Positions 1-64,000 of a stretch of 64,000 bases of DNA are shown in pieces. The stretch spans positions 6,964,866-7,028,865 of the forward strand of contig OZ022583.1 of assembly GCA_963669155.1 (NCBI GenBank), read 5' to 3'. This DNA comes from Arbacia lixula (taxonomy: Eukaryota; Echinodermata; Echinoidea; Arbacioida; Arbaciidae). Below the pieces are notes generated by a model that was given only the letters and a program-made list of their open reading frames with translations, had not been told where the DNA came from and did no database searches. The position numbers and the translations under genes are program-made. Each line of letters begins with the position of its first letter. Positions within the stretch are counted from its first letter, which is position 1.

Positions 1-2900
1 CCAAGCAAACACATCTGGTACTGTTACAATCGGCAATTTAAAAAAAGAAGAAATAGGAATAAAAAACGAGGAAAAATATGAAGGCTTCTGTTTCCATGGT
101 GTCACGTCACGCTCCTGTCAACATCGCGTAATGGTCATCAGGATCAAGCGCTTGCATGAGATTTGATGCGAATAAACTCACAAGTGTCCTTTATCACTCC
201 GCCTAAGGTTGGGTCTAAAGAGATTTTGAGGCAAGAATCCGATTACCGCAAGGAGACGCACGAATCTGAGCCCAAGATTAGCACGGAATCTTCTGTTTGT
301 TGGGCGGATGGCTAGTGGTTGAGTCAGCAGGCTAAGACTTGGGGACTGTCGTGTCCTAAAGAGATGAGATCGTCTTCCAACGCTAGATTTAAATTGATGC
401 TGCCTGGAATTTCCATTGGAGATGGTGTATCAATAATACATGTATGTGCACTCTTAAGAGGAGTAAAGAATCATTCTCTCTACTCTTTATGATTTTTCAT
501 ATAATGTAACAATATGTTATGGCCATTATTCTGTTTATGGCCAGGATAATTGTTGAGTCCTGCAACTTTTTTCTTCACTGTAAGATTAATTGCTATGTTC
601 ACCATGCACGTGATGAACTGGTTACTGATATAAACAACAGTTGCTTTGAGTGTGATATGCATTGAAGAGAGAATATAGAAATCACCCAAATCCTTACATA
701 TGTATCTGTTATGACAGAAAGATGAATTAATGTTCTTAACAACATGTCCCCGTTTTGCAAAGTTCAGAAGAGATACTGGACACACAGCCTGTGCCGTACC
801 TTGTGATAAAGATATGCATTTCATCTGGGGTTTGCCATCAAAGCCGAGAGCCCTTGTCTTGCCCCTCTTCTGATAAAAAAAGGGGGAAAAGTGATGATCA
901 TCCGTCTTGTGCAAGGGAGAAGGGCCATAGCGGGATTGCAACAATGATCAAATCTTGAAGTAGGTCAGTTGGCAATTATTTATGCTCATCCGACACGTTT
1001 GATAGTCTGCAGCGGATTATGTCGTCTCATCTGGAGGGAAAACCGATCAGGAGCCTTCAATAAAACTGCGATTAAAACGGGGATTTTACGAAAGCGATAC
1101 GGCTCAAAACGGGATGATTTTACCAGAAGTTGGCACGGAGGGTCAGGCAGGATTGATTTTCGGGCAGACCGGTTGGACATGATCGCTAACGGTTATTGAC
1201 TGGCAGAACGAATGACAGAGATAAAAGGGAGAGGAAAGAAAGTGAGAGGACGCGCAAGGAAGAGAAGAGGAATATTTCTATGACAAGTGTATCCTATCAC
1301 ATTTTGTTGTTTATGACAAGTGGGGACCACTAGCTGATTATTGAATTAGGAAAACAAGCTTTGTTCTCCGTCTCTCTCCTCGACGAATGCAATTTTGCGG
1401 TGTCCTCTTTCCGCATTCTTGTAAATATGTCATTAATCAATACGATGATCCGTTCAGTTAAGTTTTTTGTCTGACCCATCTTTAGTTTATAAGAAAGTGG
1501 AGTAATTTCAATAACTACAAACTTCTCTGATTCTGTGCTACAAAGAGTTGGTAAATTTTCCTTAGAAATTGATATTAAGTGACAAATGCTGGGGTTTGAT
1601 AACTCTTAATCAAATTTAGTGACTTTCATATTCTTCAGAAATTGTTGTAATACTACAACTGCTAGATGACAAGGAGAAAAAAAACAGAAAAAAAAACATC
1701 CTATGACTGAAGTGGGTTACTGCTTTAATAAAAAAAATATAATTGTGACACATTTTTATTGTTCCAGTTTTAAATGAGATTATCTATTGAAACCTTTTGA
1801 CAAATCCTTACATGGTACATTTATCAGCACAGGGGCAATCTTGGGCTCAAAGTGATGTTAAATCAAAATTACATTAGCCCCTTGTGTGCCAGAAAAAAAT
1901 CTTGCTCTATGGGATTCATGTTTATTAATGCTGAAATAATCCACAAATGGTACATTAATGGTTATGCTATTTCAACTCTCCAGCAATCAAGTCCAAACAC
2001 AGGTCAGAAATTGTGCAGCATTGTGCAGCATTACTGGGTCATTTCATGAGGTTGGGACAAAGTTTTCATGCAATGTCCATGTAATGGAGGTATCAACCTT
2101 TGCAGTTCACCATGAAGATCAATGCAGATGCAATTAAGTTTTGAGCTGTCAATGAAAAATTGCTCTCATTTTTCAGTAGTAGACATTAAAATTGGAAATG
2201 TTTTATGAATTTGGAGCAACAGGCATACAAAAATATACCAACGTTACATGGTCATCATATTGTTTTTACATGGACAAGAAATATTCATAAGTCACATTGC
2301 AATATGCCATGGTCTTTGAGAAAAAATACTGGATGGGACCCCAGTTTTTTGCTCATGCCATTATTGGACTATATTTGCCTGGATTGAAAAAAATATGGAT
2401 TTGGAGTTGTGGTATGTCACAAAAATTGCCCCAAACTTGTGGAATCTCTTGTACCAAGAGCGTTTAACTTCTAACTTTCCCCATTGAGTGTGCGGAATAT
2501 ATCAACTAGACATGATGCTCTACAGTACAACTTTGTTGAGAGATGAACATCGTGTGTGAGAAACTCATGGTGAATTATACAGGATTGGCCCAGATTTTGA
2601 AAAGCCTTTTATGAATCGGCTGTTCAAATAAAAATCATTCTACCTGCCTACATCATTACTAGATCATGATTTTTAAGTGAAGTTTGTGGCATGGACCCTC
2701 CCGACCAACTGCTTCTCTATAAGTTTTGTGTGAATCACTTCAGCAAAAGAATAATGGCTTTTTATTCCTTTGCGTGCCATATGGTATATTTTCAGCCGTA
2801 ATTGCACCAAACATTTCATAGAGTTATATATTATCTGGCACAGGCAGGGGGTTGAAAGTTAGTGTGGACATTTTAGTAAAGAGACAACAGTATTCCCTGC
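1..2900. other. AT-rich non-coding stretch, no gene seen
   Basis: I find no exon, RNA gene or long repeat that I can support here. Open frames are short and lack splice context. The stretch at about 1876-1960 resembles a dispersed TTAA-type short element seen elsewhere in the window (shared words TGTGTGCCAG and CTCTATGGGATT). It may be intron of the plus-strand gene whose last exons lie at 10.6-12.7 kb, or intergenic. Confidence 0.5.
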
Positions 2901-3026
2901 GTACATGGAGGTGAAATACGTACAACTGGATTGTAGATACGAGTTGTTTTCATGGCACGTTGTCGTAGAAATAGGTTTGGTTCCCCTCTCGTATTTTTCT
3001 CATGTTTCTGTGTGCGGGTCACGGAT

Positions 3027-3150
3027 CCCTTTCTGCATCTTCTGTATCTATTCCCCCCCCCCCTCTCAGATCCCTTTCTGCATCTTCTGTATCTGTTCCC
3101 CCCCCCCCCTCTCAGATCCTTTTCTGCATCTTCTGTATCTGTTCCCCCTA
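3027..3150. repeat. C-tract minisatellite, unit about 55 bp, three copies
   Basis: A unit containing CCCTTTCTGCATCTTCTGTA followed by a run of 9-11 C and CTCTCAGATC repeats three times in tandem. The open frames here simply translate the repeat. Low-complexity, no coding signal. Confidence 0.8.
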
Positions 3151-3288
3151 TCTGTCTTGGTCCTCTCCTTCTAATAGTCTATTGACGTATGTGTGGCATA
3201 GATAGGGTAGGGTTTAACTCCTTCATTACTATTGACATAAAGATGTGTAGTAAGCTAATGGGACGGTCAAGGTCTGGTAATGTAATGG

Positions 3289-3379
3289 TTAACTCCTCAT
3301 GCACCATGTGTGCATTTTATTCCTGGGAATGTACACAGATCACATAGAGCAGTGTTTCATTTGGGGCATGAGAGGTTAA
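3289..3379. mobile_element. Short TTAA-flanked palindromic element
   Basis: A roughly 90 bp segment begins TTAACTCCTCATGCACC and ends GGGGCATGAGAGGTTAA, so the ends are inverted and bounded by TTAA. It resembles the 80-90 bp TTAA MITEs at 25143, 28738 and 42840 in this window. A related fragment lies just upstream (3215-3290) and another near 10720-10800. Confidence 0.45.
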
Positions 3380-3399
3380 ACATTAGCCGGAGCCTTGAT

Positions 3400-4650
3400 G
3401 ATGGTTACCGTCTTTCCCCCCTGTTATCCCCCTTCTCCATGTCAGATCTTGTGTCGTTTTTTGGTCTCTCCCCCGTCCACTTTCCACTCTCCCTGCCTCC
3501 AGCTGAACGTGAAGGTGGTTAATGCATGCAGAGGCTGTAGAGAAGAGAAAAGGTGTCGGCTTTGATAATAGCAGAATGCCTGAGGCCTCATTGATGCTAA
3601 TACCTTGTGGCCGTCCCTTCCTGTATGCGTCTTCGTGATACCACCTGACTACTTCCCCTCCAGATCTATAGAAGTCACCCCCATCCCTAACCCTTCCCCC
3701 CTCCCTGTTTGTCTCTTTTACTGCTCCATGCTTCATGATATGGCTGCCTCCCATCCTGATCAACCCACAACCCAACTCCCACCCCCATTAACATCCCCTT
3801 CCCCAGCCCTAATCCCTGTCCTTAACCGCCATCCCGAACCAGGGTAATACACGCGGGTCGGGGCGATTTCGTCCCTGAAATGCTTAAAAGAGCCCCCCAA
3901 AATTCCCATAGACACAATGTGCTAAAAAAGAAGCCCCCCAAAGTTTTGAATTAATTCTTCCGCTGTACTTAACCCACCCCCTTTGTAGTCCTTTCTTCCT
4001 CCCTGTGGATCTATCGCTCGCTGTCTCCTTCCCTGCTCCTTGGCTACCTCACCTCACCTCATCCCTACTTCTTTCCCCCTCCTGTCTTGCTCTCTGTCTG
4101 TCTCTCTTCCTGCTTCCTTAATGCTACCTCCATTTCCCGTCCTGATCTATCGTAGATATCACCCCACCACCGACCCCCAACCCCTACCACCACATCACCC
4201 CATTCTTAACCCTTCCCCCTTCCCTGTCTATGTCTCTATCTGTCTCTCTGCCTGTCTCTCTTCCTGCTTCCTTAATGCTACCACCATTTCCCATCCTGAT
4301 CTATAGTAGATATCACCCCACCACCAACCCCTGAAGTAACCCCTACCCCCACTAACACCCCTACCCCCACTAACACTTCTACCACCACCTCACCACATTC
4401 CTAAGTCTCCCCCCCCCCTCCCTATCTATCTCTCTGTTTGTCTCCCCACTCCCATGCCCCTTCCTACCAGTAGTTCCCATTCTGATCTATAGTAGATATT
4501 ACCCCACCACCGACCCGCCAACCCCTACCCACACTAACACCCCTAACCCCCACTAACACCCCCATCCCCCTAACACCCCCATCCCCACCTCACCCCATTC
4601 CTAACCCTTCCCCCCTCCCTGTCAATCTCTCTCTCTGTCTCTCTCCCCGC
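3400..4650. repeat. C-rich degenerate minisatellite
   Basis: Units containing CCTGATCTATAGTAGATAT followed by CACCCCACCACC recur at about 3660, 4141, 4294 and 4482, separated by C-rich spacers with TCTCTCTGTCTGTCTC words. The long open frames through it are low-complexity proline/serine/leucine and not credible proteins. Confidence 0.7.
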
Positions 4651-4848
4651 TCCTAGATGATTAATGCATGCACAGGCATAAACAAGATTGGGTTTAAAAC
4701 ATTAGCTGGAGCCGGCACGAAGGTTTGTGAGAAATCAGATCTGCGGCTGGCCAGATCAGTTTCCTTTTCCAATATGATGAAAGTTATCATGTTGCGGACC
4801 CAGTCTGTTTTGCTAATATGCCGTTTGAAAGGTTTCATTACAACATGC

Positions 4849-5107
<259 letters not shown>

Positions 5108-5529
5108 CAAGAGAATCAGAGGGAGGATAAATGGAGACGAGCCAGGTGAAATGTATATACATATATAAGTGCTGAATCTGAAATTGGAATCAATAGGATA
5201 TACTTTTACAAGTGCACATGTATAATTCGCAGGCTTACCTTGGTCATGTAAGGTGGAAATGGTAGGTTTCTTAAAAAAAACTGTGCTTACATGCACAAAC
5301 AAAAACCCTAAATTGTCAGAAAATGATATAATATTATTAATAGAAATACAGAAATACTACATTGATAGATGCAGAGTTCAGAGGTCATTGTGTAACTCTT
5401 ACATGGCTGTCTACTGTCTGCATAAAGTAAATACTTAAAGAGTTCAAAAGACATCCAGTTATTGTCTGTGTGTGTGTGTGTATGTGTGTATGTGTGTGTA
5501 AAGTTAGTTTTCTTCAGATGTGTGCCAAT

Positions 5530-5660
5530 CAGTTATTATTTACGTGAGGGACTGACTGTTTCCATCACTATTGCAGTCGAAAGCAGTTGGGTTCGAACTC
5601 TTGCTGGGGCCAATATCTAACCTCTGCAGTTGCTTGGATTACAGGCAAATGCCACCACGC
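5530..5660 (-). ncRNA. 7SL (SRP) RNA-like fragment, probable pseudogene
   Basis: Read on the minus strand from 5660, the sequence begins GCGTGGTGGCATTTGCCTGT and continues AATCCAAGCAACTGCAGAGG, then GAGTTCGAACCCAACTGC. This matches the order of the 5' (Alu) domain of animal 7SL RNA: the GGTGG...GCCTGTAATCC block, the AGC.ACT..GAGG block and a GAGTTCGA block that can serve as a pol III B box. Similarity weakens after about 100-130 nt and the S domain is not seen. A truncated pseudogene or a 7SL-derived short interspersed element is more likely than a functional SRP RNA gene. Confidence 0.5.
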
Positions 5661-5669
5661 TTAGAATTG

Positions 5670-8180
5670 CATGATAATTGCTTAGATTTTAAATACTTCA
5701 GTCATATTTGAGATATATAGTTATAAAAGCAGTGTGAGGGGCAATTTTAATGATGGAAATGATGCAAGGTTTTGAAGGTGTGTTTGATTTGTCTTGTGCA
5801 TTTCTTGGAAGGTTTTGATTGATCAAAGAAAAAATGGGCATGCCAAGATTTTTGCTAGAAAATAAGGTTTTTTTCTTATTCTTAAATGCATTCATGTATA
5901 ACCAGAAAATATGCCTTATCATTCCATCATATTCACTTCAACACACTGGGAACTTTGGCACATTTTCCATGAAATTGTTGAAATTGATATTGAGATTGAA
6001 TTGGTGCGTTACAAAATCAAACTCAAAACAATAACAACAAAAGTAGGCAGCTCAAATGCTGATGCAGTTTTGTGTACATTAATTTAGAATCTTGTAAAAT
6101 AATGAAAACATTCCTTGTTAAAAGATTTCATATATGACAAAACATTGCAATATTATGGTTATACTGCAATGCAGACAGTTCTACTTTAAACATGATAAAA
6201 TAGTATTGTGGAATTAATATGAATAACAAATATTCAGAGTATTAATAAAGGGTTGGAATAAATCAACAATATTGTTGTAAATTGATGTGTTGACGAAACT
6301 ATGTGTTGCCTTTCATAGATTTTCTGACCCCCTCCTCCCCCACACATATGACCCCCTCCCCCTTCCCCACCCCTCCCCTAAAACATATTCATTTAGGTCT
6401 TATGAAAGATCCTAATATCAGTCTCCATGCCTCAGCACTCGTCAATGCTTGGTCGATCAATTCAGGTTCAATCAGCCAAATATTTCTCCTCAGAATTTGT
6501 ATTTCACCCTAATCCAAGAAGGCCGCCCCATTGTCAGATCTTTTATCCCCGATGTGTCCTTCCCCTTCCCTCCCGCCCCCACACTCTCGTGTCAATAGCA
6601 TTCCTCGTTATTCGCTATCATCCCCTTCTCTCTCTCATGAAAGAGGAAGAGGAGGAATAATCGATGGAACTAGGCGTTGCGCGGCGGCCAGTTTGGTTTC
6701 GTTTAGTTGGAATCGACCATGGATTTTTTTATATCTTTACATGAACATGCATGCCTTTCATATGCACGCTCCTGAGATTTGTTAATATGCAAGGGGGGGG
6801 GGGGGGGTGGTTTTTTCCCCCGGAATATTATCAACTCTATGCCTAATCCCAGCTCTAAATCAGGAAGCGCTATCTATAAGCACCAAATCTGTCTGCTGAT
6901 GACCCCTTAGAATGTATACTTCCCCTGGTATTGCTATCATACCAGTATGCCTAGTTATGGCTAGCGTAATAGTGTAGAGCTCAGGGACCATGTTCATTAA
7001 ATGCTTTTACTGTCTAGTCTAGTCCGTTGTTAAATGCATATAGCTGAATGCACTTTAGCAAGATGCTTGGCTTAGTAGTGTTTCATAAATATCATATAGA
7101 TTATGAAATCCTACCCCAAGTCTAGACAAATGTAGCAGAGAGAGAATGAAAGGTTAAGGTTTTGATGGGAGTATTTGATGTATTGGTAACAACTGTGTGA
7201 TCACTGTATTGATTGGTAGTACAAGTAATACTGGTTAATAGTTATGTTGAATGAAAAAAGAGGACAAAACCATTTATGATATGTGCTTCTTTTGTTTGCT
7301 CTACAGTCAGTGGTAGAATGAAAGGATTCTTAAGCATTTCATGTTCAAAACAAAGTGATTATGGCTCAAAGAAGTCAAAAAATAGAATAACGGCAAGTGT
7401 AATTAAGGTGAACATTCTCGAATGAGTGGAGCTTGATGAAAGGTTTCACTTGATATTTAACCTTCCATACACTTACCTGGGAAGCCTTTCTTGAGCCGTG
7501 ACTGTGACATTAATGTGGTTCTGCATTTGATTATAGCATTGATGCTCATATGTAAAAACTACACAGGGAAGTAGACAGGTTTTTAGGGGGAAATATAGTG
7601 GTGACTGGTCAGAGAATACTTTTTTTCTGAGAGGGTGTGATTATTTCTTTCTTAAATAGATTGCATCATTTGCATCACTTTGGAAGCAAATTCTTATTGG
7701 AATATGTTATGCACTTCTCCCCAACATCCTATTACGATTGAACATACCCCAGTTCTCTCGTTGCCAGTTTAAAATACAAACAATTACGTTCCCACTCCTT
7801 TTTTTTCTACCAAAGCATTCCTTTGAATATGATATACTTTTTAGACGATAGTATTATGATTCTAAACACTTTTTTTTCCTCAGTTCAAAAAGAAAGAAAA
7901 AATCCCCCCACTCCCTTTTCCACACCATAGCATATGATAATGTGTTTTTTGGCAATGATATTGTGATACTGCAAACCCCAGTTGTTTGCTTCCTGTTTTC
8001 AGCAAGAAAAGAAGTAAAAAATAATTTTTCCCCACTCCCTTTTCTCGACAGTTTCCTTTCTCTGTTTGTTGCTGTGTATGTATTTCATGATGCGTTGCCC
8101 CCATTCTATTGAAGACTTTTTGAGTGTGCGGGGTTGGTATTGTTTCATCACGCCCACTTCTTTCCGTTGCCACGTGATCC
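5670..8180. other. Non-coding stretch
   Basis: No supportable exon. It contains a G homopolymer near 6790-6806 and AT-rich sequence. Near 7867-8050 there is a degenerate repeat of about 160 bp in which poly-T/CAG tracts precede CCCCACTCCCTTTTC. Probably intron or intergenic. Confidence 0.5.
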
Positions 8181-8194
8181 CTACCACTCTGAGA

Positions 8195-8890
8195 TTGAGG
8201 GAATGGGGCTAGTGGGGCAGAGAGGTGGAGGGCAGGGGGAGTAGAGAGGGTCAGGGGTGTGAATTGAGATAGAGGGAGGGGCAGGGGAAACAGAGGGACA
8301 GGGGTGTGGATTCAGAAAAGGGTAGGGAAGGGATGAGAATTGAGATAGGGGCAGGGAAACAGAGAGGGGAGGGGCAGGGGGAAGAGAAAGGTGCAAGGGT
8401 AGGGGGAACAGTGAGGGGTAGGGGGTGGATTCAAATCGGGGGTGCAGGGGGATACAGAGAGGGGGAGTAACAGGGTTGCAGAAAGGGAGAGGGCCATGGG
8501 TGTGGAAAGGGGGAGGGGTAGGTGTACAGAAGAGGGAAAGGGCAGGGGTACATGGATAGGGACACATATGAGGGTGAAAAGGGGAAAAGACAGGGACAGG
8601 GATGCAGAAAGAAGGAGAAATGGGTGCAGATTTGGGAAGGAGGGGCTAGGTGTGGAAAGGGGGTGAGGTAGGGATTGAGGAAAGTTGAGGGGCAAGTGAC
8701 AGAAAATGGAAGGGGTAGGTACGCATAAAGAGGGGAACAAAGGAGTAAGGGGGAGGAAAGGGGTGCAGTAGAAGTAAGGCGGTGTGGAAAGAGGGAGAAA
8801 GGGTGTGTGGATAAGTTAGGGGCAGTGGTGTGGAAAGGGGGTTGGGCAGGGATTAAAAAAGGGGGAGGGGCAGGGGAACACAAGTGAAGA
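8195..8890. repeat. G-rich degenerate minisatellite
   Basis: About 700 bp of plus-strand words such as AGGGGCAGGGG, GAGGGGTAGGG and GTGTGGAAAGGGGG in irregular tandem. Minus-strand open frames are proline/serine/leucine-rich shadows of the repeat. Repeated G3-G5 tracts give it G-quadruplex potential. Confidence 0.8.
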
Positions 8891-8997
8891 AGGGGTGAAG
8901 TAGTTACCAGTACACAGGGTACATGCATGTGATTGTGAATTATGTAAAAGAGACTTAGTTAAAGAGAAGTTGAAGCAATGAAATGGGTTGAAATATG

Positions 8998-9115
8998 GAT
9001 AGTGGTGGTGATGATAGTGGCGATGGTGGCAGTGGTGGTAGTGGTGGCAATGGTGGTAGTGGTGGTAGTGGTGGTAGTGGTGGTAGTGGTGGTAGCGGTG
9101 GTAGTGGTGTCAATG
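8998..9115. repeat. (GGTAGT)n / (GGTGGC)n trinucleotide-type repeat
   Basis: Tandem AGTGGTGGT units run for about 115 bp, followed by GATGATGAT and a GT-rich tail to about 9195. The glycine/serine frame on plus and threonine/proline frames on minus are artefacts of the repeat. Confidence 0.9.
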
Positions 9116-10235
9116 ATGACGATATGGTAATGATAACAGAGATGGCGAATGATGATGATGTTGATATGATGTGTGTGTATGTGTGTGTGTGAGTGTGAGG
9201 TGGGAGTCTTACTTGACATAGAGAATGGAGCCTAACATAGCAGAAGATGGGGTTGAGAGGGAGTGGGATGTACAAGAGAGGTTCAAGAACTCTAAAAGCG
9301 ATGGGGGAATTGTAAGAAGTGAGATCAAAGTCTTGTTAAGGTGGGGGTATATGATTGTAACACCTGTTACAGACAGAGAGAGAGAGAGAGAGAGAGGTGT
9401 AAGCGATTTGAAATAAGTAAGAATGTAAAGATGCAGACGGGGGGTGGGGGGGGGGGGGGAGCGGGGATATCAGCTTGAAGAAGGTAATATCATGTGATGC
9501 ACATCCCATCATAAACTTCCCCTTTTTCCCTTCATGTTGACCTCGATGGTTCTCTTCCTTGTCATACATCCTGTCTGTCTGTCTCTGTGCCATCCCCCTT
9601 GTCCCTGTGCGCCATAGATTAGCTTGAAAAACACCCTTGTGAGCCGGAAAACGGAACCCTTTTTTCCTGGACCAACTTTCTGGGGCTTGAGTTTGCATTG
9701 TCCTCTTCTAGGTGCCTTGGATTTGATAAGAGCAAGCAAATAAGCAGTTGAGTTGCAAAAGGCCTTTAATCCATTCTAGCTACTAATTCCAAGCAAATCA
9801 ATAGTTTCTATTTCATAACTCATTGGTGTGCATACTAATATGAATTTCATTTCATATTTCATATTTTTTAAGTCAGTTTTATGCACACAGTGGATGTCTA
9901 TTCAGTAATATGAACAAATGCGAGTTGATAGAAAAAGGGATTAGGGCCTTTTGCATGTAAGCTCTTCAAATATACTTGCCATGCATGGAGTGTGGTAGAT
10001 ATATTTTAATGGCTATAAAGGTTTGGACGCGGCTCAAATTGGCAGTGCGAGATTCCATGGTTAGTGAACAAGAATATTAAGCACGTATAATCACTCCTTT
10101 ATCATTTGCCTGATTTTTTGTTAATCCGTTTTTATTTCTGCTTGCAATTGTAAAATGGCAAATGCTTTTAAAAACTATTATAACGATGTAAATGAAAGTA
10201 AAAAGGAGACACTTAAAATGATTGAGTTTTATATT

Positions 10236-10628
10236 TCTCCCTCTTTTTCTTTTACCTCCTTCGCCTTCTCTCTTTGTCTTTCTATCTCTCTCTCTACCTC
10301 TGCCTCTCTCTGCATCTCTGCTTCTCTCGACCCCTCCCCCCTCTTTCTCTCTCTCTCCTTCCCTTTCTTTCACTCTCTCTCTTTCACTCCCTCTCTTTCA
10401 CTCCCTCTCACTCTCTCTCTCTCTCACTCTCTCTCTCTCTCTCTCTCACTCTCTCTCACTCTCTCTCACTCTCTCTCACTCTCTCTCACTCTCTCTCACT
10501 CTCTCTCTCTCACATTCTCTTTCTCTTTCACTCTCTTTTCTCTCTCACTCTTCCACTCTCTCTTTCTCTTTCACTCTCTTTCCTCTCTCTCTTTCACTCT
10601 CTCTCTCCCTCTCACTCATTCTCTCTCT
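10236..10628. repeat. (CT)n / CACTCTCTCT polypyrimidine tract
   Basis: About 390 bp of CTCTCT with a recurrent CACTCTCTCT motif. It runs directly into the 3' splice site CTGCAG of the exon at 10637, so it also forms an exceptionally long polypyrimidine tract for that acceptor. Confidence 0.9.
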
Positions 10629-10636
10629 ACCTGCAG

Positions 10637-10712
10637 TAAACGGTGTGAAAGGAGGTCAGAAGAAGGACGGGACTGCACGCAATGCACGCTACTCAGGGAT
10701 CAACTCAGCAAG
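10637..10712 (+). CDS. Penultimate coding exon of an unrecognised gene (gene A)
   Basis: A 76-nt exon between the acceptor CTGCAG at 10631-10636 and the donor GTAAAC at 10713. Read with one leading base it encodes KRCERRSEEGRDCTQCTLL then RDQLSK and ends in phase 0. That matches the phase-0 start of the next exon at 12546, which continues the same charged heptad-like character. It has a Cys-x2-Cys pair (CTQC). I do not recognise the family; it looks like the start of a C-terminal coiled coil. Upstream exons must lie before this point, but I could not identify any in the window. Confidence 0.55.
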
Positions 10713-12187
10713 GTAAACTTTAACCCTCTCATTACCATCCTCATGCCAATGTGTAGTAAGCCAATATAGGCTTCAAGGCCTGCTACTGTAACTTATAAAC
10801 CCATTTTCTTTCATAAGTGACTGCAAAGTTATATTAATCAATAGTGACAATGGGGTGAACGAAAGAGATCATCGATAAAAAGCTCAGCATGAACATACCT
10901 TTGCAAGGAAGTATTATAATTATCATTGTAGCTTTTAACTACCACATACTGAATCAAATAAAAAAGGCATTTTAGCCCCCCATGGCAAAAAGAACCCATG
11001 TAGACAATGAAAGATCCCCCTTGCCCCCACCCTTCCCTCCTGACACCACATTTAATAGGGAACATGCCCTACTTAAAGTTAATCGTGATAAAAGTGGAGA
11101 AATATGGAAATAAAAGATTTCTGAAAATTTGAAAAAATCTGATAAAGAATTGGAAAATTATCATTCTTTTAAAAATATTTTGACTTTGGTTATGAAACAG
11201 AATGAATATGGATTCCAGTAGGTTTTGAGAGTGGAACAGTTAGCCCTAAAGAAAGCAGTTTCTCTGTATGTATCTAATATTGAGAGAAGCAAATGAATTA
11301 AATTCCCCAACCCATTCGGCCGCGAAGAAGCAGAGTTTAACCCCCCCCCCCCAGCAAACAATAAGACTGTGTTCTTTTTTTGTGAGAGCTTTACAGCGAC
11401 CCTACAGTGTTATCATCACTCAATGTCCTGTCTTCATTCAGCGAGGTTTGGGTATCGCGGGATAGCATTCTCCTCCCCGACGTAATGCAATTTGTTGTGG
11501 GAAAGCAAGTATGAAATCTAATAATGCCACAACAAGACAAGACGCACACGATTGAATTGGGACACTCAAGTCAAACGTATCCTCTGAAAGTCACAGGAGA
11601 AATGTAGTACTAAGTGTTAAAAAGAACCTTTGACACATTTGAAAAAATAATAAAAACAAGAGAGCTAAACTCAAATCAAAGTGAATTTTTTAAGCATACA
11701 TCCAAAAGATGACCATATCCTGTGCTGTCACAGGAGAAATATACTACTAGGCATTCAAAAGAACATTTGACACGTTAGCAAAATTGTAATAACAAGAAAG
11801 TTTCAACTCAAATCAAAGAGAATTGTTTTGTGGGGCGGAGGGTTTCGTGACATTTCATCAGTTAATATTCTTGTAATAGTCCTTTATATACAATAAGTTG
11901 CTCATGGAAACCCTTCAGCTTGTCTGGGGTTTGTCCGACAAATAATAGATTCAGAGTGCATTCCATCCATTGAAACTGAATTATGAAATAAAGGTGCGTG
12001 CAGTAACTCATTACTATGCAATTAGGGGGAAAGTTGTGAATATATTATGAAAACGGCTTATTGTTTGATGTCCACTCACATATTGATCCTGATATGTTAC
12101 AAGTGATTCTCAAATTGAATATTCAAAGGATTATTATAAGAATATCTTAAATGGTCACGAAGGTCTGCTCCCCTGCATTTGTATGTA

Positions 12188-12409
12188 CTGTATACGGCAT
12201 ATATTATGCTGGGTTTTTATTTTCCCAAATTTCGTGAGTCGGGTGCTATTCGTGAATTTAACAACAAGCGAACATTATGAATAGGACGTGCATGAGCACA
12301 TGTACTACTAGTAATAGTACTGCATGATCGCGAATTTAACCATTCACAAAATTGTTGTGAAGTCGTGATTCGCGAAAAATTAGACGCGCAAAATATATGG
12401 CGTATACAG
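12188..12409. mobile_element. TA-flanked MITE with inverted ends, 222 bp
   Basis: The left end reads TA|CTGTATACGGCATATATT and the right end AATATATGGCGTATACAG|TA, giving 18 bp near-perfect inverted termini with TA on both sides, as for Tc1/mariner-type non-autonomous elements. The interior repeats words such as TTCGTGA and TTCGCGA. It sits in the last intron of gene A, about 135 bp before the terminal exon. Confidence 0.75.
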
Positions 12410-12545
12410 TATTCTGCCGTGAATGCATTTTTTTTTACATATCTTGCAGAATAAAATTCAATCCAATCCATTTGTAAACCCCTTTGAAAAGTGAATTTTC
12501 TGATGGAAAATAAATAACTAAATTCATTTCGTTTGTCCTCCTCAG

Positions 12546-12722
12546 GAGCGGGAAGAGAAGGGTGTCTTGCGGGACGAGGTCGATCGCTTGCGGGAGGCTC
12601 TGGTCAACTTCGCCAAGATGGCGTCCTCCCACCCCACCCTGGGCGCCAACATCGGCCAGGAGCTGACGGAACTCTTCAACCGCACCGTCACCATCAAGCA
12701 GGAGATCCAGGAGCTGGTCTAG
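12546..12722 (+). CDS. Terminal coding exon of gene A (coiled-coil C-terminus)
   Basis: The acceptor CTCAG is at 12541-12545 and the exon opens in phase 0. It encodes 58 residues beginning EREEKGVLRDEVDRLREALV and ending TVTIKQEIQELV before TAG at 12720-12722. The exon is GC-rich relative to its surroundings, has no internal stop, and shows heptad spacing of Leu/Val in its first half, so it is very probably real coding sequence. I cannot name the protein. Joined to the exon at 10637-10712 it gives a C-terminal segment of about 83 residues. Confidence is in it being an exon, not in any function. Confidence 0.7.
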   Translation, partial: EREEKGVLRDEVDRLREALVNFAKMASSHPTLGANIGQELTELFNRTVTIKQEIQELV

Positions 12723-14671
12723 TCGCTATGGCGATTAGTCCCGCCAATGTTGAATCAACTCAACCAAATGATTGCATTGCATGTATGATGTCATCGATGT
12801 TAGATTCTTTCGCGCATATTTTTGTTGATGTATGGTACTTGCCCGATAATCAAGCTTCCTAATGCCTACCTTGAGGTTTTGTTTAACTCTAAGCGTACAC
12901 GATCCAGATGGTTCATGCATTAACTCTATGGCAATGGGATACTCTAGGAGTCAATGGGTTAAGTTAATCCATTGGATGTGTGGTATATCCCAACTCAAAG
13001 TCCACTTGTGTGTGGAAAAATGATACATCTTTGCCCACGGAGCACCTTACGATATCCTGTAAGTAAACTTTTGTACTTATGTACTTATGCCCGAGATTTA
13101 ATGTCCCAAGCACTATTGTAGACAAAATATACGCACTAGACCTCATGAATAGTACACTCTGTAAGGCAAAGCAAAGTACCAGGGAACTGAATCTTAATGA
13201 TCAGCCAGTCAAGTCAGAGCAGGAAATTGGTGAGGACATTCAGACAAATCACTGTGAAATTTTAAAAAGAAATAGAGATTAGGAATTGTAAGCGTTCGCC
13301 CTATCAGTACCATCCATTGAACACAGCATATTGCTTGTGTGCCTGAGAGAGTTAACCCTAAAATCTCACGTTGCCTGTTCACTTTGTCAGCATGTGGCTA
13401 GTTTGATGCAGCCGTATGTGAGTAATTGTGCTTTGGGATAAAAACTAGTATGCACAAAACACAAACAACCAATAGAGCTTGCTTTTTTTTAAACTCTGTT
13501 AGCCTAACAGACTTGCCCATATTGGATTTCAGCGCTGGTGATTATGATTGTTCAGAAATGATTTTCTTACAACTCGTCAAGTTTTCTCAACCAATCTACA
13601 TCTATAGGCCTTTTTCTGCTCTAATATGAACACTCTGTAGTCCTTATCAGTGCCGTATATCTTCAAGGGCTTTGCTCTCCTGTAAATTATATACTGGTCT
13701 AGGATATGTCAAGGCAATGTGTCGAGATAAATCTCTGGTATGGTGCGTGGTAAGCAGCGTGGCTGTGATTATACATATGCAAATACGGTGACAGGAGATA
13801 TAAAGTTGGAAAAAAATACTGGTGCTATCTTCAACTAAACATCTCATGTATGACGACAGCGAAAAAAAAACACCCGCTCGCAATAAATGATCAGGTTGCC
13901 AACATACATTTTTATGCACACTTGCTACGCAATTTGTTTTGCATTTGACAACTCTAGCGCTTGTCTGAGGTGAGTCCAACATAGCAACTAGCATTGCGAG
14001 TCTTTGTGAACAAATTTGATTTAGTTTGCTTGAAACTAATAGGGCATTAACCTAATACCTAATTCTGTGAGGACATTTGTACAAGCCTTAAATGTGATAT
14101 CAACATTGTCTTTAAAATGCTAAGAACTGATTTCTCATTATATTGATGAAGTACTACGAGACCAGGGAATAATCATAAGTACTTCAAAGTTTTTAGAATG
14201 AGATCTTGCGCTTCTAGGTCAGTACTGTATTTTGTTACTAATCTCTTTATATCATCTTTATTTCTATCATCGCTTTTGCTAATTTGTTCAAGCTTCTCAT
14301 ACGAGTGTACTAAAAAAAGAATATAGTAAGATATAAAAGTATATAGTAGTATGTATTGTCTCATGTCTATCTCAAAAACATTCTATATAGTATACACTTC
14401 CACATTTTTAGTTCTAAATATATTAATGATTTGTTATTGTCGCTAAGTACCCTGTTTATAGAAAAGTCAGTACTAGACAGCATGCGACAAAATGATTGTA
14501 TGTATTTTTGTTTATTTCCTTTGCAAGTATAGGATTCTTTTTTCTCTGGTGTGAGAAAATGGCAGTGCAAAGACAACATGTGAGACAAATGCAGCTCAAT
14601 TAAATGAAAGATATACCAGCTATTACCAGTAGATCTCAATTTGTATTTTGTGCAAATTATGCCATTGATTT

Positions 14672-14716
14672 GTATAAAGAATATATATAAATATATATAT
14701 ATATTTATATATATGA
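14672..14716. repeat. (TA)n-rich simple repeat
   Basis: About 45 bp of ATATATAAATATATATATATAT. No other function visible. Confidence 0.7.
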
Positions 14717-16063
14717 ATTTTCTTTGTAAAAGTAAAATTTTAAAAAAGGAGACTAGAATCAATGAAAATTTAACAACATTAAGAGCAAAAATATGAAGAA
14801 TGATTAAAGATTAAAACAAATTCTTGAAGGAAATACAAGTAAAAGAGAATTTAATTGAGTGAAAAGAATAAGATTAACTTTATTTGTACAGAATGTGTAA
14901 ACAAAAAAAAGAATAAAAAAGTACAGATTAAAATCTTAATAAAATGAACCTCACCAAGAAGAGTGTTACAAAGATATTAAATTTGGTTATCAGGTGAAAA
15001 GAAAAAAGGACCACATAAATTTTGAATGATTATCATTTTGATAATCAGTTCTAATAATGTGATTTATGAAACCAGGGTTGAACATTTGTTCCTAACTTTT
15101 CTGTACTACATTTTGCACAGAGATGGCCAGACTTTATTACCATATTCATGAAAATATCAGTTATTCATATCTTTTTTCCTTTCTCTTAATATTGATCTGT
15201 GCTAACATAACCAATGATGAAGTATCAAACATAAAAATTGTCATGTGAACAAAAATGTAGAATGTATTGTCGTTATTTTACACACCATACGCAAAGATAG
15301 AAAAATAGTGCTTGCCTCCTTTTATAATCATTCCTTGGTTTAATTGTGCATCTGTGTTTGAATGTTTAGCATAAGGATATGTCAAAAATTCCTTACATAT
15401 CATTGTTAACGTTATTTTAGCTATAAGCTTTTGTATAACTGTGTAACCAAATGAAACTAATCACAGCTTCCAGAACATGCATATTGACCCATTCCTCTAA
15501 TTTCCTCTAATTTTTTATATTTGAATTAGTCACTAAATAGTTGGGGAAGCAATTATGTCTGTAATATATGTTATGCATGAAATATGTTTACTATCATCTT
15601 CAAAGTATCTCCGTACACATATATGTATATCTATATCTATATCTGAATATATATATATATTGACAAATTTTGAAATTTTGATTTATTTCTATTGTCTAGC
15701 TGTGCATCACCTGATTTCTGTACAATATATTATGCATGTTTATATATTTATATTGCAATAGAGAGTATGATTTACAAGAAAAATATTTAGTTTAGAGCTT
15801 ACATCATATGTTCCTAGTTTTGTGGTATTAAGAATTGGGGTACCTGTCGTGATATCGATCAAATTAGGATATGTTGTTCCTTTCTGTGAAATCCAGCTTT
15901 ATAAAGTAAAATGAACATTCAGTGGCAGATCCAGGTGTGCATGCATGTGTGTATGGGGGGGGGGGGGGATATAAAAGGGATGTTCCCTCCATTTTTTTGG
16001 CTCAAGAAAAAATACACTTTCCTCATAACCTCTCCAATCTTTTTTTTTTTAAACAATAACCAA

Positions 16064-16270
16064 ATCTTGATTGATTGATTGATTGATTGATATATTTATT
16101 TATGTATTTATTTATTATTATTATTATTTTTTTATTATTATTATTATTATTATTTTATTATTATTATTATTATTATTGTTTTTTTTTTTTTTTTTGGGGG
16201 GGGCTTTTTATTGGTATTATTATTATTATGTGTGTGTGTGTGTGTGTGTGTGTGTGGGGGGGGGGGGGTA
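16064..16270. repeat. Compound simple repeat: (TTGA)n, (ATT)n, poly-T, poly-G, (GT)n
   Basis: A run of GATTGATTGATT is followed by TTATTATTA repeats, a poly-T tract, a G tract, further TTATTA units, a (GT)13-like tract and another G tract. The phenylalanine/tyrosine/isoleucine open frames across it are repeat artefacts. Confidence 0.9.
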
Positions 16271-19200
16271 CTGACCACTTGAAACAAATTTGCCTACATA
16301 GCATGCCTCTTCCGTGGATCTGCTACTTAATGTAGGTGAAAAACATATTCCAAATGTGAAATGCCCCATGCAGTTGCTATACAATGTGGTTAGCAACATT
16401 TGCAAAGTAACTTCTTTGAGTTCATATTGAATATGGTAACTTCCAAATATGTGGAGGTATTTAGATTTTTCTTTTTTGGGCTTTTTTAATGCCCTCATTT
16501 ATATATCTTTGAAAGCATGTTGATTTTGATTTATGTTAGCTTGCCATTTCATACAGCTCAAAATGTTGCATAGTATCTATAGAGAATTTTTATAGAATAA
16601 TTTGTTATACTGTATGTAGAGAAGTCATTTCATGGTGCTGATGCAACAGGTATGCTTGTATTGCAAAAATGAATTTTAGATTGTTTCTTCTTAATTTTTG
16701 TAAAATGTATTTTCTTGCTGCAGGATCAATGTTGTTTGAGAGATGAAATACATTGATATTTGGAAACTTTATCATATATGGTATATGATGACGCAAAATA
16801 AATATTTTGTTTTGCATGTTTTTTCGTACAGTTTATTTCGCTTTTTAAAAAAAAAATTACTTTGACAGGGTTAATGTTACTTTTGCTGTGTTTTTTGTAT
16901 GTTAAGAGACAGCAAAAAGAAATTTCAAACCAAAGCTACATTTTGATCAAAGAAGTATTATCTCAAGTTGAGTAGAATGCAAATAAACTAAATGTCATTT
17001 TAAATATTCAATCAAATTCCTAAAAATCATTACCATGACATCTATAATCTTATGATTTTTTTCAATAGATGCAAAGTTTTGCATTATGAAAAGTTGAAAT
17101 TATGGAGAAGTAAAATGAACTTTATTGTTTGAATGTAGGTGATTTGATTTACCATTAGCTAAGGAAGCCAGGTGGTTCATGTGTTATGCCCATGGGAATG
17201 AGATAATCTAGGAGTTATAAGGTTAATGCATCTCAAATGCAACCTTAAAATTAATTAATGAATAAATTCAAATGTAATTGAATTATTGACTGCGTGGTAG
17301 GGTGCACATATTTGAATTTGGAGCTTATTATATGCAATGGTAGCTTTATGTGTTACTCTCTAAAAAAAATCCATCTTCTAAGGAAGCTCCGATGAAGGAA
17401 TAATTTATTATTTGTTGGTTTGCAGACAAATGTAGAGGACTGTCCATTAAAATTATATTTGCTTTAAACATATGTTTTTGTAAACAAATTGTACGATACT
17501 TTTGGTAAGGTAGCCTAAATGAAGATTGTGTTTTGATCGTTGTACAACCAAAGATAGAGGTCTAGCATTTCAATTGATATTTGCTTTAACATCAACTACA
17601 GACCAAGTGCATGTAGAAAGAATTGTTATATTTGGATGGTTGTGTTTCCATTTCTTGATGTGATAATGTTAGGGTGTTTTGTATTAGATATATAATCACA
17701 CATTAATGTTGTGAATTATGATAATAATCAAGCAGAATTATTTTATTTTCATGGAGTTCATTCATAATCGCATGACATAGAAAGTCAGAAATGTGAAAAG
17801 AAGAGAAATGATTTAATTGAGTTATTTACCATTTCTTTCTTACTTACATTTTTGAAACTATGAACAAAACATCTTGTCATGGCATAGTCTTTATGAGAAT
17901 GAAATAGTGAATGTTTTATTTTGAATTACAGATATTTAGTTTTTTACCTTGCCTAGTAGTTTGGGATAACTTGCCAATCTTTTCATTTTTTTTTTTACTA
18001 ATGAGAACAAGTGTAATTTTAATATTTCAATGCCATTTGTGAAAGACAGTAATGTTTTAATTTGCTTTTATTTTATATTTAAATCTAGTAGAGGGAAAGC
18101 AAACCTTCCAGCTCCTTCCAATTCACTACAACAAAATATATGATTTTCCTTGAAATTATTATGTTAATGCATCTCTTCATGTTTGCAGTTTTCTGTAATG
18201 TGGAAGAAAAATCAACAATTAAAATTAGGGATGTGCTTTCTCAAAGTGACTTCAGAAGAGGAAAAGAAATGAATGCAAAATGTTGCTCAATATTTTGTTT
18301 TGGTATTTCTAAATTTTGTATAACATCACTACGCATCTTCAGGTATTTTTTTTTTTTTGTTGACTAGTTTTTATGTTTTGAATCACTCCTGTCTGATTGT
18401 ACTATATTCCAGTAAACCGTAATTAAGCCATCCACTCCAAATTAGTGACCACAAGCCTTTTATTGTTTGTACCAAATACCGTTCATACGCTTCTCTTCCA
18501 TTCCAATCAACATCCAGATTCCCTTCAGAAACCAATGTTATGTGCACGCTCGTGTGTATGATTTCCGCGTATTTTTAGAGACGTGTACCAAGATGCATCT
18601 TATTTGTTGATTTTACAAAAAAAATGTAAGCAAAACAAAAAAGAAAGTACTTAATAATACCTCAAGTGTGATATACATACAAGTATATGTTTGTAACTTT
18701 GAAGCATGTATGTTGAAAACAGCAAAGTTATTTATGTATGGCAATCTGCTTTTCTTGAATTTTGTTACTTGTTTCGACATATTGTTGCCTAATGTCTTGG
18801 ATTTTGTTCTCTAGTCGCTGAAATGTAAGTTGTGTTTTTGTGTTGTATTGTACGGAATGCTACATGGAGAGTACGTCTGTGAACTGTCTGTACAAAGAAA
18901 TACATATTACACTTGTCTTAGTTCATTTATGTGGGCAAAACCTTTTTTTGTATAGCTTTTTTCACTCATGTATGTATATTATCTCTATGCCAGTCTACCG
19001 CAAAGTATATATAAATATATGTATATATCTTGCGATATCTCATGTCCTTTTTGTACCAGGTCACACACACAAGAACTTGAAAAAATGTACTAAAAAAGGT
19101 ACTTTTTCTCCACCTCATTCTGTATAGCCATTTTATACATGAAGCATGCATTTTGGCAAGGCAGACAACTTTTTTCATGCAATGATAGCTTGTAGCATCC

Positions 19201-20089
19201 GATGATAATTTATTATGTTTTAGTTATTATACTCTTTGATATATATATGATATAATGCAAAAAAGGGAATATTAGTCAGATAAAGATTAGGTCACATTAT
19301 TATGTACCGTACTATTATAATTATGTAGCGTCAACTCAGTGCTCAGATATCTACGATATATATTATATATTACCAAATGATTAAATAAAAAGTACTGTAC
19401 CAGAACAAGACGATTTTGTGTTGCCGTTGTGATGCTTGTTGTATGACTGAACAAGGGGAGAGAAAAAGGCTTGACACTTTATTCTGGTTCCTATAGAGCA
19501 CTGAAAAGTGATGACAGATACGCGTTGTCGAGACAACTGGTTCTAAACTATGTGGGTAGAGCATATAGCAGTGCTCCCAGAGTACTCGACATGAGCTCGC
19601 TAGACAATGTCGGGCCAGTAAATCACTCTATTTTTTAAAGGATATTGCCTAAACCCAGACACCTGCATAACAATAGATATGACACCACTTTGGTACTCTA
19701 TAATGTGCAGTGTTTGTAAGGGAAATGAAAACATGTGTATCGCTAGAACTTGTTTGATTGGCAAAGCTTGGTACAGTGTATAAACATAAAATAGGACAGA
19801 GAGTGAGTGATAAAAAGAAAAAGATGAGCTGATATGTGCGTGCAAATCGGCAGTTTGGTACAGAGGCCTAAAGAGAGAGAGATAGGAAAATAGACAGAGA
19901 GAGTTAAGACTATGGCATGAGTATACAAATCAACAAACCGGTTCCTTAGTAAAGATGGTAATAGAGAAAGAGAAATACAAAAAGAAATGCAGAGATGGAA
20001 TTAAGACTGTATAGAAACTATGGAGAGAGATGGAGAGGACAGAACTTCAGAGAGAGTTGAGACCATTTGTATGTGTGAAATTGTGTAAA

Positions 20090-20440
20090 GAAATCAAAAT
20101 AGCTTGGAAAAGATTACCAAAAATAGAGGGATCAAAGGAGACTAAAGAGGGAGTTTAGACAGTTTTGAACGTGCATTTTTTTTTTCACAACCATGTGTAT
20201 GTACGAGCATGTGTATAAAAAAATCAACATAGCTTGGTAAAGATTACCAAAATAGTGAGACCAGATAAGAAGACTGGAGAGGGAGTTTAAACAGTTTTGT
20301 CTGTACGTTATGTCTGTATGTTATCATTTTTTTTTCACCACCGTGTGTATGTGCGAACATGTGTATACAAATCAACAAAGCTTGGTAAAGATTACCAAAG
20401 AAGACTCGAGAAGGAGTTTAGACTGTTTTGTATGTGTGTA
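20090..20440. repeat. Degenerate tandem repeat, unit about 125 bp, three copies
   Basis: The words AGCTTGGTAAAGATTACCAAA and GGGAGTTTAGACAGTTTTG recur at about 20100, 20225 and 20375, each with a poly-T and CATGTGTAT segment between. A weaker, older copy may begin near 19920. Confidence 0.7.
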
Positions 20441-20481
20441 TGTATGTATAAGCAGCTGCTTTTAAAGCATGTTATATAGGA

Positions 20482-20487
20482 AATAAA
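20482..20487 (+). terminator. Candidate poly(A) signal AATAAA, plus strand
   Basis: AATAAA follows a TATATAGG context about 95 nt before the inferred end of the convergent DERL2 transcript. It could be the last polyadenylation signal of gene A. Several earlier AATAAA hexamers exist (for example near 16796), so the assignment is weak. Confidence 0.3.
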
Positions 20488-20580
20488 CTCAATTTGATGG
20501 AAGCATTGGACATGAGCACTTTACTGAAAACCAAGTGGACCAAAGAATTGACAAAATTACATTGGCAATAATCTGTCATC

Positions 20581-20603
20581 TTTATTCAATGAGATACTTT
20601 ATT
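20581..20603 (-). terminator. Candidate poly(A) signals for DERL2
   Basis: TTTATT on the plus strand at 20581-20586 and 20598-20603 gives two minus-strand AATAAA hexamers. They are the most distal ones before the plus-strand hexamer at 20482. A DERL2 3'UTR ending here would be about 3.2 kb, which is long but possible; nearer signals may be used instead. Confidence 0.3.
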
Positions 20604-23600
20604 TGTGACATAATTACATGACACAATGACAAATAGATCGTCATAATTTAACGAGCCATCGAAGCTGTGTGCTGTACAAATTTGATGGTTCATAAAAATG
20701 TCAACATGTGTAATACTATGCGCCCACATACAGAAATCAAAGTACTGATTTGCAAAGACTTGATTGCTTTCAACTGAATGGCTTAATCAGCTGGTAATTC
20801 TCAGTGACTCATTAAAACCTAAAATATGGTCGATTCAAGGAGTAACAGAAAACTCAAAAGAGATATAGATTGGCAAAAAAAATAAACTTGAGGAAAATCA
20901 TATTCAATAAAGTTATAAATCTTCACAGAATCCCAACCTCTACCCCAATAGCCTTTAACCGATCATATACAAGAATATAATCATGAAATATATTGTTAGA
21001 TATCTACAAGGCGATTCCTTCACAGGATCCTTACATCAAATGAGAACATGGCCTGTATTTAAAGTACAACAGTTCCGTCATGATGGATGTATCCAATCAT
21101 CTCATCATGTCATATAAAATATCTTTTACATGTACAGGTACTTTCCTAAACTCAGAAAACAGCTTAAATGGTTATGTAACCTTCAAAAGACCCCCCCCCC
21201 CCCTCCCCAATCCCTACTCAACTTTTAAATGTCTAAATTTATCAAATTTCAGAAATGTTTTGCTTTTGTCTAGTTGAAAGCTTTCTCATACTCAACTTTT
21301 GCCCCAAATTGCCTGGCTTAATTTCTGCTTTTATCAACAAACCTACATTGGGGTGCATTTTCCCTTCAACAGCTATAAAGACCAATGTATATCTGAGGTC
21401 TACTTTGAACCTGAAAATGTATTCCACAAAGCTATGAATACATTAAATGATACAAAGTTTCAGTTAAGAATTCTTGTATTTTCATGTTTGTTTGTTGTTT
21501 CACTTGAACCTCCCATCTTCAAACATCACAGGTTCCCTTTGGTGTAATTCTGGCAATCATGATAAATATTTCAGTTAAAAGGCTTATCAAATGCACTGGA
21601 AGAATGGCTTTCAGATCAATTACAAAAATGATGATACATGATATGACAGAGACCAGTTACACAAATTATAATTAGAAGTACTCCTTCACATCCCGGATAA
21701 AATGGTATTCCTACATCTGCATAATATATATATATTTTTTTGTTCATAGAAACAAGGATACCAAAGGTATACAAGGTTTTTGCCTTTACTTGCTTGCCAG
21801 AATGTTATCGAAAATGCAAAACATTCAGAATATTTTACTTCGGTAACACTTCCTTTAAAAAACTGCTGACATACTGTCTATTCATCTTCACAGTCATATA
21901 TAGTTGGCCAACCTCAGTGTATCATATACCGGTAATAATAATGAAAAGTATGTCGCTGCATGGTGCATTTTGTGATGACTTTTCACTATATGACGTCTGG
22001 AGAATTGTTAATGTGCTTAGTGCGTCATATCCACTTGCATTTTCATATTGCGTAAGATTGATCAGTTCTTGTTACAAATTTGCTGAGAACTCCCTGCCAT
22101 GAAGCCTTTGTGATGTCTCCAGTCCAGTGTTCTCTTGGGTACAGAGAGGCAATGTAAATGGAATGCCACGTCACATAAAACTCTAAATAAAGACAAGGTA
22201 TTACATGACCAACTCCTTGCAGCATTACCTGGAATATCTGGAATAGCAGCATGATTGATATATCTTTATGACGATGGTAGAATACAAACAATATTGGGTT
22301 GCCTAGAGGATATTGCAGACGACACAATCCAATCAGTCGTTCGACTCTGTGACTGGCTGAATCTAAGGACCCGGTCATTGGATTTGTGCGAGAAGGTGAC
22401 GTCATATTTACAGTCGTAGGCCCTTACGACTTCAGAATCATGGACAAATGGTCTCATTGGCACTGGCCTTTACTATAAAGTAAAATACACGGCCTTTCAC
22501 TACAGGAAGCCTTTATTGAAGAGATGCCAACCTTCACCTTTCCCCTCTCCCCCCCCCCCCCCCCCCACCTCCTTAAGAAAAAGAGGAAAATATAAATTGT
22601 TCTCCATCATAATTCACAAGCAAAAAATATTACTTTGTAAGAGAGCATTACTCCCACCATAAGACACCAATATCAAAGAACAGAAAAGAGTTAATGATCA
22701 CTTTTATACAGTATTCCATTATACAATATAAAGTACACTCACAGAATTAAAAATAAAAGAAGAAAATATGACAAATTACTGTTGGCGACTCTTTATTCTT
22801 GAATAATTAGCCAGCTGACATTAATAAAACATGGGTATTAAGAGCAAACCCTCCGGCTAATTGCAACCCTCTTTGAGTCAAGTCCACTTTCCTATCAATT
22901 CTAGCTGGTTTTTCTTCACAAATCCACCAGCGGACCCATCGGTACTATGCAGAGTGATACCCCTCTCATTGCCATGGGCTCATTCGATGTGCTATACAGC
23001 AATGGTCTCTTTATGCCTTGGTACTAAGGGGGTTAATCCTCTTATTACCATGGGCTCATTCACTGTGTCATAAAGCAATGGTCTCTTTATGCCTTGAGAC
23101 TAAGTAGGTCAATAAACAAAAGAAAGGGCATGGTGATGTCCAAGACCCTGGGCAGTTTGGGATGGGCTGATCTCTTCCTTGACCTCTCTCGGCCTCTGGA
23201 CTCTTGTCCTTGTTCTTCAGGTTTGGACGTCTAACCATTAATGGTGACTAACCAAGCAGACACAAGCTGGTATTGGGTTTATACAGATTTCTCTCCTGGC
23301 CACCTTGTTTTAGATTTCTGTTCTTGTTCTTCAGTTCTAGAATCCTACCATATTTGGTGACTCTCCATGAAGAAACAAGCTGGTGATATTCTTATTCCTC
23401 TCCTGATCTCCTTCCTTGTTTCTAGACTTCTGTTCTTGATCTTTTATTCTAGATCTCTTCCATAATTGGTGACTCTGGAAATATGATGTCCTGATTTCTC
23501 TCCTGGCCGCCCCATTCTAGATTTCCGTTCTTGTCTTTCAATTGTAGACGTCTTCCACTTTCGGTGACTACTCAAGCAAGGACAATCTGATTCTATATCA

Positions 23601-23802
23601 GTCCCTCTCTCTTACTTCTATATGCTTGAGATCCAACCAGCTTTGGTCATGGATCTAAATCTCGTCAAAAAACGTTCTACGTCTAATTCCTTATTGCAGA
23701 TCCAGTCCTCTTCTCAAACTGCACGTTGTCACATTCTTGACCCTGTGCCCTCTTGAGCTTAGTCTCTATCTTTTGGTCCTATGTTTGGTCCAGGGTCTAG
23801 TC
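20604..23802 (-). other. Possible DERL2 3'UTR with short tandem repeats
   Basis: No exon is supportable between the DERL2 stop codon and the convergent poly(A) signals. The region contains C homopolymers at 21190-21202 and 22548-22567. A 75-90 bp tandem pair at about 22950-23105 has GCCATGGGCTCATTC and GGTCTCTTTATGCCTTG in both copies. A degenerate series of units of about 115-130 bp runs over 23200-23580 (TTCTAGA, TTCTGTTCTTG, TTGGTGACT). Confidence 0.35.
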
Positions 23803-23923
23803 CTACTCTTGGTCCTCCTCAGGGGGTGGTTGGTCCCCTCCCCAGTCATAGCCCCCAGGGCGCTCCTCTTCCGGGAGGGGGTTGTAGTTGGGGTCTTCTG
23901 GGACAGTATCCAGTATCGTTTTT
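23803..23923 (-). CDS. DERL2: DERL2 exon 6 (C-terminal tail, stop)
   Basis: The acceptor CTGCAG precedes AAAAACGATACTGG. The first A completes a Leu codon split with exon 5. It encodes [20 protein letters not shown], then [11 protein letters not shown] and an acidic proline-rich end, stop TAG at 23805-23803. Confidence 0.93.
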
Positions 23924-26900
23924 CTGCAGGAGAAGAAGAAAAAACATAATTGCATGGGATTCTGATTCTGTAATTCTGTAATTTTGTAATTACCATGAAA
24001 CAAGCACAACTTTCACAAATGACTGCATGGGGTACTCTAAATTCTCTTATTATTATTATGAAACAAAGCACAATTTTTCACTATTTGTGAAGTTCTATGT
24101 AAATGCAAGTTAACCCCCTCTTTAAAAAACATTCTGCAAGTGAAGAAAAGAAGCCACTAACTACACGAGATCCACTCACCTCTGTCATTATCAAGAAACA
24201 AATACACTTGTTCACATTTTGTGTGACATATTTAAAGTAAATACTAGTCAACCCAATGTTGAAAGAAGATTCTGTAAAAAAGACCACCTGTTTGTAAAGA
24301 ACATTGACCTTGAATCCCTTCGTAATTTGTATGTAATTCGACCTGCGTCTGTCCATTTCTGATCTCATACATTAGTACGCTAGGGGTGGTATTACAGAAT
24401 GATAACTTTGGAGAAATCTTATCCTAAGTGGTATTCCAGAACGATCTTAACTTTTCTCCTCACTCTGCTCCTAAGATTTCTCGTAAGTTTTCTCCTATCT
24501 TTATGCAAATTTATGCAAATCATAAAGTTAGGAGGATTGGTATTCCAGAATGCGCATAAGAGAGGATTTAGGATAAAACTTAGGATAGCCTCCCCCCTGT
24601 CTTAGCCATTCATAACACACGCAATAAAAAAGAGCAGCATTTATTTGCGTAAGCGCGAATACATGATTGATGTGCGCGCACATAGTTGCGCGTCCACAAA
24701 GTTAGGATCAATCCAAGGGGGACGAGGGCCCAATGAGATGCTGTGATGATTGGCTGTTCATAAATGAAACACTTCCCTCCATTGGCTAATAAATGCGCAC
24801 TGGGTGGAGTCAAACCCTCCCTAATTTACTTTAAGAGAGTCCTAAGAGGATGTTCTGTAATACCAATTTCTTGCTCTCTTAGGCACCTCCTAACTCAGGG
24901 ACTTAGGAGAAAACTTAGGAGAAAACTTAGGATAACTTCTGTAATACCACCCTAGACCAGAAGCGGACATGACTGCAAACAAAATCTTAATGTTGCTGCA
25001 CGTTGAACTGTGGGACTCTTTCTTATGTGCAGCTTGGAGAATTGTAGGAAGTTTCTTGATTCCCCCACGGAGTAAATCCCTGGTGCCAAAGCAATATGCA
25101 GCAGTAAACAGCTCTCGTGTGAACACAGCTGTACTAGGTTAACCCATTGTGTGCCAGAAAAAATGCTGCTCTATGGGATTTGTGTGTATTGCTTGTGAAA
25201 AATAACACATGTGATACTCAAAGGGTTAAAGGTAGTATACTGTACTAGGAATGCAAAAAGGCCTTAAAAAGGTGATCATGAGCAATCTTCTTGCCAATGG
25301 TATTAGATTCATGTATTGTCCATTTTTAGAAACTTGCTGAAAGTTATTTACCCTCATTTGATCCACATTTGGAATAGTTAGTGATTAAATCACAAATCCT
25401 CGAAATGTTCGGCCCGAACAATTTGAGGATTTGTGATAAAATCACTAGTTATTCCAAATGTGGACAATTTTAGGGCAAAGAATTTTCAGCAAGTTTCTAA
25501 AATAGACAATACATGAATTTAAACCATTGGCAAGAAGATTGCTCACAATCACCTTTTGAAGGCCTTTTTGTCTTCCCAGTACAGTATACTACCTTTAATG
25601 AACGCATTTGAATGACTCTACCACTTACAGAATGCCTGGAGTTTTTAGCAGCTTGAAGCCTCCTCGCTGGGTGGGGAACACGTCTTCCAGGAAGTAGTAT
25701 ATATGGCCAACAACCATGCCTGATGAGGAATCAAGGAGGGAAGAGTAAATTTAGCTTGCGGTTTGCAGAAATTATGAAAATGTTTACACACAGGCATGCA
25801 CACTAAACTCGAGTCTGAGACATGGGGATATGACCATCTACTAGCATTGTTTACTCTGAGAGATTGCCCTAACTATTTTATTAACATTTTAAAACATACT
25901 TAACTGCTCCTTAAAATGCAACTGAAACATGCACCTTCATGATTAATACCGTGTGAATGCCTGACAGGAAAAGCATAATGCAAATTGGAGGATGAAAGAA
26001 TTCATTCAGATTCAGAACATCCCTTTTCTTGCTGTTTTTTACTAAAATTTGGGCCAATCAGTGACAGCACCATGCCTAAGACACAGCACTAGGCTAACAA
26101 TGCACATTTAGGATTAATCTTGGAGGTGCATGGAACTCAATTGGTAGTTTTCATCAACTAGAACACAGGGTTAGCAGTTATATTGCTATTGACTCATTTT
26201 CAAAGAAGCCTGAAAAATGGGAGAAATGTAACGCATCAGGGGAGTGGTTCACCAAGCTGGTCATAAGCTAAGAACAACTTTACGCTCGACTGGTAACCCT
26301 TTCTTTTGCTAAAAGAGATATCCCCAATTTGTTCATGTTTTAACATAAAGTGGAAGTTTTTTTTCAACAATCTAAATCAAATTTGAGAAATCATACACTT
26401 TGTATTCAGACAATTGTTCAACAAGAATTTTAATTAATCAAGATCAGATTTCACGTTGATGGGAATTAAAATCACTGAGAATCTGATGTAGCACAAGAAA
26501 GGGTCACCAATTGTGCTTAAAGTTGTCCGTAGCTTAAAAACAGCTTGGTGAAACACATCCAAGGGCCTTCATCAACACACCGTGTGACAGACAGAATTGC
26601 GCTCTATGGGATTTGTATGTACAGCTTACTCTCGATACAACGAGCACGGATATAACGAGGTTTCGTTATAACGAGGGAAATATCTCGGGCCCAAAATTGT
26701 CTACATGCAAACCTATGGTGCACTACGCCGCTTACAACGAGCACGGTTATAACGAGATTTCGTTATAACGAGCTTATCATGTTGACCCCAAGACAAAGAA
26801 AAACATAACAATTGTGTCCGTTACAACGAGGAACGAAAAATTGAGGGCGAGCGGGCTGAAAGCAATCTTCTTACACACGTATTGCTTTGGCAACGCGTGG

Positions 26901-29815
26901 AACTCGGAGCCAGACACACACCTCGTAATACACTGTACACACAACGCGAGCATGTACTCCTTCGCATAGCTTATGTACATTGAAAGCACATGTATTGCAT
27001 CGGCAACGCATGGAGCCAGACACACACCTCGTAATACATGTACACTGTACACACAACGCAGGCATGTACTCCTTCGCATAGCGTACGCACATGTACATTG
27101 GAAGCACATGTCTTGCATCGGCAACGCATGGAGCCTCGTAATACACTGTACACACAACGCAAGCATGTACTCCTTCGCATAGCGTACGTACATGTACTGT
27201 ACATTGAAAGCACATGTATTGCATCGGCAACGCATGGAGCTAGACACACGTGTCTCGTAATACACTGCACACATACGGGAGCATACTCCTTCGCACAGCG
27301 GACGTACAAAAGCATGTGGTTTGAAAGTCAGATTCATGTCATGTAATGCAATTAGCTACTGTATTTAAACGGCGACAGTATATCGAGGTCGGATGATGTG
27401 TTGAGCAAAAATATATCGTCTTTTCCATTTGAAAACGCATGTTTCCAATCCCTCTTTTCCCGTTTGATAACGCATGTTTCCGAGGCGGCTATAGATATCA
27501 AAACATAGTAAAACACAAAGAACACACAAACACACATATTTCAATGTTTTTTTATTGTTTTTTATGCTGTTTGGATATAACGAGGTTTCGTTATAACGAG
27601 GAAAAAGCTCTGGTCCCGACGTCCTCGTTATATCGAGAGTAAGCTGTATTACTTGTGAATAAATTGGTGTGTGGCACGCAAAGAGTTAAGGTTTCTGCCC
27701 CTGAAAAAAAGCACCCACCAATTAAATCAACGATGATGGAGTTGCCCAGCAGCACCGAGAAGCCCAGAAGCACCCAGGGTAGGTACGGGGCAGGGAAGTT
27801 CATGAGACCAAAGAAGTTCATGCGGATGTAAGGGTTGCGTCTGCTCCAGACGTAGACCAGCATGATGGTGAAGGCCTGGCCCAGGAACACCAGGTTCACA
27901 AATAGACCAATCAGCTGAGCGGGATGGGTAGAGTCAAGAAAGATATTAAAAGAGTGCTGCACACCACAGCCATGTTGCATAGGTATACGTTTTCAATTAT
28001 TGTAATTTACCATCAATGTTACCATGGCAACATGTGCAATAATGACAGCTCATTGGCTGTTGCCATGGTACTTACCATTAATGGTAAGTTACAATAAATG
28101 AAGACATATCTGCAACATGGCCCAGAGGGGAAAATTACAAATTTATTTGTGGGGGCTTCTTTTCAAGCATGGGTCTGTCTTATAAAGAGTTGTGATTGAT
28201 TTGAATCGATCGGAAGTCCAATGCCCTATCTCTAATGTAAAAAGTTACGATTTATATCAATTGTAACGTTAGTTGTGATCAATCACAATTCTTTATAAGA
28301 CAGGGCCCATGGAACATAAGCCATGCCACAAAATACCATGAACTATCTTTTGTACTATGCTCTATCACATTTTTTTTCTCTTACAGGGGCTCTTTTATCA
28401 TTCAGTGACTTTTTTTTTCCACCAAGGAGGCTAAATTGTCCTGAACCACTGTGAAAGTTTTTTTTTTTTAAACTGCTGCCTACAAGTACAAACCCTCTCA
28501 TGACCAGTAAAAACCATGTGTAATTTGGAACATGAAATTTGATTTCAAAGATGAACAAATTGCAAAAGATGAGAAAAGATGATCGTTTTTTTTTTTTTAT
28601 TATGTTGCCATTCATACACTACTAAATACTTCAAAAGATGGACTGTTTGGCAGCTCTATGTGGTTCTTCTATACATGACATATTACACTGAGTTGAAATT
28701 CTCTCTACAAGCCACACACAGAACTTCAGTTTTATAACCCTCTGTGTGCCAGATTAACTGCTGCTCAATGGGATTTGTGTGTAATACTTGTGAACGAATT
28801 GCACACATGGCACTCAAAGGATTAAAATGAGCCGACTACAAATGAAGGATACAGTCATGAGGGTGCCTCCAAAGAGGAACATGAAGAAGAAGTCTGCCGT
28901 GCGCCCCCGGAACGAGCCCTCCTCCAGCATGCGGCAGTAGCGGTATGTGAAGATCATGTTGAAGAGAAAGTTGAAGCCCACCGTCCCAAAGTACATGAAG
29001 TTTGTGATCAACCTCCATACCTGTAACAGGAATAACATGCAAAAATGTTATACATGCTAAATGGTGCTACAAAGTGAACAGTTTATGTGATTTGTTATTT
29101 GCTTTGCAACCGTAGTGGTACGTGCAAATCATGTTGGAGAGGAAATTGAAGCTAACTGTCCTAAAGTATATGATTTGTGATCAACATCCACACCTGTAAC
29201 AGACATTTTGTGGATTTTCCCACATACAGCATGAATATAAATAAACATTTCACATAAATATCACGAACATGGTTAACAAGTGGACAGAAAAAAAAAATCA
29301 AGCAAAGACTTGAAAATGACATCCTGTAATGAAGTTGAGAACATCATACAAAATTAGCTGTGCAAAATACTGTCAATGATTTCCTATTCAATAAAGGAAA
29401 CAAAGAAAAGGAGATTGACAAGTACAAACAGGAGAGGAGCCTAAAATGTTTGTTAAATAACAAAATTATATAAATGTTACAAAGATATAACTTTATGTGC
29501 TCCATTCGCCAAACAGCTCAAATCTCCCTTCAACCTTTAATCTTGACGCTAATGGCACAAACTCACGCATGAAAAGTCCACGTCTCAGTTGCACAATGAG
29601 AAAGGCTGCTCCAGGGGTAATGAAACAGTTATATCCCGGTATACCTCAAAAAACTGTGGAACACATTTTCTCACAACAAACCTAAGTCTTACAAAATGTT
29701 AGGATCCCATATGGTACGGTTTCATATATCTAAGGAAGGTAATGAAATAATAGCTCTTGGTAAGCCTACAAACATTTATGATTGATTTTATTGCCTAGAA
29801 AATAGAAATGACCTT

Positions 29816-29847
<32 letters not shown>

Positions 29848-31334
29848 GATTATGAAGTCTCAAACCACCATGAGTCTTTCTTTCCTCACCTCAAAATGAT
29901 TGAAAATCAAATCTGGGTTGAAATACAGCTGAAAAGGTGACACAATATCCAGTTGCTGCAAATAAAACAGAATATGTAATTGTAGGCTAAAATCAAGACC
30001 TGTGGAAGTGTGACGCCCCCTCTAAAATGCTCAAAGCCAAAGAAAAAATGAATTACACAAATACTGATTACTCACTGAAATGTTAGATTAAAGCAACAAA
30101 TATGATACAATAGTGAAGGAATTATGGGCAATTCTTATCTGAAAACTTTTCCCCTGTATGATAAAATTACATCCCATGAAGGACTCAGTGAGTTCAACTC
30201 AATAGCTCTGAGCTCTGGGTAAGTTTATGACTCCAGCATACTCTTTTACATTACAAACACACATTTCTTCTACATTATTTCTTTACACAAATCCCATGGC
30301 TGTAATTGTGTGTGGCCAGGAGGAGTTGCAGTCCAAGCTGTAAAATTGTTTGTAATCATCTTGGTAAAGTCTTGTAATAAGCCCATTTTTGTAATGTATT
30401 CACCCCGTGGGGGGCACTCACATACATTGGTGGTACGGGGACGTGCCGCTTTGAAGACCCCCTTTTTGAGACCTAGATATCAGTTCTTTAGATGCTCTAT
30501 ATCCTACGCATGGCGAAAGTTCCGCGAAAGTTCCGCTCCTTAGCCTCCCCGCTGTGCCCCTCCCTCCGTTCCCCCGGTCCGCGGCTTGCGTGCAGCTTGC
30601 TACGCGTACGCTTCAACATCAACCCGGCCGCCCGACCCGCCGGCCTAGCAAGCTGCAAGAAAACCCTGACGTAAACACAACGCGTCGCATGTGCAGCGAG
30701 GATAGTTCTGTAGACCCTGTTTTTCACAATGCCGGCCGGGAATGCCGGTATATTTTTAGTTCCTAAGACCCCACATTTTACGCGGATTTTACCCTTGTAG
30801 TCAGTTCCTTAGGCCCCCATTTCAGGGTTTCGTGAGGCACACCCCCATCAAAATATAATTTGAGTGCCCCCCCCGGGGTATTCACACCTTTTCCCCTAAA
30901 TGCCAAATGATGCATTATTATATTCACCTGTATTTTGTGATTCAGTTTCAATGCACTCTGATACACTGAATCTGTTAGTTGTTGCTACTCGGACAAACTT
31001 TGTACAAGCTTTGGGGTTACCATTAGTGATATATTGTTTAAAATATGTGCATAAACTTTGCATACATGAAATGAAAATGGTCTATAATTACATAACTTCA
31101 ATGTTCCGTTTAAGAAGCCTTCAGAAACAAAAGGAACTGTTAATGGGCTGCCCTCCTTTGCATGGTGATGTCCTATTTGTAATTTTAATTGTTCTGGCTT
31201 TGGATCAATGACACAAACCTTATTAGGTGGCTTATACCTACCACGGCTAAAGTTGTCAACACACATGATGTCCCATACAGTCTAGTAATAGGAGGCGTCT
31301 GCATGTATTCCTGCTGAACAGTCTGAAACGCCAT
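23803..31334 (-). CDS. DERL2: Derlin-2, ER-associated degradation membrane protein (complete, six exons)
   Basis: Derlins are rhomboid pseudoproteases of the ER membrane. They act in the retrotranslocation channel that moves misfolded proteins to p97 and the proteasome. Exons on the minus strand are 31334-31242, 29955-29890, 29020-28853, 27914-27719, 25719-25629 and 23923-23803; all junctions are GT-AG and in phase, giving 244 codons plus TAG (human Derlin-2 is 239). Diagnostic segments include [19 protein letters not shown] at the N-terminus, the WR of VWRLITNF in the first luminal loop, [34 protein letters not shown] and [11 protein letters not shown] near the C-terminus. The [11 protein letters not shown] tail and [13 protein letters not shown] favour Derlin-2 over Derlin-1. 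The start is the ATG at 31334; an upstream in-frame ATG at 31379 would add 15 residues absent from the family. The extreme C-terminus is acidic/proline-rich and lacks the usual p97-binding end. Confidence 0.95.
24383..24952. mobile_element. TA-flanked non-autonomous transposon, 570 bp, in DERL2 intron 5
   Basis: The left end reads TA|GGGGTGGTATTACAGAA and the right end TTCTGTAATACCACCC|TA. Long inverted arms contain multiple CTTAGGAGAAAA/CTCCTAAG words, so the element folds back on itself. It has no coding capacity. The TA flanks suggest a Tc1/mariner- or PIF-like origin. Confidence 0.75.
25143..25225. mobile_element. TTAA-flanked MITE, 83 bp (family P)
   Basis: TTAA|CCCATTGTGTGCCAG ... ACTCAAAGGG|TTAA. 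The CCC...GGG ends with a TTAA target are piggyBac-like. The family recurs in the window at about 28738-28821, 42840-42923, 44939-45030 (reverse), 35537-35626 (reverse, decayed) and 26560-27685 (interrupted). The core word CTCTATGGGATTTG is shared. Confidence 0.65.
25230..25594. mobile_element. TTAA-flanked palindromic element, 365 bp
   Basis: The ends are AGGTAGTATACTGTACT and its inverse AGTACAGTATACTACCT, flanked by TTAA at 25226-25229 and 25595-25598. The two halves are near-complementary through to a centre around 25410 (ACAAATCCTC...GAGGATTTGT), so the whole element can form one long hairpin. It shares its left TTAA with the neighbouring 83 bp element. Confidence 0.75.
25629..25719 (-). 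CDS. DERL2: DERL2 exon 5 (last membrane segment)
   Basis: 91 nt, phase 1 in and phase 2 out. It encodes [17 protein letters not shown] and then [12 protein letters not shown], matching the family block GHIYFFLEDVFP. Acceptor CATCAG, donor GTAAGT. Confidence 0.93.
26622..27646. mobile_element. TA-flanked element with TCGTTATAACGA motifs, 1,025 bp, in DERL2 intron 4
   Basis: The left end is TA|CAGCTTACTCTCGATACAAC and the right end TATCGAGAGTAAGCTG|TA. Subterminal words GATATAACGAGGTTTCGTTA are repeated in several places. This style of terminus is typical of pogo/Tigger-like Tc1/mariner elements. The interior holds a minisatellite of about 106-118 bp and no transposase. It has inserted into a family P TTAA MITE; removing it and one TA restores the MITE sequence. 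Confidence 0.8.
26880..27335. repeat. Minisatellite, unit 106-118 bp, four copies, inside the 26622-27646 element
   Basis: GGCAACGC(A/G)TGGA recurs at 26886, 27001, 27119 and 27225, each followed by CTCGTAATACACTG, CACAACGC and ACTCCTTCGCATAGC. Open frames on both strands (cysteine-rich, repetitive) are by-products of unit lengths that keep frames open. Confidence 0.85.
27719..27914 (-). CDS. DERL2: DERL2 exon 4 (central transmembrane segments)
   Basis: 196 nt encoding [19 protein letters not shown] through [15 protein letters not shown], ending one base into a Gly codon. Acceptor GCTCAG, donor GTGGGT. These are the membrane helices conserved in all Derlin-2/3 proteins. Confidence 0.93.
27964..28126. 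mobile_element. Palindromic MITE, family G (GCCATGTTGCATA), in DERL2 intron 3
   Basis: About 160 bp. It starts GCCATGTTGCATAGGTAT, ends CATATCTGCAACATGGC, and has internal inverted blocks TTACCATCAATG...CATTAATGGTAA. Other copies are at about 38298-38434, 42234-42396, 49746-49865 and 59271-59380. Confidence 0.75.
28171..28307. mobile_element. Palindromic MITE, about 137 bp
   Basis: GGGTCTGTCTTATAAAGAGT with TTGTGATTGAT at the left, and ATCAATCACAA with TTCTTTATAAGACAGGGCCC at the right, form about 30 bp inverted ends. No coding capacity. Confidence 0.7.
28738..28821. mobile_element. Family P TTAA MITE copy
   Basis: CCCTCTGTGTGCCAG ... TGGCACTCAAAGGA|TTAA, with CAATGGGATTTGTGTG inside. The left TTAA is degraded to ATAA. 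Lies between DERL2 exons 3 and 4. Confidence 0.6.
28853..29020 (-). CDS. DERL2: DERL2 exon 3 (WR motif to TM2/TM3)
   Basis: 168 nt, 56 codons, phase 0 at both ends, starting [12 protein letters not shown] and ending FLFGGTLMT. Acceptor TTACAG, donor GTATCC. A decayed partial copy of this exon lies 80-185 bp upstream in transcription direction (29104-29205). Confidence 0.93.
29104..29205 (-). pseudogene. Decayed partial copy of DERL2 exon 3
   Basis: On the plus strand, GGTACGTGCAAATCATGTTG, GAAATTGAAGC and TTTGTGATCAACATCCACAC parallel the exon 3 sequence at 28925-29022, including the CTGTAACAG acceptor. On the minus strand it reads [10 protein letters not shown] then a stop, with a 3-nt deletion and a codon change at the conserved WR. 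It is a non-functional tandem duplicate within intron 2. Confidence 0.75.
29818..29848. repeat. Poly(A) tract
   Basis: About 28 A residues on the plus strand in DERL2 intron 2. No adjacent retroposon body is recognisable. Confidence 0.8.
29890..29955 (-). CDS. DERL2: DERL2 exon 2
   Basis: 66 nt, 22 codons, phase 0 at both ends: [17 protein letters not shown] then FNHFE, matching the human [22 protein letters not shown] region. Acceptor TTGCAG, donor GTGAGG. Confidence 0.93.
30404..30877. mobile_element. Non-autonomous DNA transposon with 8-bp target duplication, in DERL2 intron 1
   Basis: The left end CCCGTGGGGGGCACTCA and right end TGAGTGCCCCCCCCGGG are 17 bp inverted termini with one mismatch. 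They are flanked by direct repeats GTATTCAC at 30396-30403 and 30878-30885. An 8-bp duplication fits hAT or P superfamilies. The interior is GC-rich with no transposase. Confidence 0.8.
30930..31100. repeat. Dispersed repeat, copy 1 (second copy 36230-36400)
   Basis: Shared blocks with 36230-36400 include GTGATTCAGTTTCA/GTAATTCAGTTTCA, GCTACTCGGACAAAC/CTACTCGGACAAAC, AAGCTTTGGGGTTAC and TTTGCATACAT. Likely an old short interspersed element; its ends are unclear. Confidence 0.6.
31242..31334 (-). CDS. DERL2: DERL2 exon 1 (start codon)
   Basis: 93 nt from ATG at 31334 to the donor GTAGGT. It encodes 31 residues starting [17 protein letters not shown] and ending VLTTLAV. The alignment with [20 protein letters not shown] fixes the start. 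Confidence 0.92.
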
Positions 31335-34286
31335 GATGAAAGAAGCAGAGTCTGACTTCTTTCGCTCACCTGGCAGCAACTGAGAGAAAGATAAAGGTCA
31401 AAGGTCAACTGATGGAAATCTCTAACAAAAAAAGAGTGAACAGCAAAAAAATGAACAAATCATCAATTGCATCCCTCAGTTTAGGAGGGGCGTACAGCTA
31501 ATTAAGGGAGATTCTTTCTTGTCATACAGGGTGCATTGATCAACTCTTTTTGAGCCTATAATCAGCATTTTTAAACAGAGTTCAGGCTTGTGTTTGCAGT
31601 TGATAATCTGCATTTTGTGTATGATTAGCCTCACCAGTCTGAAATGTAGAAACATGTTCATTTTAAGAAATATGAGCCAGAATCATATCTTAGTGCTGAT
31701 AAATACTAAGCCCTTTTGGTACTTGTAAAGAATCTATATTTAGGAAATTCACTTCCTCTTTCCGGTTTTGGAAAATGGTTGTTGATCTTTGCATCCCAGT
31801 CAAACGGCGCAATACACCTGCACATAAATAAGGCCCTTCGTCTCAACTCTTGACGAGTTGATAAATGCGCGTAACTAGAAATTTGATCTATATTTTTCTG
31901 GCCTACTAGTGCTGCGCCATATTGCCTTTTTGCACGATTAGGATATATAGGCACACATTGTATCATCGGACACTATCCTAACTCTGAAAGCGCATATTAA
32001 AGCGTACTAAAGCAATTTTGTACGCATAGTGTGTGATTTTTTTACTGATTAACACTTAACTCTTTGCCCGCCACGCACAATATCTCCCCTGCGCCACATT
32101 AATTTCAGGGTGCTGCATTCAGAGGGGTTTTGCATGCACTGTCTTATTCAACTTGCAATAACTTTTTATTGGTTTGTAGTGATGAAAAAAAATGTGTAGC
32201 AAAGTCTAAAAGAAATTAATACTCTTGCTAATGGTATCATTTTTGTCATGTATAATATCATAGATTCTGAGAATTATAACTTAACATTCTGTCTCCAAAT
32301 TATCGTTTTGGAGGCTATTTTATACCTCTTATATTCAATATATCCTAATGAAAGTTAGTTCATGAAAAAGATTTGTTCTTTAGCTTTCATTACATACCAA
32401 ACCCATGTTTTATGGGAATAATGAGCCAAGCAATTTAGGATTTAAATGGGACATTCAAAAAGAGTAAGCTAACAATGAACTAAACTCCTCTATTGAAATT
32501 GACCCTGGGTACTTCTCAATAGACATCCTGTCCTGGGAGACTTCCTGCCTATTGATACTTTGATCCCCTTTATGCAATACACGCGTCGCTATTGTATGTG
32601 TGTGCGCACAATACAATTAAATGCGTTCCGTATGCATTGTACTCGTAATGTGACTTGAGTCGAACTTGGCAGCCCGCTGTATATGCCGCGAGTCGAATGA
32701 AGCGGGCAAAGAGTTAACCTGGCGCTCTCGCATTTTTAAGACTGCTGTTTGCGACAAAACTATAATAGAGGAAACTGCCGATAATGTGCGATATCTCCAT
32801 CAATCCGACGAGTACAGTGCCGACATTTCACCAGTAATGCGTCTCGATCATGCTCGTTTCAGTGCAGTGAAATATTAACGGGAAAGTTTCGGCGATCGAC
32901 AAGAAAATTACGGATGTACTAATGCAAGTTGAAAAACAGAGATGTTTCGAACGAAAATATGCAATTGTCAAATATGTGCACATTTTGTCTAATTTTGCTT
33001 CCGAAAATCCTGCATTTTGTTTGATAATGCGTAAATACACAATAGATTGGGCATCCAACCTTCGATAACACACACTGAGCAGAAAAACGCGGGGGGCCGG
33101 TTTCAAGGGTAGGGGCTGGTTTGTGGACCACTCACTGTACCGTCTCTATTCAGGGGTAAACAATCAATGTCTAAAAATGTAATTTCGATGAAATGCCCCG
33201 AATGAGATATTTATTTCTGTCAAACAGTCACAGCAGTCTCCGCCTCCGGTCTCTATATAGCTTCAGGGTTTGCGACGACCCACTCAAAACCTTCTCAAAA
33301 GTAGTTCAATCAAGTCAGTTTCAAGTTCTACTATTGCGTTTATTGGGAGGGAAGTTCTTTTAAAAAAATCTTCTTCCACTTTCTGTGTTTTTTATACAAA
33401 AATTATTTGACATGCAAAAGGGACACCATGTTTCCTTAATCTTACTTTAAACAATGTAACATATGAGTGCAGAAGTCTACTTACATTACGTCAGAGGAGG
33501 CAGAAAGCTAGCTTGTCAGTTGGAATAAATTTCTATTACTGTCTACAAGCTATGTCCCGATGACAATTCGTTGAGCTTATGCCTCATTTACGTTAGGACA
33601 CGTCAGCTCAGCACTACTACTAGCACTGCATTGTACGAATGATCAGCTGCGCTGAGCTGCCAGAGCTGACCACTGCTACAAACTACCCAAACAATAATGC
33701 GTCTCAATATAATTCGTCCCGTCTTTCGGTCTACCTTTTTTTTATTGCATTGTTGAATTGAATTGACCATTCAAATGGCTACTTTCCTTTAATGAAGTAT
33801 TAAATCATAAAACATCGATAGAATGTCACCAAAAAAGAAAATGCGACCTTTATAAAGATAAAGGATTTGGTCTTGCTTTCACAGGTCTACTGGCTAAAAT
33901 AAGAAATATTGGCCAGGGGAAATGAAATATGTGCCTTCTCCTAAGTGATTGCTAAATTTACTTTATGATTGATTTTGTGATAAATTTATATTCGCTTACC
34001 ATTTAAAAAAAAAATCTTTTACATGGATGAGAAGTGAAGTACTAGAGATATAACTCACACTTCCCTCTGTACATTTACGATACACAATCAAAACTCGTGA
34101 TCGAACTTTCTAAGATTTTGTCTAAAATTTGATTATAGAGAGTTTTGTTCGGGTCGAGAGTCTTAGATCTTCAATACAACAAATGCACGTGTGTAAACCA
34201 TCCTGCCGCGCGCTGATGGTTTCTGTTTGGAGAACGATGTATCATTCTTCATTTTGACAACGAAAACTATGCAGACGTAAATCAAG
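31335..34286. promoter_or_regulatory. Divergent intergenic region between DERL2 and DHX37
   Basis: The two start codons face away from each other across 2.95 kb. No other gene is supportable here. It must hold both promoters and 5'UTRs, but I see no convincing TATA box near either start. A 654 bp TTAA element (32060-32713) occupies part of it. The DHX37 start has a good context (CAAGATGG). Confidence 0.5.
32060..32713. mobile_element. TTAA-flanked non-autonomous element, 654 bp
   Basis: TTAA|CTCTTTGCCCGC ... GCGGGCAAAGAG|TTAA gives 12 bp perfect inverted ends and a TTAA target at 32056-32059 and 32714-32717, as for piggyBac-type elements. The interior is AT-rich with no transposase. Confidence 0.75.
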
Positions 34287-34604
34287 ATGGTGAAAAACAA
34301 AAGTCGCTCGTTCAATGCCAAAGCTAGGCAAATAGTTGATGATTCAAACATTCGAAAATCTCATCAAACGCCATGCGTCCTCGTGGAAGAGCCATCGGGC
34401 AGTCAGTCGAAGTCTTCCCCTGAACTCTCGGGTGCGAGACAGGGTAGCACGCTGGACAGCAATGCACTCGTGCTGCCATCGAAAAAGACGAATCAGGCGA
34501 GGAAGAAATTACGCTCTGCAGAGCAGAACCAACCAAAGCAACTCAGCAAAAAGCAACGAAAAAGACTAAGCAAGGTTCTAGAGCAGAAAGAGAAGAAAGG
34601 AAAG
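34287..34604 (+). CDS. DHX37: DHX37 exon 1
   Basis: 106 codons, [19 protein letters not shown] to [11 protein letters not shown], donor [16 protein letters not shown] and the ending LEQKEKK align with human SNALVLPGKK and ILEQKEKK. Confidence 0.93.
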
Positions 34605-37600
34605 GTAAATTGAGTCGAAACTGTTCGGAAAAGACCTCCATTCTCCACATGGATAATTTTACAGAGAATAGTGGGCCGAACTTGGCCTTATTTTTCTAAT
34701 TTAGTAACCCTTTAATCATTGTGTGTTTTTCATTATTTTGATAGAGAGCTGAACTACTTGCGTCTCTTGCTGAGCACCAAGCGTCTTCAGAAGAACTGGC
34801 CCAGTACTCCTCATTTGCCCACATTGGTCAAAAGGCCAACAAGAGGTAAATGATTGTTTTTCAATAATAATTCTTTCTGTGAACATGTGCACTTTGTCCA
34901 GGATTTAGGAATGTCCACCTTCTTACAATTGTGACATACTCAACATATTGCATGATTTCTGTTTTTCATTCTCAGGAAAGCAGAAGACGGCAGTAAAAAA
35001 CTGAAAATCAACAGTATCAGTGGCAGTAACAAGAAGAGGAAGAAGGAAGAAGAGGAGGAAGAAGAAGAAGAAGAGGAAGATAAATCAACGAGTGAATCAT
35101 CATCAGATGAAGATGCTGGTGATGACACAGATGCTATTGATCTAGCAAAACTTGGTAACAGAGATGAAGAAGGAAGGCAAACAAATGAGGAGGGTGACCA
35201 AGAAACCTCAAGGACTAGTGATGACGAAGATGATGATGATGACAAGACAGACAGGACTACTAGTTGTAACAAGGATGCACACAAAATAAAACAGACAGAG
35301 ACTGCATCAATGGATCAAACAGTTGGGGTTGATGGCAAACATAGCACAGGGAAGGAGAGTGCCGGAAAGGGAGATGTGAAATCTGAGCCCGCTACTTATG
35401 TGGAAGTGAAAAGGTTGCCAGAAATTCAAGTAAGATCACTAAGAATAGTGTTCAGGGAAAAGACAAATTGCTTGGTTGTGTAAAACTTATCAAATTGCAC
35501 GAAGAAAGGACAGATCTTTCTGTAACAGTTCTGATAACTCTTTGGGTGTCAGATATGTGTTTTCTTCACAAGTACTACACACAAACTCCGGCCATAGAGC
35601 AGCAGTTATCTGGCACACAAAATATTAAAGGAAGGAAGGTGCGGTTTTCAGGTGTGATGGGTAAGTGAGAAATAAAAGTCTATTGTAAGTACATTCCACC
35701 TATGGTGTATCCTTGTACTGCAGCTTGAGTGCTAAGTGCTGAAGTATCGACAATGTGTGTAAAAAGGGATATATTTACATGTGCACTTGAAAAGCCTGAC
35801 ATTCAAAGCCTTTCTCTGGAAGTTCTGCAAGGTCCACCAGGTACTTTGGGAGGGTGTTCCATGATTCCAATTCAGGGAATTGAATTGCTTTATTCCAAGC
35901 TTTGCTTTAGGAGGAAGTGGTGGGCCACTGATTATGTTGCTGCTACTGCTATTGATCTTGATTTCAATTTTGATTGCTCATGCAGGAAGCCAGACTTGCC
36001 TTACCCATCCTAGCCGAGGAGCAGATGGTAATGGAGGGTATCCATGACAACCCAGTAGTCATCATCTGTGGAGAGACCGGGAGTGGGAAAACTACCCAAG
36101 TGCCTCAGTTTCTCTATGAGGCTGGCTATGCACTGTAAGTGATGCTGTCTTGAGCATATTTAATTTGCCAATAAGCCATATTCACAATGTATTTACAACT
36201 TGCCTTCCAACTGGGTAGTAACGCATTATTACATTACCCGTATTTCGTAATTCAGTTTCAGTGGATGGAAGGCACTCTGACTCTTTTAGCTGTTACTACT
36301 CGGACAAACGGTGCAAAAGCTTTGGGGTTACTATTAGTTTGAACAACATGAATAAAATTTGCATACATAACAAATATTGTCTATTGTAGTCATGTTCAAC
36401 TCCTAGGACACCACTCAGAGAGTACGAAAATGAGATTCAATCAGTGAATATTATGTGTCCAGTTTTATGAATGTTAAAGAATGGACAATACATTAAGTAC
36501 AATGCATAGTATGTTTGAAATGTCTTATAGCAAAATCAGCCATTACAAAATCACAAGTTTATTACCCTCATAGTGGGATATTAATCTATCAAACAAAATT
36601 ATTCCTATTTGCTTCCAATGGTGCCTTATCAATTGATTGGGACCTTGGTTTTGAACTTTTGAGCCAGTCATTCTATTAACATGCTGGCATACCCTGTGCT
36701 GCGTCATTTCCACATCTCCAGGAAAGGACTGATTGGTGTTACGGAGCCCAGACGAGTTGCAGCGGTCAGTATGTCACAACGTGTTGCCAAGGAAATGAAC
36801 TTACCCACCAGGTATGTGGATCTGTCATTTTTTTTCTATTCTTTTCTAACTGAGAAGGATGTCCTCTTTTTCTATACTTTCTTTTTAGGGGGATGATGGA
36901 AAATTTGGGGAAGAGGGGTCATTATTATCCATCGCCATTAGGAATATGGCGAAAAGGTTGTGTCTCAATGGAATCCACATGTATGAACAAGCTAATGGAA
37001 CTCGTGAAACTATATGTGTCAATGTTGGCTGGAGTACAATTCCTGTACTTTGTGGCTTGCAAGGGAAATAGTTTATCATTATGTGTCAGGTCAGGAAGTG
37101 TTTGCCTAAAGTTTGAATCTGTTGTTAAAAACAAAAACGATCTTTCTGCCAATATTTAACGTAACTCAAATTTTATTCTGTGTCCTGCAGCAAAGTCTCC
37201 TACCAGATCCGATATGCTGGAAACGTGACAGATGACACCAAGATCAAGTTCATGACTGATGGTGTCCTGATGAAAGAGGTTCAAAAGGTAAAAGAAGAAA
37301 ATTTCGCTCTGAAATCGTAATTGATAATTGAGATACGTACAAAGGACACATGCAACATAATTTTTGTGGAAATACAATTTGACCGGTCCATAAAGACCAT
37401 CCCAAGGGTAATGGAACTATCAGTTTCTATGAACGGTGGATGGTGTTTATAGATGGGTACAGTTTGGTGTGACATGCTCAGAAGAGATTCATATAAGATG
37501 ACCTTCATCGGCAGCAAGTCATTTAGACAGGTTTAACTCTATATTCTATGCTCTATGAAATGCAAGACATCAATCGCATTTTCTGTGAATACAAAAAGGC

Positions 37601-40600
37601 AACAATTTGATACATAATTGTTTGATATTTACCAGTAGATGATAGTGTAAGACAAAGAGTTATGATTTTGCTTCAGGTAGGAATGTATTTTCTTCTTTTC
37701 CATCTTCTAGGATTTCCTGCTTACCAAATACTCTGTCATAATCATCGACGAGGCTCATGAGAGAAGCGTCTATACGGACATTCTAATTGGTCTGCTTTCT
37801 CGGATTGTTCCACTCAGGCACAAGGTAAGAAAGCATCTTTTGGTAGTCCCTCAGGTTTAGATTACAGAATTGGTCTTATGTGTGCAAAATCGAAAACTAA
37901 CTTGGGAACATCACTCCTTCCTGTGGTAGAAGTTTTACCCCTCTATATACTAGAAGTTTACATACAATTCTTGTCTGGCCTTGTTTCATGCTGTACATTG
38001 AGAAGGTTTTATCTTTTGCATTGTTTGTTCTTTGACTTGGGCAATCTCCAAGATGGATACTAAGGAGCTGCCCGCATTTGAAGTGTGGGCCTGCAAGAGA
38101 ATTACCTTGTAGATCTCTTGGAAAGCTAGAATATCAATTTTTGGATCCCGGAGATGGTTCAAACAACTCCATGGATATAAATGTAAGGGAGAGGAAAGGT
38201 ATTTACTGTGGCCATATTTTGATGAAAAAGCATATACAAAGGAAACTACTGAAAGGATGGAGGAAGACCACCAATGAACCTGGGCAATTTTGCATATTCA
38301 ATTAATGTACCTTACCATCAATGGTAACTAGCATGACAACAGCCAATGAGCTCTCATTATTTCAACTACTGCCATGGAAGTTACCATTGAAGGTAAGTTG
38401 CAACAACTGAAAACCTATATGCAACATGGCCCTGATGATGAAGATAATGACGACGATGACGATGATGATGATGTTCTTTGGGGTATTCTTTGTAGAAGAA
38501 GAATCCTCTGAAGCTGGTGATCATGTCAGCCACCCTGAGGGTAGAGGACTTCATCGAGAATGAACGGCTCTTCAAGGTCAAACCTCCAGTCATCAAGGTA
38601 AGGATAGTGATAGTACTAAAATAATAGGAACAATGATTGTTGTGGTAGTAGTAATAATAAGGATAATGATGAATAATTGTTATATTAGTAATGATACTGA
38701 TGGTAATGATGATGATAATGGAGGATGATAATGATAATCAAGGTAATAATAAGTTCTCTGCCTCAACCACAGAACAGAATGATCAGTCTGCATGACAGTA
38801 TCATGACAGACATGAAATTGTTAACACAAACTGTGAGGATGGGTGACAAGTAGTATAAGCCTGATTGGAATGTTTTTTTATTGATTCTAATGTATACATC
38901 TACGAAAAGAAAGTAGTATTAAATAAGACAAACAATTGTTTATGGATGCATATTTCCTGCTTGTTCTTGTTCAGGTTGAATCCAGGCAGTTTCCAGTGAC
39001 TGTGCATTTCAACAAGCGCACCCCTCTGGAAGATTACATCACTGAAACATATCGCAAGGTGAGCAGAAAAAAATGGAATCTGTCATTCAACCATTGGTTT
39101 CTGGAGTTTGATCATCTGAGACAGCTAGAAATGAACCTACAATATTACTTTAATCATGGAAGTGAGACCATTGATCTGTACAAATAGAACTTGATGCAGT
39201 GTTGACATCTAATGAATGTAGACAAAAGTTGTTATGACGTACGACTGGAAAAGAATTTTCTCTCTGTATGTTGGAATATGACTTTAGTTAAATAATTTTT
39301 GTCTGAAGAGATCTTATTGTGGATAAGCTTTGAAGAAGAAATGTACTGCTTGTAACATAATGAAAATGATTGTGTGTGTGTTCCTCAGGTTGTGAAGATT
39401 CACAGAACCCTGCCACCTGGGGGTGTCCTTGTGTTTGTCACGGGTCAGAATGAGGTCAACGTACTCTGCCGCAAGCTCAAGGCTCTTGGTAAGATAGAGA
39501 TTTCACCAAGATAGCTGTTTATTTTATGCAGGGCTTGATATGGGGAATAGTAAGCAAATAATCAACGTTGGTGAGGGTGATGGGACGAAGTATCTCTTCC
39601 GAAGTGATCTGGATGTAGCTATCTTTCCAAAGCGCAGCTGAGGAAAGAAAGTGTTTACATTCAGATCGCCGAGGAAGTGATAGTTCGTCTCATTGCCTGA
39701 AACCAAAAGTTGATTAATTGCTTTATATTCCACATCTGAAACCAGCTTTCTATGCCAAAAAGGACAATTTGACGTAAAAAAGTAATGTTTACTTCTCTAC
39801 ATAATTCTGATCACACTTGGTACAAATGATTCTTGGGTAATACCACATGTGTTGATGAGGATAATGAGGTCAAAGGTCATCTCAGCACCATTTTAAATAT
39901 TAAAAAAAAAACTAAACACTGTTTATCGATTGTAAAATCAGGCGAGACTCGTGGTTCGCTAACCACCTTGGTCTCCTTTCCTTCTCTTGCTCAACTTTTT
40001 TAACACACATCATCTTCTTTCCCTGTGTGTTCAGCAAATCTCAATGTGAGCAGAAATTATGTCTGTATTGGAAAATAGTGTGAGAATTTGAGCCAATTAT
40101 TCAGTCTTTAATTTCTTGTTTGAATTAACTTCTGCTGATAGAAAGGCAACAATAATTGCATTATGTGAATGATATCCACAAATTCTGTTATTTATTATGT
40201 TTTTTGGTCCAGTCCGTTGTGTTATTTGATGTTATCCTGATTTTCTGCTTCTGTCTCCTGTAGGAAGCAGGCCGGGTCCGAAGCAAGCAGGAGATGAAGA
40301 CAAAACGGGAGAAGCAGAGGAAGACACGGAAGGACAGACTGATTTGAAGAAAGAAGAGGAAGAAAAGAAGGCCTTCAAAAAGTGGAAACTACCAAAGATC
40401 AGTTTGGACAAGTAAGGGATGGTGGAGTAATAGTTTTATTGAATATTTTCCTGTGGTATTGATCATTATTTCAAATCAAAATCGAGAACTTGAGATTTTA
40501 TTATCCTCCTGTGTGAAACGCCTGATTCAAATTACATCAATTTGTTTAATATTGTGTTCTTAGTTACTCAGCCCAGCCCCATGATGTGGAGAGCGATGTG

Positions 40601-43600
40601 GATGATGATGGGGAAGATGATGTCGACAGCGATGATGATATCAAAGATGAGGAAGCAGATGGGGATGAAGAAGTAAATTTTCAACAATCTTAAAAATAAT
40701 AACCATTGTACAATTACTTATTTATTGTATAGTATCGACCATGTTTTTGTATTTTTAATTGAATTAGTGCTCTACTGCGTGCTTGAAAACTCTATAAGCC
40801 AACATCTGATTTTCCTGATGAGTTAGAAGGAAAATTGAAAGCGTTTGGCAGAGGCGGGCCAACCTTTGAGATATATATTTCCCCTCTCCCTCTTTTATAA
40901 ATGAGAGTGGGTGACGTGATAGTGGCTTGTAATAGTACTACGATAGTACCACCGAAAATTACATTCATAGACAAAGAGTAAAAATGTTCATTAAATGTTT
41001 GTTGTATAGTCAATTTGTTTGTTTTTTAATCTTGCATTGAATTGGTGAAAATCTGAGAAAATAAAGTTTGGTTTCATAGAAAGAATTTTTTTATGGTATG
41101 CGTCTCTTGCCTATTTTTTTTTGCTGCAGACTGTAGCTGCCCAGGCTGCCGAGGATCAGGTGCCCCTGCACGTTCTCCCCATGTTCTCCCTCCTGGCCCC
41201 GCACCGCCAGGCCCTGGTCTTCCAGCCACCACCAGAGGGCAGCAGACTGGTAGTCGTGGCTACCAATGTGGCCGAGACCTCGCTGACCATTCCCGGCATT
41301 AAATATGTGGTCGACACGGGTAGGGTATGTGATGGAGTTTCACTATGATTGATTGAGTAGTATTTAGGATGATTTAAGTAGTTCTGCTGCATCTTAAATA
41401 ATGATAATGGTGATAATAGTGATGGTGGGAATGAAAGTCATAATACCAATGTTAATTATAATAATAGTATTTACCTAGAATGCACCATATCTTTCAAATT
41501 GGGTATTCTTGGCAGTTATAGCCTATAGTTTGATATACATTTATTGAATTGAACATTTAGATATAACCAATTTTATAACACTATGAAATCAATTAAGATA
41601 AAACTGCGTACTATACAGGGTTTTTTTTATGAGTGTACAATGCTAAGATGAAGTAGTCAGAGACCTAGATGGAATCAGAACTCAAGCCATTTTGGCCGAC
41701 TGGTGGTCACAGTAGATTCTCCATAGGGAAAGTTGTCCCATGATGTACCATGCAGCGACATCTGGATTTTGTTTGCAGTTTTACGCACTTGCGGTCTCAT
41801 ACACGAGTGCACTAGCCCTGAAATATGGATGACTGCACAATATTTCTGGATGTCACTGTGCAGTGTATTATTGGACGACTCATCCTTATATGGGGTATGG
41901 AGCATTTGGCAAGAGTGTTTTTTTTTTCTTCCTTTAGGTCAAAAGGCGTTACTATGACAAGGTGACAGGCGTGTCCTCATTCAAGGTCACCTGGACATCC
42001 AGGGCATCAGCCAATCAGAGAGCAGGGCGGGCGGGGCGCACAGAGCCGGGACACTGCTACAGGTAACATCAGGGAGAGGATTTATTCCCTTTCATGTTGT
42101 CAGCGTTTTCACAAACCATCAAATTCGTATTTGATGGTTTGTAAAGATGCCGACGATATGCCAAAGCTGCAATGATGCTTCGGTTCTTTAAAGCATTATT
42201 GAGTTTCAGCACAGAGAGTTAGAAAAGTTCCAGGCCATGTTGCATATATGTTTTCAACTATTGTAATGTACTGTTGATGGTAGCTACCATGGCAACAACG
42301 GTAAGGTTGAGAGCCCATTAGCTGCTACCATGGTAGTTACCATTAATGCTAAGTTACAACCATTGCAAATATATATGCAGCATGGTCCAGAACTGTGAAT
42401 AACATTGATATGAATATAAAGAAAAAATATTGAGAGTTCTAGGCAGATTTGCTAGAACAGTGAAGAGTGTAAAGAAGTTCTACATTTTTGAGACCCAAGT
42501 TAAATGCTCTACACATTCAGTGAAAAACAATAATGGGGGCTCAGTGTGATATAACCCCGGCAATTAGAAAACTCACTCGACAGAGACCTCCAAAGAAGCT
42601 AACAGATCTTATCAGAGAAAGCTTACCTAAAATGGGTAAATCTCCTGATTGTATAAGACGTTTTCATAGATGAAGGGGTTGAATGTGAATATCTTGTTTG
42701 GCTCCCATCAGGTTGTATTCGTCTGCTGTGTTTGGGAACGACTTTGAGACCTTTGACCCCCCAGAGATCACTCGCCGCCCCATAGATGACCTCATTCTGC
42801 AGATGAAGGTGAGAGCGACGTCTTTGTTTAAAAAATTAACCCTATGTCTGTCAGACTAAATGCAGCTCTATGGGATTTGCTTGTATTGATGGTGAAATAA
42901 ATCCACATGTGGCATGTTAAGGGTTAAAGGGTCAAAGCACTAGCATGGCAGCAACTGAAATGTTTTAACTGCAGTTACAACATTTGCTTATCTATATGAA
43001 ACAAGACGCAGACAGTTGTTTATTCTACAAACATTTCTTGTAAATATTATGTGGGGTTTGAATAAATAAGTTATGATTATATGTTTTTTGTTACTTTTGG
43101 CACAATAATAATGTGGTCCATGTGATAAATTCTCCGATTCTGTTTTTGTTTTCAAACAGGACATGGGAATTGATAAAGTGGTGAACTTTCCTTTCCCGAC
43201 CTGCCCAGATGAGGAAAGCTTGAAGGTGAGTTTTTATTAAATGCTCCCAATAATTCTTCCCTTTAACTATTGAAACCTTGTGTGGTAACTTCAGGGGAAG
43301 CAAACATGGTGATTTTGGAAAGCAAATCCACCTCAGGGAAAGTAATGAGAGAAAATTTAATAAAAATCTGGCAAATGATAAGGAACCTACAAAGTGTCAG
43401 ATAGACTGAATGAAAGTTGGCAGCAGTGCACATGAACTCTGTTATATGTTAGCACATCATTGTACTAAAAGCAGAACATTAATTGTATATCTCGGGATTT
43501 CCTCAATTATTCATTGTGTCACATTTGCAATGAGTTGTTGGGAGTCGGCATTGATTTGGTATTACAGTGTACAATGAGGAAAGAAAATATAATGAGTACA

Positions 43601-46600
43601 GCAGTACTACGTGTTGAGTTTTTGAATAAATCATAGTTCCTGTTGATTCAATAAACAAGTCCATCCTGTAAAAAACATGATCTTCACATCAATGTATAAT
43701 CTTCATAATGCTGTGTTAATGAAACCACAAACAACAATAACAATCATTAAAAGAAAGAAGTCTAAAGCCTAAAAGATCATTTCTCTTTAATTGTCTGTTG
43801 CAGTCTGCTGAGAGATTGCTGATTTCACTGGGTGCCTTGGAACAGCCTCCAAAGCCCAAGAGGTTCAAGGATATGAAGAAAGGTAAGAATACATGTAGGG
43901 ACGTGTGTTTCTAAGGCGAATGTACCAGAAATCATACAATCAATTAATGAAATTAATAGATTAATATGGACATGACCAGTGCCCTACACTGTTGTTGCTT
44001 AAAGGTGAATGTGTAAACATTATTAAAACAATAAAAACATTTAAAAGATAAAATATGGAAATGATTAGTGCTCACACTTTGTTAGAGACAGCACATATTT
44101 ATGTAAAATACATATGAATATCAAGGATGCTAGAAAATGAATGACTTTTCCTTATACGGGGTGTGAAGTTCAATCTCTCATCCCCTCTCCCATCCCATCC
44201 CCCTTCCGCATCAAACAAAATTCTTCAGCACCAGGATAATGGAGGTTAGTTGAGCCATGGCCTTTTAATCCCTTTAATTCAATCTCTTCCCACCTCCCTC
44301 CCCCATCTCATAGAATTCTTCAGCACCAGGATCACGGACGTGGGTCGTGCTATGGCCTGCCTACCGGTGGCGCCCTGCTACGCCAAGATGATCTCGCTGG
44401 GCCAGCAGGAGGGTTGTCTGCCCTACGTCCTTGCCCTGGTCGCCGCGCTCACCGTCCGGGTAAGTGGTTGTCCACCTTGAAACTTTCCAGTTCTCTTTCA
44501 AACCCATTTGCACCCAGCTAACAGATTTATAACCTTGTGCGACTACAAAAAGAAAAGAAAAAAAAGAGACATCAATAATGGAGCATTCACTTCTGCACAA
44601 GATGATTCCATTTTGGTTGTTGAATGATATGCTTCATTTTCATAATATTTTTTAATGTGAACATGAATTGATCAATAAAGTTTTAACTATGATCATGATC
44701 ATTATTATTATTTTTTACGATGAAGACAATATTTTTCTCTCTGCAGGAGATCTTTGATGAGAGCTCGTTGCCAGGCAACAGTGACTCTGAGGTGAGTGAG
44801 TGATCCCAGGGGACAGAACATATACTCTTAAAAAATGTTTAATCGTACATTCCATTTTGTGCTTTGCCATTTTCTGTCAACTTTAGTACTGGTTGTGATC
44901 CCCTCATGTAGCATTGTTATTATGTGATGATCACTGAATTATTGTCTGCGTGCATCATGTGACTGCTTTTCACAATTAAAACATACAATTTCCATAGAGC
45001 AGCAGATGAATCTGGCACACAAAGGGTTTACTCTTTCTATACTAACTTTTTACAGTCGAGGCCCAGTGATAAAAGTAGTCCTCTATCAACATTGGCTACT
45101 TGGTAGTAAACACTTTTTGGTGTAAATTATAGTAAGCAAATAATCAGCGTTGGTGAGGGTGATGGGACGAACTATCACTTCCGAGGCGATCTGGATGTAG
45201 GTATCTTTCCGAAGCGCAGCTGAGGAAAGATGGGGTATACATTCAGATCGCCGAGGAAGTGAAAGTTCGTCTCATTGCCTGAAACCAAAAGTTGATTATT
45301 TGCTCTATATTCCACATCTGAAACCAACTATCTATACCAAAAATGACAATTTGACGTAAAAAGGTAATATTTACTTATCTCCATAACCCCGAGCCGCTGC
45401 CAAGGGGAACACGCGTTAGGACGCGCATTAGGACGCGCATTAGGACGCGCATTAGGACGCGTATTAGGACGCGCGTTAGGACGCGTTAGATGTCAAGTGA
45501 TAGTCCGAGTGTAACACACTTTTATTTCACGCGTACTCAAAATATAAATCACGCATTAGGACTGTGAGGAGTGAAGAGATCAGCGAAACCAAAAAGTACT
45601 ATCACCTAGAGTGTAACAAACTTTTATTCTCAGGGGATCTGATAGAAAAAACTACGCCTCATCACGTGATCAGCTCTTGACCAATCAAATAGCAACATTC
45701 TTAGTATGTGGAATATAATCCTGAATACAGTACCGCTCGGCCCTGAGTGTTTACACGTTTACCTGTTTCATTGTTTCATTGAATGGTCGGAGCGAAACGT
45801 GTAATTCTCTCAGTTCCCTTATTCAGCCGGCGCTCAGACTCTGTGCGCTCAAGGAGAACCGCGTTTTCTTCCTCTTACACGTTTCGAGTGTCCCCGAAGG
45901 GAAGCGGAGTTGTCGGCACTACTGCGTGTAAACGTGTAAACGTGTACACAAATCACACGCGCCGTAATGTGCGACGCGCGCGTCGAACGAGCACTCACAT
46001 CTCTTTTTTGCATGTTTGTAGTGCAAAGTCACTCAAGCGCGAGCGAGCGAGCGGAGATCTAGATAATCACCACCACACACGTAACTGCGGGTACCGTACC
46101 GTGGCGGCAGTAAACGAGTAAACGTGTATACAAATCACACGCGCCGTAAATGCGGCGATACAGCACGAAGTGGTGCATTCGTAGTGGAGGTTCAAACGAG
46201 TAAACGTGTACACAAAACACACGCACCGTAATGCAGCGGTTGATATACAGGGAAGTGAAGCCCGATGTTTCTGTTTGTAGCTCCGAAACGTTAGTACATG
46301 TACTGAGTACTCCCTTGTACATGTACGCCTACTGTCAGCACTGTCTCATGTGCTACTACATGTACTACTAGTCTGGGCCCTACTAATGTTAGATATCGTT
46401 ACATACATGCATCGGTATTAATATTGTTATGACATTTTATAACGGTCCTCACGAGGCTTGTACACTGTACAGTACCTTCTTCCCCTGTATACCGTACCCC
46501 GTAGCCTCTTAGGCGCTAACGTTAGTTAGTGTACAGTTGTACTTTCGCACCTGTTTGTCCAACGACCTCCAAACAAGCACAAACTCACCCTGTTTATTTA

Positions 46601-49600
46601 GTAACCAAAAATACTTCCATCTGAGTCTCCAAAGTCGAATATAAGTGAAATTTTGGCCAAAATTTTTACACTTTTTTTGCGTTAACAAGTGTCTGAAAAT
46701 CGTTGGAAAATCTTGATCGCTATTCGCTGGTATTGCTGCTCTGAGAGCAAGCACAGTTACAAATTGGTCTGAATAAATGTAGCAAGTAGCGATACAGCGG
46801 CTTTTTCTATGGTGTCGTTGAAAGGCTAAAAATTGTTTTTTCCTTGCCCTCGGCCAAGTTTTCCGTTAGCGGTTGTAGCTTCATGGCAGCGGTTTAACGT
46901 GTGAGCGAGTGTATGCTGGCTGCCACTTATATCTTTCTCTTTCTTTTCTTTCTTCTTTTATTTTCAGGTAGAATCTATTCCCCTTCCTTCCTAGCAATCA
47001 TTTCTTTGTGATTTTCCTACTCCTAGACTTCTCTCTTTCTCGAAGGTGTTCCTTTTTAACCGTAGATCTACTTTCTGCCTACTTTTTGTTTCAGCCATGG
47101 GTTGTTTTTCCCTCCAATCACAAGGGTTTTTTCTATCCTCTCCAATATAGTTTTCTTACATGTCATTCTAATGATTTTTCCACCCTATTTTCCCTTTATT
47201 TCTCATTCAATCTGTATTTAATTCTTTCTTACCTTCACATTCATCTTTGCTTTCATCCAGGTTTGATTCATCTTTTTTTGTTCATAAATTCTTTGCATTC
47301 CTCTTTTCTTTCAAACTTATCCATCTCTCCCTTGCTTTCCTTTATGATGCAAGTTTCTCTTCTTTCTTTCTTTCCATCATTTTTTAGTGAACTCTCTATT
47401 TCATTAACCTTTTGTTTACTTTTTTTGAGGGTTTAATTTTTTTGATACAGTGTACCTTTTATTTCCTTTCCCCCTTTTCCTAGCCCTTTCCTTATATTCT
47501 TCACCCTTGTCTTATCACCACGTTTGCACAATCCTCTTTCATTCACACCAATGAACACACACACACACACACTTTTTTGTCTTTGTCAATCTTTTATTTT
47601 TCTTTCTTCTTCATAGAAACAAACGAATTAATTCATTGCAAAATAACACAATTTTTTAATTATAGCAACATATTCTACATTTGTCAATATCAAGTACACA
47701 ATTCTTGACTTACCTGGATTCAACATTACGGTAAACTAACGTAAATCAAGAATTTTGTATAGGCCCTATAAAACAAAACACACAAACAAACACACACAAA
47801 ATACACTGTATGACCAACCCCAATACTGAAATCGCCACAATAGGTTGTATACCGCGACTCGGTAGAAAACAAGAGAAAGGTGGAAAAAGTATTTTCTTTT
47901 TAAGGACACCATAGAAGAACTGTCCGTTCATCCTACACGTACGTACAGACTAGACAGCTACAGTTGCATTCACATAAGATTGACGAACACGGTTACACGA
48001 TTCCTATAATCATGTCCGGGTTGGAGGAATAGTGTATCGCTCCAACCAACACGTAAACACGTTTCCGGGAGGGGTCGGACACAATGGGATGAAGAACAAT
48101 GGGATTAGAACATGGTCAGTGGGCCCAATCCAAATAGAAATCGTCGGATCGTGTAGAAGCTACACGACAATGTTTCGCCGTTATCAGTCGAGCCATTAAC
48201 GCTCATGCGCGCTCATGCGAGAACAATTTTCTTTGGCCCGAGTCGGGGGCGTTCGGTCGGTGGACAGGAAATGATGCGAAAACAATCCATTATCAGTCGA
48301 GACGAAACGTGTATAAACATTCTTCCGTCGTCACAAATGTTCTCTCGTTTGACTGAATTAACCTCGTTCTTGCGTTTTAACTAACTTATGTCCTCCTGTT
48401 TGATTAAATAAACCATGCTCTTTGAACAAACTTATGTTTCTATCGTTAGTTATAGTTACCCCACTATTTTCCTCAGTCACTTCCCCCATTCGATTGTCTA
48501 GACGCCGTGCTTTGGTTTCAAACCAACGTCCGTTATCTATTTGATGAAATAAACCCCTCTCTTTCGGTTGAACAAACTAATTTTCTATCGCTGATTATAC
48601 TAACCCCGTTATTTTCCTTGAACCAAGGGACTTTCCCCCATTCGACTGTCTAGACGCCGTTCTTTGGTTTTAACCAACGTCTATTTACCTGTTTGATAAA
48701 ATAAACCCCGCTCTTTCGGTTGAAAAAACTTATGTTCTATCGTTGATTATACTAATCCCGCTATTTTCCTTCAACCAAATGACTTTCCCCCATTCGACTG
48801 TCTAGACGACGTTCTTTGGTTTCAACCAACGTCTGTTATCTATTTGATAAAATAATCCCCGCTCTTTCGGTTGAAAAAACTTATGTTCTATCGTTGATTA
48901 TACTAACCCCGCTAATTTCCTTGAACCAAGAGTCCTTCCCCCATTCGACTCTCTAGACGCCGTTCTTTGGTTTTAACCAACGTTTATCTATCTGTTTGAT
49001 AAAATAAACCCCGCTCTTTCGGTAGAACAAACTTATGTTCTATCGTTGATTGTATTAATCAAACTGTTTATTTTTAACACAGTAATTTTCCCCCATTCGA
49101 TTTTCTAGACGCCGTTCTTTGGTTTGAACCGACGTGTGTTCTTCTATTTGATAAAATAAACCCCGCTATTTCGGCTTGGCCGTCTTTACGTGTAAGGGTC
49201 TTAACTACACGACTCCGAGAGGGGTCGGACACAATGGATGAGGAACAATGGGATGGTCAGTGGGCCCAATCCGAATCGGAATCGTCGGATCGTGTACATG
49301 TAGGAGCTACACGACAATGTTTCGCTGATTTCAGTCGAGCCATTAACGCTCATGCGCGCTCATGCGAGAACAATTTTCTTTGGCCCGAGTCGGGGCGTTC
49401 GGTCGGTGAACAGGAATGATGCGAAAACAATCCATTATCAGTCGAGACGAAACGTGTATAAACATTCTTCCGTCGTTACAAATGTTCTCTCGTTTGACTG
49501 AATTAACCTCGTTCTTGCGTTTTAACTAACTTATGTTCTCCTGTTTGATTAAATAAAACATGCTCTTTGAACAAACTTATGTTCTATCGTTGATTATATT

Positions 49601-52600
49601 TACTCCGCTATTTTCCTTATAACAAAGTCATTTTCCCCCATTTGATTGTCTAGACTAAAGAAACCCTGCTTTTTTGGTTGAACAAACTTATATTTTCTCC
49701 TTTTGATTTTTAGCCTCGGCCGTGCTTTCGTTTTTATTTAAATATTGTAACTTACCATCAGTGGTAACTACCATTCAAACGGCTAATGAGCCCTCATGTT
49801 TGCAGCTGTAGTTAGCATCGATGGTTAAAATGATTGGAAACCTACATGTATATGGAACAAGGCCTCAATCAAAGAATAGATCGCTACATGTATTTCGCTT
49901 TTTGTTTTGCCAATTTTATTCATGGTACATGTATGATCTTGTTGTGTTTCTTTCCGAACCTGACACTTTTCTCGTTTTTTTTTCTCTGCAGAAAGGTTAA
50001 GGTACATGTACATGTATATAGGTACATGCACAGCGGGTACTTCCAACCAGCTCAGGGCAGATCTTGGCGGCCCTCGGCCATGGATGGACAGCAGTGGCTA
50101 GATCGGCCCATTGCGCCAGGCATCCTTACAGTATATCGATGTCGCCGCCTAGCTCTCGACAAGTTGTACTTCCGCGCGCATGCTTGCATGACTCATACAT
50201 GAGTATCATATTGCACTTCATTGCTTGATGATATATAACACGTAACACGACGAAATACATACACTAACACGCTTACTGCATGCTCACAATCTCTGAATTA
50301 AATATTCTGCTGTGCCGACTTGAATACTAAATGAATGGAATGTGTGTTTGTCCGATGCTGCTATGTTTAGTCATTATTTATGGACATTGCCATATTACAT
50401 GTAGCAAATTTGTCTCTTCCATCCCCTTTCCCGATCCCTTCTCTGGTCTCATAAAAACAGATTACTTAATTTCAATTCTTTCCATATGAACATGATTCAT
50501 CGCGGCAGCTTGGTACAATGTGTAGAGCAGCCTACTCCTTAAGTTGAATTCACAATTGTATTGCGCTTCCATTTCCCACATCCCCTCTCTATCTCTATTC
50601 TTCCATCTCAAGCCCCCTTTCCCTTCCTCCAAACTGAAATCTGTTCTTTTCGATTGTTGAAATGAAAGTTCAACAACAATGCATGCGTCAAAATAAGGGA
50701 TTGATTTTTACTTTTCTTTTTCTGCTCATATATTTATCAACCCATGCACGAATAACAGGCGTGAATGTTTTTCAATGTTGGCACATTTGTAAAGTCACAC
50801 AAAGGAGCTTTTTTGCAAAGGTAAGCTGCTCAACATAATCATCGAGAACAGCGAGTACCAAACAACGACTGCACGGATTCATTTAAGGTAAGTTCATTGT
50901 ATTGTCTTTAAAAGAATGAAAACTGTTGTTTGTATTTTCAAAGAGATATAAATACGCGAATCATTACACCGTACTTGGCGGGTACGATTACTTTCTTTTC
51001 ATACTGAAGTACGGTAGTCCGACATGGAGCATTACGACGACTTGAATGGAAACAATATAGTATATTAACATGCACTGTTACCTTATACATGTACAGTATG
51101 AGTTGTATGTATACATGTACGTGCTCCTCTCACGTCATAATGAGTTAGAGGTGCGTCTTCATTAGCCTGAACAGACGAAATAGCGACAAGTAGATAATCG
51201 TCTTTGCAGTGTACAGTTTAAAGATGACAGCCTGATCGAGCATAGAATTTATTTTACCGATATTAATACATAGTACAATCCTGTCATGTTTCCCCTCATC
51301 AAGGCAAGTGCCAGGCTGCGCATTTGATCAAAGAGATTAACAAAGGAGGCCATCAGGCCACTAATCGCCACGCTGGCAGCCGCGCTATTATGAAAGGATT
51401 AATAAATCTCGGCGGGGAACACCACTTGGGGAGATTAGTAGCTTAGCACAAAGGGGGCTTTGCAAACAAAGGCCTATAGGACTAAAAGGAGATGTAGCAC
51501 ACAATTATAATCATAGTTACACTTCCTCTCTGGTGTTTTTTTTTCTTCTCTCATTCATTCGCTTTTGCGAACTAGTGAAGGTAACCAGAATGAAATCGGT
51601 TATATGTACAGGTGAAGCAAATGTCCACGTAATATCACTTATCGAGGCATATACATGTATTATGTCAAATTGTGTTCGATTTTGTCCTTTTTTCTTAATT
51701 TCGAGGTGTACCTTTGTGGAAGTAATAATGAACTCTGCCAAGTTGTTTCTCTCACACCCGACGGAACGCGCTCAATTTGCATATAATATACATTCGTGTT
51801 ACATTATCTATACCAACTTATTCAGCCTCTCTTCATTTTACCTCACACTCGTCTCAATTCTCTCATTATCTGGTAAAATTTTCCAGCAAAAAATGCAATA
51901 AAGTACAGACATGAAACAAAATTGTATATAAGTTCTCCGTTTATTAATGAACTAAACATCAGTTCATAAACAAGTAAATAATCGTTTTTAAAGAACATCA
52001 AGAACTTGGATCGCCTTTTATTATTCATGGGCCTGGATAAGAGAATCGAGAACTTGGGCCTAGTATCCAGTGGCCTGCCCATCACACTCGATGACCTTCG
52101 GGATGGCCTTTGCGAGAATCCCGATGTACTTGTTGCACTTCGCCTGCGTCATCTTCGTGCCCCAGAAGAGTTGAATCGACTCGATCAGCTGGGCCTTAGT
52201 CCGGGGCTTGCATTCCTGAAAAAAAAAGAAACAAAATGCAGAAAGAAAAACATAGCGTCAATTCGTTCTTATTTCAACTGATTCAACTATGAACAAGGTA
52301 TATCTTTGAAAAAAAAAATTTATGAAGAACCATAAGTTTTTTATCAAGAAAATATTACAAGTATTTTTACCCAAATATGTTTTGGAAATTGCAAGAGGCC
52401 AATTGTATATAAGTTCTCCGTTTATTAATGAACTAAACATCAGTTCATAAACAAGTAAATAATCGTTTTTAAAGAACATCAAGAACTTGGATCGCCTTTT
52501 ATTATTCATTTTTATGAAGAACCATAAGTTTTTTATCAAGAAAATATTACAAGTATTTTTACCCAAATGTTTTGGAAATTGCAAGAGGCCAATTGTATAT

Positions 52601-55600
52601 AAGTTCTCCGTTTATTAATGAACTAAACATCAGTTCATAAACAAGTAAATTATCGTTTTTAAAGAACATCAAGAACTTGGATCGCCTTTTATTATTCATG
52701 GGCCTGGATAAGAGAATCGAGAACTTGGGCCTAGTATCCAGTGGCCTGCCCATCACACTCGATGACCTTCGGGATGGCCTTTGCGAGAATCCCGATGTAC
52801 TTGTTGCACTTCGCCTGCGTCATCTTCGTGCCCCAGAAGAGTTGAATCGACTCGATCAGCTGGGCCTTAGTCCGGGGCTTGCATTCCTGAAAAAAAAAAG
52901 AAACAAAATGCAGAAAGAAAAACATAGCGTCAATTCGTCCTTATTTCAACTGATTCAACTATGAACAAGGTATATCTTTGAAAAAATTTTTTTATGAAGA
53001 ACCATAAGTTTTTTATCAAGAAAATATTACAAGTATTTTTACCCAAATATGTTTTGGAAATTGCAAGAGGCCAATTGGAATATTACCATGTTACATGCAA
53101 TTGCATGGAATTATGCATAATAATGAACTCACCTTTCTAAGAAAATGCTTCATCTCGTGCCACACGAGCTCGATAGGGTTCAGGTCGGGGGACTCTGGAG
53201 GAGTAGGCCACCAATTGATTCCGTGCTGAACCATGAACTCTTTCGTCCGTCGGCTTGTATGCTGCAATGGGAAGGAAATATAAAAAAAAACATTCGTAAT
53301 TGCATGGCACTAGGTAATTTTGAGCAACATTATTTACACTGACATTTTAATACTGTTTCGTGAATATTGTATATCAAGTAGGAGTCATGAATATGAACAT
53401 GCATTTACCTTTGGATCGTTATCCTGCATGAAGCGATGTCCCTCTGGATACTTGGCCGCGATGAAGGGGATCAGCGCCTCCTGCAGGATGGTCTGGTAGA
53501 AGTCCTGGTCCATGATGCCGTCGAAGATCTTGATCTCCGTGGCGCCCCGCTTGGAGATACCAGCCCAGACATGAACCTTGGTGGGGTGCTTTGGGCGGGG
53601 CTTTAGAGTCCTTGCTCGGGCCTGTCCTGTGACGGGGTCGACGTGGCGGAAGCAGAGCTTAGAATGTTGTTCTAGCTGTATGCTTGACTCGTCAGTGAAG
53701 ATGACGTCGTCGAACTGCTCCCACGTCGTTAGACAGGCCATGGCATACTCTAGCCGTTTCCTCCGGTTCACGTGTCGGATGAGTTGACAATACTGAACGC
53801 CGGTCGCTATCCATCCAAGCTTCCTCTTCGCCCTCCGAAGCGTAGATAGCGAAAACGTCCGGCCGCTGCTTGCTTCAAACATCTTCTTTAGGTCTTGAGC
53901 TGTAGTCTCGTCGTTGGCGAGCATCTGCCCGTGGATGAATTGCAGATCTTCATCCGTCAGCAACGATGGCTTGTGACGAGGGGCGTCGGAGAGGGATTCT
54001 GTCCGGAGAAAACGTTGAATAACGCCCTTGATCCCGTTGATGGAGTGGACGTTGCCCCGCTCCGACAGTGCTGCCTGTATCTGCTTAGCTGAGTACCCGT
54101 CTTTGTGCAGCTGCACAATACGAGGACGCACGTGGTCTAGAATTCGTGGCATGGTAGAAAGTGTGGTTCGCTGTCGTCAGATGATAGTACATGTACTACC
54201 TACACTACGAATACGGTCCGTTTTTATACAAATATCCTGGTTATTCCTCATAACCGTCAGAACACGCTAGAGGTAATTAGTAACAAACAGCGGGGCGCGA
54301 TTGGTCAGCACCTCGGACAATAGAACTCGAGTCCACAAAAGCGGGGCTTATGATTCGTCAGCATCAAGTGTACAGTCGGACAAAGAAACTTTTTCATACA
54401 AATAGTGTGACCTGTGATTGGTCAGCGGCATACTTTTTTGGTCAGTCTGCCAATAAGACTTTCGGTCAACTCTAACTTGCGGGTTTTATAGAATAAGGGG
54501 GGAGCCTCTTGATGAGGTGGCGAATCGCGAGTTTAATGATCGACATAAAAACGTAAAAATGACGTTACAATACTGTTAGGTAATACACCGTTTTAATGGC
54601 ACAGATCTGATTATTAGAGGCGTTTGGATTTTCATGTTGACGAAATTAAAAGACGTGACATATATATCCTACATATTTTGATTCCACCCATATTACCTTC
54701 TATTGATTTTGTGCATAACGTATTTACCCTTATTAATAATGTCCTGCTTTTCCGCTGCCTCATACACTAAAAGACCCGTGCTCGTAGTAGCACTACTTCT
54801 CTCTGCTTTGGGCGTAAGTCTTATGGCATTGTGGACTGGAAATCCCATGCATTGCAATATAATTGGTGCAGGGTGCATATAAACCCGACTAAAGTTATGA
54901 AATCAATATCAAACAAGTATTCTAAGAAACGTCATAAACATGGCGCATTCACAAAGTTTCCAACATTATCTATGAAAGAGAAGGATGCATTGGATCTGAA
55001 GGAGTGTGCTGCACACGTGTCTCGTCATTTCAGACGAATGTGACATTTTATCGTCATTTTCATTATTATCATAAATTCGCGCTGAAAGCAACATCTACAA
55101 ACCGCTCATTACTGCGGTTCTGTCCTTATCATTTTGGTCATTTTAATAACACGTGGAAATATTATGTGGCAAGGTACAGTGTATGTATGCTGAGTTTCCA
55201 AAAAGAATGGTGATTTGGGTCTTATAACTGGTGCTTGAAAACAATATCCGGCTCATGATAATCGCGCTTCGGCAGCTTGGCGGCGTGGTTGCAAGCCATT
55301 GTTTAGACAGTTAGAACAATCAAAAACTTTGCTCCCAGCTAAGGGGGGAAGGGGGTGGGGGGCGTGATTGATAGACAGCATTGCTGCAATGTCGGACAAT
55401 TGTCTTCGGTCAACAATATTTGGCTCGTATTCCAATTACTGATACGATAGCCTGCATGTCGTGATTCGAATCATTGACAGGTATACTGGGTAACAAAGCT
55501 ATAATTCAATAAAGCACATTAATGTGGGAAATGTCCTTATCTCGAAGCACGAAGAAATTTCCATTAACGAAATCACAGTACATTTTGACAATGCTATGGA

Positions 55601-58600
55601 TATAAACACATTTCATTCTCGTGACAAATTCTTTAAGAGTACAAAATGTCTTCCTGATGTGACCCGTTTTGACGACGATGTGCACAGTTTGGTATCACGC
55701 AAAACTGGCCCAACTTTATACATGAAATCTATATCATCTGTCGAAATGACACCCTCACATTGCACATTACACTGGCATTAAAGTGTTACAAAGTACATGT
55801 CAATTAATGCGGATACCCCTTTGCTTGATCTCGTTTCCCCTCAACGCGGCACTACTTCTCTCTGCTTTGGGTGTAAGTCTTATGGCATTGTGGACTGGAA
55901 ATCCCATGCATTGCAATATAATTGGTGCAGGGTGCATATAAACCCGACTAAAGTTATGAAATCAATATCAAACAAGTATTCTAAGAAACGTCATAAACAT
56001 GGCGCATTCACAAAGTTTCCAACATTATCTATGAAAGAGAAGGATGCATTGGATCTGAAGGAGTGTGCTGCACACGTGTCTCGTCATTTCAGACGAATGT
56101 GACATTTTATCGTCATTTTCATTATTATCATAAATTCGCGCTGAAAGCAACATCTACAAACCGCTCATTACTGCGGTTCTGTCCTTATCATTTTGGTCAT
56201 TTTAATAACACGTGGAAATATTATGTGGCAAGGTACAGTGTATGTATGCTGAGTTTCCAAAAAGAATGGTGATTTGGGTCTTATAACTGGTGCTTGAAAA
56301 CAATATCCGGCTCATGATAATCGCGCTTCGGCAGCTTGGCGGCGTGGTTGCAAGCCATTGTTTAGACAGTTAGCGCGATTAAAGTTACAATAAATTCTCA
56401 ATACAAAAGGGCGTGGCCAGCCATTGGTCAGCGGCATGTCTAAAAGTAAAACAATCAAAAACTTTGCTCCCAGCTAAGGGGGGAAGGGGGGGGGGGGCGT
56501 GATTGATAGACAGCATTGCTGCAATGTCGGACAATTGTCTTCGGTCAACAATATTTGGCTCGTATTCCAATTACTGATACGATAGCCTGCACTAATCAAC
56601 AAAAGACAATACATTCGGACTTTATAAACCTGACAGAAAGAGAAAGGAAGGAGGTACCTGCCAGAAAAAGCTTTGCAGAGAGGGGAGTGTGATTGAAAGA
56701 GAAGATTATGGGAAAACAGTGAAAGTCTTATACTCTCAAGAGTGTAAGGATTTTTTTAAAAAAAATAGGGACTAAAATGTAGAAAAAAGATGAAAGGAGC
56801 GAAGATGTGAAAGGGGGAAGATATTAAAGTGATAGGGAGGGTGAGAAAAAAAATAAAGGGAGACACTGGGATGAGAAAAGGGGCCGAGAGAGAGAGAGAG
56901 AGGATTAATTGGGAAGGGAGAGAGAGGAATTAAGATATACATGTAGTGAGACTGGAATGGAGCAGTCAGGAAGTCCATTGCAGTCTCAGCGTACACGTAG
57001 CATAGCGGACGAAAGCATCGCATCATGTTTTCCGAGAAACCGCCGGGGAAGCGTCTTAGCAGAACTGCGCACCTCGCTCAAAATAACAGAATGTAATTTA
57101 TAATTACATTTTGGGGAGTTTCATGTCAGAAAACATTATGAAATTAAGGATGAACCATTGTGGTATTGTGTCCCCCGTCCCCCCCCCCCCCCCCCCCCGG
57201 GATTTCCGCCCATGCCGGATAGCGTGTTGTTAACGAGACAGATCGGCTTTTCTTAACCATTACGGCGACTTGAAAAGAACCAAAGACCTTTTAACGCATT
57301 AACTATATATATTCTGTCTCATGTATACTATACTTTGTGCATGTAAGTGTGTGTGAAGATACCATACCGAAAGATTGATGTAGTATGCGTTTTTCAATCC
57401 AGCCATAAATTCGGCATTCAACCGCAGAAATCGCGCTTGAAGTGAAATGCATAACAATTGGGGGAAAATATAATTAGCTCTTATTCTACTCAGATATGTC
57501 TTCTACATAATGGCAAATTTTTGTTAAGAAATATTTGGTAGGATTATGAACATTTTATGACAGTTTTGAAGCATGTTTTCGTTAATACAGCCCCGCCTCT
57601 TACTGGCCCCCTTTGTGCTAAGCTACTAATCTCCCCAAGTGGTGTTCCCCCACCGAGATTTATTAATCCTTTCATAATAGCGCCGCTGCCAGGGTGGCGA
57701 TTAGTGACTCTGATGGCCTCCTTTTTTAATCTCTTTGATCAAATGCGCAGCCTGGCACTTGCCTTGATGAGGGGAAACAGGACAGGATTTCAGTTGATAT
57801 CAGCAAAATAAATTCTATGCTCGATCAGGCTATCACCTTTAAACTGTACATTACCTTACTGTAAAGACGATTATCTACTTGTCGCTATTTCGTCTGATCG
57901 GGCTAATGAAGACACTCCTCTTACTCATTATGACGTGAGAGGAGCACGTACATGTATACATACAACTCATACTGTACATGTATAAGGTAACAGTGCATGT
58001 TAATATATTATGTTGTCTCCATTCAAGACGTCGCAATGCTCTATACATAAAGACCGTACTTCGGTATGAAACGAAAGTAATCGTACCCGGCATGTACGGT
58101 GTAATGATTCGTGTATTTATCTCTGTTTTAAAATGCAAATGAGCAGTTTTCATTCTTTTAAAGACAATACCATGTACGTACCTGAAATGAATCAGTGCAG
58201 TCGTTGTTTGGCTTGTTTGGTACTCTGGACATAATTGGGTCCCACGCTGTTCTCGATGATTACGTTGAGTGGCTTACCTTGCACAAAAGCTCCTTTGTGT
58301 GACTTTACAAATGTGCCAACATTGAAAAAACATTCATGCCTGTTATATTCATGCATGGGTTGATAAATATATGAGCAGAAAAAGAAAAGTAAAAAATAAA
58401 TCCCTTATTTTGACGCATGCATGTCCAGCTATGTTATTCGAAGCTTAATTGTGATGAAGTGCAAATAAAAGATTGCTGTTGAACCTTTATTTCAACAATC
58501 GACAAAATCAGATTTCAGTTTTTTTGAGGAAGGGAAATGGGACTTGAGATGGAAGGATAGAGATAGAGAGGGGATGTCGGAAATGGAAGCGCAATACAAT

Positions 58601-61600
58601 TGTGAATTCAACTAAAGGAGTAGGCTGCTGCACACATTGTACCAAGCTGCCGCGATGAATCATGTTCATATGGAAGGAATTGAAATTAAGTAAACTGTTT
58701 TTATGAGACCAGAGCAGGGATCGGGAAAGGGGATGGAAGAGACAAGTTTGCTACATGTAATATGGCAATGTCCATAAATAATGACCAAACATAGCAGTAT
58801 CAGACACATTCCATTCATTCAGTTTTCAAGTCGGCACAGCAGAATATTTAATTCAGAGATTGTGAGCATGCTGTAAGCGTGTTATTGTATATATTTCGTT
58901 GTGTTACGTGTTATATATCATCAAACAATGAAGTGCAATATGATACTGATGTATGAGTCATGCAAGCATGCACGCGGAAGTACAACTTGTCGAGAGCTAG
59001 GCGGCGACATCGATATACATGTAAGGATGCCTGGCGCATTGGCCCGATCTAGCCACTGCGGTCCATCCAAGGCAGAGGGCCGCCAAGATCTGCCCTGAAC
59101 TGCTGTACATGTACCTTTAGACATGTACCTTAACCTTTCTGCAGAGAAAAAAAAAACGAGAAAAGTGTTAGGTTCGGAAAGAAACAAGATTATACATGTA
59201 CCATGAATACAATTGCCCCCAAAAAGGCGAAATAGCGAGCTATTCCGTGATCGAGGCCTTGTTCCATATACATGTACATGTAGGTTTCCAATAATTTTGA
59301 ACATCGATGCTAACTACAGCTGCAAACATGATGGCTCATTAGCTGTTGTAATGGTATACCACTGATGGTAAGTTACAATATTGAAAAAAGTTAAGTTTGA
59401 TTTAAAAAAAAAAACCGAAGCACGGCCCTAACAATCAACAGGAGAACATTAGTTGGTTAATGCGACAGAAAGGGGTCTAGACAATCAAATGTGAAAATGA
59501 CTTTGTTAAAGGAAAAAAACATGGTTTATATAACGAGATATCAACGAGATAGCATAAAGGTGTTCAACCGAAAGCCTTGTGATTTATTATTTTATTTAAA
59601 TAGGAGTTTAACGCATGTTTGTTAAAACCAAGGAACGGCGTCTATAGTCGTGTTAAAGGAAAATAGCGGGGTTAATATTATCAACGATAGAACATAAGTT
59701 TGCTCAACAGAAAGAGCGGGGTTTATTTTATCAAATAGGAGAACACATGTTGGTTAATGCCAAAGAACGGCGTCTAGACAATCGAATGGGGGAAAATGAC
59801 TTTGTTAACGGAAATAAGCGGGCTCTATATAGTCAACGATATCAAAAAAGTTTTTTCAACCGAAATAGCGGGGTTTATTTTATCAAATGGGAGAACATAC
59901 ATATATATTGGTTAGAACCAAAGAACGGCGTTTAGACAATCTAATGGGGCTAAATAACTTTGTATTATAAATACCTAAATAACTAAGTAACTTTATATTA
60001 CAAGAAACAAATCTACGTAGACTTCAACTTCCTTCTCATTTTCTTTTCTTCCTCTTTCTCTCTCCCTCCTTCTAATAGCCTTACCTTTTTCTTCCACTTT
60101 TCCTTCAACCTCATTATATTCCCTTCAAAACTATTCAAATTAAATTATCAAATCATGATAAATTAAATACTTGCCACAATTTTAAAGACAGGATGTCTAA
60201 ATCCTGGAATGAACAATTTGTATCAATATTTTAAATAGTGATAATCATGGTAGTGTCAATGAAAACGGAAAAAATACGAAAAAGAAAGTAGGGGCTACAC
60301 GCATTGCACGAGTTGTGTTCAATATTGTTAGTACCGGTGAGCGGCTAATTAGCGACTATCAGAATCGATTAAATCGTCGACATCGTTCTCTGCCATTTCA
60401 ATGCACGACAGTATTTATGAATGAGTATAGAAGCTACACTATAGTGATAGTATTTTAGTATTTTTACTACACATGTAATGTAGTACGTGTATGTTCACGA
60501 CCGACGTACTTCTCATTAAAACTCCGATTTCACATTTTCTTCCCTTTTGGGCTTTCTAATTCCATGAAAACTCTCTGATATGGTTCAATTTAGCATCTTC
60601 AACAGCTGCACAGACAAACGGCGAAGCGAACGGTAAGTGTGCATTACTACATGAAGTCAGCTGTGCTTTGAATGAAAACGATAGTGCAATTTCGATCAGC
60701 GCATTTTCTTGCCCATGGTGGCAGCCGGGGCCAATGCGAACGGAACATACAAGTACATGGACCGTATTTGCATTACGAACTTGTCCTGAACAAGTTGGTG
60801 TGGTACTCGGCACAGCGTGGAGCGAGCGTGTTTTACGGTGAACCGTTCACTTCGTGTTCCATGATATACGCGGTGCACACAGTCGTGCATGCTGCTGCAT
60901 GCTGCATGACAAATGTGTGCGTTGTGTGTGTTGACGGCACTTGCACGGAAGTCGTGACAATCACGGCCCCAACCAAGCAAGGGAGGTGGGCATGGGGGAA
61001 CTATGTGCGCGTGCACGCTGCATGCGTGAGTGCTCCCGTCGCTCGCGCGCGCACAGACATTGGCATACTGTCCATTTACACGTTTACACGTTTCAATACT
61101 TCGGAGACTTCGATTGTTTCCGAAGAGTGGCATCTCCGATTTACACGTTTCATTGGGTCATGGCCGGGTAACCGCGCTTGCGTGTAGATTCTATTCTACA
61201 CGTTTCAGAAGCCGGATATGCGTGAATACAACCCAAACAGGTAAACGTGTAAACACTCGGGGCTGAGCGGTACTGTAAGTAAATTACACAGCCATCAGGG
61301 GCCATATTCATGAAAGCTTACTAGCCTAGTGGGTTAGTAACTAATTAGGCTTAGTAAGGTTTCATGAATATGGCTCCTGATTCCTAATGATTTTTGGCAT
61401 GTTACATCACCCTCTCCAATAATTGTCACCTTGGTACATTAAACCTGATTGCCTCTTTTGCCACATAAAGAGGGGAAAACAACCAGTGAACTTGAGTGAT
61501 ATTTGCATTGGAATTATAACCAAAATAATCCCGAGGATGGCTTTTAGGAGGGTATTCAAGAACATTTGCAGTCCCATGATCCTTTGCATTGGCTCTGTGC

Positions 61601-63480
61601 TCTAAAAGTTAACTGTATTCATATTGAGGGTTGATCCTTTGCATTGGCTCTGTGCTCTAAAGGTTAACTGTATTCATATTGATGGTTAACCGTGATCACG
61701 TATGATGTCAGATGGAAGATTAAAATTATGTTTTTGTGAGTGCTGCTCTCTCACTCTCTTGTTTTATTCTTTTCATCTCCCATTTCAGAAAGCGGCTCAC
61801 AAGAAGCTGATCGCTAGAGTTATGCACAACAAACGTATCTGGGCAGGAAAGGTAAGTTATTCAATGTTTTTGTGTTTAAATTAACAGTATCCAATTGTTA
61901 TACTTAAACTATGTTTATGCATTGTTATGACTTCTGTATTGTATCATTGTATTATTGATATATTCATTGAAGGAGGAATGTTCTTGCATCGTGAGAATTA
62001 TACAAGGACTTTCATGGTAAACCAAGTGATCATCCTTAAAAGAGCTGCTAACCCATTCCTTTTAGAAAAGTTTTGAAAAGAGCAGCTCAGGGTGCAAGTT
62101 AAAAAAGAAAGGTAGCAGATGGAGTGGAATTTTCATCTTTGGAAAGAGCTGCTCAGAGAGCGAGTGAGATTGTATTATTGCAACTCTTGAATGTCGAGTG
62201 CAAAAATAAAAAACAATTCAGTTCAATTCTATTCTACTTCACATTACGTCACCTTTCTCTCTGTTACTAGGGGGACTGAGTTCAATGTAATTCAATTCTA
62301 GTCTAATCTAGTCTACAGTTGGCAGCAAAATTATTCAACCCCCCTCTCATTTTTTACATTCTGTCATAATGAATAATATTGCAGCAGCAGATTGCTACTA
62401 AACCATTAAGATAGTTAGCAGACAGTTAATTACTAAAGAATACTGGAGAAAAAATCAAATTTTACTGCATAAGTCATCTGAAATTGCAATTTGCGCTCAA
62501 AAAGCATGTTGCAAAATTATTCAACCCCCTATTTTACACACAAGAAACGAATGCACAAAAAATGACAATTTTAATTTGCTGCAATGACTTCCAGCAGACG
62601 AAATGAATAGCCTCTCACAAGCTTCTCACAACGCTCCTCGGGGATGTTTGCCCATTCCTCTTCTGCAATGGTCTTAAGGTAATCGATGCATGTAGGTCTA
62701 CGTGCTGCAACAGCTTTCTTCAGATCCCACCACAAATTCTCTTTTGGGTTTAGATCAGGAGACTGTGATGGTCACTCAAGGTGCGAAAGAGGAATGGGCC
62801 AACACCCCCAAGGAGCGTTGTGAGAAGCTTGTGAGAGGCTATTCATCTCATCTGCTGGAAGTCATTGCAGCAAATGGATGCTGCACAAAGTACTAAAAGA
62901 CACACCCATCTGGGTTAAATAATGTTACAACTTGTTAGTTGTGCATAACTGCATATAAAGGTTCCAGTTTCAGGTGGAGGATAAATAAAATCAGCATTCA
63001 CCTCAGAATATATGCACTGGCTTTAAAATTGTCATTATTTGTGCATTCGTTTCTTGTGTGTAAAATAGGGGGTTGAATAATTTTGCACCATGCTTTTTGG
63101 GCGCAAATTGCAATTTCAGATGACCTATGCAGTAAAATTTGATTTTTTCTCCGGTATTCTTTAGTAATTAGCTGTCTGCTAACTATCTTAACAGTTTAGT
63201 AGCAATCTGCTGCTGCAATATTATTCATTACGACAGAATGTAAAAAATGAGAGGGGGTTGAATAATTTTGCTGCCAACTGTATTACATCACATTATTTCT
63301 CCTCTCTCTCTCTCCGTTACCAGGGAGACTCCGCCCTGCTGGGTGACCTGATGGTGTTGCTAGGTGCGGTCGGTGCTACAGAGTACGCAGACTGCACCGC
63401 TGCCTTCTGTGCCGCTCACGGCCTGCGCTACAAGGCTATGGTGGAGATCAGGAAACTGAGAAGACTTCTTACCAACTCGG
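34287..63480 (+). CDS. DHX37: DHX37, DEAH-box RNA helicase (exons 1-21 of a longer gene)
   Basis: DHX37 (yeast Dhr1) is a nucleolar DEAH/RHA-type ATP-dependent RNA helicase that releases U3 snoRNA from pre-18S rRNA during small-subunit assembly. Twenty-one GT-AG exons, all in phase, give 946 codons; the last third of the usual roughly 1,150-residue protein is off the right edge. Residues 1-291 are a lysine-rich then strongly acidic low-complexity N-terminus. Helicase motifs in order: I GETGSGKT (320-327), Ia [14 protein letters not shown] (416-419), III SAT (452-454), [14 protein letters not shown] (from 666) and [10 protein letters not shown] (714-721), then the winged-helix/ratchet region. 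An acidic insert between motifs IV and V (about 537-622) is also present in human DHX37, and the [20 protein letters not shown] block is nearly identical to human. The start ATG at 34287 aligns with the human N-terminus. Intron 19 is 17 kb and filled with repeats. Confidence 0.96.
34745..34845 (+). CDS. DHX37: DHX37 exon 2
   Basis: 101 nt, [18 protein letters not shown] and then [15 protein letters not shown]; acceptor GATAG, donor GTAAAT, ends two bases into an Arg codon. Confidence 0.9.
34976..35429 (+). CDS. DHX37: DHX37 exon 3 (acidic low-complexity region)
   Basis: 454 nt, 151 codons with long Glu/Lys and Asp/Ser runs ([20 protein letters not shown]), ending [13 protein letters not shown] before donor GTAAGA. 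The end aligns with the human VFIPVNRSPEMQ segment preceding the helicase core. Confidence 0.88.
35986..36134 (+). CDS. DHX37: DHX37 exon 4 (motif I)
   Basis: 149 nt, [18 protein letters not shown] through [20 protein letters not shown] and YEAGYA. Contains the Walker A motif. Acceptor ATGCAG, donor GTAAGT. Confidence 0.95.
36230..36400. repeat. Dispersed repeat, copy 2 (first copy 30930-31100)
   Basis: Shares CTACTCGGACAAAC, AAGCTTTGGGGTTAC and TTTGCATACAT with the copy in DERL2 intron 1; it sits in DHX37 intron 4. Confidence 0.6.
36722..36811 (+). CDS. DHX37: DHX37 exon 5 (motif Ia)
   Basis: 90 nt, [19 protein letters not shown] and [10 protein letters not shown]; acceptor CTCCAG, donor GTATGT. 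Confidence 0.95.
37191..37287 (+). CDS. DHX37: DHX37 exon 6
   Basis: 97 nt, [20 protein letters not shown] then [13 protein letters not shown] (motif Ib TDGVL); acceptor CTGCAG, donor GTAAAA. Confidence 0.95.
37711..37824 (+). CDS. DHX37: DHX37 exon 7 (motif II, DEAH)
   Basis: 114 nt, [20 protein letters not shown] then [18 protein letters not shown]; acceptor TTCTAG, donor GTAAGA. Confidence 0.96.
38298..38434. mobile_element. Family G palindromic MITE copy in DHX37 intron 7
   Basis: TTACCATCAATGGTAACTA ... TTACCATTGAAGGTAAGTT, ending CTATATGCAACATGGCCC. The left GCCATGTTGCAT end is missing, so it is 5'-truncated. Confidence 0.65.
38496..38597 (+). CDS. DHX37: DHX37 exon 8 (motif III, SAT)
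   Basis: 102 nt, [19 protein letters not shown] then [15 protein letters not shown]; acceptor TTGTAG, donor GTAAGG. Confidence 0.95.
38975..39058 (+). CDS. DHX37: DHX37 exon 9
   Basis: 84 nt, [20 protein letters not shown] then YITETYRK, nearly identical to human over the first 20 residues; acceptor GTTCAG, donor GTGAGC. Confidence 0.95.
39389..39488 (+). CDS. DHX37: DHX37 exon 10 (motif IV region)
   Basis: 100 nt, [20 protein letters not shown] then [13 protein letters not shown]; acceptor CCTCAG, donor GTAAGA. Confidence 0.94.
39532..39760. mobile_element. Long-hairpin element, family H, copy 1, DHX37 intron 10
   Basis: The two halves are inverted over almost the full length. GATATGGGGAATAGTAAGC pairs with GCTTTATATTCCACATCTG, GGGACGAAGTATCTCTTCC with GGAAGTGATAGTTCGTCTC, and GATCTGGATGTA with the inverse of TACATTCAGATC. 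No coding capacity. A second copy is at 45126-45350. Confidence 0.75.
40264..40411 (+). CDS. DHX37: DHX37 exon 11 (variable insert)
   Basis: 148 nt, charged linker starting [20 protein letters not shown] and ending WKLPKISLD, the end aligning with human LPQINLDHYS; acceptor CTGTAG, donor GTAAGG. Confidence 0.9.
40564..40672 (+). CDS. DHX37: DHX37 exon 12 (acidic insert)
   Basis: 109 nt, [20 protein letters not shown] then an Asp/Glu-rich end; acceptor CTTAG, donor GTAAAT. Confidence 0.9.
41130..41324 (+). CDS. DHX37: DHX37 exon 13 (motif V)
   Basis: 195 nt, 65 codons: [40 protein letters not shown] and [13 protein letters not shown]; acceptor CTGCAG, donor GTATGT. GC-rich compared with flanking introns. 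Confidence 0.96.
41938..42062 (+). CDS. DHX37: DHX37 exon 14 (motif VI)
   Basis: 125 nt, [19 protein letters not shown] and [17 protein letters not shown]; the arginine-finger motif QRAGRAGR is intact. Acceptor TTTAG, donor GTAACA. Confidence 0.96.
42234..42396. mobile_element. Family G palindromic MITE copy in DHX37 intron 14
   Basis: GGCCATGTTGCATATATG at the left and CATATATATGCAGCATGG at the right; internal GGTAGCTACCATGG and CCATGGTAGTTACC are inverse copies. Confidence 0.75.
42712..42808 (+). CDS. DHX37: DHX37 exon 15
   Basis: 97 nt, [20 protein letters not shown] then [12 protein letters not shown]; acceptor CATCAG, donor GTGAGA. Confidence 0.95.
42840..42923. mobile_element. Family P TTAA MITE copy in DHX37 intron 15
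   Basis: TTAA|CCCTATGTCTGTCAG ... GGCATGTTAAGGG|TTAA, with GCTCTATGGGATTTG inside. TTAA lies at 42836-42839 and 42924-42927. Confidence 0.65.
43160..43225 (+). CDS. DHX37: DHX37 exon 16
   Basis: 66 nt, [19 protein letters not shown] then SLK; acceptor AAACAG, donor GTGAGT. Confidence 0.94.
43804..43882 (+). CDS. DHX37: DHX37 exon 17
   Basis: 79 nt, [19 protein letters not shown] then RFKDMKK; acceptor TTGCAG, donor GTAAGA. Confidence 0.92.
44217..44263 (+). pseudogene. Decayed partial copy of the 5' end of DHX37 exon 18
   Basis: TTCTTCAGCACCAGGAT at 44221 repeats the start of exon 18 at 44316 (spacing 95), and the following AATGGAGGTTAGTTGAGCC parallels CACGGACGTGGGTCGTGCT. The splice acceptor is lost (ACAAA instead of CATAG). 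A failed tandem duplication within intron 17. Confidence 0.75.
44314..44459 (+). CDS. DHX37: DHX37 exon 18
   Basis: 146 nt, [33 protein letters not shown] and [15 protein letters not shown], matching human [20 protein letters not shown]; acceptor CATAG, donor GTAAGT. Confidence 0.94.
44747..44791 (+). CDS. DHX37: DHX37 exon 19
   Basis: 45 nt, [15 protein letters not shown]; acceptor CTGCAG, donor GTGAGT. It aligns with human VRELFEELDRPAASDEE and precedes the 17 kb intron. Confidence 0.88.
44939..45030. mobile_element. Family P MITE copy, reverse orientation
   Basis: CATAGAGCAGCAG and TCTGGCACACAAAGGG near the right end are the inverse of the family core; the left end is degraded. Confidence 0.5.
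45126..45350. mobile_element. Long-hairpin element, family H, copy 2
   Basis: Close to the copy at 39532-39760 (AGTAAGCAAATAATCAGCGT, GAAGCGCAGCTGAGGAAAG and CATTCAGATCGCCGAGGAAG are shared nearly letter for letter). CTTCCGAGGCGATCTG pairs with CAGATCGCCGAGGAAG, again giving one long stem. Confidence 0.75.
45409..45490. repeat. 12-bp minisatellite ACGCGCATTAGG
   Basis: About seven tandem copies of ACGCGCATTAGG with variants ACGCGTATTAGG and ACGCGCGTTAGG. An isolated related word (ACGCATTAGGACTG) recurs near 45551. Confidence 0.85.
45728..45768. repeat. Left terminal inverted repeat of the giant element
   Basis: 41 bp from CAGTACC to ACCTGTTT, matching 61235-61275 in inverse orientation with two mismatches. 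Confidence 0.85.
45920..46240. repeat. Subterminal repeats of the left arm
   Basis: A unit AAACGTGTACACAAATCACA followed by CGCGCCGTAATG occurs three times (about 45935, 46118, 46200) with small changes. GC- and CpG-rich compared with the rest of the window. Open frames here lack any recognisable domain. Confidence 0.75.
46900..47640. other. Pyrimidine-rich stretch in the left arm
   Basis: T- and C-rich on the plus strand (TTTCTTTCTTCTTT words, a (CA) run near 47560). The open frames are Phe/Ser/Leu-rich and have no recognisable domain. No inverted counterpart is evident in the right arm, so it may be an insertion or old spacer. Confidence 0.5.
48065..48440. repeat. Direct repeat R, copy 1 (copy 2 at 49205-49585)
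   Basis: GAGGGGTCGGACACAATGG, GTCAGTGGGCCCAATCC, AACGCTCATGCGCGCTCATG and GAGACGAAACGTGTATAAAC are shared with copy 2. Copy 1 carries small insertions that disrupt the frame that is open in copy 2. Confidence 0.85.
48425..49180. repeat. Tandem repeat, unit 151-152 bp, about five copies
   Basis: CTAGACGCCGTTCTTTGGTT starts at 48499, 48650, 48802, 48953 and 49105 (spacing 151, 152, 151, 152). Each unit also carries CCCCCATTCGA, GATAAAATAAACCCCGCTC and TTATGTTCTATCGTTGATTA. The inverse array lies at 59440-59950. Confidence 0.92.
49205..49585. repeat. Direct repeat R, copy 2
   Basis: Second copy of the 375-380 bp unit that also begins at 48065, about 1,140 bp away. It contains a 61-codon frame from ATG at 49234 ([19 protein letters not shown] to stop at 49417), which has no recognised domain and may be the remnant of a longer element gene. 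Confidence 0.8.
49746..51454. repeat. Inner left arm of the inverted repeat
   Basis: Collinear with the reverse complement of 57603-59385. Checks along it: the family G MITE (49746), AGGGCAGATCTTGGCGGCCC (50060), AAGTTGTACTTCCGCGCGCA (50160), GATTCATCGCGGCAGCTTGG (50495), GGCAAGTGCCAGGCTGCGC (51303) and ACCACTTGGGGAGATTAGTA (51422). By eye, differences are mostly scattered substitutions and small gaps. Confidence 0.88.
52060..52215 (-). pseudogene. Extra downstream copy of transposase exon 3
   Basis: 156 nt, apparently the same coding sequence as 52731-52886 ([19 protein letters not shown] to ECDGQATGY and stop), with the same 3' splice site. It lies further downstream on the minus strand, so it could be used as an alternative last exon if exon 3 were skipped. 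Otherwise it is redundant. Confidence 0.8.
52731..52886 (-). CDS. Transposase exon 3 (C-terminal)
   Basis: 156 nt [20 protein letters not shown] to GQATGY and TAG; acceptor TTTCAG after a poly-T tract. Confidence 0.85.
   Translation of the reverse strand, partial: ECKPRTKAQLIESIQLFWGTKMTQAKCNKYIGILAKAIPKVIECDGQATGY
52731..54152 (-). CDS. Tc1-family (DD34E) transposase, three exons, intact
   Basis: Tc1/mariner transposases cut and paste DNA at TA sites. Exons on the minus strand: 54152-53409, 53261-53133 and 52886-52731, GT-AG and all phase 0, 342 codons, a normal Tc1 length. Residues about 1-110 look like the paired-type DNA-binding region (helix-turn-helix, [15 protein letters not shown]). 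Catalytic residues: FTDESS (first Asp), QDNDPKH across the first splice junction (second Asp), and [12 protein letters not shown] (Glu), with exactly 34 residues between the second Asp and the Glu. No stops or frameshifts are seen. A TATA-like box (TATAAAAA) lies at 54228-54221. Introns are uncommon in Tc1 transposases; splicing rather than frameshift is favoured by clean GT-AG borders and an uninterrupted family motif. It lies in the core of the giant inverted-repeat structure. Confidence 0.9.
53133..53261 (-). CDS. Transposase exon 2 (catalytic Glu)
   Basis: 129 nt, [20 protein letters not shown] then [16 protein letters not shown]; acceptor TTGCAG, donor GTGAGT. Confidence 0.9.
53409..54152 (-). 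CDS. Transposase exon 1 (DNA-binding region and two catalytic Asp)
   Basis: 744 nt, 248 codons from [19 protein letters not shown] to RFMQDNDPK, donor GTAAAT. Contains FTDESS and VHVWAGIS, both typical of Tc1. Confidence 0.92.
54221..54228 (-). promoter_or_regulatory. TATA-like box of the transposase gene
   Basis: TATAAAAA on the minus strand, 69-76 nt upstream of the start codon at 54152, a plausible spacing for a short 5'UTR. Confidence 0.5.
54796..55452. repeat. Tandem duplication D, copy 1
   Basis: Starts ACTACTTCTCTCTGCTTTGG and ends ACTGATACGATAGCCTGCA. Copy 2 starts 1,059 bp later. It contains a frame reading [20 protein letters not shown] to [11 protein letters not shown] (stop at 55041), without a recognised domain. 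Confidence 0.9.
55495..55855 (+). other. Spacer of duplication D with an 85-codon open frame
   Basis: Open frame from ATG 55524 ([20 protein letters not shown] to SHCTLHWH). It might once have been part of one gene with the following frame, but I see no domain and no splice evidence. Possibly a fragment of a second element gene. Confidence 0.25.
55855..56592. repeat. Tandem duplication D, copy 2
   Basis: Near-identical to copy 1 over the first 525 bp ([20 protein letters not shown] frame ends RRM at 56100), then carries about 80-90 extra bp (CGCGATTAAAGTTACAATAA... GTCAGCGGCATG) before rejoining copy 1 at AATCAAAAACTTTGCTCCC. The G-tract differs in length (GGGGTGGGG versus nine G). Confidence 0.9.
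56593..57602. other. Non-coding part of the element core
   Basis: GA-rich low-complexity stretch at 56630-56940, a C homopolymer at 57179-57197, otherwise no gene or repeat seen. Confidence 0.5.
57603..59385. repeat. Inner right arm of the inverted repeat
   Basis: Reverse complement of 49746-51454, as listed there. It includes its own copy of the family G MITE at 59271-59380 in the opposite orientation. Confidence 0.88.
59440..59955. repeat. Inverse copies of the 151-152 bp tandem repeat
   Basis: AAAGAACGGCGTCTAGACAA, GAATGGGGGAAAATGAC and GCGGGGTTTATTTTATCAAA are reverse complements of the left-arm unit. Three or four degenerate units with irregular spacing. Confidence 0.85.
59960..61234. 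other. Outer right arm
   Basis: AT-rich to about 60540, then GC- and CpG-rich with scattered AAACGTGT/ACACGTTT words like those in the left subterminal region. Overlapping open frames of 140-170 codons on both strands at 60670-61190 show no domain and are likely composition effects. Confidence 0.5.
61235..61275. repeat. Right terminal inverted repeat of the giant element
   Basis: AAACAGGTAAACGTGTAAAC ... GAGCGGTACTG followed by TA, inverse of 45728-45768. Confidence 0.85.
61295..61380. mobile_element. Palindromic MITE, 86 bp
   Basis: TCAGGGGCCATATTCATGAA ... TTCATGAATATGGCTCCTGA; the inner parts GCTTACTAGCCTA and TTAGGCTTAGTAAG also pair, so the whole segment is one hairpin. Confidence 0.8.
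61558..61690. repeat. Short tandem duplication, about 60 bp unit
   Basis: GATCCTTTGCATTGGCTCTG and GTTAACTGTATTCATATTGA occur twice in tandem (about 61577 and 61633), about 110 bp before exon 20. Confidence 0.85.
61789..61851 (+). CDS. DHX37: DHX37 exon 20
   Basis: 63 nt, [21 protein letters not shown]; acceptor TTTCAG, donor GTAAGT. It matches human SKRARVAQMKRTWAG and stays in phase across the giant intron. Confidence 0.9.
62316..63280. mobile_element. Tc1-type element with long inverted repeats, tail-to-tail remnant, DHX37 intron 20
   Basis: TA|CAGTTGGCAGCAAAATTATT ... AATAATTTTGCTGCCAACTG|TA. The inverted arms run about 240 bp and contain a second internal copy of the TTATTCAACCCCCT motif, the IR-DR layout of many Tc1 elements. 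Between them lie two opposed C-terminal transposase fragments: minus strand [20 protein letters not shown] to [19 protein letters not shown] (about 62578-62770), and plus strand [19 protein letters not shown] (about 62789-62895). The upstream catalytic region is missing. Non-autonomous. Confidence 0.85.
63324..63480 (+). CDS. DHX37: DHX37 exon 21 (last in window)
   Basis: 157 nt, [40 protein letters not shown] and LRRLLTNS; acceptor TACCAG, donor GTAAGG. Very close to human [19 protein letters not shown]. It ends one base into the next codon; further exons lie beyond the window. Confidence 0.95.
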
Positions 63481-64000
63481 GTAAGGATAGGATAAATGAA
63501 AGGTGTTGAGGTATCTTGTATAGCAGTCGTGAAATGTAGATCTTGAGATTTCAGGTTGAGATCAAGAAGCTAAGAAGGCTCCTTACCAACTCGGGTAAGG
63601 ATAGGATAAATGAAAGGTGTTGAGGTATCTTGTATAGCAGTCATGAAATGTAGATCTTGAGATTTCAGGTTGAGATCAAGAAGCTAAGAAGGCTCCTTAC
63701 CAACTCGGGTAAGGATAGGATAAATGAAAGGTGTTGAGGTATCTTGTATAGCAGTCATGAAATGTAGATCTTGAGATTTCAGGTTGAGATCAAGAAGCTA
63801 AGAAGGCATTTACCAACTCGGGTAAGGATAGGATAAATGAAAGGTGTTGAGGTATCTTGTATAGCAGTCATGAAATGTAGATCTTGAGATTTCAGGTCAA
63901 GATCAAGAAGCTAGGAAGGCTCCTTACCAACTCGGGTAAGGATAGGATAAATGAAAGGTGTTGAGGTATCTTGTATAGCAGTCATGAAATGTAGATCTTG
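63481..64000 (+). repeat. 114-bp tandem array derived from the exon 21/intron 21 border
   Basis: GTAAGGATAGGATAAATGAA begins at 63481, 63595, 63709, 63822 and 63936 (spacing 114, 114, 113, 114); the array runs off the window. Each unit ends TTTCAG, then GTTGAGATCAAGAAGCTAAG and a tail CCTTACCAACTCGG before the next GTAAGG. So every unit contains a 39-40 nt copy of the last part of exon 21 with its donor and a potential acceptor (63555-63594, 63669-63708, 63783-63821, 63896-63935). Confidence 0.93.

Follow-up and report, generated by a model that had tools for sequence, protein, structure and literature searches.

Transposons of the Tc1/mariner superfamily are usually compact, a Tc1-like element commonly measuring about 1-2 kb, and mariner proper has a DD34D triad. 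According to excerpts of the literature, typical Tc1/mariner terminal inverted repeats are simple and 26-30 bp long, and Mcmar1, a mariner of Meloidogyne chitwoodi, has 355-bp repeats that contain direct repeats and palindromes (PMC3169594). Foldback elements with known enzymes belong in the same excerpts either to the P superfamily (Galileo) or to the Mutator superfamily (Tm1, FARE and others), with target duplications of 9 bp in Tm1 and 8-10 bp in Tetris (PMC4079207, PMC3169594), and the TU elements of Strongylocentrotus purpuratus are named there as a foldback case (PMC4079207). In a review of giant transposons (PMC6431247), the terms mariner, Tc1 and DD34E do not occur. Among the titles and opening abstracts listed, in a collection with few subscription papers, none concerns a foldback or >10-kb Tc1/mariner element.

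Here we describe a locus in a window of 64,000 nucleotides (the whole stretch of DNA analysed) that we read, with a probability of about 75%, as a copy, shortened by internal deletion, of two giant Tc1-type cut-and-paste transposons forming a composite, the inner nested in the outer. TA flanks, CAGT-type ends, a DD34E triad and a DDE_3 domain are shared with Tc1-like DD34E elements (IS630-Tc1-mariner superfamily, e.g. Sleeping Beauty), and the TA target of that group is found at each inner junction seen and in 7 of 7 outer copies; the repetition of sites close to the ends is reminiscent of the IR/DR layout. The differences lie in size (estimated at 16.6 kb for the inner and 19.8 kb for the outer element), introns, a BEN-domain gene and inner foldback arms. 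Like Mcmar1, the locus combines a Tc1/mariner-type element with enlarged, repeat-filled inverted repeats, but its inverted termini extend over kilobases and its enzyme is of the DD34E Tc1 type. Galileo, Tm1 and FARE also have a transposase gene enclosed by long inverted termini with internal tandem arrays; they differ in lacking the TA flanks and Tc1-type enzyme seen here. Instead of the 8-10-bp target duplication and Mutator transposase of Mutator-type foldback elements, the locus has TA flanks and a DDE_3 enzyme, and a P-type THAP transposase as in Galileo is not indicated, no THAP domain being present in the Pfam scan of transposase A, where the families were DDE_3 and HTH.

One element lies inside the other, in contrast to a composite transposon formed by two flanking elements. 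A size of tens of kilobases with extra genes recalls Polinton/Maverick, Teratorn and Starships; polymerase, capsid and tyrosine-recombinase domains gave no match in 20 scanned proteins or frames. By description the locus can be set beside TU in its large size, long inverted termini and possibly its echinoderm host, although longer target duplications have been reported for TU.

Outer element, its copies and their deletions

The outer element has ends of the sequence CAGTACCGCTC, and its features in the window are as follows.

45726..45727, no strand: left TA of the outer insertion, flanking the outer element
45728..45768, plus strand: left 41-bp terminal inverted repeat
45728..46209, no strand: subterminal zone (element 26-482) with 7 ACACGTTT/AAACGTGT sites, candidate transposase-binding repeats by presumed function
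59993..61275, no strand: right end of the outer element; 5 ACACGTTT/AAACGTGT sites fall within the final 200 bp
61235..61275, minus strand: right 41-bp terminal inverted repeat
61276..61277, no strand: right TA of the outer insertion, flanking the outer element

As inverted repeats, the two ends agree at 39 of 41 bases, and they start with CAGTACC, bearing out the near-perfect TA-flanked ends noted by the sequence-only reading; at 41 bp, they do not give the outer element a foldback anatomy. Its left 301 bp are 100% identical at no fewer than 7 places in the 607-Mb assembly, the window included. Each of these 7 matches is paired with a right 41-bp terminus at 95% identity and has TA on both sides, beyond what chance would give (the frequency of TA within the window is 0.071), the remaining flanks differing between copies. 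Besides the window copy (C8), the 6 copies elsewhere in the genome are called C1, C3, C5, C15a, C15b and C43; sizes range from 8.3 to 35.6 kb, and the copy counts are lower bounds. The near-identity of the ends across 7 sites suggests that movement was recent, and the empty target of the window insertion would read CCTGAATAAGTAAATT, with a single TA. In C43, 12 of 18 ACACGTTT-type sites lie within the terminal 720 bp, and these subterminal repeats are candidate binding sites for a transposase.

The long form is seen in a single copy, the 35.6-kb C43 at contig positions 85210-120838, where transposase B and a BEN-domain gene lie in the outer element. The window copy is an internally deleted derivative, its junction lying at the following position.

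59964..59992, no strand: deletion junction containing ~29 bp of filler; element positions 12163-34348 of C43 are missing

Internal DNA has been lost from 6 of the 7 copies, the window copy included, with six different right breakpoints, all of them private. In C1 the junction is filled by 121 bp that match C43 28877-28997 exactly. A 4.8-kb stretch of the B side survives with 99.8% identity in C15b, which lies on a contig of 22.7 Mb, and shorter parts of the right side are retained in C5 and C15a. The nested right breakpoints and the C1 filler indicate that the short copies derive from a parent with the B side. Given the internal deletions in every copy but C43, it was probably the full composite, about 36 kb long, that moved as a unit.

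These right-side remnants also bear on whether the 35.6-kb copy and the different cores are products of misassembly or repeat collapse. The contig of C43 is unplaced and exactly 125,000 bp long, and the arrays are difficult to assemble; the B-side sequence of C15b, the right-side parts in C5 and C15a, the filler piece in C1 and the recurrence of each left inner junction in two or three copies speak against such an artefact, which we consider highly improbable.

Inner foldback-type element and its insertion sites

The kilobase arms and transposase A belong to an inner element with TA-flanked termini of its own, CAGTTGCATTC.

46473..46474, no strand: site 1, TA; uninterrupted in the window, inner element present in C1, C15a, C15b and C43
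46475..47958, no strand: outer-element sequence separating the two inner insertion sites
47959..47960, no strand: site 2, TA; inner element present in the window and C3, uninterrupted in C43
47961..59963, no strand: retained part of the inner foldback-type element, with the left terminus CAGTTGCATTC at 47961 and the right terminus deleted
48340..49702, no strand: left array of 152-bp repeats and fragments
49734..51458, plus strand: left inner arm; full-length identity to the reverse complement of 57606-59389 is 85%
57606..59389, minus strand: right inner arm
59437..59963, no strand: right-array remnant, truncated by the deletion

The inverted blocks at 48.5-51.46 kb and 57.6-60.0 kb are 73-100% complementary among the 25 of 46 pairs listed. 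From the ends of the inner element its inverted termini continue through the arrays into the arms, over kilobases, giving it the long inverted termini and internal tandem arrays of foldback anatomy. The sequence-only reading had proposed a giant CAGT-ended unit inserting at TA and bearing kilobase arms: both the unit and the arms are real, but the arms do not belong to the outer ends.

Junctions with the inner terminus fall exactly at TA, at site 1 on the left side in C1, C15a and C15b and on the right side in C43, and at site 2 in C8 and C3; this evidence of nesting is limited in that the left and right junctions of site 1 come from different copies and only the left junction of site 2 is seen. 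Site 1 is uninterrupted in C8, C3, C5 and the left part of C43. Since the inner termini adjoin the 1.5-kb piece between the sites, that piece is outer-element sequence; as a separate TA-flanked insertion it is ruled out, having no inverted ends. The inner informative sites split {C8, C3} from {C43, C15a, C5, C1} at 12 of 13 positions, and the outer ends of the 7 copies have 0 informative sites. Between C8 and C43, 3 sites differ in the outer part (741+1139+1492 bp) and 15 in the inner part (5,956 bp).

Several observations count against the nested reading. The inner split comprises few sites, and C8 and C43 also show the slight difference in the outer part. Neither a free inner element nor an outer copy devoid of inner sequence is among the copies recovered, and five of the 7 outer copies carry A without B, one B without A. 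In C43, 376 bp of outer sequence lie on both sides of the inner element, so that an extra recombination step is needed.

The earlier proposal of a single giant foldback element mobilised by its own transposase A, to which B and the BEN-domain gene would have to be added as later gains of one lineage, would fit the presence of A in 6 of 7 copies against B in 2 of 7, and the arms of the window copy appear roughly symmetrical to the outer ends. It is contradicted by the inner TA termini at two different sites in different outer copies and by the B-side parent of the short copies. Another contradiction comes from C15b, where the same outer termini enclose a different core with B and no A, one of the outcomes that had been named in advance as refuting. 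We regard a single element as very unlikely. The alternative raised at the time, a Tc1 element in an unrelated foldback, does not quite fit either: the foldback itself is of Tc1 type and carries A, and the element that hosts it is a second one of Tc1 type.

Two transposases and probable movement of the composite

Transposase A is encoded by three minus-strand exons.

53409..54152, minus strand: exon 1, with D154 and D244
53133..53261, minus strand: exon 2, with E279
52731..52886, minus strand: exon 3

They give an intact protein of 342 aa with the DD34E triad D154, D244 and E279, confirming the spliced transposase predicted in the core and, together with the arms in the inner element, the association of foldback structure with a Tc1-type enzyme. 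The DDE_3 domain of A scored 54.3 bits (Pfam cut-off 28.6), and A matched the catalytic-domain chain of Sleeping Beauty in PDB (5cr4_A) with an E value of 2.9e-18. Transposase B is likewise intact, with 343 aa and the DD34E triad 155/245/280. Both proteins have 34 residues between the last two triad residues and the same intron positions; they are 67% identical, with dN 0.24 and dS 1.88. HTH_Tnp_Tc3_2, HTH_SB and HTH_32 each stayed under their cut-offs in A and B, the domain scan of B covering its first exon. Ten single reading frames gave nothing above cut-off, a scan in which BEN-gene exons outside the BEN frame and small genes were possibly missed. An extra copy of exon 3 of A lies at 52.06-52.22 kb, about 671 bp away.

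An occurrence of A alone with short ends, which had also been named as a possible refutation, was absent among the 118 of 1073 candidates scored. Near matches to A were the 6 A-bearing giant copies, the 2 B-bearing copies and fragments on C17 that lack such ends. A small Tc1 element inserted in the core was rejected as the source of A: nearby inverted repeats, among the 25 of 51 pairs listed, either form part of the arms or are weak and short, and on C17 the fragments of A have neither short inverted ends nor the subterminal motif.

The distribution of the enzymes also bears on a variant of nesting in which A moves both inner and outer ends, copies without B are still mobile, and B is redundant or specialised. 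CAGT occurs in both end types, as does a TTACACG core located 25-40 bp in from the terminus; A and B are similar in sequence, and five of seven copies have A only. C15b has B only, however, and the six right breakpoints are private, meaning that there is no sign of A-only forms having multiplied; moreover, the outer sites read ACACGTTT, whereas the inner sites are mostly TACACGA. We judge this variant unlikely.

Under the nested reading with separate enzymes, B would act on the outer and A on the inner ends. The outer element, in its long form with transposase B and the BEN-domain gene, would have been entered at TA sites at least 2 times by the inner foldback element, in which long inverted termini with 152-bp arrays and ~1.8 kb arms surround transposase A. 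The composite of ~36 kb would then have been mobilised as one unit, by cutting at the outer ends and insertion at TA, the most likely enzyme being B, attached to the ACACGTTT sites repeated close to these ends. Later losses of internal DNA may reflect end-joining that linked the inner array to the right-hand part, the deletions presumably having arisen at or after insertion. We tentatively suggest, at somewhat less than even odds, that a DD34E enzyme has repeatedly moved this ~36 kb nested pair with its two intact, diverged transposases and one true foldback, and that either enzyme may stand in for the other on the outer ends.

If this is true, the Tc1/mariner superfamily would also be able to build giant mobile units of about ten times the usual size, in a giant family with introns, a BEN-domain gene and foldback arms, and foldback anatomy would gain a third enzyme superfamily alongside Mutator and P. 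With two intact enzymes and two end types, the pairing of enzyme and end would be testable, and the series of copies would provide natural material on the length of segment a Tc1-type enzyme moves and on how large transposons lose internal DNA.

Outer ends and the copies they bound

The window copy (C8) ends in terminal inverted repeats that match at 39 of 41 bases, start with CAGTACC and have TA at both flanks, in agreement with the sequence-only reading, which had described near-perfect 41-bp, TA-flanked outer ends. A survey of the 607-Mb assembly for TA-bordered copies, proposed with that reading, found the left 301 bp at seven places with 100% identity, each near the right 41-bp end; all seven pairs are bordered by TA, span 8,344 to 35,629 bp, and have flanks beyond the TA that are unlike one another. 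This seven-copy group is a family with past transposition. Just beyond the right end of the window copy (61298-61379) lies a stretch resembling a palindrome, GGCCATATTCATGAAA...TTTCATGAATATGGCTCC, which may be a small element with inverted repeats.

Copies of the outer (CAGTACC-ended) element, named by contig: size; right breakpoint relative to C43
C15b: 8,344 bp; 29,601
C3: 15,255 bp; 34,299
C15a: 15,459 bp; 34,058
C8 (window): 15,548 bp; 34,349
C5: 15,632 bp; 32,987
C1: 16,146 bp; 34,489
C43: 35,629 bp

Relative to C43, the six shorter copies, C8 included, have lost internal sequence by deletion; since their right junctions all differ, the full composite was probably the form that moved ahead of each deletion. 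Left breakpoints lie inside the right-hand inner array or on its border, between about 11.8 and 14.4 kb on C43 (for C5 the point is ambiguous among repeats), and a further left-side junction at element position 1117 is common to C43 and C5. C1 carries 121 bp of filler with the same sequence as C43 28,877-28,997. The intact sizes, as an arithmetic estimate only, are 16,560 bp for the inner and 19,760 bp for the outer element. C1, alone among the seven copies, carries a 1.63-kb tandem pair, 99% identical, at element position 10130-13385.

Nesting of a foldback element

Outer ends, arms and transposase had been taken for a single foldback element; the association of a foldback with a Tc1-type enzyme held, but the arms have TA-flanked termini of their own, at two sites. 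In C8 and C3, the arms start at element position 2234 with CAGTTGCATTCACATAAG, preceded by TA (site 2), and in C1, C15a, and C15b the same terminus lies at position 748, again after TA (site 1), while in C43 a mirror-image terminus stops at position 16,614 and is followed by TA and outer sequence. Site 1 is uninterrupted in C8, C3, C5, and the left part of C43, and site 2 in C43. Because the termini lie at TA in two sites, each uninterrupted elsewhere, the arms, the arrays, and the resident gene, transposase A, together make up a single inner element that has its own TA-flanked ends. Starting at the ends, its inverted termini pass through 152-bp arrays and continue into the arms, an arrangement of foldback type. 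The core is also not constant between the outer termini: C15b has the same outer ends with a second gene, transposase B, and no transposase A.

Three inner blocks were compared in six copies, C15b being without them; 12 of 13 informative sites split C8 and C3 from C43, C15a, C5, and C1, and the remaining one groups C43, C15a, and C5. The outer ends of the seven copies contain no informative sites. This pattern is consistent with the inner element having inserted twice, from copies that differed slightly. Between C8 and C43 there are 15 differences in inner sequence (about 5,956 bp compared) and 3 in outer sequence (741+1139+1492 bp); these numbers are small, and the junctions are the main evidence for nesting. 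No free inner copy was seen among the copies examined, none of the seven outer copies is without inner sequence, and the right junction of site 2 is absent from all seven. Flanking the inner element of C43 on each side are 376 bp of outer sequence, a poor fit to nesting, which we read as recombination of a site-1 copy with a site-2 copy, followed by deletion.

Adjoining site 1 is the motif TACAGTA (window 46468-46474), which resembles the footprint that excision of a Tc1-type element leaves, with CAG as the end; as it occurs in both occupied and uninterrupted copies, site 1 may have been used earlier. The inner core also contains two large, near-identical direct duplications, at 51920-53077 (spacing 671 bp, including a second transposase exon 3) and at 54790-56591 (spacing 1059 bp).

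Two transposases and a BEN-domain frame

Three minus-strand exons of transposase A encode an intact protein of 342 aa with D154, D244, and E279, as expected from the spliced DD34E gene originally described. The protein exceeds the curated cut-off for DDE_3 and matches the catalytic domain of Sleeping Beauty (PDB; E 2.9e-18), its matches to helix-turn-helix families all being under their cut-offs, and it shows no differences among the six copies that hold it. Among 118 of 1073 candidates scored, its near relatives are these six copies, transposase B in two copies, and a C17 set of four copies or fragments (86-96%), three without the first 44-53 residues; C12 holds five broken, more distant relatives, and the others among the matches listed are about 27% identical. 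The C12 sequences include two clusters with stops, 45-56% identical, at 2.631-2.636 and 5.940-5.948 Mb.

The 35.6-kb copy, C43, has a further region with two genes:
Element position 30,572 (start), oriented toward the right end: transposase B
Element position ~18.3-19.4 kb: BEN-domain frame, 30.3 bits against a cut-off of 23.2

Transposase B is an intact DD34E protein of 343 aa, 67% identical to A, with the same intron positions, and was located in C43 and C15b only (118 of 945 candidates scored). Between A and B, dN is 0.24 and dS 1.88, a sign of constraint. The BEN frame has a full match only in C43 and weaker relatives on C15, C17, and C19 (117 of 262 candidates scored). About a dozen BEN-like frames, mostly 47-72% matching, occupy 4 kb of C15 (16,897,304-16,901,123). 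On C17, BEN relatives (4.3836-4.3883 Mb, 39-45%) lie about 11 kb from the arrayed copies and fragments of transposase A (4.3993-4.4206 Mb), on the same strand; together they may be what is left of an earlier giant element of related type, and the C17 stretches examined contain no matching ends and no subterminal motif.

Mobilization and relation to known elements

Tc1 enzymes cut at element ends and insert at TA, and the outer ends would be cut and inserted by this chemistry. Candidate transposase-binding sites are the ACACGTTT-type sites, seven near the left outer end and five near the right; in C43, 12 of 18 lie within the terminal 720 bp. We infer that transposase B acts on the outer ends from two observations: the B gene is part of the outer sequence, and in C15b B occurs alone. 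Cross-action of the enzymes between end types is possible, since inner and outer ends share a TTACACG core. The window copy, which is without B, would depend on another copy unless the outer ends can be served by A.

The TA target, the triad, and the catalytic domain, whose likeness to Sleeping Beauty belongs to transposase A, place the system in the Tc1 type by sequence criteria. In the portions of the literature consulted, foldback elements with known enzymes belong to the Mutator and P superfamilies (PMC4079207, PMC3169594), whereas the foldback here has a Tc1-type enzyme; Mcmar1, with 355-bp ITRs, is a Tc1/mariner example of enlarged ITRs (PMC3169594), and a review of giant transposons mentions neither Tc1 nor mariner nor DD34E (PMC6431247). 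On these grounds, a giant foldback with a Tc1-type enzyme is a new variant of a kind already known.
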